This document shows positions 1 through 64,000 of a stretch of 64,000 nt of DNA, in pieces (the first letter of the stretch is position 1; each line of letters opens with the position of its first letter). Position numbers and translations under genes: made by a program. The stretch is taken from assembly GCF_009755275.1 (NCBI RefSeq), contig NZ_WQLA01000002.1, forward strand, positions 124,001-188,000. Reading direction: 5' to 3'. The notes under the pieces are model-generated. The model saw only the letters and a list, made by a program, of their open reading frames with translations, was not told where the DNA came from and did no database searches. This DNA is from Mucilaginibacter aquatilis (lineage in GTDB: Bacteria; Bacteroidota; Bacteroidia; Sphingobacteriales; Sphingobacteriaceae).

Positions 1-156
1 ACGCTGATTATGAAAACCGGAAACCACGCAGATGATGCCATCATTTACTCGGTAAAAAATGTGAATGGAGACTGCCCTTATACAACGCTCTACAACGTTT
101 TGTATAATGGGTCAGAACTGGCAGCTAGCGGGTCGGGATACATCATCAAAAGATAA
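1..156 (+). CDS. 3' end of an unidentified CDS (partial)
   Basis: Frame 1 is open from the window edge to a TAA at 154-156 and gives 51 residues ending in a Gly/Ser-rich stretch and YIIKR. The product is soluble-looking and not recognisable from this fragment. No domain can be assigned because the N-terminal part lies outside the window. Confidence 0.55.
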   Translation, partial: TLIMKTGNHADDAIIYSVKNVNGDCPYTTLYNVLYNGSELAASGSGYIIKR

Positions 157-267
157 ATCGCATTCCGTGTAGGTGTAAAACATGTTTAACCATTAATTTC
201 CCGACACAATGAGCATTTTTTAAAGTTAAGATATGGTTGCTATTAAAAAAAGCAACATATCTACCCA

Positions 268-1983
268 TTGACACGTCATACACCTCATTTAAAAATAGCA
301 ATATTGGGCGGCGGACCAAGTGCATTGTTCATTTACAAGCGACTAGTCGAATCAGGCAGAAGCAATATAGAAATTGACATTTTTGAAAAAGGTGGCCGGT
401 TAGGTGCGGGCATGCCTTACAGTGCCGATGGCGCTAATGATGAACATATAACAAACGTATCAGGCAATGAAATACCTGATATTGTTACACTCGTTGCCGA
501 GTGGATATGCACTGTACCTAAAGATACGCTCGACAAATTTCGTATTGACCCAAAGCAGTTTAACGAGTATAAAACCCTACCACGCCTATTATTCGGGCAG
601 TATTTGGGCGATCAGTTTAAGCTGCTGCAACAACAAGCTAAAGAGGCCGGCATAGTAACCAATGTTCACTTTAACTGCACAGTAACCGACGTAGCAGATA
701 ACACTGCAAATGAAAAAGTAACAGTAACCTTGAATGGGGATAGCGGTGCTGAGTTTGATAGAGTAATTATTTGCACCGGGCATTTGTGGCCTAAAAAACA
801 TGAAGGTAAAATTGAGGGCTATTATGATTCGCCTTATCCCCCATCAAAATTAACTTTTAAGGCTAATCATCCGGTAGCGGTTCGCGGGTCATCATTAACT
901 GCAATTGATGCTATACGCACATTAGGCCGATATAACGGAACCTTTAATAAAGATGAGCGTGGCAAAGTTGTGTATAAGGTTAAAGCCGACTCGCCCGACT
1001 TTAAAATTCAAATGCACTCGCGCAACGGTTTGTTACCTGCCTTACGCTTTCACCTGGAAGATTCTCATCTGGGTAAAGACACCATACTTACTGCAGATGA
1101 AATTGCAGCTGTAAGAGCAGAAAACGACGGTTTCCTGCCGTTAGATTATGTTTTTGACAAAAACTTTAAGGCCGGCGTACAACAAAATGATCCGGCTTAT
1201 TATGAAGAAATTAAAGACCTCTCTATTGAAGGGTTTGTAGGCAAGGTTATGGAGCTACGTGAACGGGTTGATGCTTTTAAGTTGCTTGCAGCCGAATACA
1301 CCGAAGCAGACAGATCGATTAAGCGTCGCGAATCTATTTACTGGAAAGAAATGCTCGGCGTTTTAAGCTTTGCAATGAACTATCCGGCCAAATACTTCTC
1401 AGCAGAAGACATGCTTCGTCTAAAACGTGAATTAATGCCTTTAATATCTGTCGTAATTGCTTACGTACCTCAAAGCTCAGCTGCAGAAATGCTTGCCATG
1501 CACCAGGCCGGGCACCTCGATATAGTGTCGGTTGGTGATGACAGTAAGGTTGAAGCATTAGATACAGGTGGCATCATTTATCACTATACTGATGAACAGG
1601 GTGAGCATCATGAACACTATCAAACATTTGTTGATTGTATTGGTCAGCCCCATTTGTCGTTTGATGAATTGCCCTTTAAAGGACTGGTAGATGGCAAAAC
1701 AGTTAGCAGAGCTAAACTATACTTTAGAGATCAGCAGCAAGGAAAGCAAGAGCAGGAAAAACAAGGTGACCAGGTTGGTGTGGACAGGGATGGGCGGTAT
1801 TACCTAACCGTTCCGGGTATTACCATTAATGATAGCTTTCAGGCTGTTGACGAGTACAACGCACTCAACGAGCGTATATACGTAATGGCCGTGCCATTTA
1901 TTGGCGGTTACAACCCTGATTATTCGGGTTTGGACTTTGGCGAGGCCGCATCAGTAGCAATTGTAAAAACACTATTGGCATAA
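268..1983 (+). CDS. FAD/NAD(P)-binding protein (NAD_binding_9-like)
   Basis: 571-aa protein with a dinucleotide-binding loop GGGPSALF at residues 14-21, followed by an acidic strand end (IDIFEKGG) typical of FAD-binding Rossmann folds. It matches the FAD/NAD(P)-binding family in which one long chain holds the N-terminal FAD site and a large C-terminal extension. The C-terminal segment DYSGLDFGEAAS resembles the closing FAD-contact region of flavoproteins. Substrate is unknown. The start is a TTG at 268; no upstream in-frame ATG exists, and TTG puts the FAD loop at the normal distance from the N-terminus. A DUF2383 gene follows 29 bp downstream. Confidence 0.8.
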   Translation: MTRHTPHLKIAILGGGPSALFIYKRLVESGRSNIEIDIFEKGGRLGAGMPYSADGANDEHITNVSGNEIPDIVTLVAEWICTVPKDTLDKFRIDPKQFNEYKTLPRLLFGQYLGDQFKLLQQQAKEAGIVTNVHFNCTVTDVADNTANEKVTVTLNGDSGAEFDRVIICTGHLWPKKHEGKIEGYYDSPYPPSKLTFKANHPVAVRGSSLTAIDAIRTLGRYNGTFNKDERGKVVYKVKADSPDFKIQMHSRNGLLPALRFHLEDSHLGKDTILTADEIAAVRAENDGFLPLDYVFDKNFKAGVQQNDPAYYEEIKDLSIEGFVGKVMELRERVDAFKLLAAEYTEADRSIKRRESIYWKEMLGVLSFAMNYPAKYFSAEDMLRLKRELMPLISVVIAYVPQSSAAEMLAMHQAGHLDIVSVGDDSKVEALDTGGIIYHYTDEQGEHHEHYQTFVDCIGQPHLSFDELPFKGLVDGKTVSRAKLYFRDQQQGKQEQEKQGDQVGVDRDGRYYLTVPGITINDSFQAVDEYNALNERIYVMAVPFIGGYNPDYSGLDFGEAASVAIVKTLLA

Positions 1984-2012
1984 TTACTGTTAACTAATAA
2001 AAAAACATACCT

Positions 2013-2468
2013 ATGGAATCTACAGAAAAAACAATTGACGTATTACAGGATCTTATTGAAATTAATAATGACCGCGTAGCTGGTTTTGAAAAAGCTATTG
2101 CTGATATTAATGATGAGAACATTGATTTAAAAGCCATTTTTCAGGAGTACTCGGCACAAAGCCGTAAGTTTAGCCAAGAGTTAACTGCATTGACAGCAGC
2201 ACGTGGTGGCGAAGCAGAAACTGGCAACAGTGTAAGCGGCACCTTACACCGCGCATGGATTGACGTAAAATCATTATTTGGCGGCAGCGACCGTGCAAGC
2301 ATCCTTTCAGAAGCTGAACGTGGCGAAGATGCAATTAAGAAAGCATATCAAACTGCGTTAACTGAAGGCCAGCTTTCGGGCGAAGCGTTACAAACAGTAA
2401 CCGCACAATCGCAAGATATTAATGCTGCACATGATGCCATCAGAGGATTAAGAGATGCCTCTAAATAA
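2013..2468 (+). CDS. PA2169-family four-helix-bundle protein (DUF2383)
   Basis: 151-aa protein. The N-terminal half (KTIDVLQDLIEINNDRVAGFEKA) and the central helix ending in GTLHRAWIDVKSLFGG match the DUF2383 / PA2169 family, ferritin-like helical proteins often linked to stress conditions. No signal peptide or membrane segment. It probably shares a transcript with the upstream FAD protein and is closed by a strong terminator 18 bp downstream. The family call is firm; biochemical function is unknown. Confidence 0.85.
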   Translation: MESTEKTIDVLQDLIEINNDRVAGFEKAIADINDENIDLKAIFQEYSAQSRKFSQELTALTAARGGEAETGNSVSGTLHRAWIDVKSLFGGSDRASILSEAERGEDAIKKAYQTALTEGQLSGEALQTVTAQSQDINAAHDAIRGLRDASK

Positions 2469-2485
2469 ATAACAAAATACTTAAA

Positions 2486-2512
2486 AAGCTGCGGTAGTAC
2501 GCAGCTTTTTTT
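2486..2512 (+). terminator. Rho-independent terminator after the DUF2383 gene
   Basis: Eight-base-pair stem AAGCTGCG / CGCAGCTT (2486-2493 and 2500-2507) with a 6-nt loop and a run of seven T. It ends only two bases before the ATG of the next ORF. Confidence 0.85.
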
Positions 2513-2514
2513 AT

Positions 2515-3090
2515 ATGGAAGAACCACTTAAACTTTTTATGGTGCTTTTAGGCTCCAAGCCTTTAAAACGTACAGTTGAGCAGCATGACTATTTCTTCGG
2601 AATTGCCAAGTCGCTTCAGGAACTGGTGCCTCAAATGATTGAATTTTGGCCGGAGGCCGGGAGCAGCTTACACATTGATGGCTGGCGTGAAATCAATCAC
2701 GTTGATGGCTATTCGGTTACGGTAAATGCCAAGTCTGATGTAAAGACATCTGAAAGCAGCAAACGTCTATTCTTTGTTAATTTAGGCGGCTATCAAAGCG
2801 GTAAACTGGAAGAGCAACACTACACGCTGCTTACAGTACAAGACGACCGCAAAGGCGCTATTAAAACATCAACTATGACTCCTTTTTTTAAAGAGGCCAG
2901 CATTGCAAGTGTAAAAAGTGCCAGTGCTCATATTGATGAAAAATACGGCATCGACGTAGATGATGTTTATCGTGTTGACGATGTACTGTCTGACGAAACC
3001 AGATCAAAGTATGATATCGTACTTAGCAAGTGTGCAGATGGCCAACATGATCAAATACATTTAGGTTATTTTAAACTGGATAAATTATAA
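2515..3090 (+). CDS. DUF1543 family protein
   Basis: 191-aa cytoplasmic protein. LKLFMVLLGSKP near the N-terminus, EQHDYFFGIA, the LHIDGWREINHVDGY block and FFVNLGGYQSG are characteristic of the DUF1543 family, of unknown function. The length fits a duplicated version of the domain, with a second EQHYTLLTVQ-like block. The annotated ATG overlaps the upstream terminator, so the real start may be the ATG at 2539 (MVLLGSKP), which would remove eight residues. It is convergent with the exported protein at 3147-3893. Confidence 0.75.
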   Translation: MEEPLKLFMVLLGSKPLKRTVEQHDYFFGIAKSLQELVPQMIEFWPEAGSSLHIDGWREINHVDGYSVTVNAKSDVKTSESSKRLFFVNLGGYQSGKLEEQHYTLLTVQDDRKGAIKTSTMTPFFKEASIASVKSASAHIDEKYGIDVDDVYRVDDVLSDETRSKYDIVLSKCADGQHDQIHLGYFKLDKL

Positions 3091-3146
3091 GCGACGATCT
3101 TATCAAAGTAGTTTATAACCGTCAATTTAAAAAGTTTTACGAGCAC

Positions 3147-3893
3147 TTATTCATGTATTGAAGACTTCTCTAACGTAAAACGTTTGGACGAAGCATTCCA
3201 CTCAATAATCAAAGGAGCTTGATCGTTACCTACGTTTCTCGATAGTCCTACTTTCTGCTTTTCTGCATCTACAACCTCTAAATTATCATAAATAATAGTC
3301 ATTATGTTTCCTATAGCATCTTCAACATTAGATAGATCAATAACCTGAAATATCTTACCGTTATTTTTTTGGAAAATTTTCAACTCACTCAGTACCGCTT
3401 TGTCAGCACCGCTAACCTTGTTATAACATGCTATAAAGTAAAACCGTGTCAGCGACTGCGCTTGTAGTATATCGACACCAGAAAATACTTGCTCAGGTTC
3501 TAAATCCAAAAGCTTGGACACAAACGTTAAACTCACGCGCAATTTATTAACGGTTGCCTTATTTTGCCATGAGCCAGGGCATTGCTTTTCGGAAAAAACA
3601 AACTGCAGTACGGCAGAATAACTTTTACCAGACACCTCATAAAGCGTTACCTGCTTACTACGCTCATCAAATATACCCTCCAGCCTGATTGGAGAATTGT
3701 ATTTGTTATACTTATAAACGCCAATAACGTTAAACTTCTTTTTAGCAGGCTCGCCAAAGTAACCTTTACGCACCTGCATAGATAGTGTTATTGGAAACTT
3801 GCCAATGGTGCCTTCGAAATTATAGCATTCATACCAACCGGCATAAGCGTTTGTAGTGGCACAAAACAATATGAAAAACAGGATTCTTAACAT
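3147..3893 (-). CDS. Exported protein of unknown function
   Basis: 248-aa protein from the ATG at 3893. The open frame extends upstream, but this start gives a clean signal peptide (MLRILFFILFCATTNAYA, cleavage before GWYEC), so the upstream 39 codons are probably untranslated. The mature part is beta-rich with no recognised domain (GTIGKFPITLSMQVRKG, repeated IRLEGIFDE-like strands). Two Cys residues could pair in the periplasm. No operon partner. Confidence 0.6.
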   Translation of the reverse strand: MLRILFFILFCATTNAYAGWYECYNFEGTIGKFPITLSMQVRKGYFGEPAKKKFNVIGVYKYNKYNSPIRLEGIFDERSKQVTLYEVSGKSYSAVLQFVFSEKQCPGSWQNKATVNKLRVSLTFVSKLLDLEPEQVFSGVDILQAQSLTRFYFIACYNKVSGADKAVLSELKIFQKNNGKIFQVIDLSNVEDAIGNIMTIIYDNLEVVDAEKQKVGLSRNVGNDQAPLIIEWNASSKRFTLEKSSIHE

Positions 3894-4074
3894 TTTTGCA
3901 GGATAAATAAGTAAATGAACCAAAAAAAGATTGCTATACACTAAACCAAAAGAGTCTTTTATAAGATTTAATAAACGGCAAAATTTAAGTTGATGCTTAA
4001 TTATAAACAATGGCTAAAAAATTGATATTAAACTGCCATACTATAGTTACCTTGTTAAACATAAAGTAAGACAT

Positions 4075-4335
4075 ATGAGTGAGAAGAACATACTTGGATT
4101 TTCATACAAAGTAACCGAAGTTACGCTTAATGCAATTGACGAAAACCTGCAGATAACCCAAAGATTTGCAACAAAAGCAGTAATAGATATCATTAACGAG
4201 AAACTCAAACTTCAGAACTTTAAGGTAGACGAGAATACTCTACGCGTGAAGTATGTAAATGATCAGCTTTTTTTAGAAGGCTTTGCAACGGAAATAAAGG
4301 AACACAAATCAGTTGGCTTCCTTTCAGGCAGGTAA
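4075..4335 (+). CDS. Hypothetical protein, 86 aa
   Basis: Short acidic/basic cytoplasmic protein (MSEKNILGFSYKVTEVTLNAIDE...). No signal peptide, membrane segment or known motif. The upstream region 4010-4074 is AT-rich and contains TAGTTACCTTG, a weak -7-like box. Codon use and the long alpha/beta pattern suggest a real gene, but no family is recognised. Confidence 0.5.
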   Translation: MSEKNILGFSYKVTEVTLNAIDENLQITQRFATKAVIDIINEKLKLQNFKVDENTLRVKYVNDQLFLEGFATEIKEHKSVGFLSGR

Positions 4336-4350
4336 TTTTGCAATCAAAAA

Positions 4351-5112
4351 CTAGTCGTCAAGTCCATCAATAATGTTTCTTAAAATAGCGATGGTTGAAA
4401 CTATAAACCCGATAAGAAATGAAGATCCGTTAGCTAAATATGCGTTTAACATTACTGCAACAACTATTACAAAAGCTAAATAGCTCATCAAAATAAAAGA
4501 AATTTTCAGTCGCTTTTTATTTCTTGTCTTTCGTTTTTGAGCATCCCAAGCTTTCGCAAAGGAAGCGTTGATTAATTCTTGTTCATCTTGTTTAGTATTA
4601 AAGACAGCTTCGATCTGATTATTTATTTGATTCCATTCCTCAAAGTTGTTTAAATTCAATGCCTCATAATTTGTAAGAAAATCAATCATATCTACCTGCA
4701 GCTGGGTTATATCATTCCCATAATAAACATCATAATATTCAAGTTCCACAATCCTGTCTATCTCAAAAGGCGATAAAAGACGGTAAATGTTTAAACTTCC
4801 AAGCTGTTGTAATGCAATCTCATTGAGGAACTGAAAATTATTAGCAACTAACTTTTGATATAGTAATGCCAACAATACCCTAGTACAAATGGCATTTTCA
4901 AACTCTCTAACGTAAACATTTAATAGTTGGATTACTTCATTTTCAGTATTAGCCAAAGATAATTCTTTAAAGAAATAATCTGGCTCTTCCGTATTCAAGA
5001 TAATTTGATCAGCCCATGATCTTACATCTTCAAGAAGAACAAGTTGCCGAACTAATCCTTCTCGAAAAACGCAAAGTATTAATTTGAAATCGTCAGGTTT
5101 AGGGGATATCAT
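4351..5112 (-). CDS. Hypothetical protein with two C-terminal membrane segments
   Basis: 253 aa. Residues 1-195 are predicted helical and charged, without a recognised domain. Two hydrophobic helices follow a basic stretch (KRKTRNKKRLK): roughly 205-224 (ISFILMSYLAFVIVVAVML) and 228-247 (GSSFLIGFIVSTIAILRNII). It is likely inner-membrane anchored with a cytoplasmic N-terminal domain. It is the last chromosomal gene before the tRNA-Asp integration site. Confidence 0.6.
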   Translation of the reverse strand: MISPKPDDFKLILCVFREGLVRQLVLLEDVRSWADQIILNTEEPDYFFKELSLANTENEVIQLLNVYVREFENAICTRVLLALLYQKLVANNFQFLNEIALQQLGSLNIYRLLSPFEIDRIVELEYYDVYYGNDITQLQVDMIDFLTNYEALNLNNFEEWNQINNQIEAVFNTKQDEQELINASFAKAWDAQKRKTRNKKRLKISFILMSYLAFVIVVAVMLNAYLANGSSFLIGFIVSTIAILRNIIDGLDD

Positions 5113-5379
5113 ATGCTATACCAATGATTGAAATTAGCTAAAAATCTCTTTATCTAATCTAAGCCTTGATTTTAAACTTTGTAGTATTACAATCTTGAAC
5201 TCAAATACATCTATCAACTACCTTAAATTTCATTGTTGAGTTAACTAAACGGTTTACACTTTTTATTAAAGGGTATATATTTCCGTTACTACTTAGCTGT
5301 TAAATCAATTTTCTAAAATCAAACATTTTCTTGCTTGCATGAGCATAATATATTTCTATATTTGCAGTCCCAAACGGGA

Positions 5380-5453
5380 GGAGTGGTAGTTCAGCTGGTT
5401 AGAATACATGCCTGTCACGCATGGGGTCGCGGGTTCGAGTCCCGTCCATTCCG
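5380..5453 (+). tRNA. tRNA-Asp (GTC)
   Basis: 74-nt cloverleaf. Acceptor stem GGAGTGG (5380-5386) pairs with CCATTCC (5446-5452) with one G-U pair; the discriminator is G5453. The anticodon loop holds GTC at 5414-5416, and the T-arm GCGGGTTCGAGTCCCGT is canonical. CCA is not encoded. The 3' part of this gene is the attachment site of the island on its right, so its current 3' end and terminator were probably delivered by the element. Confidence 0.97.
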
Positions 5454-5458
5454 CTTTT
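5430..5458 (+). repeat. att repeat 1 (tRNA-Asp 3' end)
   Basis: 29-bp segment from the T-arm through the acceptor end plus TTTT. The same 29 bp occur at 47095-47123 with a single A-to-T change, and 26 bp of it at 49962-49987 with a 1-nt insertion. A direct repeat of a tRNA 3' end beside an integrase gene is the classic signature of site-specific integration. Confidence 0.9.
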
Positions 5459-5475
5459 TCAATATCAAAAACAGT

Positions 5476-5511
5476 AAAAACCCCTTAGATGACACCATCT
5501 AAGGGGTTTTT
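5476..5511 (+). terminator. Rho-independent terminator after tRNA-Asp
   Basis: 16-bp perfect stem (5476-5491 with 5496-5511), core CCCCTTAGATG / CATCTAAGGGG, loop ACAC, flanked by A5 and T5, so it could work in both directions. It lies inside the island, just past the att repeat. Confidence 0.9.
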
Positions 5512-5561
5512 CATTTTAAAGGCATACCAAATTATTCAGCAAATCACATAGTATATGCGAG

Positions 5562-5606
5562 TAATTCGGGAGTCATTCAAAGTCTGCAAAAAGAACTCCC
5601 GAATTA
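5562..5606. repeat. 12-bp inverted repeat between att and integrase
   Basis: TAATTCGGGAGT at 5562-5573 is exactly inverted at 5595-5606, with a 21-bp spacer. Its place between the att core and the integrase gene suggests arm-type integrase or excisionase binding sites. This role is inference. Confidence 0.5.
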
Positions 5607-5706
5607 GCTTGCAAGGAGCTAATATACAGCGTGTTCATACACTGAACATCTTGATTCCTGATGATCAATTAATCAAATTTGTTTAACTTTTAATTGATCA
5701 AAAGTC

Positions 5707-6924
5707 ATGAGAACCACACTCTCCCTGCTTTTCTCACTGAGAAAGCCTAAAAATTATTCGTCAGGAGAAATGCCCATTTATCTTCGCATAACCGTGGATG
5801 GCCAGCGCACAGAGTTCGCTGTAAGTCGAAAATGTAATCCTAAAAGTTGGGATGTTGTAACTGGAAGAGCATCTGGGACGAAGGCAGACGCCAAAACTTT
5901 AAACGCTTACTTAGACAATATTCAATTTAAGATTCAGGAGCTTCAGCGTAGAATGGCTGAATCTGATGAGACGATCACTGCTGAAACACTAAAGAACCGA
6001 TTTATTGGTAAAGCTGAAAAGGCGCGTACATTACTCGTAGTATTTGAAGACCACAATGCTAAGATGAAAAACCTCGTTGGACAAGAATTTGAGAAAAGCA
6101 CGTTACAGCGTTATGAAACTTGCATGATGCACGTCAGAGACTTTATTCAGCTAGAATATAACGTTTCAGATATACCGGTAACCAAAGTAAACTTTGCTTT
6201 CTTAAATAATTTTGAATACTATTTACGTAGCGTTCGGAAATGCGGAAATAATTCAGCAATCAAGTACCTTAAAAATTTAGGTAAGATCGTGCGCATCTGC
6301 CTCGGTAACGGATGGTTGACCATCGATCCCTATCTCAACTATAAGCCCAAACAAAAGGCCGTACACAGAGAAGTTCTCACCAAAGAGGAACTTAGCAGGC
6401 TAAGTAAAAAGAAATTCAGCATAGAGCGCCTAAATACGGTTAGAGACATGTTTGTATTTTGCTGTTATACTGGTCTGGCTTATGTGGACGTCCATAAGTT
6501 AAAACGTTCGGAACTTATTAAGGGCGTAGATGGCGACTTGTGGATTTATACCAACAGGCAGAAAACAGACACGCTTTCCAGAATACCAGTTTTACCGGTT
6601 GCCCTATCAATTATTCACACCTATGAGTATCATCCGCAGTGCGTAATTAAGGACACGCTGCTTCCAGTAATGAGCAATCAAAAAATGAATGCTTATCTTA
6701 AAGAGATAGCTGATTTATGCAAAATTGAAAAGCCTTTGACCTTTCACATTGCAAGGCACACCTTTGCTACTACTGTAACGCTAAATAACGGCGTTCCTAT
6801 TGAAAGCGTGGCAAAGATGATGGGACATACCAGCATTAAAACTACACAAATCTACGCTAAGGTCATGGATCATAAAATCAGTTCTGATATGCAACAATTA
6901 AGGAAGAAATTAGCTGTAGGCTAA
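5707..6924 (+). CDS. Tyrosine recombinase/integrase (tRNA-Asp element)
   Basis: 405 aa, the usual length for Bacteroidota phage/ICE integrases. N-terminal arm-binding region (LLFSLRKPKN...MPIYLRITVDGQRTEF), SAM-like core-binding region around residues 100-210, and C-terminal catalytic domain. Catalytic motifs: CYTGLAYVDVHKL (region around the first Arg), HIARHTFA (His-x-x-Arg), MMGHTSIKTTQIYAKV (His and nucleophilic Tyr). It sits 254 bp from the tRNA att core and reads into the island, so it is the best candidate enzyme for its integration and excision. All catalytic motifs look intact. Confidence 0.93.
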   Translation: MRTTLSLLFSLRKPKNYSSGEMPIYLRITVDGQRTEFAVSRKCNPKSWDVVTGRASGTKADAKTLNAYLDNIQFKIQELQRRMAESDETITAETLKNRFIGKAEKARTLLVVFEDHNAKMKNLVGQEFEKSTLQRYETCMMHVRDFIQLEYNVSDIPVTKVNFAFLNNFEYYLRSVRKCGNNSAIKYLKNLGKIVRICLGNGWLTIDPYLNYKPKQKAVHREVLTKEELSRLSKKKFSIERLNTVRDMFVFCCYTGLAYVDVHKLKRSELIKGVDGDLWIYTNRQKTDTLSRIPVLPVALSIIHTYEYHPQCVIKDTLLPVMSNQKMNAYLKEIADLCKIEKPLTFHIARHTFATTVTLNNGVPIESVAKMMGHTSIKTTQIYAKVMDHKISSDMQQLRKKLAVG

Positions 6925-7065
6925 GTTGTCTTACGTCAACTATCGAGAGATCCTTGGTAGTTGACGATTTTGTATAAGCTCTCTTATACTTACATCGACT
7001 TCTGACAAAACATTGCAAATATTGACCACATGAATGAATAAAATCAATAGACCACTTACCAATAA

Positions 7066-7737
7066 TTATTCAGCTTTTCTGGCGTATTCTTCTTTGAGAA
7101 CAGTAACAAAATCTTTTTCATCACGGGGTAAAAAGAAACCCTTTATAGAATTAAAGTTTCTTATGCAGATCTGTATATGACTCTTCATCTGTATAGCGGA
7201 ACCAGGGAACGCCTCCCCGCCTTCAGTAAACACACCACGGGTTGAATCGAACAATTTTACATTGGTATATCCTCCGTTGGCAACGATCTCCTGCTGGTAA
7301 TCTGAAAAGATCTGTTCATGCATGAATTCAATTAGCGCACAGTCCAATTCCCGGATAAGTTTATCTTTATGCTCATCTTGCTTTACGTCCTTGTTCTTAG
7401 GGATAGGTTTCTTAAGTGCTTCAAAATTAGCTACCATCAACTTATAATAAACAGAAAGAAGACTTAAATACTTGCTGTCAAGAAAATCCAAGCAGTTGCC
7501 AAGTTGCAACACAGCGCCAACAACGGAGGCTTCTTTAATCTGGCCCCTCTGTTCTTTATCTTTGGCCCATAACCATGCACGTTCTAGGTTGTTTTCCCAA
7601 AAGTACATTCCATGTCCTAACCAGTCGTAAGGCTTTTCGCTTTTTTCAATCACAGCTTGATTAGCAACAAGCTTATCCGCAATTGATTTGTCACATCCAT
7701 GGAATCCAATAACTAAATTGGGGCGGATGTCATACAT
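7066..7737 (-). CDS. ADP-ribosyltransferase-like toxin candidate
   Basis: 223 aa. GFHGCDKSIADKL at residues 11-23 and LGHGMYFWENNLERAWLWA at 40-58 follow the H-G-(T/C) ... G-x-G-x-Y-F pattern of ADP-ribosyltransferase folds, where the His binds NAD and the Tyr/Phe strand forms the core. The C-terminal part holds GEAFPGSAIQMKSHIQICIRN, which could supply the last catalytic strand. No signal peptide. A 53-aa ORF ends 13 nt upstream on the same strand, the arrangement of a toxin-antitoxin pair. The ART assignment rests on motif reading and is not certain. Confidence 0.6.
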   Translation of the reverse strand: MYDIRPNLVIGFHGCDKSIADKLVANQAVIEKSEKPYDWLGHGMYFWENNLERAWLWAKDKEQRGQIKEASVVGAVLQLGNCLDFLDSKYLSLLSVYYKLMVANFEALKKPIPKNKDVKQDEHKDKLIRELDCALIEFMHEQIFSDYQQEIVANGGYTNVKLFDSTRGVFTEGGEAFPGSAIQMKSHIQICIRNFNSIKGFFLPRDEKDFVTVLKEEYARKAE

Positions 7738-7749
7738 AGGAGAGTATTA

Positions 7750-7911
7750 TTAGGCTATTTCCTCAAGTTCCTTATACGGTTCGGTATAAGCACCCTCATT
7801 ATCCATGATACCTGCATTGACAAAAGAGTTCAATGCTTCTTGTTCAGAAACACCTTTATCAAGTTTAGCATTAGCTAACTCAATAAGTAATTCAATATCT
7901 TTATCACTCAT
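7750..7911 (-). CDS. Small antitoxin-like protein, 53 aa
   Basis: ATG at 7911 to TAA at 7750-7752 gives a very acidic helical peptide (MSDKDIELLIELANAKLDKG... ending YKELEEIA). It immediately precedes the ART-like gene with a 12-nt gap, so the two are likely co-transcribed. Small size, acidity and position fit an antitoxin that neutralises the downstream enzyme. No DNA-binding motif is visible, so a direct inhibitor is more likely than a repressor. The role is inferred from context. Confidence 0.6.
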   Translation of the reverse strand: MSDKDIELLIELANAKLDKGVSEQEALNSFVNAGIMDNEGAYTEPYKELEEIA

Positions 7912-8160
7912 TGGATCTCTTTCTTTCCTATTAACACAAATCTAATCATTAGGTTCTATACATGCAACATCTTTGTCCTTACAATTAGCATCTTCTATCC
8001 TATGATCACTTGTATAAACGAAACAGCAAGACCTATTCTCTTATTTTAATTACCAGAAACACTTCCCTCATAATAAAGTACATTAAAGTTCCTTAGTTTA
8101 AACATCTGTAATATTAAAATGGATTTCTAAGGCTCGCCTATTAAGTTTGAATATTAGCCA

Positions 8161-8213
8161 TGTAACATAGTGAGGGTAAAAATTTGAAAAACCTGTAATG
8201 AAGTGAGGGTAAA
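8161..8213. repeat. Two 20-bp direct repeats in the 7912-8275 gap
   Basis: TGTAACATAGTGAGGGTAAA (8161-8180) and TGTAATGAAGTGAGGGTAAA (8194-8213) differ at three positions and start 33 bp apart, about three helical turns. Such spacing fits cooperative binding by an integrase, Xis or repressor. The rest of the 364-bp gap upstream of the toxin-antitoxin genes is AT-rich and holds no convincing gene. Confidence 0.55.
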
Positions 8214-8275
8214 TAATCCTAACTGAATACATGCTTTAGGGTTCGTCTTGCTAAATACTTTTAATGTTTGCATTT

Positions 8276-9043
8276 TCACCCAAAGTGAAGCAGTTTAGCC
8301 TGATTAAATTTCCGGTGCTCATTCTGCAACACATAGCCAAGCTGATTGGTGACCAGCTTAGTTTTACCAATTTTAAATTCCGGCGTTAAAGCGTGGTTAT
8401 GACCATAGATCCAGTATTCTGCACCGGACGATTCAATCAGCCTATCCATATCTGTGGCAAACGCTTCATTTAAAACGCTACCGCGGTATTTGCTTGGATA
8501 ATGCTGAAAGGTCGGTACATGATGTGAGACGACAATGCTTTTCTGATTGCTCAATAGACTACAGTTAAATGCTGCTTCGAGAAAAGATACAGCATCAGCA
8601 TGCATTTGATTGTAAAGCTCTATCGTAAGTCTTTTACCTTCAAGCCTGATCTGGTGAAAATCAGATAATCCCCGTTCAATATAAAAGGCATTTTCTTTTG
8701 AAACATTAGACCACAATGTCGTAAAGCAAAAACGGGTTCCATTCAATAAAACCACCTCGTTGTTAAGGAGACTGATATTCGCTTGGATCTTTTCATGAAA
8801 TGAGCCACGTTTGTTAGCGATATCAAATCCATAGTATTCATGGTTCCCAGGTACCCAATAAACATGGCTATAACTGTCCGAAAGAAGATCAAAGAAACTT
8901 TTGTAATGATCGATGTCACGTAGCGGAATTATATCGCCGGCCAAGATTAATATATCACCAGCTGGCTCGAGTGGGTTTTTCGCAATGAATGTTTTGTTCT
9001 CCGCAAACTCCAAATGGAGGTCGGATGCAAATTGTATTTTCAT
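8276..9043 (-). CDS. Calcineurin-like metallophosphoesterase
   Basis: 255 aa with all metal-site motifs of the family in order: SDLHLEF (residues 7-13), AGDIIPL, VPGNHEYYG, VSHHVPT and YGHNHAL. These coordinate two divalent metals for phosphoester hydrolysis. No signal peptide, so cytoplasmic. It starts 3 bp after the stop of the integrase at 9047-10267 and probably forms one transcript HTH, integrase, phosphoesterase. Such enzymes occur as cargo near phage/ICE integrases; the substrate cannot be deduced. Confidence 0.85.
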   Translation of the reverse strand: MKIQFASDLHLEFAENKTFIAKNPLEPAGDILILAGDIIPLRDIDHYKSFFDLLSDSYSHVYWVPGNHEYYGFDIANKRGSFHEKIQANISLLNNEVVLLNGTRFCFTTLWSNVSKENAFYIERGLSDFHQIRLEGKRLTIELYNQMHADAVSFLEAAFNCSLLSNQKSIVVSHHVPTFQHYPSKYRGSVLNEAFATDMDRLIESSGAEYWIYGHNHALTPEFKIGKTKLVTNQLGYVLQNEHRKFNQAKLLHFG

Positions 9044-9046
9044 AAA

Positions 9047-10267
9047 TTAATCTTCAGTGGTTAATACTAGCTCCTGACCGGCATGTTTTTTCTTTAATGA
9101 TTTCATATCTACACTTACCTTGGTATCAGTTACCCTTGCATAGATCTGAGTTGAGCGAATATTTTTATGACCAAGCATTTGTCCTACAGTTTCGATCGGT
9201 ACGCCGTTAGTTAGGGTTACCGTCGTTGCAAACGTATGTCTTGCACAATGAAAAGTCAACCACTTTGTCCATCCCATTGATCTTGCGATCTCTTTAAGGT
9301 AAAAATTTGCTCTTCCATTACTGATCTTAGGGAGCAAAAAATCCTCATCCAGATAACGGGGAAAATCTTTATAATGGTTAATGAGCTTTAATGCGGGTGC
9401 AAGCAAAGGCAGCCGTACCCGATTATTATTCTTCACGCGGTGTGTCTGAAGCCATATCCCTCCGTCATCTCCTTTCAAAATATCACCACTCTTAAGCTTT
9501 ATGATATCTGCGTAGGATAACCCTGTATAACAACTAAATAGAAAAAGATCACGTGTCAGATTCAACCGCTTTTTTACTTTTTTGATTGTGAGATCGCGAA
9601 GTTCCTCAGTTGTTAGGAACTCCCGGAAAACTTCCTCTTTCTTTGCCCGGTAGGCTACGAAGGGATTCCGCTTAGCCCAGCCGATCTCATTGGCAACCTT
9701 CATAATCGTTCTTAATTTCTTAACCATCTGCACTGCGGTATTAATTTTCACACCATAATCAGCTTTTAAATAATAATCGAAATCTCTCACCAATTGGAAG
9801 CCAATATCGTCTAATCTGATATCTTCCGATTGGGTTTTCAGCAATAGAAATTTTTTTAAGACCCTATAAGTCGACTTATACTTTTGTAAGGTCGCTGGTG
9901 TAAAACCTTTGCCTAAAAGCCCTGCGATCTGGTTGGTGTGGTAGTCCCAGGCATGAGACAACATTTTGGGTGGTTCAAGCTCTTCGCCAACCAACATTTT
10001 TTTAATGTGCATTGGCGAAAATGCCTTACCAGTTGCATAAAGCTCCTGCCTGCAAGAATGTGCTTTAGAATACAGCAGGTCGAGCCAGCTATTAATAGAT
10101 CGAGCGTATTCCTTTGTGCCTTTGATCCGCTTTGCTCCCCCGTCCCATTCACTTTCTGTGCAATGTCGGCCAGTGAACCACTCAGTACGCCGACCGCCCA
10201 TGGTGATACGCATGTAAATCGGGATATTTGGTTTGTCTTCCCCTGTTCTTTTCTTAAGATAAAACAA
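9047..10267 (-). CDS. Tyrosine recombinase/integrase, second module
   Basis: 406 aa from the first ATG, with arm-binding, core-binding and catalytic regions and motifs CYTGLSYADIIKL, HCARHTFATTV and MLGHKNIRSTQIYARV. Homology begins upstream of this ATG: codons for GVYTFGILFYLKKRTGEDK lie in frame, but no ATG, GTG or TTG exists between them and an in-frame TGA at 10317-10319, inside the 3' end of the HTH gene. An A9 tract (10314-10322) sits at this junction and would let a -1 shift fuse the HTH protein to the integrase (511 aa). ATT or GTT initiation is the alternative. It is closely related to the broken integrase at 48-49.4 kb. Confidence 0.9.
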   Translation of the reverse strand: MFYLKKRTGEDKPNIPIYMRITMGGRRTEWFTGRHCTESEWDGGAKRIKGTKEYARSINSWLDLLYSKAHSCRQELYATGKAFSPMHIKKMLVGEELEPPKMLSHAWDYHTNQIAGLLGKGFTPATLQKYKSTYRVLKKFLLLKTQSEDIRLDDIGFQLVRDFDYYLKADYGVKINTAVQMVKKLRTIMKVANEIGWAKRNPFVAYRAKKEEVFREFLTTEELRDLTIKKVKKRLNLTRDLFLFSCYTGLSYADIIKLKSGDILKGDDGGIWLQTHRVKNNNRVRLPLLAPALKLINHYKDFPRYLDEDFLLPKISNGRANFYLKEIARSMGWTKWLTFHCARHTFATTVTLTNGVPIETVGQMLGHKNIRSTQIYARVTDTKVSVDMKSLKKKHAGQELVLTTED

Positions 10268-10305
10268 GATTCCAAAGGTGTAGACTCCGGCTTTTTCAAC
10301 AATTG

Positions 10306-10581
10306 CTATGGGCTTTTTTTTTCAGCCTTAGCCAACATGGCATCGATATCTTCCGGCTTATAGTAGAATATTCCGCCTATTTTTGTATAACCAAGTTTTC
10401 CTTCAACACGAAGATTCTGAAGGGTATTATTCGATATATTCAGTATTTCCCTGACATCTTTTGTTTTTAGCCATTTCTTTTGATAGAGGTTTTTGTTTTC
10501 TAATATCGGTTTCAATAATTCAAAGAGTTCTGCTTTAAAATCCTGCAAATCCTTTTTTGTTAATAATTCATCCAATTGCAT
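10306..10581 (-). CDS. HTH (excisionase-like) DNA-binding protein
   Basis: 91 aa. N-terminal helical part, then KKWLKTKDVREILNISNNTLQNLRVEGKLGYTKIGGIFYYKPEDIDAML, a winged-helix MerR/excisionase-type domain (helix_turn_helix_17) typical of proteins encoded next to Bacteroidota integrases. It ends 39 nt upstream of the annotated integrase ATG, and its last codons (KAEKKSP) run through the A9 tract. It could act alone as Xis/regulator and, after frameshifting, as the N-terminal part of the integrase. Confidence 0.85.
   Translation of the reverse strand: MQLDELLTKKDLQDFKAELFELLKPILENKNLYQKKWLKTKDVREILNISNNTLQNLRVEGKLGYTKIGGIFYYKPEDIDAMLAKAEKKSP
10314..10322 (-). other. A9 slippery tract at the HTH/integrase junction
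   Basis: Nine consecutive A on the minus strand. In the HTH frame it reads GAA AAA AAA AGC, a suitable A-AAA-AAA slip site; a -1 shift continues directly into the integrase frame with no stop to the end (10581 to 9047, 1535 nt plus one re-read base = 512 codons). The same geometry recurs at 49364-49372. Confidence 0.5.
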
Positions 10582-10667
10582 TAATAAGTCTGTTTAGTAT
10601 CATTAATAATAACAAGCTGTGCGAGGCCGAATGGGCACTTCTTCGACAATACGCCCATTAGCTAACA

Positions 10668-11726
10668 CTATAGAAAATCATTTCGGTTCACTGATTTCAT
10701 CCATTCATCTTCAGCCATGATAATCGGGTCAAGCCAATTTGCTTTCTGTTTTGCCCAAGCCAGCCAGTCATTATCAGGCTCCCGAACCGTGGCGATATAC
10801 TCCCTGAGTAACTGAGCGAGCTTCCATTGCTTTGCGCGGCTAACGAGTTCCTTGAAATCTCCTAATTCCTTACGCTGCTCTGCATCCCATTCCGCTTGCG
10901 CCTTTCGCTGCCGTTCCCAGTTTTGCTGCCATACCTGTGCATTGGTCAAATAAGCCTCCTCCTGTTTAGCCGCCAGCTCCAATTTGGCTAACACTTTCGG
11001 GAGCTGATCTTCCAACAGCTGGGTTTTCAAGTCCTGCCATTCGGCTTTTAATCTGCTGTCCAGTCGAAAAACCAGTTTACCGTTTGGCTGCCATTCGTAG
11101 TCCTGGTAAGGCTTATCGAGCACCCTAACTCGTGTGGTGCGCTCTCGAAAATTTACCCGAAGCCTCAATTTGTGAATAACCACATAATTGCCATCGCTTT
11201 CAGCTTTAAAAATGTGCCCTCTTGCCCTGACACACTTGATCAGCGTATCCATAAATCGAAGTGCCCGGCCAACATTCGCGGTAGTTACCCGAATATCTAA
11301 TTGACCCTTTCCAGTTACAGCCATTCCTGGATGATTAATATCTGTAAGCTTAGCTAAGCTTTCTTTGGCGGCAACAATTAGTGGGTCGGGCCTTGTCAAT
11401 CTATCCGGTACTTTAAAAGGCAATTTTTCGCGACTGATCTGCTTAATGAGCAAGTCCAGTTCCGAAACTTGTTTAACAGACTTCTCCGCTGGGCGCTCTT
11501 CCAGTTCGGCATAGCCTTTTCCTTTATGCTTAACAGGCAACACCGGACGCTCCACCAGATGACCTGACCTGATCTTCGTCCAATCGCCACTTTTAGGGAA
11601 GGGAATATTTAGCCTGATGCAGAGCTTTCTGAATCCCACATCGGATATGGTATATTTCTGAGCGATATCCGTCATTGGCGATTCCCAAACCATTTGGTAC
11701 AGGTCTTCACGTGTTAACCTGATCAT
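10668..11726 (-). CDS. Conserved mobile-island hypothetical protein, 352 aa
   Basis: N-terminal block LTREDLYQMVWESPMTDIAQKYTISDVGFRKLCIRLNIPFPKSGDWTK is a recognisable HTH-like motif found in a large unnamed family of mobile-element proteins. The middle is alpha/beta and residues ~225-310 are strongly helical with coiled-coil character (KLELAAKQEEAYLTNAQVWQQNWERQRKAQ). No catalytic motif is visible. Its ATG overlaps the stop of the upstream tyrosine recombinase by 4 nt, so the two are translationally coupled and probably act together. Function unknown. Confidence 0.75.
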   Translation of the reverse strand: MIRLTREDLYQMVWESPMTDIAQKYTISDVGFRKLCIRLNIPFPKSGDWTKIRSGHLVERPVLPVKHKGKGYAELEERPAEKSVKQVSELDLLIKQISREKLPFKVPDRLTRPDPLIVAAKESLAKLTDINHPGMAVTGKGQLDIRVTTANVGRALRFMDTLIKCVRARGHIFKAESDGNYVVIHKLRLRVNFRERTTRVRVLDKPYQDYEWQPNGKLVFRLDSRLKAEWQDLKTQLLEDQLPKVLAKLELAAKQEEAYLTNAQVWQQNWERQRKAQAEWDAEQRKELGDFKELVSRAKQWKLAQLLREYIATVREPDNDWLAWAKQKANWLDPIIMAEDEWMKSVNRNDFL

Positions 11727-12622
11727 AATACCGGTGCTACTGATCTGAGTTCCTCCGTATTGAATTCGCCCAGGCTTCGCAGGTATTTGAGCGTGACCAG
11801 CACAGAAGAGTGCCCCATGATCTTCTGCACCATATAAACATCCTTCGTACGTCGAAAGACATCAATGGCTGCTGTATGCCGGAATGAGTATAGCGTTTGC
11901 TTGGGATAGATCAACCCATGGCTTAGCAGTTTCTTTTTTTCACGGGACCATTGCTTGGCGAAGTAGCTGTTATTAAATGGCTCTTTGTTCAGGCTAAAAA
12001 TGTTGTCATCCCTGCCAATAGTATTTAATACCGGCTCCAGTTCCTCCCTCACGTAATCAGGCACAAAAACGGTCCTTACCCGGCCACCCTTGTTTTCCGT
12101 ACCATCCAGGTGAATCTCCGTGTTATTCATTTTAAAGTGGCCTTTGGTTAATAAGCGTATTTCTTCATGCGGACGGAGCAAACAGCCGTAGGTCATCAGT
12201 GCACAGCGGTACAGGTTGGTATGGTTCACTTTCAAAAAATCAAGCACGGGTTGCAATTGCTCTCTTTCATACGCCAAATGAAGGGTGGCCTTAATGCGCC
12301 GTACCTCTGTTTTCCTGATCGTCATCAGGTTTTTATCGATCAACCTGCAAGCGGTATTAAAAAGCACACTCAGGTCACGTCTTTTGTTCATGTAATGCGT
12401 GGCCGAAGTATTGAATTGCTGAAGAAAGATCTCGATCTGCCCTGTGGTCAGGCTTTTGAGCGGTTTCTCCCGCCCTTCATCACCCAAAAAAGTCATGAAG
12501 TGGTTGTAAACATAGCGAAGGCTATCCTGATGTTGCCTACTAATACCGGAAGTGAGTTTTTTGTCAAGTGCCCGGCGGAATAGTGTGCCGGTAGATTTGT
12601 CGTTTATAGCTATATCATTCAT
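11723..12622 (-). CDS. Tyrosine recombinase of a different family, 299 aa
   Basis: Shorter than the other integrases and lacking their arm-binding N-terminus; it resembles XerC/D-like site-specific recombinases. Residues 1-105 form a core-binding domain. The catalytic domain has CLLRPHEEIRLL (first Arg), TLYSFRHTAAIDVF (His-x-x-Arg), MGHSSVLVTLKYLRSL (His and Tyr nucleophile). It overlaps the downstream 352-aa gene by 4 nt and lies on the same strand as the sigma/dead-Cas12f genes. It may mobilise this sub-region or resolve element multimers. Confidence 0.88.
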   Translation of the reverse strand: MNDIAINDKSTGTLFRRALDKKLTSGISRQHQDSLRYVYNHFMTFLGDEGREKPLKSLTTGQIEIFLQQFNTSATHYMNKRRDLSVLFNTACRLIDKNLMTIRKTEVRRIKATLHLAYEREQLQPVLDFLKVNHTNLYRCALMTYGCLLRPHEEIRLLTKGHFKMNNTEIHLDGTENKGGRVRTVFVPDYVREELEPVLNTIGRDDNIFSLNKEPFNNSYFAKQWSREKKKLLSHGLIYPKQTLYSFRHTAAIDVFRRTKDVYMVQKIMGHSSVLVTLKYLRSLGEFNTEELRSVAPVL

Positions 12623-12697
12623 TGGGCATAGATCGCCTTTTGGTGATTAAAAAGTTAAAGGAAGAAGTTGTCATGTATAGTTGGTTCCAAACATGTA

Positions 12698-12997
12698 TTA
12701 AGTACGGTAATATTTCTCTAGTTCCAGGGAGGCGAAAATTGCGGCATAAACCATATTATTTAAAGGCCGCTCCTTTTCATCGTCCAGAAACTGCCGGTTT
12801 TGTGTTTGGGCTAATGCTTTTCCAATGAACGGCATATGGCTCATCTTGATCACATCAATGTGGTCTTCGGGACGAAGCTTACGCATTTTTGCCGATGGGT
12901 TCCCAATGTTATAATCGTTAATACCCTCAAATATTTGACTAACCATCTCATCGCTGAGATTAAGGGCTGAAAAAAGTTCCTTAATATTCATAACCAT
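12698..12997 (-). CDS. Hypothetical protein, 99 aa
   Basis: Small helical protein (NIKELFSALNLSDEMVSQIFEGINDYNIGNPSAKMRKLRPEDH...), no membrane segment or known motif. Either Met1 (12997) or Met3 (12991) may be the start. It begins about 24 nt after the putative guide segment of the structured RNA and is codirectional with the sigma and Cas12f-like genes. Association with that system is possible but unproven. Confidence 0.55.
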   Translation of the reverse strand: MVMNIKELFSALNLSDEMVSQIFEGINDYNIGNPSAKMRKLRPEDHIDVIKMSHMPFIGKALAQTQNRQFLDDEKERPLNNMVYAAIFASLELEKYYRT

Positions 12998-13020
12998 GTG
13001 AAACTACAAAACGCTTTGCT

Positions 13021-13160
13021 CAAGTAATCGTAATGCCCAAACAATATTAGGTAGGATCACTCCGGCGGAACTGTATACATTTACCATAGCCGAAGCTCAT
13101 GGTGCGTTTAGTGAGACAATCATTGCTCACCCTACGGCTGTACAGGCAGCCTCACTATTT
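13021..13160 (-). ncRNA. Putative guide RNA: structured scaffold (13160-13051) and guide (13050-~13021)
   Basis: Directly downstream of the dead-Cas12f-like gene on its strand. The minus-strand RNA has: stem GGCTG/CAGCC (13151-13147 with 13140-13136); hairpin GTGAGCAAT.../ATTG-T-CTCAC (13130-13111); hairpin ACCAT-g-AGC-TTCG-GCT-ATGGT (13103-13083) with a UUCG tetraloop; a short TCC-GCC-GGA hairpin; and a long-range 7-bp pairing GTAGGGT (13135-13129) with ATCCTAC (13057-13051), with one G-U and partly exclusive with the second hairpin. An outer AGTGAG/CTCACT helix is an alternative. TnpB/Cas12f scaffolds have a pseudoknot just before the guide, so the guide would start at 13050. The hairpins are seen; the role is inference. 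Confidence 0.6.
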
Positions 13161-13210
13161 ATTAACTGAACTCTTATCTTACCTATATTCAATTTGCTAA
13201 TTTTCAATTT

Positions 13211-14287
13211 TTATTCAACGATCAGGATAATACCTGCCGCAGCTGCCTTATAGGCAATTTTATCTTTTAAACTTTGGTAACCCCAGTTGCGGATCAGTAG
13301 GGCATCTTCCTTTGCCGTAGCCTCCTTATTTTCCTGACCAACCAATAAAAGGGTTCCTGCACCGTTTCGGACACAAATATCGATCAGCCGTTTGCTGTAT
13401 TTATGGGTCTGCTGCTCGCAGTACCGGTGTTCCAAACCTTTAAAGCGTTCTAAATTCTTATGCTGCCGTCTCATACCGTTTTCGCTGCGGTTATAGTTGA
13501 CGCTTTGTTGCGCCCGTTTATAAGCTCCTTGTATAGCCAACCTCCTGTAAAAGAACTCTTCTTTGTTTCCGATAGCAAAACTTTGGTTACCGATCTTTAC
13601 TGTGATTGGTTGTTGAGGAGATAGTGAGGCTTCGGCAATGACGGCCTCATCTAAGGGATGAGCTGCCGCTTCTGGTTTATAAGAAGCATATAAATATATC
13701 CTGGTCTTGTCCAGCTTCAAAAAGCACCCGGATATTTTAGTCTTTCCCCTGAATACATCGCGTAAGAAATCACGCTTGTCGTAACCTTTGCCTATCCACG
13801 TGATGAACGGCACCCCGAACAAGTTAAACCGGAAATTTTTGCCGTCCTCGGCCATGTCGAACCGTTTTATGCTGACGGTGCTGAAAGGCAAATTGATATC
13901 ACGTTTAAAGTTAGTCAATGACCGCTCACCTGTATAGTAGAGTTTTCGCTCCTGCTGGTAGGTGACGTGTAACCGGCCATTCAATGTATTTAATATATCC
14001 GTAGGGATCTCACCCATAAACCGGTCGGACAATAACCTGTATGTGGAGTTCATTTGTGAGCTCGTTAATATCCCGTCCTCATCAACGTTAATACTGCAAA
14101 GTTTGGCACGTGTACCTTCATTAATATACAATACTTCCTTTATTTGTTCCTGCAAAAAAAGGTGCGTATAGATGTAGTTCGCGCCTTTGAATGCGATTTT
14201 TTGCCAGCTATATAGCTTTTCCTGGTACGCCTTAACCTCCGCTTCATTATTGCGGTCAATGAATATTTGGATCTTTTGCGTATACAT
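13211..14287 (-). CDS. TnpB/Cas12f-like RNA-guided DNA-binding protein, nuclease-dead
   Basis: 358 aa. N-terminal ~225 residues resemble the WED/REC part of compact Cas12f/TnpB proteins. The C-terminal third aligns with the RuvC region: ITVKIGNQSFAIG (228-240) sits where RuvC-I normally has GIDxG, so the Asp is absent; AGTLLLVGQEN (310-320) replaces the RuvC-II VExL strand, with no Glu at the catalytic place; NWGYQSLKDKIAYKAAAAG (334-352) is the conserved helix after it. The protein then stops, lacking the TS-CxxCG zinc ribbon and the RuvC-III Asp. Nuclease activity is therefore not expected. Its ATG overlaps the sigma-factor stop by one nucleotide (TGATG), and a structured RNA follows. Nuclease-dead Cas12f homologues paired with ECF sigma factors have been reported for RNA-guided transcription in Bacteroidota; this pair matches that architecture. 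Confidence 0.8.
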   Translation of the reverse strand: MYTQKIQIFIDRNNEAEVKAYQEKLYSWQKIAFKGANYIYTHLFLQEQIKEVLYINEGTRAKLCSINVDEDGILTSSQMNSTYRLLSDRFMGEIPTDILNTLNGRLHVTYQQERKLYYTGERSLTNFKRDINLPFSTVSIKRFDMAEDGKNFRFNLFGVPFITWIGKGYDKRDFLRDVFRGKTKISGCFLKLDKTRIYLYASYKPEAAAHPLDEAVIAEASLSPQQPITVKIGNQSFAIGNKEEFFYRRLAIQGAYKRAQQSVNYNRSENGMRRQHKNLERFKGLEHRYCEQQTHKYSKRLIDICVRNGAGTLLLVGQENKEATAKEDALLIRNWGYQSLKDKIAYKAAAAGIILIVE

Positions 14288-15117
14288 CAGGCAGCTTTCT
14301 CCTTTCTCATCCTTTGATGGGCCTGAACAAATGAACGTTGTACCTCAGCCTGCCGGATATTCATCAGTTCAGCAATCTCTTGAAAGCTATAGCTTAATTC
14401 ATATCGGTAGCGTAGAATATTAGCCTGTTCCTCGGTTAGCTCTCCGCTAATTACCAGTTGTTTTTTAGCGATCTGGTTGCCGGAAAGATTAGCGCCATTG
14501 ACCAATATGCTTTTGAGTAGGGCAATGGTCTTCTCAATTTGTTTGGCGGCCACATAACAAGAAACACCGCCTAAGTGCCAGGCAACACGCTCATAGTCCA
14601 AGCTGTAGCGTAATAACAGGCCAACAACCTGCTGTTGTTTTTCTGGTAGATCGGGCAAAACGGCATATAATTGTGTGCGTTGCGCTTCCAACTCATTGTA
14701 GGTTTCGTCATCCGATGCAGGAAGATTGTCTGATGGATAGGTTGTGCTAACATCAGGCAGTAAGTATTCAGCCGCATGTTCTATGCCATCGATCTGAATA
14801 AGGCCACGGTAAAACTTCGTGGATGATTGCGCGTAGTAATCATAGGCGGCTTGCTTAATCTGCCTATATAGAAAATCTGTTAGATGTGATAGGCTATTGA
14901 TACTTTCCCTGCGTTGCCACAGGCGCAAAAAAGCTTCCTGTGCGACACAGGTAGCTGCGATGTCCTGTTTCACCATCCGCAATGCCATGATATAGTACCT
15001 GGAATATAATTCCCGGTAAAAAAAGGCAAAACCGGTTTCCTGCGCTTCTTTAAACATAGTAAAGTGTTTATGAAACGCTTGATTATATTTGACCGGTTTT
15101 TGTTGTATTGGTGGCAT
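14287..15117 (-). CDS. ECF-like sigma factor with two sigma-4-like regions, coupled to the dead-Cas12f gene
   Basis: 276 aa, longer than a typical ECF sigma (~170-200 aa). Residues ~25-95 match sigma region 2 (FFYRELYSRYYIMALRMV, VAQEAFLRLWQRRESI, DFLYRQIKQAAYDYYAQ). Residues ~150-203 (LPDLPEKQQQVVGLLLRYSLDYERVAWHLG) form a degenerate sigma-4-like unit, and ~227-271 (LTEEQANILRYRYELSYSFQEIAELMNI...VQRSFVQAHQRMRK) a second, more canonical one. No anti-sigma gene is adjacent. The stop overlaps the start of the Cas12f-like gene, so both are made together. It likely recruits core RNA polymerase to sites chosen by the dead-Cas12f/guide complex. The upstream region carries the GTTGT operator array shared with the XRE gene. 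Confidence 0.82.
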   Translation of the reverse strand: MPPIQQKPVKYNQAFHKHFTMFKEAQETGFAFFYRELYSRYYIMALRMVKQDIAATCVAQEAFLRLWQRRESINSLSHLTDFLYRQIKQAAYDYYAQSSTKFYRGLIQIDGIEHAAEYLLPDVSTTYPSDNLPASDDETYNELEAQRTQLYAVLPDLPEKQQQVVGLLLRYSLDYERVAWHLGGVSCYVAAKQIEKTIALLKSILVNGANLSGNQIAKKQLVISGELTEEQANILRYRYELSYSFQEIAELMNIRQAEVQRSFVQAHQRMRKEKAA

Positions 15118-15165
15118 TGCAATCGCAAATTACCTCGGGTACACCGTGTAGCGAACCACAAACGG

Positions 15166-15213
15166 GTTGTAAAACACAACATTAGGGTTGTTTAATACAA
15201 CCAAGCAGGTTGT
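15166..15213. promoter_or_regulatory. Operator array between XRE and sigma genes (GTTGT-N5-ACAAC)
   Basis: Two palindromes, GTTGT-AAAAC-ACAAC (15166-15180) and GTTGT-TTAAT-ACAAC (15187-15201), plus a third half-site GTTGT (15209-15213), start 21-22 bp apart, i.e. on one face of the helix. They fill the 131-bp divergent intergenic region. A -7-like TATATTTG at 15237-15244 lies just before the XRE ATG. The likely ligand is the XRE protein, repressing itself and the sigma/dead-Cas12f operon. Confidence 0.65.
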
Positions 15214-15248
15214 ATGGAACGCAGCGAATTTTTAATTATATTTGATTT

Positions 15249-15608
15249 ATGGCAGAGACGATACATATTGGCAGAAAAATTAGCCGCATTCGGGAGTTAA
15301 GAGGAATGAAACAGGATGCGTTAGCTGCTCAATTAGGAATCAGCCAACAGGCAATTTCTAAGATTGAACAGAGCGAAAATGTTGAAGACGAATCTTTAAT
15401 AAAAATTGCGACTGCCTTAGGACTTAGCCCAGAAGCTATAAGAAACTTTAGTGAGGAAGCTGTATTCACTAATATAAGCAATACGTTTAACGATACAAGC
15501 TATTTAATCAATTATCAATTTAACCCAATTGACAAAATAGTTGAACTTTATGAACGCCTCCTCAAAAGCGAGCAAGAAAAAATCGAGCTACTGAAAGGCA
15601 AGCAATAA
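15249..15608 (+). CDS. XRE-family transcriptional regulator
   Basis: 119 aa. HTH_3 domain at residues 8-62 (KISRIRELRGMKQDALAAQLGISQQAISKIEQSENVEDESLIKIATALGL), then a C-terminal helix (IDKIVELYERLLKSEQEKIELLKG) likely used for dimerisation. Only about 4 nt separate a -7-like box from the ATG, so the transcript may be leaderless. Divergent from the sigma factor across the GTTGT operator array; the best guess is an autorepressor that also gates the sigma/dead-Cas12f operon. Confidence 0.88.
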   Translation: MAETIHIGRKISRIRELRGMKQDALAAQLGISQQAISKIEQSENVEDESLIKIATALGLSPEAIRNFSEEAVFTNISNTFNDTSYLINYQFNPIDKIVELYERLLKSEQEKIELLKGKQ

Positions 15609-15719
15609 GCCCAAGGGTTGTATACCTAAGAGATGGTCAAATTATTTTTTCGCGGTTTTCCGCATGGTATCACTGAAATAGAGCGGATACATGTCTCCGT
15701 GCTATAGAACTATAGCCAA

Positions 15720-16838
15720 ATGGATCATAAGACTTTCGCCAATATCAGCCGGATCATTGAGCGTGATAGCAAATCAACAACCTACAAACTCGCATTGCTT
15801 AGAGGGACTATTGATATTATTAATGAAAACTCACCATTCATTAAGACCTATGATGGCCGCGCCCATATTCCATTAGGCTTGCTGATCGAGAAATGGTTGC
15901 TGTACTATTATCCTATTGTTGAATCTGAAACGATAATACCGCAAATAAATGGCTCTACCGATATTGCGTTTGGAAAGAATTTAAAAGCGCTTACGGATGC
16001 ATATAAAGGGAATGGCGGATTATCGGCGTTTTATACTAACCTAATCGGGAGCAAATTCCAAATAGCTGAGCAGCTTTTTTTAATAACGCTAACGCAACAA
16101 ATCGCTCAAACGATTACCAAAATGCCGATGCGTTATATTGGTAAGTCAGTTACCGGGCAAGAATATGGCCTTTATGAATACCAACCCACTAAAGGCAAAA
16201 AAGCTTCAATAACGTTTGACATCAATTACCTTATTGACAATTTTGGAAGTTTTTCGATTCCCATTGAGTATTTTGACGCTTTCAGGGTATTGGGTAGTTT
16301 CATCGGAGGTCAGGATGCAATCCTTTTTAAATGGGCAGAGTTTTCTGTGCAGGCATCAGGTAAAAATCTCTCCATTCCACAAGTTCTGGGCGAAGTTCTT
16401 AAAAGCCCTATCACTGAAAGGGAAGTGTCTGCCTCCAAAGCTTTTTATAAAAGTCTATTAGAAAGCAGAACAACAGTATATTGTGTTTGGAGCGGTAAGA
16501 AATTAACACGTTATGATATAGATCACATCATTCCTTTTACTGTTTGGAAAAATAATGATCTTTGGAACCTTCTGCCTGTTCATCCGAGTTTGAATAATCA
16601 GAAACGTGATAAGATTCCCTCAATAAATCTTATTGAAAATCAACAATCGCTAATAAAAGATTATTGGTCGATGTTGGATCATGCAAAACCGAACCGGTTT
16701 CAAACGGAATTGCGTGTAGCTCTATCCGGCGATAGTAAAGACCCTAATTGGCAGGAACATGCTATCTCCCAACTAAAGAACAGCTGCAATTACCTGATCA
16801 ATACGCGAGGCTTCGATGAGTGGATGCCAGCTGTTTGA
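15720..16838 (+). CDS. HNH endonuclease-domain protein
   Basis: 372 aa. The C-terminal third holds a clear HNH motif from about residue 255: CVWSGKKLTRYDIDHIIPF...WKNNDLWNLLPVHPSLNNQKRDKIP, with the metal/catalytic DH pair and the downstream N and K residues. Residues 1-240 are alpha-helical and unrecognised and may mediate substrate choice. It follows the XRE gene by 111 bp on the same strand. This kind of long HNH protein is common in defence islands, but no known system is completed here. Nuclease activity is likely; target unknown. Confidence 0.8.
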   Translation: MDHKTFANISRIIERDSKSTTYKLALLRGTIDIINENSPFIKTYDGRAHIPLGLLIEKWLLYYYPIVESETIIPQINGSTDIAFGKNLKALTDAYKGNGGLSAFYTNLIGSKFQIAEQLFLITLTQQIAQTITKMPMRYIGKSVTGQEYGLYEYQPTKGKKASITFDINYLIDNFGSFSIPIEYFDAFRVLGSFIGGQDAILFKWAEFSVQASGKNLSIPQVLGEVLKSPITEREVSASKAFYKSLLESRTTVYCVWSGKKLTRYDIDHIIPFTVWKNNDLWNLLPVHPSLNNQKRDKIPSINLIENQQSLIKDYWSMLDHAKPNRFQTELRVALSGDSKDPNWQEHAISQLKNSCNYLINTRGFDEWMPAV

Positions 16839-17132
16839 TTGATTTTTTATCCCTGCGCATACGTAGGCATTGCACTGCGTAAACAGCTACTCAACACTAA
16901 GCAGGGACGCTGTCAAGGGCGAGGCGATAGCCGAGCTTGTTTACCCTTGACGGCTTTCCTGCGGTGTTACCTTTGTGTCAGCGGTGCAGTGCCTTTTTTC
17001 ATCCGGCGAAAGCAGGTATGTTACGAGCGAAGCGAGTTTCATTCCTGCAAGGGCGGCGAGGCTGATGGCGGGATGCACCCTGCGCAACGCGCGTGATGCA
17101 TCTCACCATTGGCCGCAGCTGCATTCCTACTA
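16839..17132. repeat. GC-rich intergenic with long inverted repeat (no gene)
   Basis: Convergent gap between the HNH and relaxase genes, clearly richer in G+C than its neighbours. GTCAAGGG (16912-16919) is inverted at 16944-16951 with an inner GGC-GATA-GCC hairpin (16923-16932). Short ORFs here are GC-frame artefacts without domain content. It could be a terminator-like or transfer-related structure. Confidence 0.45.
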
Positions 17133-18077
17133 CTATCTACTCGGTCCGCCACCATAGCCGTAACCCTTCTTTTTCTTTCGTTTTTTAGGCTCCGGTTCAG
17201 GTGCGATATAAATGGGCTGTAATAGTTCCCCTAACAAACTACCCGAAGAAATCGGGCTGAATAGTTGACCCTGACGCGTGGCCACATCTTGCTTATTCGC
17301 TAACCGCGCATCCTGCTTTTCCTCATAGCTGCCGTTCTTCAAAGCATTTGCATAATTGAATGATTCACTTACCGCCCGGTCATACCCAAACAGCTTATCA
17401 AATACTTGTTCCGTTACCTGCTTAAAAGCAACCCGGTCGAATTGCCCGACCTTCTTACTATGCTCAGCATTGCTGCCTTTGGAGTTATTGAGCGGACTTA
17501 ACTTGATACTGTTACTGGCATCCTTCCGGCTGACAATGACCTGCACATGCATTTGTTCGCCCGGTTTGGGTTCTCCCTTCTTGGCTTTGCCTTTCCGCAC
17601 TTCGAGGTCTTTATAGGTATAATACCGGTTATTCTCCAGCTTGCCGAAATAAACCAGATCCTGGTTGCCATTTATATTATCCCGTTTAAAATTCTTTGCA
17701 TATTTGTGCATAACCTCGTTTGCATAGGCCTTGAGTTGTTCCCTTGCACCTTGCTCGCCATACAAGGCTTTCAGATGTAATATCTCTTTTTCACTGGGGC
17801 TGATATTGACCAAAAAGAATTTGGCATCATCCCTGGAAAGCTTAGCCACATTCTGATCGATACCCTGCCTTACCTCATAAGGCCGGATATCTTTACGCTC
17901 GTGGTTGAACCAATACTCCGGCTGCTGTAACTGTAGTAGCAAGGTTCCTTTAAAGTCATTGGTTAGCTTGTTCATGTTTGGCTGAACCAAACGGTTCTCC
18001 TTTTCCAGGTAGGCCACCAATTGACCGCTGCTTCCTTTATTATTGCCGGTCTCGCTTTTTGTGATATTGATGTGCAT
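17133..18077 (-). CDS. Relaxase/mobilization protein (MobB/DUF5712-like)
   Basis: 314 aa beginning MHINITKSETGNNKGSSGQLVAYLEKENR, the N-terminal signature of the Bacteroidota mobilization relaxase family (DUF5712-like). It contains HVQVIVSRKD (a histidine-bearing strand, around residues 178-187, consistent with the metal-binding histidine motif of relaxases) and a basic Lys/Arg tail (PEPKKRKKKKGYGYGGG). It would nick oriT and pilot the strand during transfer using a conjugation machine supplied in trans. It lies 50 bp downstream of the MobA-like gene. Confidence 0.82.
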   Translation of the reverse strand: MHINITKSETGNNKGSSGQLVAYLEKENRLVQPNMNKLTNDFKGTLLLQLQQPEYWFNHERKDIRPYEVRQGIDQNVAKLSRDDAKFFLVNISPSEKEILHLKALYGEQGAREQLKAYANEVMHKYAKNFKRDNINGNQDLVYFGKLENNRYYTYKDLEVRKGKAKKGEPKPGEQMHVQVIVSRKDASNSIKLSPLNNSKGSNAEHSKKVGQFDRVAFKQVTEQVFDKLFGYDRAVSESFNYANALKNGSYEEKQDARLANKQDVATRQGQLFSPISSGSLLGELLQPIYIAPEPEPKKRKKKKGYGYGGGPSR

Positions 18078-18127
18078 TACTCATTAACCTTTCTGTTTTC
18101 TACTAAATCTAATTTTATGACCTGCCA

Positions 18128-18697
18128 TCACAGGTTACGAACCTGCTCCTGTACATGTGCTACCAAAGCATCCTTTTCCGCTTTGCTGGTCATCATATTC
18201 ATTTGCTCCCTGTGTTCGATGTAGTACCCCAGCAGCTTAAGGAACTTAGCTTTTAGCGTTGCCTTATCCTGTTCGGCTTCAACAAGCCTTTTCACCAACC
18301 TAAAGACCTCCGCCAAATATTCACTTTGCTCTTTGAGAATATCGGCTTGTGTCTGGTTATGACCGATCAGGTACTCATTTAGAAACTTCACCATCTCTTG
18401 CAGGCTACGGAGCACCAATTCAGTATCTTTTCTTGTTGGGATCAACAAATCGTTCTCCTGTGTCCGTATAAAAGCTATGATATTATCGGTCTTCCGGTTA
18501 ATGGCATTCTTTAACAGTTCATCGTTTAAGTCCTTTGGATCTTTCTTAGTCTTATAGAAATAGTCTACCATACACACCACGAACTGCTGCTTACTCATCC
18601 CTCTTTTTAAAGCCAGCTTCGTCAGTTTCTCATCCGTATCTACCGAAAAGCGTACACTCTTGATATTCTCATCTTTAACGGTGTGATCCATTACCAT
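18128..18697 (-). CDS. Mobilization accessory protein (MobA/BtgA-like)
   Basis: 189 aa. Residues ~14-45 (KSVRFSVDTDEKLTKLALKRGMSKQQFVVCMVDYF) form a ribbon-helix-helix-like DNA-binding start, followed by long helices including QTQADILKEQSEYLAEVFRLVKRLVEAEQDKATLKAKFLKLL. This matches the BfmA/BtgA mobilization family of Bacteroidota. It would bind oriT and recruit the relaxase encoded just downstream. The 379-bp region upstream of its start is full of dyads and repeats (see oriT-like entry). Confidence 0.82.
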   Translation of the reverse strand: MVMDHTVKDENIKSVRFSVDTDEKLTKLALKRGMSKQQFVVCMVDYFYKTKKDPKDLNDELLKNAINRKTDNIIAFIRTQENDLLIPTRKDTELVLRSLQEMVKFLNEYLIGHNQTQADILKEQSEYLAEVFRLVKRLVEAEQDKATLKAKFLKLLGYYIEHREQMNMMTSKAEKDALVAHVQEQVRNL

Positions 18698-19076
18698 TCC
18701 TCCGTTTCCTTAGTCCAGTATACCGCCAGGTATACGTAAATCCTCATTTTTGATATTAGGCGGGGGGCAAAGTATACCGCAGGTATACGTAAAACAGCCT
18801 TAGCCCCGCAGGGCAAGCGGAAAAAGTCGGGTGCGCCCGACTTCCGCTTGCTCCCCCCGCTTTCGCGGAGCGACACTTTGCCGCTTGGCTTTTGATGCTG
18901 CTTTAAGCAGCATAAGTAGCTATGCATCTGCATAGCTATCTAACTCAATAGCGATATAGCCATACATCACTATCTAATACCTACCTATGTAACTATCCCT
19001 CTGTATAACTATGCAGCAGCATAGCTATATACCTACGCAGCTATCTACCGGTATACCTATGTAACTGAACCGATAG
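18698..19076. other. oriT-like region: dyads, long hairpin and TAGCTAT repeats
   Basis: Two direct repeats each holding a GTATACC/GGTATAC dyad and ending CGTAAA (18717-18740; 18771-18793). A long hairpin: GCAAGCGG (18813-18820) with CCGCTTGC (18844-18851), and AAGTCGGG-TGCG-CCCGACTT inside (18824-18843), with a 3-nt bulge. Then about 170 bp (18912-19080) packed with TAGCTAT/TAACTAT/CTATGTAACTAT variants. Lying directly upstream of the mob genes, this is the best candidate for the origin of transfer and Mob-binding iterons. Confidence 0.6.
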
Positions 19077-19394
19077 CTATGCCATCCACCCGGCAGGCCA
19101 GTAAACCTGGCTACCTTTTTTAGGATGATAAGAAGGCTGGTAGCGGATATAGCCGTACTCATCCAGCTCTTTGATACACTTGTGATAAGTAGCAATGGAA
19201 GCAATCCGGCTAAACGCCATCAGCGTCTTTCTTGTGACAGAGAACGGGCTTTTGAAACCGTTGCGCTGCCAGTGGACGAACAGACCGCTGAAGAGGCCGA
19301 CATGAGTCGCGTTCAGCCGTTCGTCGGTGCTCATACGTTTGAGTAATTTGCTGTAACCGGCAAGCTCGCTGGCGGCAATACCATTGGTACTCAT
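19077..19394 (-). CDS. Winged-helix-like element protein, 105 aa
   Basis: Contains VTRKTLMAFSRIASIATYHKCIKELDEYGYIRYQPSYHPKKGSQVYW, which reads as a winged helix with a basic wing, similar to small replication/regulation proteins encoded next to excisionases in Bacteroidota conjugative elements. The start overlaps the stop of the upstream HTH gene by 4 nt. It probably acts in excision or maintenance control. No catalytic motif. Confidence 0.7.
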   Translation of the reverse strand: MSTNGIAASELAGYSKLLKRMSTDERLNATHVGLFSGLFVHWQRNGFKSPFSVTRKTLMAFSRIASIATYHKCIKELDEYGYIRYQPSYHPKKGSQVYWPAGWMA

Positions 19395-19660
19395 TGCATG
19401 CCTCCTTCCAGTAGCTTGTTAATATCTTCCAGCTTGTAATACATGATGCTGCCGATACGGGTATAACTCAGTGTCCCGTTAATGCGCAGGTTCTGTAAGG
19501 TACCGGGTGATATCTTGAGCAGCTTTCGTACCTCGTTACTTTTGAGCCATTTTTTGGACTGGCCCTGTCCGTTTAGTTGAACGAGCTTTTCAATTGCTGT
19601 TAACAGCTCGCTTTTAAATTCCTTTAAGTCCTCTTTGGTGATCAATTCACTTGCTTGCAC
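19391..19660 (-). CDS. HTH excisionase-like protein, 89 aa
   Basis: Same family as the HTH proteins at 10.3 and 49.4 kb: LITKEDLKEFKSELL...KKWLKSNEVRKLLKISPGTLQNLRINGTLSYTRIGSIMYYKLEDINKLL. Unlike those two, it ends before any A-tract and is followed by the 105-aa winged-helix gene, not by an integrase. Likely the Xis/regulator of the mobilization module. Confidence 0.85.
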   Translation of the reverse strand: MQASELITKEDLKEFKSELLTAIEKLVQLNGQGQSKKWLKSNEVRKLLKISPGTLQNLRINGTLSYTRIGSIMYYKLEDINKLLEGGMQ

Positions 19661-19750
19661 AATCGCCTCCTTCGTTAAATCGTTTAATTGTTACTTGTCC
19701 CATCCTTGCGGGATACGGAAACAAAGGTGTGGGCGAAGCGCTATTTGTGA

Positions 19751-19774
19751 TTACCATAGGCTAAGCTATGGTAA
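19751..19774. repeat. Perfect 9-bp dyad upstream of the HTH gene
   Basis: TTACCATAG (19751-19759) and CTATGGTAA (19766-19774) separated by GCTAAG. It lies in the 212-bp gap between the 253-aa gene and the HTH gene, about 90 bp upstream of the HTH start. Candidate operator or terminator of the gene at 19873-20634; there is no T-run, so an operator is favoured. Confidence 0.45.
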
Positions 19775-19872
19775 CGGCAAGCAAAGCATAGTGCTAAAAA
19801 GAGGGCGCTGAATGGTATAGCGGCAATTAGTGATGTTTGCCTACAAAAGAAAAACACAAATGAAGCCCCGGC

Positions 19873-20634
19873 TTAAATCGCCCTGCTTTTTGCGGGAATG
19901 ATGTTGAAGTGTTGGTTTTCGAAGGGAATAGCAGATGAGCGGCCGCTTGGTTTATTGGGGTCACGTGGATAGTAGCGCCGTACCCGGTCGAACTTGATAG
20001 GTTCCCCGTCTTCCTGAAAGTACCGGCAGATCAGTTTCGCCCAGGTGATGGGCATCTGAGAAAATACCAATTCCTTGTCGTCGACCTTCAGTTCTGCTAT
20101 TTTCTTAAACAAGTCGACTACCGTTAGAAAATGGCCACTGGCAATGTTGATAGGAAAATCGGTTTCCCATTTCTCAGCCTCTTTGCGTTCGTCCCTAAGA
20201 CGTTGATTCTCTTCTTTAAGTATTTTAATTTGCCCTTCCTTGTCTGCAATAATTTCAGCCTGGGTACGGCCGAGGTTCCATTCGTCGATGCTTTGCAGGT
20301 ATTCGGTAAACCTGTTAAGATGAAACTTGTCCTTAAAATGGCGTGCATGGCCGGAGGCATACCTGTCCTTATGTCTTAATTGTGCAATGGCATCCTGTAT
20401 GACCTCCCAAACATATCTGAAAAACTCCTGTTCGGTTGCGTTATCATACTTCGATAGAAAGAACTGGAGGTGGTATTTATACAAGGTATCAAACTCTTGC
20501 TCATCGTTACGATATAACCGGTTAAGAAAGTGGTTATCCTCGACTTTTTTGTTCCAAAAGAAAGGTCGGCCGATATCATGGGTGTCTTTGTTAAAATCTA
20601 AAGGCGCGCGGTGTTTGAAGTATTGTTCTCGCAT
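19873..20634 (-). CDS. Hypothetical element protein with coiled coil, 253 aa
   Basis: N-terminal half helical and aromatic-rich (FDTLYKYHLQFFLSKYDNATEQEFFRYVWEVIQDAIAQL). Residues ~128-160 form a coiled coil (EIIADKEGQIKILKEENQRLRDERKEAEKWE). The C-terminal portion (FSQMPITWAKLICRYFQEDGEPIKFDRVRRYYPRDP) is conserved-looking and resembles proteins near Mob modules of other Bacteroidota elements, possibly RteC-like regulators. No function can be stated. Confidence 0.65.
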   Translation of the reverse strand: MREQYFKHRAPLDFNKDTHDIGRPFFWNKKVEDNHFLNRLYRNDEQEFDTLYKYHLQFFLSKYDNATEQEFFRYVWEVIQDAIAQLRHKDRYASGHARHFKDKFHLNRFTEYLQSIDEWNLGRTQAEIIADKEGQIKILKEENQRLRDERKEAEKWETDFPINIASGHFLTVVDLFKKIAELKVDDKELVFSQMPITWAKLICRYFQEDGEPIKFDRVRRYYPRDPNKPSGRSSAIPFENQHFNIIPAKSRAI

Positions 20635-21262
20635 AGGTTGGTCTTTAACCTAAAGTTAACAACTTGGCTAAACAATAGTATTGTAGATGGCTAACAATTT
20701 TGCGTTGAACATACTAGTTGTGGCCCCGATGACGAAAATCCAATTGATCAGAAAATGTTGTGGATTTCTTTACAGGGGTAAACTATACTCATTAATGGCA
20801 GATCAAGGGCAGTTAAAGGAGAGTTAAAACACTTGATCACAACGAGAGGATCTGAAGCGTAGAATATTTACCGAGTGGCTAAATCAAACCCAACATGGCC
20901 GCAAGGTCATTGGATTCATGCCTATTAAATAATTATTTCATTTTGTCCCTGTCGAACTGGCTGATATTCTCCCAACTACTACGATGATCAGTTTCTGCAA
21001 TTCCTTTAGGTACACCGTTCGGGATCAGTAATTTTATGTTAGGTATTTTTTGTTTCACTAAAGGATAAATTATGAATGCCGTCATAGCTGGCGATCAGAG
21101 AGTTGGACAGACATACTTTGACGACCGCACCTTACATATTAAATACGCTAATCGCGGAACAGCAACTTCGAGTAGAACGAAGAGTGTTTCAATTGCACCA
21201 CAAGTCCAGATATACCCCAACCGAGGCAGAGCAAACGTCTCCCGTACGCAGATACGCATCAC
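20635..21262. other. 628-bp intergenic region without a convincing gene
   Basis: No ORF with plausible codon use or homology. A plus-strand frame at 21072-21266 has an AAAGGA 5-10 nt upstream but low-complexity content. A minus-strand frame from a GTG at 21058 to 20933 encodes about 41 residues (LLIPNGVPKGIAETDHRSSWEN...), which could be a relic. No strong hairpins seen. Confidence 0.4.
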
Positions 21263-22300
21263 TTAATTTCTAAACCAATTCAAAAAGCCAGCTTGCTGAT
21301 CCGTCTTGTCGGCGTAATGAAAAAGGTATTTATTATACATGTAGGATGTTAGTAGCTTTAAACGCCGTTCGGTGTGAACCGGATGAAAACCGGCAGCGGT
21401 ATAATATTCCAAATGCCCGTCAATCTTCACATACCAAACTTTTCTTACACTTTTAGAGGTAATGGTATCAGGTAGCGTGATCCTCTTTAAATTCCTTACC
21501 GTGCTTTCATCTAAGCCAAAAGAGCCAAGACCATTAACCGCCTGCTTGCAGGATACCGGCTCGTAATGATCATCCGTCCAAATAACACACCCCTTTTGTC
21601 CTATTACAGGAACAACCATCCCGGTTTGCGGAAGCCTTTTAGCAGTATTTACATACCAAAACACGCTAACAACTGAAAACAACAGGGTGGCATATAATGC
21701 ATACAGTGCTTTTTTTGTCCAAACTGACTTTTTTTGATGGCTAACATTGGTGCGGTCAACCATATCTCTAATTCCATCGGACACCGACGGTTCGAAAACC
21801 TGGTAGGCCTTTTTTTCTTCTTCGTGAACCACTGGTTGCGCGATCTCTGTTGCGTCGTTGCCTGACCCATCATTTACCTCGCTATTAATTAAAGACGTGC
21901 ACATGTCTGATGTTTTGGCTTCGGCTGGTGGTTCAACTAATAACTCATAACTAGATCTGTAAGGTCTATCCGGAAAATCGATCAGCCAGGCCAGTAATTG
22001 TATATGTTCAGGGCCCGGATTTCTTGCAGGGTCCCTTAAATAAGAATTCAGTGGACGGAACTTGTCCGTATCGAATTTTCGGACGGCAGGGCCGAAATCC
22101 TGGCTGTTCCCCATTTTAAAATAGGATCGTAAAAAAGATTCATCTTTTCTTTCGAACCTAGTCTCCAATACTTGTATGCACCCGGCTTTGATCCTGGCGG
22201 GTGTAGGGTGCGGAAAAGCAAAAAAAAGCCTGCCAGCCGCCTGCTCTTTCTGGTAATGCTCCAGCACTTGTGACTGATATTCGGCAAAGGTCATCAACAA
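21263..22300 (-). CDS. Single-pass membrane protein of unknown function, 345 aa
   Basis: Cytoplasmic N-terminal region (~1-195) with a conserved-looking FAFPHPTPARIKAGCI and SYFKMGNSQDFGPAVRKFDTDKFRPLNSYLRDPARNPGP; one membrane helix near 198-216 (ALYALYATLLFSVVSVFWYV); extracytoplasmic C-terminus with two Cys (GCVIWTDDHYEPVSC) that may pair. No enzyme motif. It is divergent from the small peptide/kinase operon, with operator site 1 in the intergenic region, so it could be co-regulated. Confidence 0.65.
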   Translation of the reverse strand: MLMTFAEYQSQVLEHYQKEQAAGRLFFAFPHPTPARIKAGCIQVLETRFERKDESFLRSYFKMGNSQDFGPAVRKFDTDKFRPLNSYLRDPARNPGPEHIQLLAWLIDFPDRPYRSSYELLVEPPAEAKTSDMCTSLINSEVNDGSGNDATEIAQPVVHEEEKKAYQVFEPSVSDGIRDMVDRTNVSHQKKSVWTKKALYALYATLLFSVVSVFWYVNTAKRLPQTGMVVPVIGQKGCVIWTDDHYEPVSCKQAVNGLGSFGLDESTVRNLKRITLPDTITSKSVRKVWYVKIDGHLEYYTAAGFHPVHTERRLKLLTSYMYNKYLFHYADKTDQQAGFLNWFRN

Positions 22301-22344
22301 ATTTAAATATTTTTTAAAGGTAATCTAGGAATTAAACCGGTGTT

Positions 22345-22358
22345 TACGGATTTCCGTA
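22345..22358. promoter_or_regulatory. Operator site 1: TACGGA-TT-TCCGTA palindrome
   Basis: 14-bp dyad in the 369-bp gap between the 345-aa gene and the small-peptide operon. It is the same site as those at 25423-25444 and 38100-38113, except that both arms change together (G to A, C to T), which keeps symmetry. A TACTTTTG -7-like box lies downstream at 22422-22429, and the leader from there to the 22670 ATG is about 235 nt and rich in inverted repeats (e.g. TTGGGAAG/CTTCCCAA). Confidence 0.6.
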
Positions 22359-22669
22359 GGAACGCAACCGGAATGATTGGAAAGACCGGAAACGTTTGAT
22401 AGAAAGCTGTTTATGTCACCCTACTTTTGCTTTCGTCATCGGATGACACCTCGATAGCTAGCGGGGTTTGTGCACTCAACCGGTAACAACAGTGAGCAGC
22501 GAGCGCAGCAGCGGAAACCCGGCTTGGGAAGCGGGAGACCACTTCTGCCATCAACGCTCACTACTTCCCAAAAACATGCAGGCAGTAATGCTTGCCCGGT
22601 TTGCAGCGCTGCGCACGGACAGAGCCGTGGTGGACTGCAATAGTAATCAACCCTTTAAAAAGTAAAAAA

Positions 22670-22834
22670 ATGTTAGAAATATTAGTTGCCATATTATTGG
22701 CTTTAGGATGTCCTGTGCCTCCAAATTTACCTCACGGTCCGGGAACAATAATTACCACTCAAGGCGATGAAGATACTGGTGGAGATGATGGACACCTTCC
22801 ACCACCGCCGCCGCCGCATCCTATTCGCAATTAG
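22670..22834 (+). CDS. Small exported proline-rich peptide, 54 aa
   Basis: ATG at 22670, preceded by AGTAAAAAA. Hydrophobic start MLEILVAILLALGCPVPP looks like a signal or lipoprotein-type sequence with Cys14, followed by a Gly/Asp/Pro-rich tail (GDEDTGGDDGHLPPPPPPHPIRN). The stop is only 6 nt before the first ATG of the sensor-kinase frame, so it is probably in its operon. A secreted peptide encoded ahead of a TPR kinase and regulator could be a signal or an accessory factor. Function unknown. Confidence 0.6.
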   Translation: MLEILVAILLALGCPVPPNLPHGPGTIITTQGDEDTGGDDGHLPPPPPPHPIRN

Positions 22835-22840
22835 TACGCA

Positions 22841-24613
22841 ATGTACCCAGTAAGGCAAGGTAACACTTGCCTTACTTTATTTTCTAATGTTCCGTTTCTC
22901 TACTTAGTATTTATTATTTTCGGAACAAAGTTTCCCCTCTTGAAATTAATATTTATAATTATAAGCAGTATCCTACTGACGATGTCCTCCTGCCGGAAGG
23001 GAGGGACTCCGTTACCTGCTTCCGATTATAGAAATTATGATAAAGCTTACGCTTTTTTAAGTACCGATCAGGACTCTGCATTTTACTATTTTAATAGGGT
23101 CGTCACGGAATCTCCGGATAGCCAGCAGGTCGCGCTCGCTTACACGACCATGGCGATGTTGCAAACTGATGCCGGAGACTATTTTGGTTGCCAGGAAAGT
23201 CTTACCTCTTCTCTAAAGTTTTTGAATGCCCGGGATGCCGAGGGGCGGAATGATCTGGCAAACAATTACAATGAACTGGGGATGTCCTCTACCAAGCTCA
23301 GAAACTATACTGATGCTATCGATTATTACGATCAGGCGCTTTCCTCGAACAAAGACTCCACTTTTATTCCTACTATTTTAAATAACCAGGCCAATGCTTA
23401 CCGGCACAAAAAAGAATATGGTCCGGCTCTGGAGCTTTACCAAAAGGCTATCAGGTCAAAGAGCACGACAGCTAAAGTTTATGCGCGGATACTTACCAAT
23501 ATGGCAACGACCAAATGGCTCAGTGATCATACTTATCCTGCAGCCCCTGAGTTGCGGCAAGCCCTGGCCATTCGGCAGCGTGAAAAAGATCTCTGGGGCC
23601 AAAACTCCAGCTATGCCCATTTGGCTGATTACTATATGAATTCAAGGCCGGACTCCGCGCTTAATTATGCAGATCGTATGTATGCTATAGCACAGCGCCT
23701 GCACAGTGCCGACGATCAGCTCGAAGCGCTACAAAAGTTGATCAAGCTTAGCCCGGGTCAATTAACGAAAGCATACTTTGCTCGCTACAATCAGCTAAAT
23801 GATAGCTTACAGACTGTGCGGAATGCAGCAAAAAATCAATTTGCTTTGATCCGCTACAATACGGAAAAACACAAAGCGGACAAGCTCAGACTACAAAAAG
23901 AAAACTCCGAGAAGAACTATCAGATCACCAAACAATGGGCAGTCATATTCATTATCCTGACCATGGCGATCGCAGGGGGGATCATTTTTGCGCAACGATC
24001 CCGCAGAAAACAAGTGGAGACAGAAGCGAAAGCCAAACAAGAATTGCAGGATTACCAACTCAGCACTTCCAAAAAGATCCACGATGTAGTGGCGAACGGT
24101 CTCTACCAGGTGATGGCGGAGATCGAACATCAGCCAGAGCTGGACAAGGAAATACTGGCCACAAGAATCGATATCCTTTACAAACAATCCCGGGCTATCT
24201 CCTATAACCATTCATTAGAATTCAACTATCAAGATTTCGATCGTGAAATAACCGACATGCTGACATCGTTCAGTAATCCCCAAATTACGATCATCACCGC
24301 CGGGAATGAGGCCAGCACCTGGGATGCCATAGGTGTTTCCACGTTTAACGAGATCAAGAATATCTTGTTAGAGCTCCTTATCAATATGAAAAAACACAGC
24401 CATGCTGACCGGGTGGTCCTTAGATTCCAGCGTGACCATGTTCGCTTACATATCCGGTATCAGGATAACGGGATAGGGCTTCCCCAACCAACGAAATTTG
24501 GAAATGGGTTGAATAATACGGGAAACCGTATAAAGACGATGAATGGTTCCATTACTTTTGACAGTAACAATGGGGCGGGATTGGTTATTACGATGTCAAT
24601 ACCCATTGCCTAA
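22841..24613 (+). CDS. TPR-containing sensor histidine kinase
   Basis: 590 aa from the first ATG. A TTG at 22940 gives a better lipoprotein signal (LKLIFIIISSILLTMSSC), so the start is uncertain. Periplasmic TPR repeats span ~70-330, a membrane helix ~365-385 (WAVIFIILTMAIAGGIIFAQR), then a HisKA_3-type dimerisation helix with phospho-acceptor His (STSKKIHDVVANGLYQVMAEIE), and a HATPase domain: N box (ELLINMKKHSHADRV), QDNGIGL and GNGLNNTGNRI. It would autophosphorylate and signal to the response regulator 12 nt downstream. Confidence 0.9.
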   Translation: MYPVRQGNTCLTLFSNVPFLYLVFIIFGTKFPLLKLIFIIISSILLTMSSCRKGGTPLPASDYRNYDKAYAFLSTDQDSAFYYFNRVVTESPDSQQVALAYTTMAMLQTDAGDYFGCQESLTSSLKFLNARDAEGRNDLANNYNELGMSSTKLRNYTDAIDYYDQALSSNKDSTFIPTILNNQANAYRHKKEYGPALELYQKAIRSKSTTAKVYARILTNMATTKWLSDHTYPAAPELRQALAIRQREKDLWGQNSSYAHLADYYMNSRPDSALNYADRMYAIAQRLHSADDQLEALQKLIKLSPGQLTKAYFARYNQLNDSLQTVRNAAKNQFALIRYNTEKHKADKLRLQKENSEKNYQITKQWAVIFIILTMAIAGGIIFAQRSRRKQVETEAKAKQELQDYQLSTSKKIHDVVANGLYQVMAEIEHQPELDKEILATRIDILYKQSRAISYNHSLEFNYQDFDREITDMLTSFSNPQITIITAGNEASTWDAIGVSTFNEIKNILLELLINMKKHSHADRVVLRFQRDHVRLHIRYQDNGIGLPQPTKFGNGLNNTGNRIKTMNGSITFDSNNGAGLVITMSIPIA

Positions 24614-24625
24614 TACTTTTACCTT

Positions 24626-25291
24626 ATGTTCAAAAGCGTTCTGATCGCTGAAGATCACCAGATGACCAGCATTTCCTTACGGAAAATCATTAAAGACTTT
24701 TCAGAAACCGATGCGGATTACGTATATGACTGCGATGAGGCTTACTCGCGCGTTCAGATCGGTCAGCGCAACGGAAAACCTTATGATCTGCTGGTCACAG
24801 ACTTGTCCTTTGTTGATGAAGGACGTTCATCTGCCATCAAAGATGGCAAAGAACTCATACAAAAGGTTCGTGCACTACAACCCGGGACAAAGGTATTGAT
24901 CTTTTCAGGAGAACATAAGCCGGAAATCATTCGGCCGCTATTTGATGAATTGCAGATCAACGGTTATGTGTGTAAAGGAAGGCAAGATTCAAAGGAACTT
25001 ACTGATGCGCTCCGAAAGCTTTGTGAGGGACGCATTTATATGCCATCGCAACTGAGTGGTTCTCCAAGAAAAGGGCCGGTATATCAATTTACCGACTACG
25101 ATCTAAGGCTCATTACTTTACTTTCTAAAGGTTTCCGACAGAAAGAGATACCTGCGCTTTTAGAAGAAATAAATATACGCCCTTCCAGTTTGAGTAGCGT
25201 AGAGAAGAAATTGAATACCATGAGGGAATCTTTGGGCTTCACTAACAATGAGCAATTGGTGGCTTGCTGTAAAGATGCAGGTCTTCTATAA
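24626..25291 (+). CDS. NarL/FixJ-type response regulator
   Basis: 221 aa. Receiver domain at residues 1-125 with acidic pair ED (9-10), phospho-acceptor Asp in LLVTDLSF, and Lys in GYVCKGRQ. The C-terminal part (FTDYDLRLITLLSKGFRQKEIPALLEEINIRPSSLSSVEKKLNTMRESLGFTNNEQLVACC) is a LuxR-like HTH. Partner of the preceding TPR kinase. NarL-type regulators bind short dyads; the TACGGRTTYCCGTA palindromes upstream of this operon and two others are good candidates for its sites. Confidence 0.9.
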   Translation: MFKSVLIAEDHQMTSISLRKIIKDFSETDADYVYDCDEAYSRVQIGQRNGKPYDLLVTDLSFVDEGRSSAIKDGKELIQKVRALQPGTKVLIFSGEHKPEIIRPLFDELQINGYVCKGRQDSKELTDALRKLCEGRIYMPSQLSGSPRKGPVYQFTDYDLRLITLLSKGFRQKEIPALLEEINIRPSSLSSVEKKLNTMRESLGFTNNEQLVACCKDAGLL

Positions 25292-25422
25292 TTATCCTCG
25301 TACAGCATCAAAGCCCGCCTGAAGGCCGCAACTTTATAGAGTATGGCTGCTTTTAGGTATTGGTAAATAATAACAATTGCACGCGATTTCCACGCTCATC
25401 TCACCGCGATAATAAATTTAAA

Positions 25423-25470
25423 GGTTTACGGGTTCCCGTAAACCACACTGCGACAGCTGTTTTACCTTTG
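25423..25470 (+). promoter_or_regulatory. Operator site 2 and -7 box (TACCTTTG)
   Basis: Perfect palindrome with 10-bp arms, GGTTTACGGG and CCCGTAAACC around TT (25423-25444). A Bacteroidota -7 element TACCTTTG follows at 25463-25470, about 29 bp from the palindrome centre, and no TTTG-like -33 box is visible between them. The geometry suits a bound activator near -41. Confidence 0.7.
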
Positions 25471-25491
25471 AATATTCAAACACAAGCTGTT

Positions 25492-25701
25492 ATGCCAAAA
25501 TATTACGTCAATACCAATTCGCAGCCGATCATAGGTGACCATGAAGTTCACAAGGAAGGCTGTTTTTATTTGCCTCTGGTGATCAGCAAGATTGATCTGG
25601 GATACCATGATACATGCAGTACGGCGGTGGCCGCTGCCAAAAAGCATTACCCCAGCGCAGACGGCTGCGCTTATTGCTCCCCGACCTGTCACAAGAGCTA
25701 G
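25492..25701 (+). CDS. Small Cys/His protein, 69 aa
   Basis: The start is set by the ATG at 25492, downstream of the -7 box; the longer open frame would begin upstream of the promoter. The protein (MPKYYVNTNSQPIIGDHEVHKEGCFYLP...) has four or five Cys and several His (CSTAVAAAKKHYPSADGCAYCSPTCHKS), which resembles a small metal-binding or disulphide-bonded fold. No signal peptide. Likely controlled through operator site 2. Not assigned to a family. Confidence 0.65.
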   Translation: MPKYYVNTNSQPIIGDHEVHKEGCFYLPLVISKIDLGYHDTCSTAVAAAKKHYPSADGCAYCSPTCHKS

Positions 25702-25812
25702 CGCAAATCCGAAATGAAACTTAGTAGATTATACATCAACCCGTTTTTAGTTAAATCATTGAGGTTGGCGATCTATATTTCATCACAGCTATTTTGTCCA
25801 GTCAGATAAATT

Positions 25813-26022
25813 ATGAAAACACTGTTCCTGTTTTTGCTGGTCGGCTTGAAGCCTGTTGCCACGGATACTTCAAAGGTGTATGTGTGTGATAGTCAATATG
25901 CCAAGAAGTATCACCTGACCTCAACCTGCCGCGGATTAAGCAACTGCAACTACCGCATCAAAAAGGTCACCGTGAAGGATGCAAAAACCACCGGGAAAAC
26001 TTTATGTAAATGGGAAGACTAG
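25813..26022 (+). CDS. Small secreted Cys-containing protein, 69 aa
   Basis: Signal-like N-terminus (MKTLFLFLLVGLKPVA), then VYVCDSQYAKKYHLTSTCRGLSNCNYRIKKVTVKDAKTTGKTLCKWE. The pattern VYVCxS..A.KYH....CRGL..C...A...G...C is a recognisable small module in Bacteroidota exported proteins, sometimes attached to nucleases. It may bind metal or form two disulphides. Neighbour of the 69-aa Cys/His protein. Confidence 0.7.
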   Translation: MKTLFLFLLVGLKPVATDTSKVYVCDSQYAKKYHLTSTCRGLSNCNYRIKKVTVKDAKTTGKTLCKWED

Positions 26023-26105
26023 ATCAGCCTAAGCGAAAAGAGTAAGGTCATCAACGGAATAAATAAGTATAACCTTAAAATACTAATACCTAACACCTGA
26101 TCACG

Positions 26106-26264
26106 ATGGAACTATTTGCTTCCTTCATAGCCGGCCTCAGTATGGACACTTTACTTGGCTGGCTACTATTTACAAGAGCGTCAATTTTTACGCATACGAA
26201 AATAATGGAGCCGGCAATTGACCGCCTGGCGTTTCCCCTAAGTGACTTTTTAGGCAGATTTTAA
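26106..26264 (+). CDS. Possible small membrane-associated peptide, 52 aa
   Basis: ATG at 26106 to TAA at 26262-26264: MELFASFIAGLSMDTLLGWLLFTR... with an amphipathic or transmembrane-like N-terminal half, then TKIMEPAIDRLAFPLSDFLGRF. Short, with no independent support beyond a plausible composition and its place between co-directional genes. Confidence 0.35.
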   Translation: MELFASFIAGLSMDTLLGWLLFTRASIFTHTKIMEPAIDRLAFPLSDFLGRF

Positions 26265-26343
26265 TATAACGATGCACTCCCACTTATCAAATAGATAATA
26301 TAACGTATTAAATCCTTTACCATAAACCAACCAATTACAACTC

Positions 26344-27414
26344 ATGGATTTCAAAGATTCCATTCTCCAGTTCGCCGCACGTGTCGACAAGCTTTGTCCG
26401 CAAATACAAACGGAAGAAGCGACCAAGAACGCGCTGATCATGCCGTTCATACAGCTGTTGGGATACGACGTATTCAATCCTTTCGAGGTCAGCCCGGAAT
26501 TCGTGGCCGACATTGGCATTAAAAAAGGAGAGAAAGTAGATTATGCCATCATCAGTGAAGGTAAGCCTATCCTCCTGATCGAGTGCAAACACTATACACA
26601 GGACCTGAATCCTCACAATTCTCAGTTGTTCCGTTATTTTCATACGACAGACGCCAAGTTCAGCCTGCTGACGAACGGCGTAGACTATCGGTTTTACACT
26701 GACCTGGTTACACCCAATAAAATGGATGATAAACCATTCTTTGAATTTAAGATCACGGATATCAAAGAAAATGAGATCGGGGAACTTAAAAAATTCCATA
26801 AGTCTTATTTCAACGTCGACAACATCACCAATACGGCCAGCGAACTGAAGTTCCTCAACCAGATCAAGCATCTGTTGCACCAGGACTTCTCGGAGCCTAC
26901 AGACGATTTTGTCCGGTATTTTGCGAAAAAAGTCTATCCAAGTGCCATGACACAGAAAGTATTGGAACAGTTCAAGTCTATCACCAAGACGGCCTGTGCG
27001 GTATATGTGAGTGACATCATTAATGAGAAGCTAAAGACCGTACTACAAGTGGACGCGCTACCCGAAGCCATGCTGGAAAAGCCAACCCAGGCTGGAGTAG
27101 CATTACCGGAAACTGACGACAAGATCGTCACCACACCGGAAGAGATCATGGGGCATATGATGGTCAAATCCATTTTGGCCGAGGTGATAGATACCAAAAG
27201 GATAGTGATGCGGGATGCCCAGTCTTACTGCGCCATTCTGCTGGACGACAACAACCGCAAGCCGATCTGCCGCTTTTACTTCAACACCAAAAAGCTGAGC
27301 GTGGGCATTGCCGGAGCCGACAAGAATTTTACGCGTCATGATATAACAGATTTAGAGGGTTTGTTTGCCTTAAAAGAGCAATTGCATCTAGCTGTAAAAA
27401 ATTACTTAGAGTAG
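26344..27414 (+). CDS. HsdR_N-like restriction nuclease-fold protein
   Basis: 356 aa. The N-terminal domain resembles the type I restriction enzyme R-subunit N-terminus: TEEATKNALIMPFIQLLGYDVFNP, then VDYAIISEGKPILLIECKHY (D66, E80, K82 of a PD-(D/E)XK site), and FSLLTNGVDYRFYTDL. The C-terminal part (ILAEVIDTKRIVMRDAQSYCAILLDDNNRKPICRFYFN) is the accessory domain often found with stand-alone members. A common gene in defence islands, here just ahead of the vWA/tubulin/motor cluster, to which it may or may not belong. Confidence 0.82.
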   Translation: MDFKDSILQFAARVDKLCPQIQTEEATKNALIMPFIQLLGYDVFNPFEVSPEFVADIGIKKGEKVDYAIISEGKPILLIECKHYTQDLNPHNSQLFRYFHTTDAKFSLLTNGVDYRFYTDLVTPNKMDDKPFFEFKITDIKENEIGELKKFHKSYFNVDNITNTASELKFLNQIKHLLHQDFSEPTDDFVRYFAKKVYPSAMTQKVLEQFKSITKTACAVYVSDIINEKLKTVLQVDALPEAMLEKPTQAGVALPETDDKIVTTPEEIMGHMMVKSILAEVIDTKRIVMRDAQSYCAILLDDNNRKPICRFYFNTKKLSVGIAGADKNFTRHDITDLEGLFALKEQLHLAVKNYLE

Positions 27415-27507
27415 CCTCAATAAATTGATGCATGGATCATGAACCGCATAGCGCCATAATCTTCAACGCAACTATATTGACAAACATCCATCGACAAAAG
27501 AGATCTA

Positions 27508-28803
27508 ATGAAAAGACACAATACTACACCGAATTGTAATTGTCTGCCATTTCCATATAAGTATTATGCAATGTGGCTGATCGGACTTATCCTCTGTGTT
27601 TGGGGATGTAAAAGCACTCAGATTAATTCCGGTGATACGCAGATGGGTAGCTGCCTAAATGCTGTTTCGGCAAAAAAGGTTACGGGAAAGTACCGCATTG
27701 ACCTGTACCTGGAAACGTCACAAAGCATGTTCGGCTTCATGCTACCTAAAAAGCAGACTCAGTTCCAATCAACGGTATGGGATATTGCATCACGTCTGAG
27801 TAATGAGAAAAGTTTGGACTTTCGGATTTTTCAAACCGCTACCAGGAACCAAGCTTCGCAACCAGTCAAACTGACGACTTTCCAGAAATTGCTAAATTCC
27901 GGATCATTTCAGGCTGGTAAACAAACGGACATTCCACAAATAATAGACAACATAACTCATAATTGGAATAAGAAAACGGTTTCAATTTTGATTTCAGACC
28001 TTATCTTCTCACCGGGGGATCAGTCACCGGCTTTGTTGACGCAGATTACAACTGATGTACGGAGCAGATTCTATAAAAAGCCCTGGGCGTCTGAAATTAT
28101 CAAACTTTCTTCTGAATTTAACTTTCGCACAAGATCAGGTTTGCAACCTAACAGTCCATATTACATCTGGATTATAGGAGCTCCTGATCTAGTGAGCGAG
28201 GTTAGTAGGCGAATTAAGCTAGGTCTTTCTGCTTTTGAATCAGTCACTCATGGGATAACTGAAACCGCCCCTGTTTATTCAATTCTTCCATACATTTCAC
28301 CCGTGGCCTCTGCAATGGCAACTAAGTGCGAGGTTGATCATAACTATTATAGTTACTCAGAATGGGACGGATCTGAAGACCCAATGATAATCCCGGTCGC
28401 TATTAATCTAAGTGCATTTCCTCCTGCATACCAACAGCCAGCCTACCTCAAAAAACACCTCAGAGTCGAGTGCCCGGGCGGGAAGGTCAGTCTTGTTGGT
28501 GTGTCACTTAAACCCGATGCCAAGAGTACGACTGATAGAAATTTGATTTTTTCAACCGGGGCTACACATTTGATCAAGCTTAAAGTTGAAAAACTAACAC
28601 AGGATGATAATGTCCTTTCAATCAATATCCAAAAGCACTCGCAAGCCTGGATAAAGGAAATCAACGATAATGTAGATGACCCTTTACGAAAACGGACCAC
28701 TGGTTTTTCGAAACTGGTGAATGGTCTAGACAATGCCTATGGAACGGAACCCTGGCTGTTGGTTCGTCCCTTAAAATTACTCATTACTAAAAATTCTTTA
28801 TAG
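27508..28803 (+). CDS. vWA-like lipoprotein (first gene of tubulin/actin/motor cluster)
   Basis: 431 aa. A hydrophobic segment ending WGC (residues ~22-34) gives a lipoprotein signal. The mature protein starts with a von Willebrand A-like fold: YRIDLYLETSQSM (MIDAS strand, with Glu69 in place of the usual Asp), TDIPQII (Thr), and VSILISDLIFSPG (Asp). Metal binding may be altered by the Glu. C-terminal region is beta-rich. It is followed at 7 nt by a membrane protein and then the tubulin-like gene. FtsZ-like systems described from genome comparison also include vWA and OmpA-type partners. Confidence 0.72.
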   Translation: MKRHNTTPNCNCLPFPYKYYAMWLIGLILCVWGCKSTQINSGDTQMGSCLNAVSAKKVTGKYRIDLYLETSQSMFGFMLPKKQTQFQSTVWDIASRLSNEKSLDFRIFQTATRNQASQPVKLTTFQKLLNSGSFQAGKQTDIPQIIDNITHNWNKKTVSILISDLIFSPGDQSPALLTQITTDVRSRFYKKPWASEIIKLSSEFNFRTRSGLQPNSPYYIWIIGAPDLVSEVSRRIKLGLSAFESVTHGITETAPVYSILPYISPVASAMATKCEVDHNYYSYSEWDGSEDPMIIPVAINLSAFPPAYQQPAYLKKHLRVECPGGKVSLVGVSLKPDAKSTTDRNLIFSTGATHLIKLKVEKLTQDDNVLSINIQKHSQAWIKEINDNVDDPLRKRTTGFSKLVNGLDNAYGTEPWLLVRPLKLLITKNSL

Positions 28804-28810
28804 ACTGCCT

Positions 28811-29257
28811 ATGAAAACATTATACGATAGCTTTCTTCAATGGATCGCCGGTACAACCTGGGGACACTTTATAGCCGGGGCAAGTGAGGGACAGGAAGAC
28901 GCCACGGTCGTCAGGAACATCTTCATCCAGGATTTGTACCTGTACGCTATGTGTTACCTGCTCTTTATTGCAGCAGGGGCACTATTCTATTACTATTTCA
29001 TGCTGAACAAACGTGGCGGTAGCGGTTTTGGTTTTAAACTAAAATATTGGATCTACACGTTATTAACGGCCGCTCTATTGACGTTCACCTTGACCACGCT
29101 GACAAGTGTTGCCACGGTAAGCCGTTTCCACAGTCTTCATACGCTCAAATATTGTCTTGGACTAGGGATAATTAACGCTTTATACACAGCAGCTCTTTTT
29201 TTCGGCACTTCTCTAATTGTTAAAAAATTCTCCGTAGCAAACAGAACACCATTTTAA
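28811..29257 (+). CDS. Membrane protein, three helices, 148 aa
   Basis: Helices near 45-65 (LYLYAMCYLLFIAAGALFYYYF), 80-105 (YWIYTLLTAALLTFTLTTL) and 115-140 (LGLGIINALYTAALFFGTSLIV). A soluble N-terminal stretch of about 40 residues precedes them. No family recognised. It lies between the vWA-like lipoprotein and the tubulin-like gene with gaps under 10 nt, so it likely anchors or links those proteins at the inner membrane. Confidence 0.75.
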   Translation: MKTLYDSFLQWIAGTTWGHFIAGASEGQEDATVVRNIFIQDLYLYAMCYLLFIAAGALFYYYFMLNKRGGSGFGFKLKYWIYTLLTAALLTFTLTTLTSVATVSRFHSLHTLKYCLGLGIINALYTAALFFGTSLIVKKFSVANRTPF

Positions 29258-29262
29258 AAATT

Positions 29263-30717
29263 ATGGCAAGATTATTTATTTTCGGCATAGGCGGTACCGG
29301 GTCACGGGTGCTTAAAGCGCTAACTCTTCTGTTAGCTACCGGTGTCGACAGCAATGGCTTTGAAATCGTCCCCATTTTTATCGATCCACATAAAGACCTG
29401 CCGGAATTTAAAGATTGTCGGGAACTTATCAGTCTTTACGCAGACATCCGTCAACAGGCATATCCTAACTTCAGGCCGGCCGATCGTGCATTCTTCAAAA
29501 CGCCGATACTTTCCTTAAATGATATTGTGAAAGACGGCTTTACGAAAGGCTTCGATTTCGATGAACGTATTGACCATACCTTCGGACATTTCTTAGGCAT
29601 TGATCTTTTAGAAAGAGGAGATATCAATAGGGATCTGATGGAGTTGTTGTATAGCGAGAGAAACCTTGACACACCGTTGTCGGTCGGTTTTAAGGGTAAT
29701 CCTAATATCGGCTCCGTAGTACTGAACAAATTTGACGAAGCTTCCTGGTATACGACATTCGAAAAAATCTTCTCGGATGGTGATCAGATCTTTATTGTAA
29801 GCTCAATCTTCGGTGGTACCGGAGCTGCTGGATTTCCTTTGCTCGTCAAAAACCTTCGCGAGAGTGATAACAAATATATCAAGAACGCGCCGATCGGTGC
29901 CTTGCCGGTCATGCCTTATTTTAAATTGACCGACCCTGAAGATGATGCTGAGCATCGTGATATCGATTCGAACAGCTTTTTTACGAAGACCAAATCTGCG
30001 CTGTCCTATTATGAGAAACATCTCACCGGCGTAAACGCATTATACTACCTCGCTGATCTGCACGAACAGTCAAGGCCTTATAAAAATGATGAAAAGCTTC
30101 AAGAAAACAAAGCGCATCTTATTGAACTCATTGGGGCTTCGGCAATTTTAGACTTTTGCCATCAAGTTGACAAAACCCCACACCAAACTCAATATTTTCA
30201 TTATACGCCAGGTGAAAACAGCTCGCCCATACATTTTTTTAATATAGGAAATAAGCTCCGTGATCAAATTTATCTGGAAATGGTCAACTTCTACATTTTC
30301 GGTAGCGTACACCAAAGCTTTAAGGATCATACCGACGCCACATTTATTAAGAATGGAGGATTCGATACGCAGTTTTTCCGATCAGATGCCGTAGTTGCAT
30401 TGGAGAAGTTTATCAATGGGTTCTTTCAAAAGTGGATGACGGAACTCAATGAAAATGACCGTCGGTTCTCGCCGCTTAATCTTGATATTCCCGACGACCG
30501 CTTTCATAAACTCATTGTAGGTAATACCATCGACGAGAAGATAAATTTCTTTACGAAAAATAAGCTGGACAGTTCCAATTATATCAACAGCATGGAAACC
30601 TCTCGCAGTACTGTATCGGACATCGCGGAAAAATCCAAATTCAGCCGATACCTCGTACTGTCGCAGCAAGCCATAGAAAAAGTAAATAAAGATAAATTCA
30701 AAATTCAAGCCAACTGA
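29263..30717 (+). CDS. Tubulin/FtsZ-like GTPase (Tubulin_2 / FtsZl type)
   Basis: 484 aa. N-terminal nucleotide loop FGIGGTGSRVLKAL (7-20) and the tubulin signature-like GGTGAAG in SIFGGTGAAGFPLLVKNL (~180-198). This matches the divergent FtsZ-like family, not the division protein FtsZ. The C-terminal half is mixed alpha/beta without a recognised domain. Likely GTP-binding and possibly polymerising. It overlaps the next gene's start (TGATGA) and is the core of the cluster with vWA, actin-like and motor genes. Confidence 0.8.
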   Translation: MARLFIFGIGGTGSRVLKALTLLLATGVDSNGFEIVPIFIDPHKDLPEFKDCRELISLYADIRQQAYPNFRPADRAFFKTPILSLNDIVKDGFTKGFDFDERIDHTFGHFLGIDLLERGDINRDLMELLYSERNLDTPLSVGFKGNPNIGSVVLNKFDEASWYTTFEKIFSDGDQIFIVSSIFGGTGAAGFPLLVKNLRESDNKYIKNAPIGALPVMPYFKLTDPEDDAEHRDIDSNSFFTKTKSALSYYEKHLTGVNALYYLADLHEQSRPYKNDEKLQENKAHLIELIGASAILDFCHQVDKTPHQTQYFHYTPGENSSPIHFFNIGNKLRDQIYLEMVNFYIFGSVHQSFKDHTDATFIKNGGFDTQFFRSDAVVALEKFINGFFQKWMTELNENDRRFSPLNLDIPDDRFHKLIVGNTIDEKINFFTKNKLDSSNYINSMETSRSTVSDIAEKSKFSRYLVLSQQAIEKVNKDKFKIQAN

Positions 30718-33700
30718 TGAAGCCCTTTAATATATTCGATGCTACAGGCGAGTTCGCCTCAGGTTGGTCCCCAACGGAAAAGTTGAGTGAGGCTGCGATT
30801 ACCGGTATCCTGGATAAAGCTGCTAAATCGGCTAATTCCCTGAACTCCATACCTTCCCCTTTCTCGCGCCTACATATTTTTGAAACCGCCTTCAATTTTG
30901 TGTGCAAGGACATTGTGGAGAAGAAAGACCGCTCCTCTCATGCTTATAAAGAATTGGTGTCAGATTGTTTAGACGCTTTGGAGCTGGTATTTAACTGGCA
31001 ATATCACGAATCACAAAGAGCTGCATTAACTATCGAACAATGGCGTGCGGATGACCTTCAGCGGCTGCAGCTCAACAGTGAAGGTCGGAAGGCATTTGCC
31101 AAAACGCTTAAACTATTTCTGAATCAGGATTTTTCACCTGACTTTAACGGATTTTCGATCATTAAATACAATGGAATGGTTATCGGTGCGTCCTCCCCGA
31201 TGTCCTTGATGTTCACCAGTTCTAATCTCGACAAAATAAAAGGGGAATTTGTCAGTGAGCGTTATCAAAATGGTTTTGACCTCATTAATCCAAGTACCAA
31301 CATCGGATATTTCAAAAGGATCAGGCCTTTCAAGGCAAGAAATGACGCTTTTAAAAAGTACCTGTTAGACTTCTTTTCTGAGAATCCTTCTTTGAGGGAA
31401 AGTGCAAGATATATGTGGGCGTACCTGAAAGCTGAAGGAATAGAAGATATGCATACCCACCGACGTTCGCAGGTAAAACCGGTATCTTCGAAAGGCGGAA
31501 CACCTTTCCAGATAAACAACAAGCTTTTCCAAGCCAACAACGATCCTGGGGCCGCTGATATTTTCAATGATCATATTGTGAAGGTCAATTATCGCATTGA
31601 CGATACGCGGTTTTATACAGCCAAATACAAGTCAGATGATGCTGAACGGGATTTCGATTTCCTGTTGCCTATAGCGGAGAGTTTCCTGAACCAGGATAAC
31701 TTTCGAAAGATAGCGGATTTGATCACTTACGAACTGATCGGTCCTGATAGTGTAAAGGTGGTCTACGAAGGTGGCCTGGCAACGCCCAGTAAATCAAAGG
31801 TTTACACGGCGTCCAGAAGTGATAAACGCGACGGAAAAATCGTTGAAATTCAAACGGATTACCGTCTGAATTTCACGGTAGGAATATTCCCTTTTGTCCG
31901 CCTCAAAGATGCTAATGGCCAGATTGATGGCACAGTAAATAACTACCACAAAGTGTTATTCGGTATTGACGGAGGCTCAGCAGACATTGGTACGCTTCGC
32001 ACGGCCGCCTTTTCTATGGATTTTTATAAAATAGCTAATGGCGAACTCGAAAAAATTAATGCCGAGGCTGACCTGTACAACGCCAAACGGGCAGAACGGC
32101 GTCGCTTCGAATCCCCGGATGCTATAGCTACGATTTACTATGAGCTGAACAACACCAGCTTTGATATTATCAAATTAAATTTCCCTTCGGGTTTTGACCT
32201 GGGCCAGGTAAACGGTTTGATTATACCTAAATGGGTTGAAAAGGCACCTGGCCGGAAGGCGTTTGCCTATTCCGTTGACTTTGGTACGACCAATACTTTC
32301 ATTGCCTATACGGATGATACCCAAAAGCAATCCACACCGGTTCCTTTTGATATAAGTGAATCAGATTCGCAAATGGTGATGTTGCAAAAACCGCAGAAAC
32401 AGGTTGGCGGTCAGACCGTGTTATCCACCTTTAGAAATTCCAACCTGTTTGCGCTGAATGACAGTGTGATCAACCAGGAGTTCGTACCACCGGTGCTACT
32501 CAAAGAAAAGAACAGTGTATTCGGCATGCCCTTCCGTACAGCTGTACTCCAAAAAAAGGACATTAATCGATTTGAATTATTCAGCGACCTTAACATCCAC
32601 TTTGCTTATCAGAAAGCCGTTCTGGATACCAATGCGGCCATGACCCAGGAAATTATCTCAAATATCAAGTGGGATATTACCAATTCTAAGGATAAAGGGT
32701 CAAAGGCGCGCGTTGATTCCTTCATCAAAGAACTTTGTTACCTGATTCGTTATAAAACGATTTTGAACGATGGTGAATTGGCCGCAACGCAATTAAGCTG
32801 GTTCATACCGCAAAGCATGTCTAATGCAGCCCGGGACGCTTATAAAGAAATTTGGAACCGCCACTCAAAAAATATTTTGGGAAGCAGCCAACCGACAAAT
32901 ATGGTATTTGAGTCGGAAGCTCCATACTATTATCTCCGTAAACGTGCGGGTGTTAAAGACCCTTCTTCAGTGTTGTCTTTGGACATTGGCGGTGGATCAA
33001 CGGACGCCATGTTATTCATTAACGATCTACCCAGGATCGGTACCTCTTTTAACTTTGCGGGCAATGTGCTATGGTCAAACGGGCACAATCAACTAACGAA
33101 AGATGCGAAGGAAAATGGCATCTATTTAGGGATATTGGATGCGATGCAAAATAACGTAGCGCAAGCCAACGATAAGGTAATTGCTGATAATAGCCGGTAT
33201 TTTTCCAAAATGTCTTCTGAGGAGATCCTGAACTTCTGGATCGCGAACGATGACAAACTTCATGTGGTCGAGGAATTGAAGAACCCTGCCTATAAAATAT
33301 TATACCTGATCCACTATTGTGCGTTGATCTATCATACCGCGCAATGGTTAAAACAAAAAAATCATCCTTCACCGAGCTGTATCATCTTTAGCGGCAATGG
33401 AAGTAAGTTTATAGACCTGATCGGCGACGAGGAGTTGTTAGCAACGGTTGCGGGATTTGTCATCAATAAAGTCTACCAAAACAGCTCAAAAAAGCTGCAA
33501 GTGATCCTGCCTTTGGAAAACCGCAAAGAGGCCACCTGTTTCGGAGGGATATTTAAAGACCAGCATATCAGTTTCACACCGGAAACATACATTGGCACCG
33601 AACTGGATTTTCAAGGAATTGAGTCGGTCAAAAAATACCGTGATATCCAGGAACGTTTACCTGAGATCAAGGAAAGTGTCAATCGGAACATTCTTAATTT

Positions 33701-34280
33701 GTTCGCAGTCATCCAGGAACTGAATACCATTATCCCTTTTAAATCCCATCTTAACATAGATGTTAACCTGCCTGCGCTTTTGCAGTTCGTAACTTCACGC
33801 TCCGCAAGTAATTTTGATTTGGGCTACGGTATCCGGAAGGAAAAAATTGAATACGATGAAGAGGTATCGGACAGCTTATTCTTTTATCCGCTGATTGGCC
33901 TCCTGTTTGAAATCAGTCGTCTCGGTAAAAAGCAACTGGATGAACACACCCCTAAAATCGTCAAGTTTGCCAATGCTGCTGCCGGCGACAATTTATTTTC
34001 AGTAAAATCACTCACAGAACAACCGAGTATCAACAGTAATTTTAAAATTTCTATTTCTACCAGTCAGCCAGACTCCGCGAGTTTTGAAATCATAGAAGAC
34101 CCTAAAATACATCTGCGTGCCTACAACTCCTTCGATTCATTGCTAAAAGCGGTTTGTTTTTGTGAAAAATTTCCCGACGATCCTACTCACATTCAGATGA
34201 AGACCGTAACACCCGGACAACTCAGGAGGGACGGAGACCAATGGGTGGTAACTGAACGACTTAAAATAGCTTTTGATTGA
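30717..34280 (+). CDS. Large actin/Hsp70-fold ATPase, 1187 aa
   Basis: The N-terminal ~500 residues are unassigned. Actin-fold motifs follow: YSVDFGTTNTFIAYTDD (phosphate 1, ~515-530), VLSLDIGGGSTDAMLF (phosphate 2, ~752-767), and CIIFSGNGSKFIDLI (adenosine motif, ~886-900). An additional LFGIDGGSADIG near 420 resembles a degenerate copy. SrfB-like virulence-factor proteins have a comparable layout, but identity is not certain. It is coupled to the tubulin-like gene upstream and ends 1 bp before the MotA-like ATG, so a tubulin-like and an actin-like ATPase are made with a motor in one operon. Confidence 0.75.
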   Translation: MKPFNIFDATGEFASGWSPTEKLSEAAITGILDKAAKSANSLNSIPSPFSRLHIFETAFNFVCKDIVEKKDRSSHAYKELVSDCLDALELVFNWQYHESQRAALTIEQWRADDLQRLQLNSEGRKAFAKTLKLFLNQDFSPDFNGFSIIKYNGMVIGASSPMSLMFTSSNLDKIKGEFVSERYQNGFDLINPSTNIGYFKRIRPFKARNDAFKKYLLDFFSENPSLRESARYMWAYLKAEGIEDMHTHRRSQVKPVSSKGGTPFQINNKLFQANNDPGAADIFNDHIVKVNYRIDDTRFYTAKYKSDDAERDFDFLLPIAESFLNQDNFRKIADLITYELIGPDSVKVVYEGGLATPSKSKVYTASRSDKRDGKIVEIQTDYRLNFTVGIFPFVRLKDANGQIDGTVNNYHKVLFGIDGGSADIGTLRTAAFSMDFYKIANGELEKINAEADLYNAKRAERRRFESPDAIATIYYELNNTSFDIIKLNFPSGFDLGQVNGLIIPKWVEKAPGRKAFAYSVDFGTTNTFIAYTDDTQKQSTPVPFDISESDSQMVMLQKPQKQVGGQTVLSTFRNSNLFALNDSVINQEFVPPVLLKEKNSVFGMPFRTAVLQKKDINRFELFSDLNIHFAYQKAVLDTNAAMTQEIISNIKWDITNSKDKGSKARVDSFIKELCYLIRYKTILNDGELAATQLSWFIPQSMSNAARDAYKEIWNRHSKNILGSSQPTNMVFESEAPYYYLRKRAGVKDPSSVLSLDIGGGSTDAMLFINDLPRIGTSFNFAGNVLWSNGHNQLTKDAKENGIYLGILDAMQNNVAQANDKVIADNSRYFSKMSSEEILNFWIANDDKLHVVEELKNPAYKILYLIHYCALIYHTAQWLKQKNHPSPSCIIFSGNGSKFIDLIGDEELLATVAGFVINKVYQNSSKKLQVILPLENRKEATCFGGIFKDQHISFTPETYIGTELDFQGIESVKKYRDIQERLPEIKESVNRNILNLFAVIQELNTIIPFKSHLNIDVNLPALLQFVTSRSASNFDLGYGIRKEKIEYDEEVSDSLFFYPLIGLLFEISRLGKKQLDEHTPKIVKFANAAAGDNLFSVKSLTEQPSINSNFKISISTSQPDSASFEIIEDPKIHLRAYNSFDSLLKAVCFCEKFPDDPTHIQMKTVTPGQLRRDGDQWVVTERLKIAFD

Positions 34281-34281
34281 T

Positions 34282-35847
34282 ATGGGTTGGAATACTTTAG
34301 AAATCATGATCCTGCTGGTGATCGTTTACTGGCAGTTCAAAACGTTCGCTTCAACCCGGCAGGACATCTGGAAACTTGGCAACTTGTATCCTGGCAGCCT
34401 GCGAAAAGACGATCATCTGATCCTGCTGGATTACCAGGGTTCCACGGTAGAGCAGTTGACGGCTGATGACCATTCCTCTGCTGATTTCCAGCAGATCGTG
34501 GCAGCAACAAACGCCTACCTCCGTAACAACAAAGGTTCGGCGGATTTCAACATTATCAAAAGCATATCTGAACGAATTTCGGAATCTCACGAAACTCAAA
34601 TTGCATCTTCGATTACCACTCCGTTGTATCTGGGACTGATGGGGACGTTCATCGGAGTGATCATGGGACTAGGCCACATCATCACGAAGGGTAGCGATCA
34701 GCTGGCACAAAGCGCCGTACTGGGGCAAGCTATCAATGGATTATTACTGGGGGTAGGTATTGCAATGATAGCCAGTTTTGTGGGTCTGGCGCTTACAACT
34801 TACAGTAATGTGGTTGATTTCAAAGCCGCTGTTTTAGTGCGTAACCGGAATAAGAATAACTACTATAATTTCCTTCAGAGCGAACTTCTGCCGAACCTGG
34901 ATAATAATCTGTATTCGGCGTTAAGCATGTTAAAGAGCAACATCGTAGACTTCAATCAAAAATTTGCGGGCAACTTAAAGGCATTTGATCAAAACTTTGG
35001 AAGTAACGTTCAAAACCTCCAGACGGCATTATCGAGCATGTCAGAGCAGATCAAGGATATCAACAGCAACACCCATTCACAGATAGAGTTCCTGCAGGAA
35101 CTGAGGCAAATGGACTACCAGGGCATCGCCAAAGCTAATATCAAAGTATTGGACAAGTTAAAGGATACCGGACCGATGTTATCCGAATTCATTAGGGAGC
35201 ACCAGGCATTGAACACCCAGATTAAAGATTCGAACCTGTTTATGGAAAAGCTGGGTGCACTGATGAACCGCGTATCGGCCTTCGAAGATAATATCAACGG
35301 CTTGGGTAGGGAGATACAGCACTCTGAAATGTTGGGCAGCGAAACGATCAACTTGGTGCGACAGCAGTTGGCGGCCATCAACAGTAAGGAAGCCCTAATC
35401 AATGAGTATGCGTCCAAGTCTTACGGAGAGGTTCAGCAATACCTGAAAGGTGCTGCCGAGCGAATAGCAGAGCTTAAACGGAAGATCGAGATCGATTTCG
35501 AGCAGGCATTTGATTTTAATGCAGAAGGAAACCTCATGCAAAATCTCACTTATCTAAAACCGATCAATGAAGGCATCACTAAACTACACAAAGAGGTCAA
35601 TTCATTAGCACAGATTAAACAGCCTCTTCAAAACGGCCATGATAACACGCCTATGGAGACGCCTCGTTCCGCACTGACTCATCCAAAATCGAATTGGATC
35701 CAGGTAGAGCAAGCTGTGTCCGGCAGCAACCACACTGAAGATGAAGCTTTAACCAAAAATACTGTTCAACCGGATGCCCATCAGAGGCCGGTGAACGGCA
35801 AACGTAGTCTTTGGCAGAGGTGGTTCGGAAAAAGGGAGACAGTTTGA
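34282..35847 (+). CDS. MotA/TolQ/ExbB-type proton-channel protein (ZorA-like)
   Basis: 521 aa. Start set at the ATG 34282, immediately after the upstream stop. One helix at the N-terminus (TLEIMILLVIVYWQF) and a MotA/TolQ/ExbB core with TPLYLGLMGTFIGVIMGLGHII and AINGLLLGVGIAMIASFVGLALTTYSNV (two helices, ~110-170). A long cytoplasmic helical tail of ~330 residues follows, with many Gln/Asn and coiled-coil stretches, as in ZorA, whose tail transmits signals into the cell. The stop overlaps the MotB-like ATG (TGATG). Confidence 0.85.
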   Translation: MGWNTLEIMILLVIVYWQFKTFASTRQDIWKLGNLYPGSLRKDDHLILLDYQGSTVEQLTADDHSSADFQQIVAATNAYLRNNKGSADFNIIKSISERISESHETQIASSITTPLYLGLMGTFIGVIMGLGHIITKGSDQLAQSAVLGQAINGLLLGVGIAMIASFVGLALTTYSNVVDFKAAVLVRNRNKNNYYNFLQSELLPNLDNNLYSALSMLKSNIVDFNQKFAGNLKAFDQNFGSNVQNLQTALSSMSEQIKDINSNTHSQIEFLQELRQMDYQGIAKANIKVLDKLKDTGPMLSEFIREHQALNTQIKDSNLFMEKLGALMNRVSAFEDNINGLGREIQHSEMLGSETINLVRQQLAAINSKEALINEYASKSYGEVQQYLKGAAERIAELKRKIEIDFEQAFDFNAEGNLMQNLTYLKPINEGITKLHKEVNSLAQIKQPLQNGHDNTPMETPRSALTHPKSNWIQVEQAVSGSNHTEDEALTKNTVQPDAHQRPVNGKRSLWQRWFGKRETV

Positions 35848-36485
35848 TGGAAAATAGTAACCGCAGCCATTTCTGGCCCAGCTATGTCGACCTCATGACA
35901 AGTTTGTTCGTCATTATGCTGGTGCTCTTTGTACTCAGTTACCTGAACTTTAACCGGATCGAGACAGAATTAAGAGCGAATGCAGAGCAGATGGCCCGCA
36001 TCCGGCAGATCGACAGCGCGCTAAAGAAACTGGACCGGCGCTATTTCCGGCTGGACCCGGTCAACAACCGTTACCAGTTGATGATAGACGTAAACTTTGC
36101 CCCAAATAGCGCAGACATTGCAACCCTGCGACCTGATCAACTTCGGCAATTACGCGAAGCCGGACAGGCACTTTTCGGTAAAATGCGGCAATTGGCAAAA
36201 GACCCAAATATCAATTATATCCTGGTGGTTGAAGGGCATGCGGAGATTGTCTTATGGCACGGTATACCGAATTCTAAATTGGATCCCAACAGAGGTTATC
36301 AGCTTAGTTATTCGCGGGCTTTGGCGCTAAAGAATTTCTGGCAACAGAACGGTTATGGCTTCAACGGGCTGCATAACTGTGAGATATTGATCGTCGGCAG
36401 TGGCTACTTTGGCAAGTCACGTGACAAGGTCGAACACAATAACCGGAGGTTTACCATACAAATCGCACCGAAGTTTAAAATATAA
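35847..36485 (+). CDS. MotB/OmpA-type stator protein (ZorB-like)
   Basis: 212 aa from the ATG at 35847, which overlaps the MotA-like stop. The single membrane helix FWPSYVDLMTSLFVIMLVLFVLSYLNF carries the conserved Asp of MotB/ZorB (proton-binding). The C-terminal OmpA-like peptidoglycan-binding domain has ILVVEGHAE, YQLSYSRALALKNFW and NNRRFTIQI. With the preceding protein it should form a five-plus-two ion-driven stator anchored to the cell wall. No ZorC/D/E genes are present, so the motor seems to be wired to the tubulin/actin-like proteins instead. Confidence 0.88.
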   Translation: MENSNRSHFWPSYVDLMTSLFVIMLVLFVLSYLNFNRIETELRANAEQMARIRQIDSALKKLDRRYFRLDPVNNRYQLMIDVNFAPNSADIATLRPDQLRQLREAGQALFGKMRQLAKDPNINYILVVEGHAEIVLWHGIPNSKLDPNRGYQLSYSRALALKNFWQQNGYGFNGLHNCEILIVGSGYFGKSRDKVEHNNRRFTIQIAPKFKI

Positions 36486-36625
36486 TTTGTCGACTTAGGG
36501 ATGCTAATTACTCAAAAATGCTTTGCTTACGAATAGGAATGTTAAGAAGATAGGCTGTACTGCAATTAATAAGCTGAACACTTTAATCACTTATAATTAA
36601 TATAACATAATCTTATCTAAATTTT

Positions 36626-37996
36626 ATGAGCTGGTCTTATCGCAAATCATTTGGTGCCGGGCCTTTTCGAATTAATTTCTCGAAAAGTGGCATTAGTTAT
36701 TCGGTTGGCGTACAAGGAGCGCGCGTTAACTTTGGCCATAAAGGTACCTACGTAAATCTCAATAGTCATGGTATAAGCTATCGACGGAAAATATCTTCCC
36801 AGCATAGTTCAGGCTATGTGCCGTCTACAGAATTGATGCTAGACTCTTCAAATGATGTGCACCACATTTCCTCCGCAGCTATTGAACAGTTGACCGATAC
36901 AGATTCCGGAAACTTTATCGCTGAGTTGGAGCAGAAAGCTAAACTGATTTCATATGCTCGCTGGTTTGGCTACTTTCCAATGTTCATATTACTTGTGGGA
37001 CTACTTTTCACCTCATTCAGTACCCAAAGTGTGACCACTCAGCCCAGAACAGACAGTACATTTGTAAGGATTACTTCTCCTGTTGGCGTTTATATTCGTA
37101 AAGCACCTACTGCAAAATCCACTGTCTTGAGATCCGCCACAAGTGATGAGCGCTTTCAGCTTGCTGACTCAGCCAAACATAAATGGTTGAAGGTGATCGT
37201 CAATGGCTCCACAGGTTACATTGGCAGTCGCTTTGCTGAAGTTGAACACGTGCATTATGATGAGGTAATCAAGACCCATACAACATTCTCTGACCTATAT
37301 ATTGGTTATGAGTTAGTTGGAATTACTGTCATTTTCACTATTCTAATCATTTGGCTAAAGAAAAAGGACAGAGAGCGGTTTGAAACGGAGCTTCACTACG
37401 ACATGGACGAAAAATTCAAAAATCTTTACAACCAATTTAGTAGCCACTTTGCTACATTATCTAATTCCGCCAGAATCTGGCAGTATCTAAACAAGCAACA
37501 TACATCTGATTTAAAAAGGAATGCTGGCGCTAGTCAGCTAATCAAAAGAACGCTTATTCGGGGTATTTCTAGCAACCGAGCTCCGCTACCTTACTTTGTG
37601 ACTAATGTAGCCATTCCCTCCATTAAACTAAATAACCTGGAATTATATTTTTTACCAGAACGGTTGCTGGTGAAACGAGGAAATATATTTGCAGCTGTCT
37701 TTTATAAGAACATAAAGATTGAGGGCTATTCCTCGCGCTTTATTGAAGATGAAAGTGTTCCACGGGATGCGCAAATTGTAGATCATACTTGGCGCTATGT
37801 CAATAAGCGAGGAGGGCCAGACCGGCGCTTCAATAACAACCGGCAAATTCCTATCTGTGCTTATTCGCAGTATGAAATTACTTCTAATACAGGTATTTAC
37901 GAGGTGCTGACAACATCTAAACAAGGTGCAATGGATGCATTTGCAGGCTTTCTAATGCAAATAGGAAACTTGCAAAGTAAAATGATCATTAGCTGA
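36626..37996 (+). CDS. DUF4236 / SH3-domain membrane protein
   Basis: 456 aa. N-terminal DUF4236 motif (SWSYRKSFGAGPFRINFSKSGISYSVGVQGARVNFGHKGTYVNL, 2-45); two membrane helices, ~113-130 and ~228-245; between them a bacterial SH3-like domain (VRITSPVGVYIRKAPTAKSTVLRSA...GYIGSRF, ~146-198). The C-terminal cytoplasmic part (~300-456) is alpha/beta and unassigned. An extracytoplasmic SH3 suggests cell-wall contact. It is 140 bp after the motor genes, so possibly separate. Confidence 0.75.
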   Translation: MSWSYRKSFGAGPFRINFSKSGISYSVGVQGARVNFGHKGTYVNLNSHGISYRRKISSQHSSGYVPSTELMLDSSNDVHHISSAAIEQLTDTDSGNFIAELEQKAKLISYARWFGYFPMFILLVGLLFTSFSTQSVTTQPRTDSTFVRITSPVGVYIRKAPTAKSTVLRSATSDERFQLADSAKHKWLKVIVNGSTGYIGSRFAEVEHVHYDEVIKTHTTFSDLYIGYELVGITVIFTILIIWLKKKDRERFETELHYDMDEKFKNLYNQFSSHFATLSNSARIWQYLNKQHTSDLKRNAGASQLIKRTLIRGISSNRAPLPYFVTNVAIPSIKLNNLELYFLPERLLVKRGNIFAAVFYKNIKIEGYSSRFIEDESVPRDAQIVDHTWRYVNKRGGPDRRFNNNRQIPICAYSQYEITSNTGIYEVLTTSKQGAMDAFAGFLMQIGNLQSKMIIS

Positions 37997-38099
37997 TCAG
38001 ATTGATACCCATTCAAAGATTATGGATTCATTGTAATTAAGAGGAACTAAAGATCAAAAGTGATCATCAAGTGCGCCTTAGTAGATAATAATTTGCAAA

Positions 38100-38142
38100 T
38101 ACGGGTTCCCGTAAATCGCCGTCTATTAAACCGATAACTTTG
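38100..38142 (+). promoter_or_regulatory. Operator site 3 and -7 box (TAACTTTG)
   Basis: TACGGG-TT-CCCGTA (38100-38113) followed by a Bacteroidota -7 element TAACTTTG at 38135-38142. The centre-to-box distance (~28.5 bp) is almost the same as at site 2 (~29.5 bp), and again no clear -33 box is present. The start codon of the Gly-ending protein lies 24 bp downstream. Confidence 0.7.
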
Positions 38143-38165
38143 GATAATATATAAAAATTATTCAA

Positions 38166-38513
38166 ATGTCAACAGAAAAACTTTTAAACGAAGACTGGTC
38201 AGAATACGATGACCGTAAAAAAAAGCGGGAAGATGCTCGTTATTTTTCATGTGAGGAATCATGGGAATCAGATTATTTGATTAATAAGATCCACAGAAAT
38301 CATCCTGACGTATCAAAAGAGGATGTCCGTAGTGCGATAAAGCAATGCTGCAACTCAGTTGCCGCACCCCGGCCAAGAAAAACATTCGTTGCTTGTGTGA
38401 TGAAACGCTTAGGATTGGACGATGACCATTCTGGTGGCGGCACACCTCCGCCTAACCCTGGTCCCGGTCCTAAAAATCCGCCTGTACCTCCTGATACTCG
38501 TAACGTAGGTTAA
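38166..38513 (+). CDS. Small protein with Gly-terminated tail, linked to E2-E1/JAB
   Basis: 115 aa. Helical N-terminal domain (SCEESWESDYLINKIHRNHPDVSKEDVRSAIKQCCNSVAAPRPRKTFVACVMKRLGL) with conserved-looking Cys, then a flexible Gly/Pro tail (GGGTPPPNPGPGPKNPPVPP) ending NVG. The operon also encodes E2, E1 and JAB activities, so a substrate or modifier is expected; the free C-terminal Gly makes this protein a candidate, although it does not look like a beta-grasp ubiquitin fold. Driven from operator site 3. Confidence 0.6.
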   Translation: MSTEKLLNEDWSEYDDRKKKREDARYFSCEESWESDYLINKIHRNHPDVSKEDVRSAIKQCCNSVAAPRPRKTFVACVMKRLGLDDDHSGGGTPPPNPGPGPKNPPVPPDTRNVG

Positions 38514-38526
38514 TTATCGACTCGAA

Positions 38527-40320
38527 GTGGAAACATGGTATAACAAGTACCCAGAAAGGTGGGCACAAGAGCAACAGGCTCTTCAAGAAGCACATATTAA
38601 CTTTCAAATAAATACAGCACTTGAAGCTAAGGGTATTTTACAGTTGAAACTCGCCATAAGCGAGCAAAGCAAGATAACCGTTCCTTTAAAATTTTTACCG
38701 CTTTCATTAGCTGTTAACTTTCCGACTAATTACCCCTATTTCAGACCGGAAGTTTATGCGCCAGAGCTCAATCTTCCGAGACACCAGCATGTTCTACACA
38801 AAAATTTATGTCTCTTGAACAGGGCAACCAATAATTGGTTGCCCGAGACAACACTTGCTGACTTTCTGATCGATCAGATTCCCAAAGTACTTGCTGAAGG
38901 CGAAATTACAGATCCTCACATCTTGGAATCAATTCAGGGCGAGCAAGCAGAACCTGTCTCTGAATACTATCGCAGCGTTTTAAACGCATCTGTTACCTTT
39001 AATCCTGAACCATTTGATTCTATGCCATTTGGACAAATGACAGTAGAGTTATTGGGAACAATGCGAGTAGGTATACCACCAACGGGATCTGTACCAACCC
39101 GAATGACTGTCCTGGAAAGTTTTGATATTGACCAGCAATTACTGGACCGGTTGCCAGAAGGAGTAGCTGAATCGTTTCCTCCACGTTTAACCGGTGGCGT
39201 TTATAGATTAAATGAACGACCACCCAATGTAGAGGTTATGAAAGATTTTAAATGGTTTTTGGGTTTGCTTGACAATCAAAATGAAAAGCTTCTTAAGCCC
39301 AAAAATCCAGTAGTTCTTAAAGATGGTTATAAGATAGAGAATGTTATAGCATTGACCTTTCCAGAAGAACATTTGCCGGGGAAACAAGCGTCGGGGTGGC
39401 TTTTTGTCATAATATACATTATGCCAGTTAGGAAGATAATCAATAAGAAAATCGTATCTGTTAATGAGAAGTATTATTATTATGCAAAGGCGAACAGGAT
39501 CAATAATGCTGAACTAAGTTTCAGAATATCTTCCTTAAAGCCCTTGGTGAACAAAAAGGTAACGGTGTTTGGCTTGGGTGCATTAGGTGGACCATCTGTT
39601 CTGGAATTTGCCAGAAACGGTGTAAAAGAATTAAAAATTGTTGATAATGATATAGTCAATGCAGGTACTACGGTCAGATGGCCATTAGGTGTTGCTTATG
39701 CAGGAATGTACAAAGCAGATGCACTTAAAGAACATATTTATAGTAATTACCCGTTCACAGAGGTTCGTCCTTATGTTTATAAGGTTGGAGGTGAAGATAC
39801 ACCAGATCAGCAAAAATTACAGGAAATCTTAGCGGATACTTCGCTGATTTACGATGCAACTGCGGAAATTGGTGTGAATCATTTTTTATCGCTCGAAGCA
39901 CAACAGCGAAAAATCCCATATGTCTGTGTTTATGGCACTCCAGGTGTTTGGGGTGGCGTATGTTTACGTATTGTACCCGGCATTACTGAAGGTTGCTGGA
40001 TGTGTTTTCAGTATTCGCTAGTTGATGGTACAATTCCAGTACCACCATTAAACCGTGATGGAGACATACAAGCTGCAGGCTGCGGCGATATTTCCTTTAT
40101 GGGAGCCAGTTTCGAGTTAGCGAACATTGTTAATTCCGGTGTACGCCAGGTTGTAGGCATCTTATGCAGTGGTGAAGGCGGCGGCTACCACGATTTAAAC
40201 GCAGATGTTGGAATTTTGTCACTAGTAGATGACTTTGGAAATCCTAAATTCCCTTCTTGGCTATCATACCAACTAAAGAAGCACCCTCAATGTCCATATT
40301 GTAATACAAAAACAAAGTGA
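38527..40320 (+). CDS. E2-E1 fusion protein (ThiF-family, Cap2-like)
   Basis: 597 aa starting with GTG at 38527 (no better start). N-terminal E2-like domain: AVNFPTNYPYFRPEVYAP and HVLHKNLCLLNRATNNWLPETTLADFL with candidate catalytic Cys95. A linker region is followed by an E1/ThiF domain from ~335: VTVFGLGALGGPSVLEFARNGVKELKIVDNDIV (nucleotide loop and Asp), AAGCGDISFMGA (Cys ~519, candidate thioester), and CxxC pairs CWMC and CPYC (zinc). Closely resembles E2-E1 fusions of type II CBASS and related bacterial ubiquitin-like pathways. It overlaps the JAB gene. Confidence 0.85.
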   Translation: METWYNKYPERWAQEQQALQEAHINFQINTALEAKGILQLKLAISEQSKITVPLKFLPLSLAVNFPTNYPYFRPEVYAPELNLPRHQHVLHKNLCLLNRATNNWLPETTLADFLIDQIPKVLAEGEITDPHILESIQGEQAEPVSEYYRSVLNASVTFNPEPFDSMPFGQMTVELLGTMRVGIPPTGSVPTRMTVLESFDIDQQLLDRLPEGVAESFPPRLTGGVYRLNERPPNVEVMKDFKWFLGLLDNQNEKLLKPKNPVVLKDGYKIENVIALTFPEEHLPGKQASGWLFVIIYIMPVRKIINKKIVSVNEKYYYYAKANRINNAELSFRISSLKPLVNKKVTVFGLGALGGPSVLEFARNGVKELKIVDNDIVNAGTTVRWPLGVAYAGMYKADALKEHIYSNYPFTEVRPYVYKVGGEDTPDQQKLQEILADTSLIYDATAEIGVNHFLSLEAQQRKIPYVCVYGTPGVWGGVCLRIVPGITEGCWMCFQYSLVDGTIPVPPLNRDGDIQAAGCGDISFMGASFELANIVNSGVRQVVGILCSGEGGGYHDLNADVGILSLVDDFGNPKFPSWLSYQLKKHPQCPYCNTKTK

Positions 40321-40787
40321 GATACAAAATTTGGATTAAAAGGACGGTTATAGATTTTGTCTATGAAAACGGTAACCGATGGCTGCCAAAGGAAACCGGG
40401 GGTGTAATCTTAGGCTATCGAGCTAATAGCTTGTCAATGGTAATTACCGACGTTATAGGTCCTGGTTCAAAGGCAGTTCACGGACATTATAATTTCCATC
40501 CTGATCAGGTTTTCCACAAAAAAGAAATTGCTCGTAAATATGAGGAGTCAGGTCAAAGAATAACTTATCTTGGTGATTGGCATACTCATCCTAATTCTTA
40601 CCCATATTTAAGCAACCAAGATAAAGCTACTGTAAGAAAGATTGCGGCTTACAAGGAGGCTCGATTACCGAATCCAATCATGTTGATCGCCGCACCACCT
40701 AAAAAAGAGTTTAAAGCTTGGGTATACGGAGTGTGTAGACCAAACAAAAGTGCAATATATTATAAGGCAGAAGTAATTTTCTATTAA
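40317..40787 (+). CDS. JAB/JAMM isopeptidase (Cap3-like)
   Basis: 156 aa starting with GTG at 40317 (4-nt overlap with the E1 stop). JAMM motif complete: Glu26 (PKETGGVILG), HTHP at 89-92, and Ser99/Asp102 in the HxHPx6SxxD signature. Bacterial JAB proteins next to E2-E1 fusions remove the conjugated protein or process its C-terminus. It would reverse the reaction of the E2-E1 protein upstream. Confidence 0.9.
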   Translation: MRYKIWIKRTVIDFVYENGNRWLPKETGGVILGYRANSLSMVITDVIGPGSKAVHGHYNFHPDQVFHKKEIARKYEESGQRITYLGDWHTHPNSYPYLSNQDKATVRKIAAYKEARLPNPIMLIAAPPKKEFKAWVYGVCRPNKSAIYYKAEVIFY

Positions 40788-40972
40788 ACGGGTTATTATA
40801 GGCAACTAATTAATATGCCTGATTTTATTCAAAGGACGCTACTCAATGGTTTATCAAAGAAAATATGGATTTTGCTCACCAGGCGACACTACCGGGGCAA
40901 CTCGACGTTTTCAAAGATAAATTGGAATCAAAATCCAGCCAAAATCGGTAACTTTAATATTATTATTTATTT

Positions 40973-41434
40973 ATGGAATTTGCTTACGACGTCCGCTTTC
41001 TTGATACGCATTATGATGCGCTGGTGCATTTCATGTCGACTTTCATCGTATCAAATTACGATGATGCCAAAAAATTTGTTGAGGAATTCAACGCAGCATT
41101 GGTCAGAAGAGGTGCGACCCTTTACATCTCCCCTTACTATCGTATTGATACCGATGAAGAGCTGAAGAAAAAAACTTATGCAATGCTCGATTTTATGAAA
41201 GGAAGGACCAATGCCACGATCACGGTCGAACAATTCTTCATGCAAACTCCCGATCAAGATCGCTCATTAAGTGAAAATATGACCGACAAATTTTTAGCCG
41301 GAGAAGAATCAAGCGCGTTAATCGGAGATAAATTCAGGGTTCCTGTGCGAGTTCTTGATAACGAAACCAGAGAGCCGATCACGGCAGACCAATATTTCTT
41401 TTCAATAGAACATTTGATCCCAAGAAATAAATAG
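40973..41434 (+). CDS. Hypothetical protein, 153 aa
   Basis: Acidic alpha/beta cytoplasmic protein (MEFAYDVRFLDTHYDALVHFMSTFIVSNYDDAKKFVEEFNAALV...), no known motif. A -7-like TAACTTTA is found at about 40950, so it may have its own promoter. The 185-bp gap before it holds only short frames that look like decayed or random sequence. It follows the E2-E1/JAB genes and could be a cargo or effector, but this is not shown. Confidence 0.6.
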   Translation: MEFAYDVRFLDTHYDALVHFMSTFIVSNYDDAKKFVEEFNAALVRRGATLYISPYYRIDTDEELKKKTYAMLDFMKGRTNATITVEQFFMQTPDQDRSLSENMTDKFLAGEESSALIGDKFRVPVRVLDNETREPITADQYFFSIEHLIPRNK

Positions 41435-41555
41435 TTTGATCAAACGGATGCAGTTTTTATTGAATGGAGTCAATGGCGCAAGATCAGCAAGCCCTTTTAC
41501 TGATTACAATTTCTTTACGCTGATAATTATAAAATGAATTTATTAATTCGTTTTT

Positions 41556-41846
41556 TTGTTTCGTTTATCGGCTAGTGAAGATTGTACGGTTGAGCCTATT
41601 ATTAAGTTCAATGATGATAGGGAAAACCTAAATGTCGGGGATAAAGTCAAAAAACAAATCATTACACGAACAAGCCGGGAAAATCAATCGGCGACTTACG
41701 CTGAGGATTATTATTATGGTAAAGTCATTTTGATGGATGATGGTTACGCTGTGGTTAAGTATAAACATTTAAGAAATTTGGAACGCGAAATGCTAAAAGA
41801 TCTTTTAAGGATTTCTGAGCTTGAATGGAAAAAAGTTCGAACTTAG
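41556..41846 (+). CDS. Hypothetical protein, ~96 aa, start uncertain
   Basis: Open frame with start TTG at 41556; contains GDKVKKQIITRTSRENQSATYAEDYYYGKVILMDDGYAVVKYKHLRNLEREM, a basic beta-barrel-like segment (YGKVILMDDGYAVVKY). Another ATG at 41534 opens a different frame that stops after 13 codons (MNLLIRFFVSFIG), with a T7 tract in between, so a frameshifted signal peptide is possible. No family recognised. Confidence 0.4.
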   Translation: MFRLSASEDCTVEPIIKFNDDRENLNVGDKVKKQIITRTSRENQSATYAEDYYYGKVILMDDGYAVVKYKHLRNLEREMLKDLLRISELEWKKVRT

Positions 41847-41908
41847 ATTAGCATCCAAAAGATATGTATTATCTCATTTTAAGTGGTCACGTCAATTCAC
41901 TTTTGTGA

Positions 41909-43825
41909 TTAAAAGACTATAGAGCTAGGCGTAATGCGATTTGCCGGAACTTTGATAATTACAATTCCGCGAGGTTCAGGGTCTTTAGTCGTAGAAACTA
42001 TCTCCAACTTGATATTACTTTCCAACGAGCCTATGCCGTTAGGTTTTGGCAACAAATCTAGGACCAGCAAAATGCCGACTTTCGCGGATGTATTTTGATA
42101 TTCCTTAGCCTGACCCAGGTATTTTTCCTTTAATGCGTCAAAAGAGGTGTCTTTAAATTCCCTTTTAACTTCAGTGCAAAAATTAAAAGAAAGATACTCA
42201 AAATAGACATCAGCACGGCCACCTGCGACATCCATTTCTTCCACTTTTATTTTACCCTTCAACATAACTGGTTGCATGTACTCAAAATAGTCAGCTTGAA
42301 GCACATCCTCTTTTGGAAAGGGCTTGGTTTGAAATAAATATTTTGCTTTAGAATGATTGGCCACTGTGTTATCCATGCGAAGTTCTAAAAACCTAAGGGA
42401 ATAAAATAGGATTGTGTTGAATGCATTATTTATCTCTGGATAATTGTAAGTACCAACAGCCTTTAATCCGTTAGTCAGATCGTTGAATTGCTTTTTCAAA
42501 ATCAATGAAACGTCAGTGGTTTGATCTGCCGTGTAAGCCATAACAAACTTTTCAAATTCCGTTAAAATATGAGTTGGAAGTTGAGCTAGCGAGGGGACAG
42601 CATCCGCTAAAGATCCAGATACTGCCCCCTCACCATTTCCCGTTTGCCACGATGATTTGTAAATTTCAATATCAGCTTGTAATTGTTGAGCAATGATGGC
42701 CAATTCTTTATCCTTATTAAGATTAAGCCATTGCTCTAACAGGAAAACCTTTTCCGGTTGTTCAATGAACTTTGCCTTGATGATGGGCCTGGTTAATAAT
42801 TCAAGGCCGCCGGTTGCAACCTTTTTAAATATAGTGCGACTACAATCGTATATTTTGACCAAGTACTTTTCGATAACGACGATTGGCTCAAGCCACGCGG
42901 GTGTTGTGAAATGTTGGAGTAACGTGGTTAAATAGTCCGCCATCTCATACCAATAAAATATTTCGGTATTACGCAGGCCTACCCAATGTATCTGTTGGTT
43001 ATAATTATCCCAGGCATTATAAATCGAAAGAGCTCGTTTTAAGGCTTCCACCTGCTCTTTCAATCTTGATATAGTTTCCCGATCAACGAACTTTTTCAGT
43101 GTCAAAATCGCTGCTGTATAGACATCCGCGTCGTGCCTGCCGTATAAGCTGGCTTGCTTGAATAATTTCATGGCCGAATCAAAATTTGAAATGGCCTGGG
43201 TTTGAGTTGCTGAGTTAAGTGCCTTGGTGAGAAAACACATACCTAATTCATAAAGTGCGTCATCTTCCCCAACTTTTGCTGCAACAAATTCGGTCAATTT
43301 ATCTACAAGATCTTCAGTTTGAAAATCCGTAAAGCAGACACCAATGATTTTGGCAACGTATTTAAGGTATCTAGGATCATCCGATGTTTTAACACTTATC
43401 AAATAGCCTATCAGGCTATACAGTTTCGCCTTATTCCTGATCGCAATTTCGAAAGCGCCGAGCAAAAAGTAACCCCGGTTCAACGATTGACCAGAAGCAT
43501 CACCGGCACGATGTAAAAGAGTATCAAATGTGTATGCTAACCTTCCCGGCTGCGTACAAAGCGTTTCTATTGCATTCCTGATTGCCACCGGGTCATTATT
43601 GTTGGCGAAGCTCCTGATCACAATATCTTGTATTAAAGGTGATTCGGCGGCCTGATCAAAAATGGTTATATCTTCCAATAATATTTTCAAAAACTCATCC
43701 ATCATTTTTGAGTTCGCAATGACATCTATCGAATCATGGTAGGTGTTTAAGCCCCCAAGGTCATCTACGCTGACTGATTCGCCAGCTTGCAATGATTTAA
43801 TCAATAATTGTTCGATTTCTTTCAT
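41909..43825 (-). CDS. ABC-3C effector with C-terminal PD-(D/E)XK nuclease domain
   Basis: The frame opens at 43969, but ATG 43825 (MKEIEQLLIKSLQAG) is 10 nt after the ATPase stop and gives a 638-aa protein. Most of the chain is helical and repeat-like. The C-terminal region GGRADVYFEYLSFNFCTEVKRE...QAKEYQNTSAKVGILLVLDLLP is a restriction-endonuclease-like site (Asp, then ExK) with the following Q-x-x-x-Y helix. Together with the ATPase and middle component upstream it completes an ABC three-component conflict system, in which this is the toxic effector. Confidence 0.75.
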   Translation of the reverse strand: MKEIEQLLIKSLQAGESVSVDDLGGLNTYHDSIDVIANSKMMDEFLKILLEDITIFDQAAESPLIQDIVIRSFANNNDPVAIRNAIETLCTQPGRLAYTFDTLLHRAGDASGQSLNRGYFLLGAFEIAIRNKAKLYSLIGYLISVKTSDDPRYLKYVAKIIGVCFTDFQTEDLVDKLTEFVAAKVGEDDALYELGMCFLTKALNSATQTQAISNFDSAMKLFKQASLYGRHDADVYTAAILTLKKFVDRETISRLKEQVEALKRALSIYNAWDNYNQQIHWVGLRNTEIFYWYEMADYLTTLLQHFTTPAWLEPIVVIEKYLVKIYDCSRTIFKKVATGGLELLTRPIIKAKFIEQPEKVFLLEQWLNLNKDKELAIIAQQLQADIEIYKSSWQTGNGEGAVSGSLADAVPSLAQLPTHILTEFEKFVMAYTADQTTDVSLILKKQFNDLTNGLKAVGTYNYPEINNAFNTILFYSLRFLELRMDNTVANHSKAKYLFQTKPFPKEDVLQADYFEYMQPVMLKGKIKVEEMDVAGGRADVYFEYLSFNFCTEVKREFKDTSFDALKEKYLGQAKEYQNTSAKVGILLVLDLLPKPNGIGSLESNIKLEIVSTTKDPEPRGIVIIKVPANRITPSSIVF

Positions 43826-43835
43826 CGGGATGTAC

Positions 43836-45866
43836 CTACCATAAAAAGTCATCGCCCTGTGCATGCAACCGTTGCTTATCGTCGATATGAGCAAGTAAAG
43901 TCGGCGATGCGACGGAAGCGATAATGATCTGTAATGAAGGCAAAACTTTACAAAGGTCTTCCAACCCATTAATCAAGTTATTAAGGTCATCCGGATTTAC
44001 CTCTTGGGCGGCGGGAGAATCAATTACCATAAAACCAGGATGTCGGCCAAGACCGCGTTCCTCTGCAACAGCTATCAAAGCGATGGTAACGATAACTTTT
44101 AATCGTAGCTGCTCACCCTTAGATACATTAGAGTAAGAAGTTGGGCTGCCATCTTTATCGATTTTAAGATGGGGATTGCTCGTTAATGCAACGGATTGGT
44201 ATTGACTTAGACCTACTTTTTTACAAAAATCTAAGATTCTGTCATTGACATCCTGTAACAGTTCTTCTTGAAGATCTTTGAATCTTGCATGTGTGATTTT
44301 TATAGCAGTCTGTAAAATCTTGTTCTCGTCGATAACTTCCGCTGCTGATTTCTCTGTGATATCCTCTATCACGGCTGGTTTAGTTGGCTCAACAGTCCTT
44401 GTGGTTTTATATTCTTCCTCCAATATTTCGAGACGTGTCACCTCGTGTTTAAGACTATCTAATTCGGTTTGCGCTACACGGACCGATTGTAGGTTTTGTT
44501 CATACTCATCCATTGCAGCTTTGAAGTCAGCTATGGATTGTGTAAGATTACCATGCCTTAGTTTTTTTGCCCGGACACTATTTTTCATAAGGTCGCACAT
44601 TGCGGCTGATGCTCGCACAGATTCCTCCAGTTCTGATAAAATGGCATCTGAGTCATCAGTGTCAATCATTTTTTTATCACAGATCGCGCAAGTGTGCTCA
44701 TTCTTTTCTTTTTCAAGTTGTTCTGTTGTGATCTTGCTTTCACAATGGGGGCAACAGGTCGGGTTTAGTCGTTTAAATACTGCATTAGCTGCTTTGTCTT
44801 CTAAAAACCCGTTGAGCTTTTTCTTATCTAGAATCCATTCTTTATTGACTAGCTCTGCCTTTTCCTCCTCATCTACAAGTTCAATATATGCTGTTTTTTC
44901 TGAGGCGTAATTTGCGTTATATTGTTTTTGTAAATCATTGTAGCCGTCACTATTGAATTGCGGTGCCGGTTTTGAAGCCAGATCTTCTCTCTTCAATTTT
45001 AATTCGCTTTGAATTTCTCCTAAACGTTGTCTTCTGTTTTCTTTATCGCGATCCTCAAAGACGGTTTCAACTTGGGCTTCACTTTTCAATTGTCCGTCCA
45101 ATGCTTTAAGTGCTGCATGTGTCGATATCCATGGCAAACCCAGAAACATATTTAGGATTCTCGTCGGTAAGCCGCTTAATGCCGTATCACCGAACAATGC
45201 TCCGTAATCGGTTCCGATAAAAAGAGCCGCAGCCAATGCGGGCCAGCCATGCACAACTTCTTTACCTGCTTCCACCTCAGAACTCGACTGGCGAAAAGAG
45301 GCGATCTGGTTGAGCCCAAGTTCATTGAGCCAAAAATCAGAAATGACCTCAGCCATTTCATCTTCGCTATTGAATTCAGAAACAATACTGTTTTTTGTTT
45401 CTCCTTTTAGCAATTCGATCTGCCCTGTGACCGAATTGTCGCCCTGTTTCATACTTAACAGATATTTTTTATCATCTACACTGTACTTTAACGCGGCTTC
45501 GTTAATCCAACTCTTTACCCCTGACTGCAAATCAGCTGACGCTTTACCTTTAAACAACCACTTAATTACTTCTAAGGCTGTTGTTTTTCCTTTGCCATTT
45601 TTATCGGAGAGTATGCCCCAAACTCCAGCTTTCAGATTAGCAAATTCAAATTTGAAGTCATTAGTATATTCCCCTTTTTTTTGACCTGAAAAAGATACGT
45701 CAAGAAAATTCACTCGCTTTGGGGTACCGGTGTTAGGGGCTTGTTTGATATTGTATTTTTTAAGAAACCGTTCGACAATTTTTTTATCATAACCGGATTT
45801 CTCAGCAATACTATCGAGCCATCCCACCTTTTTCTTTTCAATTGCTGTAGTTGTTTTCTTACTCAT
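43836..45866 (-). CDS. ABC-3C ATPase (SMC/Rad50-like)
   Basis: 676 aa. Walker A GILSDKNGKGKTT (residues 84-96), a long coiled-coil centre with a zinc-hook-like segment (TCCPHCES...HTCAICDKK, ~365-400), ABC signature SKGEQLRLKV (~586) and Walker B PGFMVIDSPAAQE (~615). The N-terminal ~45 residues precede the ATPase. It senses or clamps nucleic acid and controls the partner nuclease. The start overlaps the stop of the upstream middle-component gene by 4 nt. Confidence 0.88.
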   Translation of the reverse strand: MSKKTTTAIEKKKVGWLDSIAEKSGYDKKIVERFLKKYNIKQAPNTGTPKRVNFLDVSFSGQKKGEYTNDFKFEFANLKAGVWGILSDKNGKGKTTALEVIKWLFKGKASADLQSGVKSWINEAALKYSVDDKKYLLSMKQGDNSVTGQIELLKGETKNSIVSEFNSEDEMAEVISDFWLNELGLNQIASFRQSSSEVEAGKEVVHGWPALAAALFIGTDYGALFGDTALSGLPTRILNMFLGLPWISTHAALKALDGQLKSEAQVETVFEDRDKENRRQRLGEIQSELKLKREDLASKPAPQFNSDGYNDLQKQYNANYASEKTAYIELVDEEEKAELVNKEWILDKKKLNGFLEDKAANAVFKRLNPTCCPHCESKITTEQLEKEKNEHTCAICDKKMIDTDDSDAILSELEESVRASAAMCDLMKNSVRAKKLRHGNLTQSIADFKAAMDEYEQNLQSVRVAQTELDSLKHEVTRLEILEEEYKTTRTVEPTKPAVIEDITEKSAAEVIDENKILQTAIKITHARFKDLQEELLQDVNDRILDFCKKVGLSQYQSVALTSNPHLKIDKDGSPTSYSNVSKGEQLRLKVIVTIALIAVAEERGLGRHPGFMVIDSPAAQEVNPDDLNNLINGLEDLCKVLPSLQIIIASVASPTLLAHIDDKQRLHAQGDDFLW

Positions 45867-46492
45867 TTTATACGGTTTAGGGCATTAAGTCTGTTAATTA
45901 CTTCGTTCTTTATGGAGGGAATTTGCGTACCAAGTTGCGTGGTCGCATAACTCATATGTTTATACTGCCGCTCTTTTAATGCACTACCACCTAGCGATCC
46001 AGCTATTTCTTTCACGAGCTTCGCTCGTTCGTCATACCAACCCAGCGATGGAAATTCCTTGGTAACATCATCAACCAACTGAACTGACAAGGGTGTTATA
46101 TAATAATAATAAGCTTTTATAGTTTCATCAGATTTATCGCCATCCTGATAAACCAAGCCCTTAGACACCAAAAGCGACAATGACTCGTGCAGATTTTCGA
46201 ATGCGCCGAAACGGTAACGGATCATAGGAATTGAGCGTAGATCGGGTTCCTGATCATCGATGATATTTTCCGCTTTCAGTAAATATTTATCTTCTCCAGT
46301 CTCTTCATATTTATTAAGTAGTTCATACGCGAGAAAATCAGGATACCGAACCCAAAAGTCCAACGCATGCAACTTTGCTTTACCATCAAAAAAGCCAACA
46401 TACCCATCGGGATGGTTTGAAATTCGATCAGACCCTCTTACTAAAATATAAAGTAAGCGTATAGCATCTTGAACTGTAGTAGTTTGTGACAT
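45863..46492 (-). CDS. ABC-3C middle component
   Basis: 209 aa, helical winged-helix-like protein: TVQDAIRLLYILVRGSDRISNHPDGYVGFFDGKAKLHALDFWVRYPDFLAYELL ... ITPLSVQLVDDVTKEFP. It matches the small middle-component proteins that accompany ABC-3C ATPases in Bacteroidota. First gene of the three-gene operon. The role in the complex is known only from family-level comparison. Confidence 0.72.
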   Translation of the reverse strand: MSQTTTVQDAIRLLYILVRGSDRISNHPDGYVGFFDGKAKLHALDFWVRYPDFLAYELLNKYEETGEDKYLLKAENIIDDQEPDLRSIPMIRYRFGAFENLHESLSLLVSKGLVYQDGDKSDETIKAYYYYITPLSVQLVDDVTKEFPSLGWYDERAKLVKEIAGSLGGSALKERQYKHMSYATTQLGTQIPSIKNEVINRLNALNRIK

Positions 46493-47094
46493 TTATAAAA
46501 GTAATGATAAAGGCAGGTATTATTAAAAATACAATTAACTAATATAAAGACAGCATTTTAAAAAGAAGAATTATATATGATATAAGCAGATTGGAAAACG
46601 TTCCAACTTGCATTTCATTACATCCATAAATTGGCTCGAAATAAGGTTAGGAGACGATGGCTTCAATTATTTGAAAGCTCAATAAGATAGGATTCTTGCA
46701 TTATGCACACTTGGGATGAATAAAGGATAACGGAACATTACCCTTGTTGGAGAAGTGCAAAGCAAGCCATGTTTTGAGAGCCCAAACCCCTGTGGCAATA
46801 AATAATCAATACTCACTACTACGTTCAATTGGAGAGCCAAAAAACTGCTACGATATCATTGTATAATGTGACAAGAATTTATGCAAACTTAGACGTTAAA
46901 TAACCATAAGATTGACTCAGTAATCCATTAAATATCATATGGATAAAAATTCAAACATCTTGCTACTATAGTTTGAATGTGCTATATTAGTATAAGTCAT
47001 TAGGAATCAAATCAATGCAGAATAACTGTGGAAAATTCGGGAATTGCCACAACTGCAGAGCTGTAAAATATTGATAAATAGGATATTATTTGGA
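46493..47094. other. AT-rich gap without genes at the right end of the island
   Basis: About 600 bp between the ABC-3C operon promoter region and att repeat 2. No ORF over 30 codons with sensible composition, no strong hairpins or repeats. This is probably the distal end of the element. Confidence 0.5.
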
Positions 47095-47123
47095 CGGGTT
47101 CGTGTCCCGTCCATTCCGCTTTT
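47095..47123 (+). repeat. att repeat 2 (island right end)
   Basis: CGGGTTCG-T-GTCCCGTCC continuing ATTCCGCTTTT; one mismatch to 5430-5458. Only the tRNA 3' part is present (no D- or anticodon arm), so this is a junction, not a gene. The copy includes GGACGGG/CCCGTCC pairing around the T-loop. Confidence 0.9.
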
Positions 47124-47142
47124 AAAGGTTCATTCAGAACCG

Positions 47143-47178
47143 AAACCGCTTAAAATCAACATTTTAAGCGGTTTTTTT
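47143..47178 (+). terminator. Rho-independent terminator after att repeat 2
   Basis: 14-bp stem AAACCGCTTAAAAT (47143-47156) with ATTTTAAGCGGTTT (47161-47174), loop CAAC, T-run to 47178. Each of the three tRNA 3' ends in the window is followed by such a terminator. Confidence 0.88.
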
Positions 47179-47219
47179 GTTTCAAACAAACTCATCCGCA
47201 CACATTAAAAGGAAAAATT

Positions 47220-47858
47220 TTGGAGTTGATTCAAATAATACAACACTATTATTGGGAGGTTTATAATAGACATTATTCGATAGGTGTGATTAAAAAATCC
47301 TGGTTAGCTCGAAAGTATTGTCCGATTACACTATTTAAAAATGATATCGAGGATGCAAAATTGACGAGTGTATTTGACATCGATGAGTGGGAACAAATAA
47401 AAGCAGAAGGTTTGTCAATATCGGACGACGTTTATCAATCTTTATACTTATATCATTTAAACCTCCAGAGAGTTAATTACGAAAAGATTATTACTATCAA
47501 CACAGAAGAAACATTTAATTCATTTGAACTTGAATTATTGCAAAAGGAAGTATTGAACTATATGCACAAAAAGCAGATAGTTATCGAAACTTTGCCCACT
47601 AGCAACGTCAGAATAGGGCATCACAATGATTACTCTAGCTATCATTTATGGAATTGGTTGGAATGGGAAAATGAAGGCTGTCCTTTGCCTCCTATCGTTG
47701 TAGGAACTGATGATACCGGCATCTTTGCAACTAATATCCTTAACGAATTTGCTAATATTTATTGTTACCTCACTAACAGCGGTAGAACCAATCATAATAA
47801 AGCATTCGATATAATAAAAAAACTTGATTATAACTCTCAAGTATATAAATTTACTTGA
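47220..47858 (+). pseudogene. C-terminal remnant of an adenosine-deaminase-like protein (RdrB-like)
   Basis: 212-codon frame (TTG start, no good RBS). The second half carries the hallmark end of adenosine/AMP deaminases: VIETLPTSNVRIG (E-x-x-P-x-SN, ~121-133), YHLWNWLEW, and IVVGTDDTGIFATNILNEFANIY (metal-binding Asp pair, ~159-181). The N-terminal HxH, His and catalytic Glu motifs are absent, so it cannot be active alone. Large deaminases ending like this occur in RADAR anti-phage systems (RdrB); that link is inference. It starts just after the att repeat and terminator, so integration or deletion probably removed the 5' part. Confidence 0.6.
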
Positions 47859-48090
47859 TTGTCTTTTTCTAAGGCTTGCGATTCGTGCGCTAGACACGCT
47901 TTCTGCTCGATTATATCAATTTTTCATTTCTATGTGATACAAATGATATCGTTTTGACGCAATACCAATCGCTATATTATGCCAAAAGTAAAAGTGAATA
48001 AAAGAGGTTTTGGCGTAATATTGTTAGCCAAAACTTGAAAAACAATCGTACACCATTGTGTTTTTCCTACTATAGTATAAAGACGCCTCG

Positions 48091-49369
48091 TCACAATTCA
48101 TTTATAGAATCTTCCAAACCCCAAAGGTGTTCACTGTATTTTGCTTTAATCTGCTGCATGTCGTTTTGAACTTTCGTATCGGTTACCCGCGCGTAGTGCT
48201 GAGTAGAGCGAATGCTTTTATGTCCTAACATTTGCCCAACGGTCTCAATAGGTATGCCATTCGTAAGTGTTACCGTAGTGGCAAAAGTATGTCTGGCGCA
48301 ATGGTAAGTGAGATGTTTTGTGATGCCAAGTTGTTTTGCGATATCTTTCAGATAGGCATTTGCTTTTTGATTGGTCACATTAGGAAACAACTTATTTTCC
48401 GGTCGACGTGGATGCGTTTTATAATGTGATAAAAGCAGCTTGGCCGGCGGAAGAAGGGGAACACGTACACGATTGTTATTTTTAACGCGATGAGTCTGGA
48501 TCCAGGTTTCACCGTTATCAGAAACCTGATCATCCACATTTAATTTTATAGTATCCGCATAAGATAAGCCCGTATAACAGCTAAATAAAAATATATCACG
48601 AACCAAGGCCAACTTTTTAGGAAATCGCTTTAGAGCCAATCGAGATAACTCTTCACCTGTTAAATAATCCCGGTGAACTTCCGTCGACTTCATTCTATGG
48701 GCTATAAAAGGATCTTTTGAGATCCAACCGAAATCCATGGAAATATGAACAATTGTTCACAATTTTTTAATGAGTTGGATTGCAGTATTATTCTTTACTC
48801 CGTAATCTGTCTTGAGGTAGTATTCATAATCTTTAACGAATTGATGATCTAACTGATCAAGGCGTATATCATTTGTCTGAAGCTTTAGTTTAAGAAAGGC
48901 TTTTAAAGATTTATAACCCGACTGATACTTTTGCAACGTGGCCTTAGAGTAATCTTTTCCTATCAAACCGATTATATAATTTAATTGATAGTCCCAAGCC
49001 ATTGATAACATTTTAGGCGGTTCAATCTCTTCACCTTGCATTAGTTTACGGACATGCTGAGCAGTAAAGGATTTGCCAATCAAGTACAATTGCTGTCGGC
49101 ACTCATGCGCCCGCGCAAATAAACTATCAAGCCATGCATTAACTGTTCGGGCCCCGGCTCCTATACCCAGCATGCGATTAGCTTTAACATCCCATTCTCG
49201 TCGCTGACATTTTCTTTGGGTCGACCATTCTTCGCGTGTCCCATTGACAGTAAGACGGATGTAGATAGTGGAATTTAGATTTTCTTGATTTTTACCGCGT
49301 CGAAGAAAAAACTTGATGCTGAACGTAAGCTTTTCAGCAGGACTGACAATCTGCTTTTTTAAATTTTTT
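48091..49369 (-). pseudogene. Tyrosine recombinase/integrase, interrupted by in-frame TGA
   Basis: One reading frame runs from the A9 tract (49364-49372) to 48091, broken by a single TGA at 48757-48759: ...NTAIQLIKKL-stop-TIVHISMDFGWISKDPF, where the intact homologue at 9-10 kb has KKLRTIMKVANEIGWAKRNPF, so an Arg codon (CGA to TGA) is the simplest cause. Catalytic motifs CYTGLSYADTIKL, HCARHTFATTV and GHKSIRSTQHYARV are downstream of the stop. No ATG exists upstream of the core in this frame; an ATG at 49386-49388 in the HTH frame could lead in through a -1 shift. Confidence 0.8.
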
Positions 49370-49372
49370 TTT
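49364..49372 (-). other. A9 slippery tract at the second HTH/integrase junction
   Basis: Nine A on the minus strand, reading CAA AAA AAA ATT TAA in the HTH frame. A -1 shift enters the integrase frame (AAT TTA AAA AAG CAG ATT...). Position relative to the HTH (after DIE-stop-MLNGTQKK) matches the tract at 10314-10322 (after DIDAMLAKAEKK). Confidence 0.5.
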
Positions 49373-49388
49373 GAGTCCCATTAAGCAT

Positions 49389-49640
49389 TCACTCGATATC
49401 AGATTGTTTGTAATAATAAGTACCACCAATTTTTGAATAAGGAAGTTCTCCAGCGAATCGAAGATTTTGCAAAGTGCTAGCCGAAATATTAAGCATCTTC
49501 TTTACCTCGGTATTTTTAAGCCATTTGGGCTGATCTTGAACTTGCGGTACGCTTAAAGTGGATAATAGTGTAAATAATTCTTTTTTGAAATCTTCTAGAT
49601 CTTTTTTAGTTAGGAGGTCATTTGGCGTCATGACAGCCAA
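49389..49640 (-). CDS. HTH excisionase-like protein, 83 aa (premature stop?)
   Basis: NDLLTKKDLEDFKKELFTLL...PKWLKNTEVKKMLNISASTLQNLRFAGELPYSKIGGTYYYKQSDIE, same family as the 10.3 kb protein but ending at a TGA exactly where the homologue continues AMLAKAEKKSP. The next codon is ATG (49386-49388), so either the stop is a mutation or translation restarts there. It is the last recognisable gene of the small element. Confidence 0.75.
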   Translation of the reverse strand: MAVMTPNDLLTKKDLEDFKKELFTLLSTLSVPQVQDQPKWLKNTEVKKMLNISASTLQNLRFAGELPYSKIGGTYYYKQSDIE

Positions 49641-49961
49641 AAATAGAAATATCTTCTTTACACCTTAATAAAAAATCATAATTCAAAGAACCCAATTAAT
49701 AAAGGTTCTGGTCCGTACCGCTCTCGAACTTTTTCTATTAATTTCGCTGTTTCTCAGTCAAAACCTGCCTTTTATACTTAAAATCACAATTATTAATTGA
49801 TTTAATTCTATAGAGCAGATAATTTATAGTGTTAAGTAACCAAATAAGTAACCGACATAAATTGAATAAAATGATGCATTTTGATCAAGTTTGAAGGGAG
49901 TAATGCATGAATTATAGGTAAAAATGAATGATTTAAGTTCATTTAGAGTTACTTGGACTGA

Positions 49962-49987
49962 GGGTTCGAGTCCCGTCCAATTCCGCT
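49962..49987 (+). repeat. att repeat 3 (outer chromosomal junction)
   Basis: GGGTTCGAGTCCCGTCC followed by AATTCCGCT; identical to the tRNA-Asp 3' end except for one extra A in the acceptor part. Probably the original chromosomal tRNA 3' end or an older att copy, with mutation after displacement. Confidence 0.82.
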
Positions 49988-49994
49988 AAAACAC

Positions 49995-50030
49995 AAAAAG
50001 CCTGTTAACGAAATGTTAACAGGCTTTTTT
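49995..50030 (+). terminator. Rho-independent terminator after att repeat 3
   Basis: AAAAAGCCTGTTAAC / GTTAACAGGCTTTTTT hairpin with GAAAT loop. This is the likely native terminator of the tRNA-Asp gene before integration. The 170 bp up to 50209 hold nothing else recognisable. Confidence 0.88.
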
Positions 50031-50209
50031 ACTTATTTCCTTTACAGACGCTTTGCTAAAAATAGTACCGGCTTAAATTGGAATATATACCAGAAGTTTC
50101 TCTTATAATAATCTCTTATCAAAGCACCTTAAAGCATTAACAAAACAGTAATCAATAAAGGCGTAAATAATCAGTTCCACGTGAAACTATAGCGTCATTC
50201 GACAATAAA

Positions 50210-51187
50210 TTATTTTATTCCTTCTGTAGTCATTTCAACCCGTTTAATAGAGCCGTCTTTGTTGTAGTGCAGCTGATCGATGCAAACCGAACGGCTAAAG
50301 CTGTTACCATTACGCTCAAGTGTGCCGTTATGATAAATGAAGTACCATTTACCTTTAAACTCTACTATAGCCTGATGGTTGGTGCCGCTATTACCTGCCA
50401 CCTCGTTCAGTATTTCTTTGTATACATATGGGCCGTTAACGTTCTTAGCTATGGCATAGGCTGTCTTTTCGGGTAAACCGGAGGCGTATGACAGGTAATA
50501 GTTGTCCTTATATTTATGAACCCATGGAGCTTCTTCAAACTTGAATCCGGCAAAGTCTATCTTATTCACTTTACCATCAATTTCAACCATGTTGCTTTTG
50601 AGCTTTGCATAATAGCAAACCCCGTTTCCCCAAAAAAGCCAGGCTTGTCCGTTATTATCAACAAATACGGCAGGGTCAATACAGGTCCAATTATGGGTTG
50701 AAGCAAAGCAATCAGCGTTTGTAAGTAAAGGTTTCCCTATAGCGTCTTTATATGGTCCCTGGGGTTTGTCGGCCACAGCCACGCCTATCCCCGATCCATC
50801 GGTACTTATATACCAGTAATATTTCCCATTACGTTTAATGGCCTGACCGGCGTAAGCTTTACCGGTTTTGTCCCAGGTAAAGTCTGAAACCTTTAAGGGT
50901 GTAGGATACTCCGTCCAGTTTTTTAAATCGGTGGTTGAAAACACACACCAGTCCTTCATTTTGTAGCCTTTTTGGTTCCCTTCATAATCATGCCCGGTAA
51001 ACAGCCACAAAGTATCGCCTTCAACAAACGCAGCTGGGTCGGCCGTAAACTTATGTTCTATGACAGGGTTACCTTCCGACTTAAACTTAAACACATTATC
51101 CTTAATTACTTGTGCCTGAAGGTTTAAAGTACAACACAAGCATAAATTAACAACCCACGTAAAGGCAATGTTGCTGCAGTAATTCAT
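50210..51187 (-). CDS. GH43-family glycoside hydrolase, secreted
   Basis: 325 aa from the ATG at 51187 (a longer frame exists, but this one gives a signal peptide MNYCSNIAFTWVVNLCLCCTLNLQA). Five-bladed propeller motifs: TADPAAFVEGDTLWLFTGHD (base Asp), CIDPAVFVDNNGQAWLFWG (pKa-modulating Asp), GFKFEEAPWVHKYKDNYYLSYAS (acid Glu). GH43 enzymes remove arabinose or xylose units from plant polysaccharides. First of three adjacent GH43 genes; linked to a GH31 gene. Confidence 0.9.
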   Translation of the reverse strand: MNYCSNIAFTWVVNLCLCCTLNLQAQVIKDNVFKFKSEGNPVIEHKFTADPAAFVEGDTLWLFTGHDYEGNQKGYKMKDWCVFSTTDLKNWTEYPTPLKVSDFTWDKTGKAYAGQAIKRNGKYYWYISTDGSGIGVAVADKPQGPYKDAIGKPLLTNADCFASTHNWTCIDPAVFVDNNGQAWLFWGNGVCYYAKLKSNMVEIDGKVNKIDFAGFKFEEAPWVHKYKDNYYLSYASGLPEKTAYAIAKNVNGPYVYKEILNEVAGNSGTNHQAIVEFKGKWYFIYHNGTLERNGNSFSRSVCIDQLHYNKDGSIKRVEMTTEGIK

Positions 51188-51191
51188 ATCA

Positions 51192-52517
51192 TTATTGTTT
51201 ACCAAGAAGCTGCGCCGGTACACCTGTCCATTCTTTACTAAGGCGCTCTGCTTCCTGCCTTGTTATGCTCATTACCGTACCATGCCGCGGATAAAAGTTT
51301 TTCGTAAACGTTTCGGGCGTTTTGGTAAAGGTGAATAAATCGGTACTGCGTTGAAACTCATAACGCAGGCGGCCATAAAGGTCATACATCAGTACGTAAG
51401 CATCTTCGTTATTGAGCTTAAACACGCCCGAGCCCTCCACAGAAGTACCTGTACCTGAGTAGGCATCAATATATTTAAAGTCTTCTACCCACGGTCCGCG
51501 CAAGCTTTTAGCTGTAGCCTGCTGAATGCCGTTTCTTATTTCCTTACCATCGTTGTTTTTGGTGTTTCCTTTATAAAAAAAGTGATACAAGCCATCTTTG
51601 TAAACAATATCACCGTCAATGGCTCCATACTTAGCTTTAAACATTAACCGCGGCTCATTTTCAAAGGCGGTGAAGTTTTTGTTGGCGTAGGCGCAGTAAA
51701 AATCAAGTGCAGATTTGTCTTTAAGCTTAACCGTAAAATACACCAGGTATTTATCCACCTCAGGATCATAAATGGTTTGTGGCGCCCAAACCCACTGCAC
51801 GTTTGGAAACAGTTTCGGATAACTTTTTTCAAGATTGATAATGCCGTGCGACCAATCAATTAAGTTTTTCGACCGCAGCAAAACAATACCAGGATTATAT
51901 CCCCAACCATTTTTTACGGTAAACATGTCTGTTGCTACCATGAAAAAGGTTTTGTCATCTTCGCCACGCAATATATGAGGGTCACGCACGCCTCCGGTCG
52001 ATGATATATTTACTGATGACAGTACTGGCTCGTTATTATTTAAAGCCGTCCAATGTATGGCATCACTGCTTACACCAAATCTAATCTGTTCCTGAGTTTG
52101 CTTTGGTCCGGCTCCTTCAAAATAGCTAAAAAGGTAGCCATTGAATATTGGATCTTCGGGGGCAATTTTAACAGTGAACTTCTTGGTACGCTTGTTTGCA
52201 CCGGCTGTTACGGTAGCCGTCATTCTCACTTTTACACTTTCACTCCTGGCCGATCGTTTCATCAACTTGCCATCATGGCTCACATATGCTAAGTTATCAG
52301 ACTGCCACGTAATTACGGAGCCATTTATGCCAACAGAATCAAGCGGAAGGTTCCATTTTAAATTTTTTGCATAGCCCTGCGGAATGCGCAATTGCCTTGC
52401 ATCTTGCTCCACCCTATCTTTATTACTAAGTTCTGCCTCATTTGTACCTTGCGCCATGCTACAGCCGGCAGTAAATACTCCAATTACAGCAACGTATAAA
52501 AAAGCTTTGATGTTCAT
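51192..52517 (-). CDS. GH43-family lipoprotein with N-terminal Ig-like domain
   Basis: 441 aa. Lipoprotein signal ending FTAGCS. Residues ~40-115 form a bacterial Ig-like module (LNLPLDSVGINGSVITWQSDN-type strands, VRMTATVTAGANKRTKKFTVKI). The GH43 propeller follows: VRDPHILRGEDD, KYGAIDGDIVYKDGLYHFFYKG and TSVEGSGVFKL carry the catalytic carboxylates. Probably a surface-exposed arabinofuranosidase/xylosidase. The next GH43 gene starts 4 bp downstream. Confidence 0.88.
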   Translation of the reverse strand: MNIKAFLYVAVIGVFTAGCSMAQGTNEAELSNKDRVEQDARQLRIPQGYAKNLKWNLPLDSVGINGSVITWQSDNLAYVSHDGKLMKRSARSESVKVRMTATVTAGANKRTKKFTVKIAPEDPIFNGYLFSYFEGAGPKQTQEQIRFGVSSDAIHWTALNNNEPVLSSVNISSTGGVRDPHILRGEDDKTFFMVATDMFTVKNGWGYNPGIVLLRSKNLIDWSHGIINLEKSYPKLFPNVQWVWAPQTIYDPEVDKYLVYFTVKLKDKSALDFYCAYANKNFTAFENEPRLMFKAKYGAIDGDIVYKDGLYHFFYKGNTKNNDGKEIRNGIQQATAKSLRGPWVEDFKYIDAYSGTGTSVEGSGVFKLNNEDAYVLMYDLYGRLRYEFQRSTDLFTFTKTPETFTKNFYPRHGTVMSITRQEAERLSKEWTGVPAQLLGKQ

Positions 52518-52535
52518 GTTTGCTACGGCTACAAT

Positions 52536-53537
52536 TTACTTTTTGAGGGCTTTGATGCTGGTATGGGTTGGTGTAACAGGTTTTATACTGCCATCAGCAT
52601 TAAATTCCATTTTATCTATACACACTTCCCTGTTATAACCAGCATCTTTACCCATGTTAATACCATTTGGATATTCAAACCGGTGATATACAATGTACCA
52701 CTCATCTTTACCCGGAATTTGTAATACCGAATTATGCCCGGTACCATAAATACCTGCAGTAGTATCTTTTTGGATTACAATATTGTTTTGTGGTATTGTC
52801 AACGGACCTAACGGTGACGTTGCCGTAGCATAACGCACACGGTAATTAGGACTGCGCGTATCATCTTCAGACCACATAAAATAGTAGGTGCCTTTACGGT
52901 AGAAAACGTATGTCCCTTCTCTGAAAGTTCTATCGGGCTTTAGCATGGTAAGCGTTCCCGGAACAAGAGATGTCATATCATCTGTCAGTTGTGCTGCGGC
53001 CATAAATCCATTGCCCCAGTAAAGGTAGCTTTTACCGCTTTGCGGATCAGTGAACACATCGGGATCAATAGTCTGACCTCTGTTAACACCCTCGGGCCGG
53101 CTATCAATTAATGGCTTGCCTAAGTCAACAAATGGTCCGGTTGGAGCATCAGCAACAGCTACACCAATTTTTTGCGCTGCCGTGAAGTAAAAAAAGTATC
53201 TATATTTTCCGTTTATTTTCTTCTCTTCAATACAGGGTGCCCAGGCATTACGGTTTGCCCACTGCACATCTTTTCCTAGCTCCAGTATTATACCTTCATC
53301 TTTCCAGTTACGCAGGTTTTTTGACGAAAAGGTTTTAAAATAGGTACCACTCCATCCTTTAAAACCATCACTTGTAGGGTACAGGTAATACTTTTTAGTT
53401 TGATGTGAGTACATAATATCAGGATCGGCGTAATGGCCGGGCAAAACCGGGTTACCTGTTTTTGCACTTTGTGCCGATGCCAGCTGCACTACAAGCAGGG
53501 TACCCAATGATAGCAAGGGTGTTAAAATTTTAAACAT
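52536..53537 (-). CDS. GH43-family glycoside hydrolase, secreted
   Basis: 333 aa with signal peptide MFKILTPLLSLGTLLVVQLASA. Catalytic motifs LPGHYADPDIMYSHQTKKYYLYP, GQTIDPDVFTDPQSGKSYLYWG and TFREGTYVFYRKGTYYFMWSEDD, and a C-terminal HNSVLQIPGKDEWYIVYHRF block typical of arabinanase/xylosidase members. It sits between the lipoprotein GH43 and the GH31 gene in a glycan-utilisation cluster without SusC/D genes in view. Confidence 0.9.
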   Translation of the reverse strand: MFKILTPLLSLGTLLVVQLASAQSAKTGNPVLPGHYADPDIMYSHQTKKYYLYPTSDGFKGWSGTYFKTFSSKNLRNWKDEGIILELGKDVQWANRNAWAPCIEEKKINGKYRYFFYFTAAQKIGVAVADAPTGPFVDLGKPLIDSRPEGVNRGQTIDPDVFTDPQSGKSYLYWGNGFMAAAQLTDDMTSLVPGTLTMLKPDRTFREGTYVFYRKGTYYFMWSEDDTRSPNYRVRYATATSPLGPLTIPQNNIVIQKDTTAGIYGTGHNSVLQIPGKDEWYIVYHRFEYPNGINMGKDAGYNREVCIDKMEFNADGSIKPVTPTHTSIKALKK

Positions 53538-53650
53538 AAATACTGAGGTCTAATTTGGTTTTCGGCAGCTATGGTTATATGCCGGTATCAGTAAAATCGG
53601 TTTACTAATATTAAATGTAAAAATAACATTTAATAACAAAGCTTATAAAC

Positions 53651-55987
53651 TTAATTAAAAGATATAGTTACCTGCCTGCCGTTATAATTTACAACTTTAC
53701 CTGCAGTATTTGCTTGCATACCAATGTTTAGGCCAGGTTTCACCAGGCATACGTTAAATTTGCGAGACACGAGCATGCCGGGATACGTACCTTTTTGCGT
53801 ATATAGAGTAAGCTCTTTTTTTGCATCGTTCCAGCTAATGTCAATAGTGCTGTAACTGCCTTTTTCGTAGTTGTAATTGTCTTTCTCGTCCTCGTAAAGG
53901 GTAAAGCGGCCATTTGCTCCCGGATAAATACGCAGGTCGAGGTCATCCCACTTTTTTTCGCCTGAATACTGCACGGCAGGGCCCCATGGTAGTATTGAGC
54001 CGGCTTTAACGTACATAGGTATGATGTCTTTAGGCACCTCTTTATTCACTGTTTGCCCGCCTGCAAGTTGTTCGCCGGTCCAAAAGTCGATCCACGTAGT
54101 TGATGCCGGAAGATATACGGGCCAGCTGCTTACTTCAGGCTTGGTAACAGGAGCTACCATAACCGAGCGACCAAATAGATATTGGTTACCAATTTCGTGT
54201 GTTTTAGCGTCTGCTGCAAAATCCATAATGAGCGGGCGCATGAATGTGCCATCATTGTGAGATACATCCCACGAGGTACTGTAAATATAGGGCAACAAAC
54301 GGTAGCGCATATTAATCATCTTCTCTTGCCCGTCGAAACACCAATCGCCGCGATTGCCGAAATTGTATATCTCGCGCGGTACCTCGGTGCCATGTGAACG
54401 CATCATGGGGCAAAAGGTACCAAACTGCATCCATCTCAAATATAACTCCTGATATTTTGGATTTTTAGCGCCGCCCTCTTTATTCCATCGACCGGCAAAG
54501 AAACCACCGATATCACTGTTCCAGTTGGGTATGCCCATAAGCGTGTAGTTCAGCGCCGCAGGTATTTGCTTTTCCAGCATTTCCCAGGTCGATCCAACAT
54601 CGCCGCTCCAGGTATTTGAGCCATAGCGCTGCTGCCCCACAAAGCCCGACCGTGTAAGCAATACAACGCGCTTATCTTTTGATGCAGCTTTTTGATGCGT
54701 TGCAATGCCGCCGTTATGCATAAGTGAGAAAGCATTTTTTACACTCCGGTATGATCCGAGATGAGTGGGTACATCGAAGTCGGCATCTTTAACGTTGATA
54801 TGGTCGGGCTCTGTCGAATCCAGCCACCAACCATCATTACCTATGTAACTAAATATTCTTTCGTTAAGATATTTCCAGTAAATATTAAGCGCTTCGGGGT
54901 TAAATACATCATACGGTCTTGCACCGCTTTTAGGTGGCCAGGTATCAAAGTTCAGGATCATTTTTTTTGAATCCAGTTCTTTACGTTGATCTGTTTTAGG
55001 GCCAAAACCAGGCCAGGTAACAATCATTAACCGGGCATTGAGCTTATGTATATCATCAACCCATTTTTTAGGGTTTGGAAAACGATCCGTATCAAACCGC
55101 TGCGAGTTCCACGCACTATCGGTTCCGTTAAACTCCGGCCAGTAACGCCAATCCTGTATAATTACATCAATAGGAATTTTGAGCGACCGGTATTTTTGCA
55201 ACACCTCAAGGCTCTCTTCTTGTTTGGTATAGCGCTCCTTACTTTGGAAAAAACCGTACGCCCAAAGCGGTAACATTGGTGCTTTGCCCGATAGGCTTCG
55301 TATTTGCTTAATTACGCCATCGGCATTCTTACCGTACATAAAGTAATAATCGGCACAGTGTCCCAGGCTTTGAAAAGATAGGTTACCCGGTGAATCGGCA
55401 TATTCAGAAATTGAATAGTTATCCCAATACACACCATAACCTTTTACCGACATGAAGTATGGAGAATAAGTAAAGGTATTCTCGTTCTTCATAACATATT
55501 TGCTGTTGCGCCGGTTAAACTTATTATCCATAACCTGCCCTACACCATAAACAGGCTCATCTGCATCAAGTACAAATGATGCTTTTACATTGTAAGATGG
55601 CGAACCAGCTTCTTCTTTAGGGGTAAAGGTGGTGGTACTGTCTTTAAGAAGCTGCTTGCCGCTTAAATCATAAAAAACTACGCTGCCATTGGTTTCGTTT
55701 ACAACTACCTTTAACGCCAACGAGCGCAATATTAGGTTACTGCCTTCCCTTTGCTGCGTTACGTTTGTTTTATCGGGTGTTTTAATAATAACCAGGCTGC
55801 TTTTTTTGTAGGGTTTATTAACAGGCGTTTTAAATACCCGCACAATTGATGGAGAGTAAAACTGAATTTCAACATCAGTACTGTTGAATTTAAAACTGGC
55901 TCCCTGCTTATTGCTGTTAACCTGTGCATGTGTTGTTGAAAATGATAGTAGCAACACGGCTACGCAAACCCCTTTCAAGTTGATCAT
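53651..55987 (-). CDS. GH31-family alpha-xylosidase/alpha-glucosidase
   Basis: 778 aa with signal peptide (MINLKGVCVAVLLLSFSTTHA). N-terminal beta-sandwich, then the GH31 barrel: DVIIQDWRYWPEF, nucleophile Asp in GWWLDSTEPDH, acid/base Asp in NTWSGDVGSTWEML, and the GIPNWNSDIGGFF segment. A C-terminal beta-sandwich ends the protein. The xyloglucan/xylose-type cluster context suggests alpha-xylosidase, but substrate is not determined by these motifs. Codirectional with the three GH43 genes. Confidence 0.9.
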   Translation of the reverse strand: MINLKGVCVAVLLLSFSTTHAQVNSNKQGASFKFNSTDVEIQFYSPSIVRVFKTPVNKPYKKSSLVIIKTPDKTNVTQQREGSNLILRSLALKVVVNETNGSVVFYDLSGKQLLKDSTTTFTPKEEAGSPSYNVKASFVLDADEPVYGVGQVMDNKFNRRNSKYVMKNENTFTYSPYFMSVKGYGVYWDNYSISEYADSPGNLSFQSLGHCADYYFMYGKNADGVIKQIRSLSGKAPMLPLWAYGFFQSKERYTKQEESLEVLQKYRSLKIPIDVIIQDWRYWPEFNGTDSAWNSQRFDTDRFPNPKKWVDDIHKLNARLMIVTWPGFGPKTDQRKELDSKKMILNFDTWPPKSGARPYDVFNPEALNIYWKYLNERIFSYIGNDGWWLDSTEPDHINVKDADFDVPTHLGSYRSVKNAFSLMHNGGIATHQKAASKDKRVVLLTRSGFVGQQRYGSNTWSGDVGSTWEMLEKQIPAALNYTLMGIPNWNSDIGGFFAGRWNKEGGAKNPKYQELYLRWMQFGTFCPMMRSHGTEVPREIYNFGNRGDWCFDGQEKMINMRYRLLPYIYSTSWDVSHNDGTFMRPLIMDFAADAKTHEIGNQYLFGRSVMVAPVTKPEVSSWPVYLPASTTWIDFWTGEQLAGGQTVNKEVPKDIIPMYVKAGSILPWGPAVQYSGEKKWDDLDLRIYPGANGRFTLYEDEKDNYNYEKGSYSTIDISWNDAKKELTLYTQKGTYPGMLVSRKFNVCLVKPGLNIGMQANTAGKVVNYNGRQVTISFN

Positions 55988-56084
55988 ATAATTTGGCTTT
56001 TTGGTGCAGCAAATTTAAATTCAGCAAGTAACAACCATTGATACATATGTTGAAATATTTATCACTTTGGTTGAAAATTGCCCA

Positions 56085-59000
56085 TCAGGAGGGTTTTGAA
56101 AGCTTTAGAGATGCTAGGTATTGCAGTGGCTTAACACCATATTCTTCCTGAAAACATTTGGTAAAGTAGCTGGCCGTACTAAAGCCTACCCTATCGGCAA
56201 CATCGGCTACGCTTAATCCTTGCTCCAATAATTCAGTAGCCCGCTTAAGCCTTACAGAGCGTATAAAGTTAGTTGGTGTTTTACCAATAATGCCTGTAAG
56301 CTTACGGTATAGTCCAGTACGGTCCATGCCTATGTCTTTACTTAGTAATTCAACTGTATAGGCCGGATTGTTAATGTTGTCCTGTACAAACTTCAATGTA
56401 CGTTCTAAAAACTTTTCATCAGCTGCCGTCATCAGGTTGCCGTTTAACACGGAGCCCTCGTTGTTTTGTACATTATGCTGCAGCCTTCGTTCTTGTTGCA
56501 ACTCCAAAAGCCGGCGCATGTTAATAAGCAGCATCTCCATGTTTAACGCGTTCTCTTGATCTTTAAGCGGCACTAATGCTTCATCAGATAGTTGGCTTAC
56601 TGACTGCTGTACATCAAGCACGTTAGCATATATTAGCGCAAGCTGCTGTTTTAAACGCCCCTCATCAACTTGCTTAATTAATGTATTTAGCGGATGGACG
56701 ACATGGCTTAAAGGCTCATTAAGTTCGGCATTAACGTTTTGCAAGAAAACAGCTTTCATACTGTCAAAGTCTTCCTTTTGCTGGAGTATAAGCTTTGCAC
56801 GTTTCCTTTTCAAATAAATGTAAATACTTAGTATACTAATGCCTGCAAGAACCAGTACATACAAAATATAAGCCAGTGGTGTTTTCCATAACGGTGGTTT
56901 AATTAAAATTTTAATTTGCGCATATTGGTTATTCCACTGATTATTATTACCTGCAGCGCGCACTTTAAAGTAGTATGTACCCGGTTGAACGTTTGTATAA
57001 CTAAAATGCCCGTTTCCATCAGACGATTGCTGCTGTTGCTCATGTTCATCTAAACCAACGAGCTGGTAACGATAATAAGTTTGCGTTGGATTGACATAGT
57101 TGAGTGCCGAATACTCTAAACTTAAAAAGTTTTGATTGTAATTAAGCTTTATCTCCCTGGTTTGTTGAAGTGGTTGTTTCAAAACCACATTGTTGTCATA
57201 TGCTGTATTTGCTTTGACATCATTATTAAATAATTGAACATTAATTAGCAACGGCGCAATTGGCTTTTTATAGAATGGTTTTGTGTTAGCAGGCAAAATG
57301 TTAAAGCCATCTATTCCGCCCCAATAGGTATTGCCGCTACTGTCAACATAGGCAGATCGTTCACAAAATTCATTTTTAATGATACCGTCAAGGTGATTGA
57401 AGCTTGATAGGGTGTATTTTTCATTGTTTTCATCACTTGAGCTAATACGCGTTAAACCGCCGGATGTGCCTACCCACATTGCACCGTCGGGCGTTTGTGT
57501 AACAGATTGTATAAAGTTGTTTATAAGCCCATTTGACGTATAAAATGTATGCGTTTTTTTAAGCGAGTTATTCCACAGTTGCAAACCATCTTGCGAGGCC
57601 AACCATAGCTGATTTCTTGCATCAACGGCTATTGCGTTATAATCCTTATCGCCTTGCTTCAACGTGATTTTACTGTCTTTAATGTCATAAACAAAAAAGC
57701 CACCATTGTATATACCGGCTAAAAGGTTCGGTTTTACAACTATTACCTGCTTAATTGATGCAAAAGAGAGTTGCTTACTCGCTCCTACATGGCTATATTT
57801 TCGTGTAGTTGTATTTAACCATCCAAAACCTTCGTTGCGAGTGCATAATATCAACGTTGAATCATTGTATGCAGTGATAGTGTTAATATCACCTGGAAGT
57901 GATGGTACAGATGCCAACTCCAGCCGTTGATTCAGTATGAAAAGTCCGTTTCCTGCTGTGGCAACCCAAATGTTGCCCGCCTCATCGGTGTATAATGCCG
58001 TACATTTTAAGTTTTTTGCCGAATGAAGTGGCTTTAGCCCTGTGTTGATTTTGTTATAAACGAACAGGCCTCTATCTGTACCAATAAGCAAATTGTCATT
58101 ACCTAAATTGGTAAATGCTGTTACATTCAAATTATCAGCCTTACTCAAAGAAAACAATGACTTGCCTACATTTTTAAATTTAAACCGTTGAGGATGGTAG
58201 TAAAGCAATCCGCGGTTTAGTGTACCCATCCACATGCCACCTTGGTTGTCATGGTATATGGTACTTACTTCGGTTGTTATTTCTTCCCCATCAACCAGGC
58301 GTAAAGTTGGAATAAACTCTTTTTTAGCTAACTGGCTATCAATTTTCCACATGCCATCGCGGCCACTAACCCAAATATCACCACCTTGATCAACTGACAA
58401 ATAGTTTAGCCAGTAATCAGTGCTCAGTACTGTGTTCCACTGTCTTAATTTAAAATTATAAGTCAGCATTGTTCCTCCGCCTGCACCATTGCGCAGCTGA
58501 AAAAACTGCTGCTTTCCGGGTATAACAAAGGAAGTGGAGCCGTATTTTAAATGTTGGCCCTGAGTTAAGGACTGCTGGCTGTAAATTCGCTTTCGCGAAC
58601 TTAAATCAAAGCAAATAAGCATGCCCGACTGGTAAAACAAGTATAGCTTATTGCCAAGAACAGCAACATCGTATACTTTATATGCCATTCCTGAAAGCGA
58701 TGATACTTTTTTAACAAAAATTTGCAGTTTTGCTTGTCCTAGTTGTGAAAAGTATAAGTCATCGTTTTGGGTAATGCACCATATACGGTGGTCATTATCC
58801 ATAAAAAAATCACTTAAAGGGCTATTGATGCCTAGTGCAGCAACTGTTTTAGCAGGGCTACTAACGAAGCTATTATTTTCGGCATCAATAATATAAAGCT
58901 TATGCTGGTTTTTAAACCAAACCAATCCGTTATTGCTTACATATAAATGGTGAAAACCACCGTAACCAGTTAGGTTAACACTGTTGTTTTCAGTGTAATG

Positions 59001-59207
59001 TAGGTATTTGAACTTTGCACCGTCGTAAATGTTAACCAGCCCTTGTGCTACTATAGCCATGCGGCCATCCTTCAATTGAACAATGTTGCGCACCTGATTT
59101 CCTGACAGGCCATTGTTAACATTAATGGGTGTAAACGCATAATCAGGCGTAGCATTTACTTTTAACCAGCCGAGTAATACAAATAAAAAAACAATAAAAA
59201 GGCGCAT
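56085..59207 (-). CDS. SusR/HTCS-like regulator: propellers, Y_Y_Y, TM, AraC HTH, no kinase
   Basis: 1040 aa from ATG 59207 (signal peptide MRLFIVFLFVLLGWLKVNA; an upstream ATG at 59267 is less likely). The periplasmic two-component-regulator propellers occupy ~30-650, a Y_Y_Y domain ~690-760 (YYRYQLVGLDEHEQ...GTYYFKVRA), a membrane helix (LAYILYVLVLAGISILSIYIYL), a short cytoplasmic helix with a degenerate HisKA-like motif (FLQNVNAELNEPLSHVVHPL, no His at the phospho site), then an AraC domain. The HATPase and receiver domains of hybrid two-component systems are missing. Likely senses glycan fragments and controls the GH43/GH31 genes downstream. Confidence 0.85.
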   Translation of the reverse strand: MRLFIVFLFVLLGWLKVNATPDYAFTPINVNNGLSGNQVRNIVQLKDGRMAIVAQGLVNIYDGAKFKYLHYTENNSVNLTGYGGFHHLYVSNNGLVWFKNQHKLYIIDAENNSFVSSPAKTVAALGINSPLSDFFMDNDHRIWCITQNDDLYFSQLGQAKLQIFVKKVSSLSGMAYKVYDVAVLGNKLYLFYQSGMLICFDLSSRKRIYSQQSLTQGQHLKYGSTSFVIPGKQQFFQLRNGAGGGTMLTYNFKLRQWNTVLSTDYWLNYLSVDQGGDIWVSGRDGMWKIDSQLAKKEFIPTLRLVDGEEITTEVSTIYHDNQGGMWMGTLNRGLLYYHPQRFKFKNVGKSLFSLSKADNLNVTAFTNLGNDNLLIGTDRGLFVYNKINTGLKPLHSAKNLKCTALYTDEAGNIWVATAGNGLFILNQRLELASVPSLPGDINTITAYNDSTLILCTRNEGFGWLNTTTRKYSHVGASKQLSFASIKQVIVVKPNLLAGIYNGGFFVYDIKDSKITLKQGDKDYNAIAVDARNQLWLASQDGLQLWNNSLKKTHTFYTSNGLINNFIQSVTQTPDGAMWVGTSGGLTRISSSDENNEKYTLSSFNHLDGIIKNEFCERSAYVDSSGNTYWGGIDGFNILPANTKPFYKKPIAPLLINVQLFNNDVKANTAYDNNVVLKQPLQQTREIKLNYNQNFLSLEYSALNYVNPTQTYYRYQLVGLDEHEQQQQSSDGNGHFSYTNVQPGTYYFKVRAAGNNNQWNNQYAQIKILIKPPLWKTPLAYILYVLVLAGISILSIYIYLKRKRAKLILQQKEDFDSMKAVFLQNVNAELNEPLSHVVHPLNTLIKQVDEGRLKQQLALIYANVLDVQQSVSQLSDEALVPLKDQENALNMEMLLINMRRLLELQQERRLQHNVQNNEGSVLNGNLMTAADEKFLERTLKFVQDNINNPAYTVELLSKDIGMDRTGLYRKLTGIIGKTPTNFIRSVRLKRATELLEQGLSVADVADRVGFSTASYFTKCFQEEYGVKPLQYLASLKLSKPS

Positions 59208-59293
59208 ACAGGCAACGCGTGGTTTATAAAACTGCAATATAAAATTACAATTTAACAACCACGGCAAAATGCCCCTTCCCTGTTCAATATAGT

Positions 59294-60205
59294 TTAATTG
59301 TATTGCTGCCTGAACTCAACCGGTGATAGATTGGTTTTTGACTTGAACAGCTTGCTAAATGATTGCGAATGTTCAAACCCTAAAGAATAAGCTACTTCGC
59401 TCACCGAAAGCCTGGTTGTTGATAGCTTTTCCTTTGCTTTTTCAATAAGCGTATGATGTATATGCTGCTGAGCATTTTGACCGGTTAGAGACCGGAGCAT
59501 GTCACTCAGGTAATTTGGCGTTAAGCTAAGCTGGCCTGCCAAATACTGTACTGTAGGGATGCCCTGACTTAGCGAATCTTCATTGGTAAAGTAATCATTC
59601 AACAACTCCTCAAGCTGCTGCAGCAATGTGCTGCTAACGGGCTTACGGGTAATAAACTGGCGTTTGTAAAACCGGTCGGCATAGTTGAGCAATAACTCAA
59701 TTTGAGCCATGATCACATTTTGGCTCAGGTGGTCAATACGGCTGTTTAGCTCCGTTTCCAGCATGTAAAATATGGTTTGAATAGTCTCGCGCTCCTGTTC
59801 AGACAAGTGAAGTGCCTCGTTAGTAGAGTAAGAGAAAAAGCCGTATTGCTTAATGTTTTTTGCTAACGGGTAACCCAAAAAGAAATCGGGGTGAATGAGC
59901 AACGTATATTGTGAGCAAACGCCGTTTTCGTTTTCATTTTGGCCTATTATTTGTCCGGGGGCAGCAAATAGCATCCCTCCTTCATCAAAATCATATTGGC
60001 TTTGCCCATACTTTAATTTACCGCTGAGCTTGGGTTTGCTTGATATTTTATAAAAGCTGAGCACATGGGATTGTGGCAGCCCAACCTGACCATGCACACC
60101 GTTAATGAGGCTAATAAGCGGGTGCTTAGGAGCCGGTAAGCCAAACACACGATGTGCATCACTCAATGACTCAAATCTGTACGGAAGATTGTCCTGCTTT
60201 TTCAT
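59294..60205 (-). CDS. AraC-family transcriptional regulator
   Basis: 303 aa. N-terminal cupin-like ligand/dimerisation region (~30-160), C-terminal AraC HTH with GIPTVQYLAGQLSLTPNYLSDMLRSLTGQNAQQHIHHTLIEKAKEKL and SVSEVAYSLGFEHSQSFSKLFKSKTNLSPVEFR. Followed upstream by an SDR gene 91 bp away on the same strand. AraC regulators next to SDRs of this type are commonly linked to their control; effector unknown. Confidence 0.88.
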   Translation of the reverse strand: MKKQDNLPYRFESLSDAHRVFGLPAPKHPLISLINGVHGQVGLPQSHVLSFYKISSKPKLSGKLKYGQSQYDFDEGGMLFAAPGQIIGQNENENGVCSQYTLLIHPDFFLGYPLAKNIKQYGFFSYSTNEALHLSEQERETIQTIFYMLETELNSRIDHLSQNVIMAQIELLLNYADRFYKRQFITRKPVSSTLLQQLEELLNDYFTNEDSLSQGIPTVQYLAGQLSLTPNYLSDMLRSLTGQNAQQHIHHTLIEKAKEKLSTTRLSVSEVAYSLGFEHSQSFSKLFKSKTNLSPVEFRQQYN

Positions 60206-60296
60206 AATTAATACTAATAACGTAAGATAACCGATATAAAAAATATCGGTTATCTGGAAGATGTATCAAAATATCTTAAACAATTCGGTATAAAGT

Positions 60297-61139
60297 TTAC
60301 TCCATATTACCTTGTGCCGCATCAGCTACGTCTGCCCATGCTTCCCAGGTAGCTAAACGCGTAGCATAAACATCGCGCATTAGCGGTAATGCCTGGTTAC
60401 CCAAAAATATGCGTAATGGCGGGTTTTCGGTGTCAACAATTTTAAATATTGCTTCAGGTGTTGCGTTCGGATCTCCCCTTTTGAAATTTCTCAGGGTTTC
60501 AAAAAAGTTGTTCTTGTAGTCTTCATAAATATCCATCCCTTCGGCAAATTTTAAAGATTCAGGCGTGCCAAATTCCGTTGCGTAAGCGCCGGGTTCAATA
60601 ATGGTTACCTTAATACCGTAGTCTTTAATCTCTAAAGCCAAACTTTCGTGTATGGCCTCAAAAGCCCATTTTGATGATGCGTAGTAACCTATAACCGGCA
60701 AGGTAAAATGCCCAAGATTACTAGATGTACCCAAAATGTGCCCATGCCCTTGTTTACGTAAAATAGGTAAAGCAGCCTTTATCACATTAAGCGGACCAAT
60801 TACATTGGTTTCATATAATGCCCTTACATCATCTGTGCTTGACTCTTCAATAGTACCAACCAGCGAGTAGCCTGCGTTATTTAATACAATATCCAGCTTG
60901 CCAAAATGTGCATATGCTTGTTCTACAGATTCCTTAGCCTCATTAGCATCGGTAACATCCAGTTTAAGTATTAATACATTTTCGCCAAATTCTTCTTTAA
61001 GCGCAGCAATACTTTCGGGCTTACGTGCGGTGGCGGCAACTTTGTCGCCACGTTTAAGTGCAGCTTCGGTCCAAATACGGCCAAACCCTCTTGATGCACC
61101 TGTTATAAACCATACTTTGCTATCTTTTTGTTGTTCCAT
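60297..61139 (-). CDS. Short-chain dehydrogenase/reductase
   Basis: 280 aa from ATG 61139 (MEQQKDSKVWF; a further upstream Met is less likely). NAD(P) loop ITGASRGFGRIW, LDVTDANEA, NNAGYS (active-site strand), catalytic Ser/Tyr/Lys in GTSSNLGHF and YYASSKWAFE. The EPGAYATEFG motif after the active site fits the classical SDR. Cytoplasmic oxidoreductase; substrate unknown. Confidence 0.9.
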   Translation of the reverse strand: MEQQKDSKVWFITGASRGFGRIWTEAALKRGDKVAATARKPESIAALKEEFGENVLILKLDVTDANEAKESVEQAYAHFGKLDIVLNNAGYSLVGTIEESSTDDVRALYETNVIGPLNVIKAALPILRKQGHGHILGTSSNLGHFTLPVIGYYASSKWAFEAIHESLALEIKDYGIKVTIIEPGAYATEFGTPESLKFAEGMDIYEDYKNNFFETLRNFKRGDPNATPEAIFKIVDTENPPLRIFLGNQALPLMRDVYATRLATWEAWADVADAAQGNME

Positions 61140-61326
61140 AATACAATGTTGTTTTTGATAAAGCAAAGTTGGCCAAATGATGACGAGTGCTTGTAGCCTA
61201 ATTGAGGGAGTTTGTAGCCAAAATGAGAATGATGTGAACGCTTAAACAAATTAGCTTAAGTGTTCACACCATAAAATACTTAGTAGTATTTCATTAATTT
61301 CCTGGATATTCATTTTGCAGGAGCCA

Positions 61327-62349
61327 TTATCTCCAACCTAAAGCCGGTGCCACATGCTCTAAAATGGACGATAGCACATGTATATTGTAATCAACACCTA
61401 AGGTATTTGGAATGGTTAGCAGTAGTGTATCAGCCTCCTGTATAGCTTCGTCTGTGGCCAGTTCTTTAATAAGTTTATCAGGTTCGGCAGCGTAGCTACG
61501 GCCAAATACGGCTCTTTGATTGGCTTCAATATAACCAAAGCTATCTGATGCCTTACCTTGCTGACCAAAGTAAGCCCTATCCATATCATTTACCAGTGCA
61601 AAAATGGACCTGCTAACCGAAACACGGGGCTCGTGCTGGCGTCCTGCTTTTTTCCATGCCTCTTTGTACAATCGTATTTGCTCGGCTTGCTGAATATGAA
61701 AAGGTTTGCCATTTTCATCAAACTTTAGGGTGGAGCTTTGCAGATGCATACCATTCTCTGCCGCCCACACTGCAGTAGCATTTGATGCGGCTCCCCACCA
61801 AATACGATTGCGTAAACCCGGCGAGTGTGGCTCAAGACGCAACAGGCCCGGTGGATTTGGAAACATGGGCTGCGGATTAGGCTGTGCAAAGCCAACTCCT
61901 GATAGCTTATCCAAAAAAGCCAATGCTTTTTGGCGACCCATATCGGCGTCTGTTTCACCCTCGGCAGGCTCATAGCCAAAGTAACGCCAGCCCTCAATTA
62001 CCTGCTCTGGCGACCCACGGCTGATTCCTAATTGCAATCGTCCGTTAGAAATTAAGTCGGCTGCGCCTGCATCTTCCACCATATACATGGGGTTTTCGTA
62101 GCGCATATCAATTACACCGGTACCTATCTCTATTTTATTGGTTTTTGCACCAACGGCGGCCAGTAGTGGAAACGGTGATGCCAACTGGCGGGCAAAATGA
62201 TGTACACGAAAATATGCGCCATCTAAACCAATTTGTTCGGCAGCAACCGCCAGGTCAATTGATTGTAGCAGTGTATCGCCTGCTGTGCGGGTTTCATATG
62301 ACGGATGGTTTGCCCAATGCCCAAATGATAAAAATCCTATGCTCTTCAT
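61327..62349 (-). CDS. LLM-class flavin-dependent oxidoreductase
   Basis: 340 aa from ATG 62349 (MKSIGFLSFGHWANHP). Luciferase-like barrel with SIDLAVAAEQIGLDGAYFRVHHFA, IEIGTGVIDMRYENPMYMVEDAGAADLISNGRLQLGISRGSPEQV and the C-terminal LLLTIPNTLGVDYNIHVLSSI region. F420- or FMN-dependent; in Bacteroidota FMN is more likely. Substrate unknown. Confidence 0.88.
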   Translation of the reverse strand: MKSIGFLSFGHWANHPSYETRTAGDTLLQSIDLAVAAEQIGLDGAYFRVHHFARQLASPFPLLAAVGAKTNKIEIGTGVIDMRYENPMYMVEDAGAADLISNGRLQLGISRGSPEQVIEGWRYFGYEPAEGETDADMGRQKALAFLDKLSGVGFAQPNPQPMFPNPPGLLRLEPHSPGLRNRIWWGAASNATAVWAAENGMHLQSSTLKFDENGKPFHIQQAEQIRLYKEAWKKAGRQHEPRVSVSRSIFALVNDMDRAYFGQQGKASDSFGYIEANQRAVFGRSYAAEPDKLIKELATDEAIQEADTLLLTIPNTLGVDYNIHVLSSILEHVAPALGWR

Positions 62350-62438
62350 CAATAATACTTGTTTAAACAAATATACACAACGTAATATCATTCATACGTC
62401 ATCACTTATAAGGCTATTACGGCGTAGTACAAAGCAAC

Positions 62439-62466
62439 AAAGCCACTACAATAATGCAGTGGCTTT
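62439..62466. terminator. Hairpin between LLM and sod genes
   Basis: AAAGCCACT (62439-62447) and AGTGGCTTT (62458-62466) with a 10-nt loop; A and T flanks are moderate, so it may terminate the sod transcript. Two bidirectional uses are possible. Confidence 0.55.
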
Positions 62467-62494
62467 GAATTTTATGCGATTAAGCCAAAATTTA

Positions 62495-63109
62495 CTATTT
62501 AGCTTTTTTGTAAAGCTCAGCTACGTGGTTCCAGTTAATAACGTTCCAGATAGCAGCTAAGTAATCAGGACGCTTATTTTGGTACTTTAAGTAATAAGCG
62601 TGCTCCCAAACATCGATACCTAAAATTGGGGTACCTTTCACGGTAATTTCAGGAAGATCCATTAACGGGTTATCCTGATTAGGAGTTGAAGTTACGGCAA
62701 GCTTTTTATCAGCAGTAACAACTAACCAAGCCCAGCCCGAACCAAAACGGGTTGCACCAGCTTCGTTCATTTTGGTTTTCAATTCATCAAATGAACCAAA
62801 AGTGCTTTTAATAGCATCAGCAAGTTCGCCGGTAGGTTCGCCACCACCGTTGGGTGAAAGCAAAGTCCAGAATAAAGTATGGTTATAGTGACCGCCACCA
62901 TTGTTGCGAACTGCAGCCGGAAACTTAGAAATGTGCTTTACAATTTCTTCGATATTGCTGTTTGCCTCAGGCTTACCTTCTAAAGCTTTGTTTAAGTTAG
63001 TTACATAAGCCTGGTGGTGTTTACCATGGTGAATTTCCATAGTAGCTTTATCAATGTGCGGTTCCAGTGCGTCGGTTGCGTATGGTAACGCCGGTAATTC
63101 AAATGACAT
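62495..63109 (-). CDS. sod: Superoxide dismutase (Fe/Mn type)
   Basis: 204 aa, full length for the family. Metal ligands in [14 protein letters not shown] (His), NHTLFW (His), and [25 protein letters not shown] (Asp and His). Detoxifies superoxide in the cytoplasm. Iron or manganese cannot be told from the sequence alone. Core genome gene. Confidence 0.95.
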
Positions 63110-63190
63110 AGTGACTATTTTTTTAAGGTTAAAAAAAGATGTATCCTCGCAAATATAAAGGGTTCAACCTCATATTTGTTCAGATTATTG

Positions 63191-63667
63191 TTAAGTTTTG
63201 TTTCGTTTGCTCCTGAAAAACTCGCGCACCAGTTCCGCGCATTCATTTTCCTTTATACCGCCGGTAATGATGGTTTTGGGATGAGTAACCTTTTGGTTAA
63301 GCCTGCCAAATCCAAGCCTGGCATCATAGGCGCCAAACACAATTTTACCTACCTGAAACCAATACGAGGCGCCAGCGCACATTACGCAAGGCTCCATAGT
63401 AACATAAAGGGTGCAGTCTTTTAAATACTTGCCGCCCAAGTGATTTGCAGCAGCAGTTAACGCCTGCATTTCTGCGTGGGCACTTACATCGTTAAGTCGC
63501 TCAGTGAGGTTATGGCCCCTCCCAATAATTTTTCCCTGGCAGGTAACAATAGCGCCAATTGGTATTTCATCTTCACTATAGGCCAGTCGTGCTTCACGCA
63601 AGGCTTCACCCATAAAAAATTCATCAGGCGATACGCTGCCTTCGTTATCGAAACTAATAAAACGCAT
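63191..63667 (-). CDS. tadA: TadA-family nucleoside deaminase
   Basis: 158 aa with zinc site HAEMQAL (His-Ala-Glu) and PCVMCAGA (Cys pair), MGEALREARLAYSEDEIPIGAIV at the start. Matches tRNA-specific adenosine-34 deaminase. Overlaps or abuts the CsaA-like gene (ATG/TAA overlap at 63667). A nucleoside-deaminase role is the alternative. Confidence 0.85.
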   Translation of the reverse strand: MRFISFDNEGSVSPDEFFMGEALREARLAYSEDEIPIGAIVTCQGKIIGRGHNLTERLNDVSAHAEMQALTAAANHLGGKYLKDCTLYVTMEPCVMCAGASYWFQVGKIVFGAYDARLGFGRLNQKVTHPKTIITGGIKENECAELVREFFRSKRNKT

Positions 63668-64000
63668 TATATAAGTTTGCTTCCGTTAGGTACAGGTCTT
63701 TCAACTGTGGTTAATACAATATCACCATTTTCGTCGGCCAGGCCGGTAACTAAAAACTGCGACATAAAATTAGCAATCTGCTTTTCAGGAAAGTTTACTA
63801 CACCTAGTATCTGCCGGCCAATTAGTTCCTCCTTTGTGTAATGTTTAGTGATTTGAGCACTCGACCATTTTTTGCCAAGGTCGCCAAAATCCACCCGCAA
63901 TTGATAAGCGGGTTTACGGGCTTCAGGAAAATCTCTTACTTCCATAATTGTTCCTGCTCTTAACTCTACCTTTTCAAAATCGTTCCAGGAGATTGTTTCC
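63667..64000 (-). CDS. csaA: CsaA-like tRNA-binding protein (5' end outside the window)
   Basis: The frame continues past the window edge: codons 63946-64000 encode [18 protein letters not shown] directly before the internal Met at 63945, matching the CsaA N-terminus. The visible protein has [51 protein letters not shown] and the VPNGSKL end typical of the EMAP/CsaA OB-fold. About 110 residues are visible. Confidence 0.88.

What the first reader, a model, noticed from the sequence alone, without database searches (positions are those of the whole stretch)
13211..15117. Sigma factor translationally coupled to a nuclease-dead TnpB/Cas12f-like protein
Seen: the two ORFs share one nucleotide (TGATG). 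The second aligns with the RuvC part of compact Cas12f/TnpB but lacks the RuvC-I Asp, the RuvC-II Glu, the zinc ribbon and RuvC-III. Known: nuclease-dead Cas12f homologues genetically linked to ECF sigma factors have been reported (I recall recent work on RNA-guided transcription in Bacteroidota; not checked here). Inference: the protein and guide RNA would place this sigma and RNA polymerase at a chosen locus, independent of promoter motifs. The pair sits in a mobile island with an XRE regulator, so it could reprogramme host or element genes after transfer.
Basis: partly seen in the sequence, partly recalled or inferred. Interest (0 to 1): 0.95.

Follow-up and report, generated by a model that had tools for sequence, protein, structure and literature searches.

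The report
RNA-guided sigma factor on mobile island
A gene pair on a mobile DNA island in a Mucilaginibacter-like bacterium appears to make a sigma factor steered to chosen genes by a dead Cas12f and a small guide RNA; this kind of system already has solved structures, so it is a new example, not a new kind.

Summary
Confirmed. The two ORFs lie exactly as stated and share one base. The downstream protein (358 aa) matches, over residues 2-357, the PDB chain 'Nuclease-deactivated Cas12f' (9n9c, E=1.5e-93). The upstream sigma matches the RpoE chain of entry 9n9q (E=2.2e-26), which also holds that dCas12f. The pair is a new member of the dCas12f-sigmaE kind. A loop-to-3'-end pseudoknot covaries among relatives. 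Sigma lies just upstream in 46 of 46 distinct loci examined; a scaffold is found in 42 of 46. In three relatives the guide has a perfect G-flanked intergenic site upstream of a thioredoxin-like (TlpA) gene. The sister species' guide has one perfect intergenic site, 62 nt before a TlpA-like operon in another genus. The window's guide has no perfect target in its own genome; the best candidate is an imperfect site 123 nt upstream of a TlpA-SusC pair, and the evidence for it is weak. The unit lies in an island at a tRNA-Asp gene. A divergent XRE gene with two palindromic operators probably controls it. RNA-guided transcription here is inferred from homology, not tested.

The parts
14287..15117 (-). 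ECF-type sigma factor, 276 aa, homologous to the RpoE chain of the dCas12f-sigma PDB entry 9n9q
   Evidence: Pfam sigma r2 (34-97) and r4 (226-272); PDB 9n9q_C E=2.2e-26 over 41-271
13211..14287 (-). nuclease-dead Cas12f homologue (dCas12f), 358 aa
   Evidence: PDB 9n9c_A E=1.5e-93 over residues 2-357, RuvC-I D replaced by S, RuvC-II E in a gap, C-terminal end absent; Foldseek top hit 9n9c on a low-confidence model
13071..13153 (-). guide-RNA scaffold: hairpin GGCTGC-CTGTA-CAGCC, GGGTGAG...CTCAC stem, 3' end TACAG pairing with loop CTGTA (pseudoknot). The 5' end of the RNA is not determined.
   Evidence: conserved core in 42 of 46 distinct loci; pseudoknot test
13056..13070 (-). conserved guide segment TTCCGCCGGAGTGAT (one junction nt plus 14-nt guide; how far the RNA runs beyond 13056 is not known)
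   Evidence: 14 of 15 nt identical to the guide of the 83% relative L107/L007, sequence diverges straight after
15118..15248 (.). divergent promoter region with two palindromes GTTGTnnnnnACAAC at 15166-15180 and 15187-15201 (candidate XRE operators)
   Evidence: only two in 64 kb; same place in the relatives L107, L108, L128; 0 of 27 XRE loci L180-L206
15249..15608 (+). XRE/Cro-type regulator, divergent, probable switch of the sigma-dCas12f operon
   Evidence: HTH_3 E=6.6e-13; 81%, 71%, 70% identical genes divergent upstream of sigma in L107, L108, L128
12698..12997 (-). 99-aa protein of unknown function after the guide RNA, conserved in some relatives
   Evidence: 38% in L107, 28% in L128/L006 downstream of dcas12f; no hit in the other loci; no family
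5431..49979 (.). island between tRNA-Asp 3' end and direct repeats of it (18 bp of 5431-5448 at 49962; 20 bp of 5439-5458 at 47104); which repeat is the true end is open
   Evidence: tyrosine recombinase genes at 5707-6924, 9047-10267, 11723-12622, 48091-48738

Best explanation
This is a dCas12f-sigmaE RNA-guided transcription unit carried by an integrative island. Shown: an operon of sigma and nuclease-dead Cas12f, a conserved guide-RNA scaffold with a 3' guide just downstream, a divergent XRE gene, and palindromes in the shared promoter region. Inferred: the XRE protein holds the operon off or autoregulates it. When expressed, dCas12f binds the guide RNA (scaffold closed by a loop/3'-end pseudoknot) and opens an R-loop at a site with a 5' G followed by about 14 nt of guide match. 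The sigma, bound to dCas12f, brings RNA polymerase there and starts transcription a fixed distance downstream (recalled from work on homologues). The likely target class is an uptake operon with a thioredoxin-like (TlpA) gene and a SusC-type transporter. Confidence in the kind of system is about 0.9; in the target class about 0.5; in the particular own-genome site about 0.3.
For: Match to the solved dCas12f over residues 2-357 and to the RpoE chain of one of its entries; Foldseek best hits are dCas12f-gRNA and dCas12f-gRNA-DNA structures (weak model). Sigma homologue just upstream, same strand, in 46 of 46 distinct loci. Scaffold core on the sense strand in 42 of 46 loci: 75 cores against 1 on the other strand and 0 in three block-shuffled sets (the core was derived from these loci). 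Pseudoknot complement present in 47 of 84 scaffold copies, against a mean of 9.3 in shuffles and 19.4 after swapping loops, 0 of 2000 reaching 47 in either control. Guides in G197, G212 and G254 each have one genomic site G+14 nt perfect, with no frame of 60 or more codons over it and a TlpA-like gene 0.9-1.4 kb downstream on the same strand. G254's second guide matches 18 of 18 nt after a G upstream of the same gene, with the scaffold register (CTGTA/TACAG) of the window. G + 14 nt of the sister guide occurs twice in 399 family genomes: one hit in a coding frame, the other intergenic, 62 nt before a thioredoxin-like ORF followed by a SusC-like start.
Against: No perfect target of the window's guide in its own genome: G + first 9 guide nt does not occur, and the 2-mismatch sites that were fetched (14 of 21) all lie within ORFs of 60 or more codons. 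The sister guide has no perfect target in its own genome G111 either. The G + 14 nt pattern has 0 exact matches in 149 genus genomes. The own-genome candidate has 4 mismatches in 14 nt, equalled by two other places in the same 3.5 kb. With plain scoring one of 52 guides beats the window's in the 143-bp gap, and three beat it and one ties over the whole 1.5 kb upstream. G221, which holds the perfect site, is not among the dCas12f-positive genomes. 37 of 84 scaffold copies lack an exact pseudoknot partner, and 4 of 46 loci lack a detected scaffold. The AlphaFold model is poor (pLDDT 48). No expression or binding data.
Confidence: 0.9

Rival explanations
1. dCas12f acts alone as an RNA-guided repressor (like the TnpB-derived TldR), and the sigma factor works at its own promoters.
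For: The protein is a dead Cas12f with a guide RNA; TldR repressors are described (PMC13418256: abstract in a listing, and passages).
Against: The closest solved relative shares an entry with an RpoE chain homologous to this sigma; sigma is just upstream in 46 of 46 loci. The mapped perfect sites of relatives lie upstream of genes on the same strand, not over start codons.
Confidence: 0.06
2. The unit in this genome is a relic: guide or target has decayed and it regulates nothing now.
For: No perfect target in its own genome; only an imperfect candidate.
Against: Both ORFs are intact. The guide is 14 of 15 nt conserved to a relative whose dCas12f is 83% and sigma 63% identical, while the sequence just after the guide is not conserved. 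XRE palindromes are present.
Confidence: 0.2
3. The guide points at DNA that is not resident, such as another mobile element or phage, and the unit responds to its arrival.
For: No perfect resident target in 149 genus genomes; island setting with Lamassu, ZorAB-like and E1-E2-like genes.
Against: The single perfect intergenic site found lies before a TlpA-like operon, not a phage gene. In IMG/VR 108 stretches match against 38 for the reversed pattern, but the 80 of 108 that could be read all lie in open frames, which fits composition rather than promoters.
Confidence: 0.1

Closest known systems
dCas12f-sigmaE RNA-guided transcription systems (PDB 9n9c, 9n9m, 9n9q; the paper 'Exapted CRISPR-Cas12f homologs drive RNA-guided transcription' is recalled, not held in the library)
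   Same: dead Cas12f of about the same length (358 against 365 aa), homologous RpoE-type sigma next to it, gRNA next to it, G-flanked sites upstream of TlpA/SusC-type genes in relatives
   Different: 42-45% identical to the solved dCas12f; lies on a tRNA-Asp island with a divergent XRE gene and palindromic operators; own-genome target imperfect. I cannot say whether XRE control is already described, as the main paper could not be read.
TldR (TnpB-like nuclease-dead repressors)
   Same: exapted, nuclease-dead, RNA-guided regulator, prophage-borne in the case read (PMC13418256, abstract in a listing, and passages)
   Different: TldR derives from TnpB and represses; this one is Cas12f-type with a sigma partner
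Active Cas12f nucleases (e.g. 9nzo, 8hr5)
   Same: Cas12f sequence relationship and guide RNA use
   Different: RuvC-I Asp, RuvC-II Glu and the RuvC-III/zinc-ribbon end are missing here

Membership tests
dCas12f-sigmaE RNA-guided transcription | nuclease-dead Cas12f homologue of about 360 aa | tested here: met
   9n9c_A E=1.5e-93 over residues 2-357; catalytic residues absent
dCas12f-sigmaE RNA-guided transcription | adjacent ECF/RpoE-type sigma homologous to the partner in the solved complex | tested here: met
   9n9q_C E=2.2e-26; just upstream in 46 of 46 distinct loci
dCas12f-sigmaE RNA-guided transcription | guide RNA encoded next to dcas12f | tested here: met
   conserved scaffold and guide next to the gene; transcription not tested
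dCas12f-sigmaE RNA-guided transcription | target flanked by a 5' G (defining feature recalled) | tested here: inconclusive
   met in 3 of the 5 genomes searched with pattern TGGCGGACTTCATGT (G218 has the same guide and no such site, G173 has a slightly different guide) and for G254's second guide; no perfect target for the window guide
dCas12f-sigmaE RNA-guided transcription | targets upstream of SusC-type or related operons (recalled) | tested here: inconclusive
   G221: TlpA-like ORF with SusC-like start by eye; TlpA-like genes in G197, G212, G254; own genome only an imperfect site before a TlpA-like gene and a TonB-receptor Plug/CarboxypepD_reg (SusC-type) gene
dCas12f-sigmaE RNA-guided transcription | guided recruitment of RNA polymerase and a start site set by the R-loop | not testable with these tools
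   needs ChIP-seq, RNA-seq or in vitro transcription
TldR repressors | dead TnpB repressing a target without a sigma partner | tested here: not met
   closest to dCas12f, with a sigma partner

The most novel reading that the evidence does not exclude
A mobile island carries an XRE-switched RNA-guided sigma factor that, after transfer, turns on a resident TlpA-SusC uptake operon through a guide that pairs imperfectly (mostly wobble-compatible differences) with its target. The guide stays conserved while target operons drift, so one guide can serve diverged hosts.
Probability: 0.2. Interest if true: 0.65.

Novelty: new member of a known kind. Interest (0 to 1): 0.42.

Why it matters
It puts a natural counterpart of CRISPR activation on a transferable island with an obvious candidate on/off regulator, and gives scaffold, guide register, operator and candidate targets that can be tested directly. 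It also shows how widespread the kind is: 93 of 399 genomes drawn from the family, the window's own included, have a relative at E<=1e-30.

Tried and rejected
Literature: six searches (of one search's 58 papers I saw the 20 listed) did not show the dCas12f-sigmaE paper in the held library. Look-ups by DOI and of PMC11702177 were not held. What is said about that work is recalled; only PDB names and titles come from calls. Of PMC13418256 I saw the abstract's start in listings and passages.

Rfam: nothing convincing over 12600-15700 (two chance-level matches). Folding the single strand 13000-13210 gave no unusual stability (z -0.74), so the RNA rests on comparison, not on energy.

Targets: the 21-mer guide with 3 mismatches, the 15-mer with 2 mismatches and G + 9 nt found no resident target. 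The genus-wide search at 1 mismatch listed 69 sites, two of them the gRNAs themselves, against about 71 for the reversed control by my hand count. Near the 48 loci only sites with 2 mismatches were found. Phage contigs gave no usable signal. Of the four TlpA-like loci of G000 only L358 scored, and of the five in G111 none convincingly.

The count of wobble-compatible mismatches (7 of 10) is not used as proof: the sites were picked with a score that favours wobble. With that score the window's guide is first of 24 in the 143-bp gap of L358, 0 of 500 in each shuffle control, but 3 of 27 other guides equal or beat it over 1.5 kb. With plain scoring 2 of 1000 shuffled gaps and 4 of 1000 shuffled guides reach it, and one of 52 guides beats it.

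XRE is not specific to dCas12f: relatives occur in 82 of 149 genus genomes.

Structure prediction with five sequences was poor; its Foldseek hits are used only as agreement with the sequence match.

In G252, G072, G267 and G306 guide-like sites upstream of TlpA genes lie in a structured element without an Rfam match. I could not decide whether these are true targets.

Full report
Observation. Searches confirm two minus-strand ORFs, 14287-15117 (276 aa) and 13211-14287 (358 aa), sharing base 14287 (TGATG). The first is a sigma factor with regions 2 and 4. The second has no Pfam match at E<=1 and only sub-threshold TnpB matches in NCBIfam. Against the PDB it matches 9n9c_A, 'Nuclease-deactivated Cas12f', over residues 2-357 at E=1.5e-93. 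The sigma matches 9n9q_C, 'RpoE', at E=2.2e-26; 9n9q is one of the four entries that hold the dCas12f chain. The alignment to the Cas12f chain 9nzo_B shows S in place of the RuvC-I Asp, the RuvC-II Glu in a gap, and an end before RuvC-III (motif names recalled). In the five aligned sequences, the window's included, the RuvC-I position is S or T. A Foldseek search with a poor model (pLDDT 48) also ranks the dCas12f-gRNA and dCas12f-gRNA-DNA structures first.

Linkage. A relative at E<=1e-30 is present in 93 of 399 genomes drawn from the family, the own genome included. The one scan of viral contigs with this protein confirmed none. I examined 48 loci including the window. Two repeat others (L122 = L003, L128 = L006, shared sequence), so 46 are distinct. 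All 46 have a sigma homologue (tblastn E<=1e-3) within about 1.1 kb upstream on the same strand. Contig length identifies genome G376 as Mucilaginibacter galii, so the window's genus is taken to be Mucilaginibacter (inference).

Guide RNA. Downstream of dcas12f a scaffold GAGGCTGCTTGTACAGCCGTAGGGTGAG recurs. At up to 8 mismatches with a hairpin it is on the sense strand in 42 of 46 loci: 75 copies, against 1 on the other strand and 0 in three block-shuffled sets. In some relatives it lies upstream of sigma. The window copy starts at 13153. Its hairpin loop CTGTA pairs with TACAG just before the guide. Relatives use TTGTA/TACAA, TTGCA/TGCAA or CTGCG/CGCAG. Of 84 scaffold copies, 47 hold the complement of their own loop, against a mean of 9.3 in shuffled sequence and 19.4 with swapped loops; none of 2000 of either control reached 47. 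The other 37 of 84 showed no exact partner. The sister locus L107 (dCas12f 83%, sigma 63% identical) shares 14 of 15 nt of the guide, and the sequence diverges right after it. This suggests selection on about 14 nt of guide.

Targeting rule from relatives. The pattern TGGCGGACTTCATGT was searched in five genomes. In three (G197, G212, G254) there is one further site differing only in the first base, which is G, so the match is a G plus 14 nt. G218 has the same guide but no such site (the best place upstream of its TlpA-like gene has 3 differences in 17 nt); G173 has a slightly different guide and gave none. The three perfect sites have no frame of 60 or more codons over them and lie about 0.9-1.4 kb upstream of TlpA-like genes on the same strand. 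G254 has a second guide, with the scaffold type of the window, that matches 18 of 18 nt after a G upstream of the same gene, also outside any such frame. The GGCTCGCTT[AG]TCGTG pattern gave no site with a G and at most one mismatch to the intact rest except one in G252, 0.5 kb upstream of a TlpA-like gene; the guides of G252 and G376 differ from this pattern by one inserted T.

Targets of the window's guide. In the own genome the 15-mer occurs only in the gRNA itself; the 2-mismatch sites that were fetched, 14 of 21, lie within ORFs of 60 or more codons. G + first 9 guide nt is absent from G000 and occurs twice in G111, both in frames. The sister guide has no perfect target in G111. G+TCCGCCGGA[GT]TGAT has no exact match in 149 genus genomes and two in 399 family genomes. 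One is inside a reading frame. The other, in G221, is intergenic, 62 nt before the ATG of a 433-aa thioredoxin-like protein that is followed by a SusC-like start (the 47-aa fragment is labelled by eye, Pfam gave no hit). G221 itself is not among the dCas12f-positive genomes. The best homologue of that gene in the own genome (E=1.1e-27) is a thioredoxin-like gene followed by one with TonB-receptor Plug and CarboxypepD_reg domains, the SusC type. Its 143-bp upstream gap holds G|CCCGCCCGAATGAC, 123 nt before the ATG, outside any frame of 60 codons. It differs from the guide at 4 of 14 positions, and two other places in the same 3.5 kb do as well. With plain scoring, gaps allowed, 2 of 1000 shuffled gaps and 4 of 1000 shuffled guides reach the observed score; one of 52 guides beats it in the gap, and three beat it and one ties over 1.5 kb. 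I regard it as a candidate only.

Regulation. The XRE gene at 15249-15608 diverges from the operon. Genes 70-81% identical are divergent upstream of sigma in three other distinct loci, and weaker relatives (25-39%) in seven more, 11 of 46 in all counting the window. The region between holds two palindromes GTTGTnnnnnACAAC (15166-15180 and 15187-15201), the only two in 64 kb. The motif recurs at the same place in the three loci with the close XRE and in none of the 27 other XRE loci fetched (L180-L206). XRE relatives are common in the genus (82 of 149 genomes), so the protein was probably recruited. That it represses the operon is inference.

Island. A tRNA-Asp gene lies at 5380-5454. Parts of its 3' end are repeated at 47104 (20 bp) and 49962 (18 bp). 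Tyrosine recombinase genes lie at 5707-6924, 9047-10267, 11723-12622 and 48091-48738. The unit lies between these repeats. The island also carries defence-type genes.

Verdict. What is added here is the guide RNA with its covarying pseudoknot, the guide register, target classes in relatives, the XRE operators and the island ends. Activity of this copy and its target remain untested.

Noticed in passing
41909-46492 (-): Complete-looking Lamassu-type set LmuA, LmuB, LmuC (PADLOC E 1.1e-140, 2.3e-172, 1.6e-73) on the same island.
   Followed up: partly
26344-40320 (+): Cluster with a weakly ZorA-like (MotA) protein, a ZorB-like (MotB) protein, a 1187-aa protein and an E1-E2-like protein (ORFs); looks like a composite defence-type operon not resolved by PADLOC.
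   Followed up: no
15720-16838 (+): 372-aa protein with an HNH_4 domain weakly like the Cas9 HNH, next to the XRE gene.
   Followed up: no
10668-11726 (-): 352-aa protein without any family match, directly after a tyrosine recombinase gene with overlapping ends.
   Followed up: no
L387, L392, L398, L411 about 380-825 nt upstream of TlpA-like genes: Structured, similar element (fold -73 to -84 kcal/mol per 215-220 nt, no shuffle control run) containing the guide-like site (GGYGTGGGCTC in three, GGCGTGGCGCCC in L411); no Rfam match. Possible unknown leader RNA or DNA hairpin element.
   Followed up: partly
L002 8001-9071; L006 near 9005: The dcas12f frame in Chitinophaga eiseniae has an in-frame stop, and the M. 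lacusdianchii copy ends early at an in-frame stop.
   Followed up: no
G000 and G111 genomes: The 10-mer GTCCGCCGGA (G plus guide seed) occurs 0 and 2 times against 9 and 21 for the reversed control: avoidance or mere composition, not resolved.
   Followed up: no
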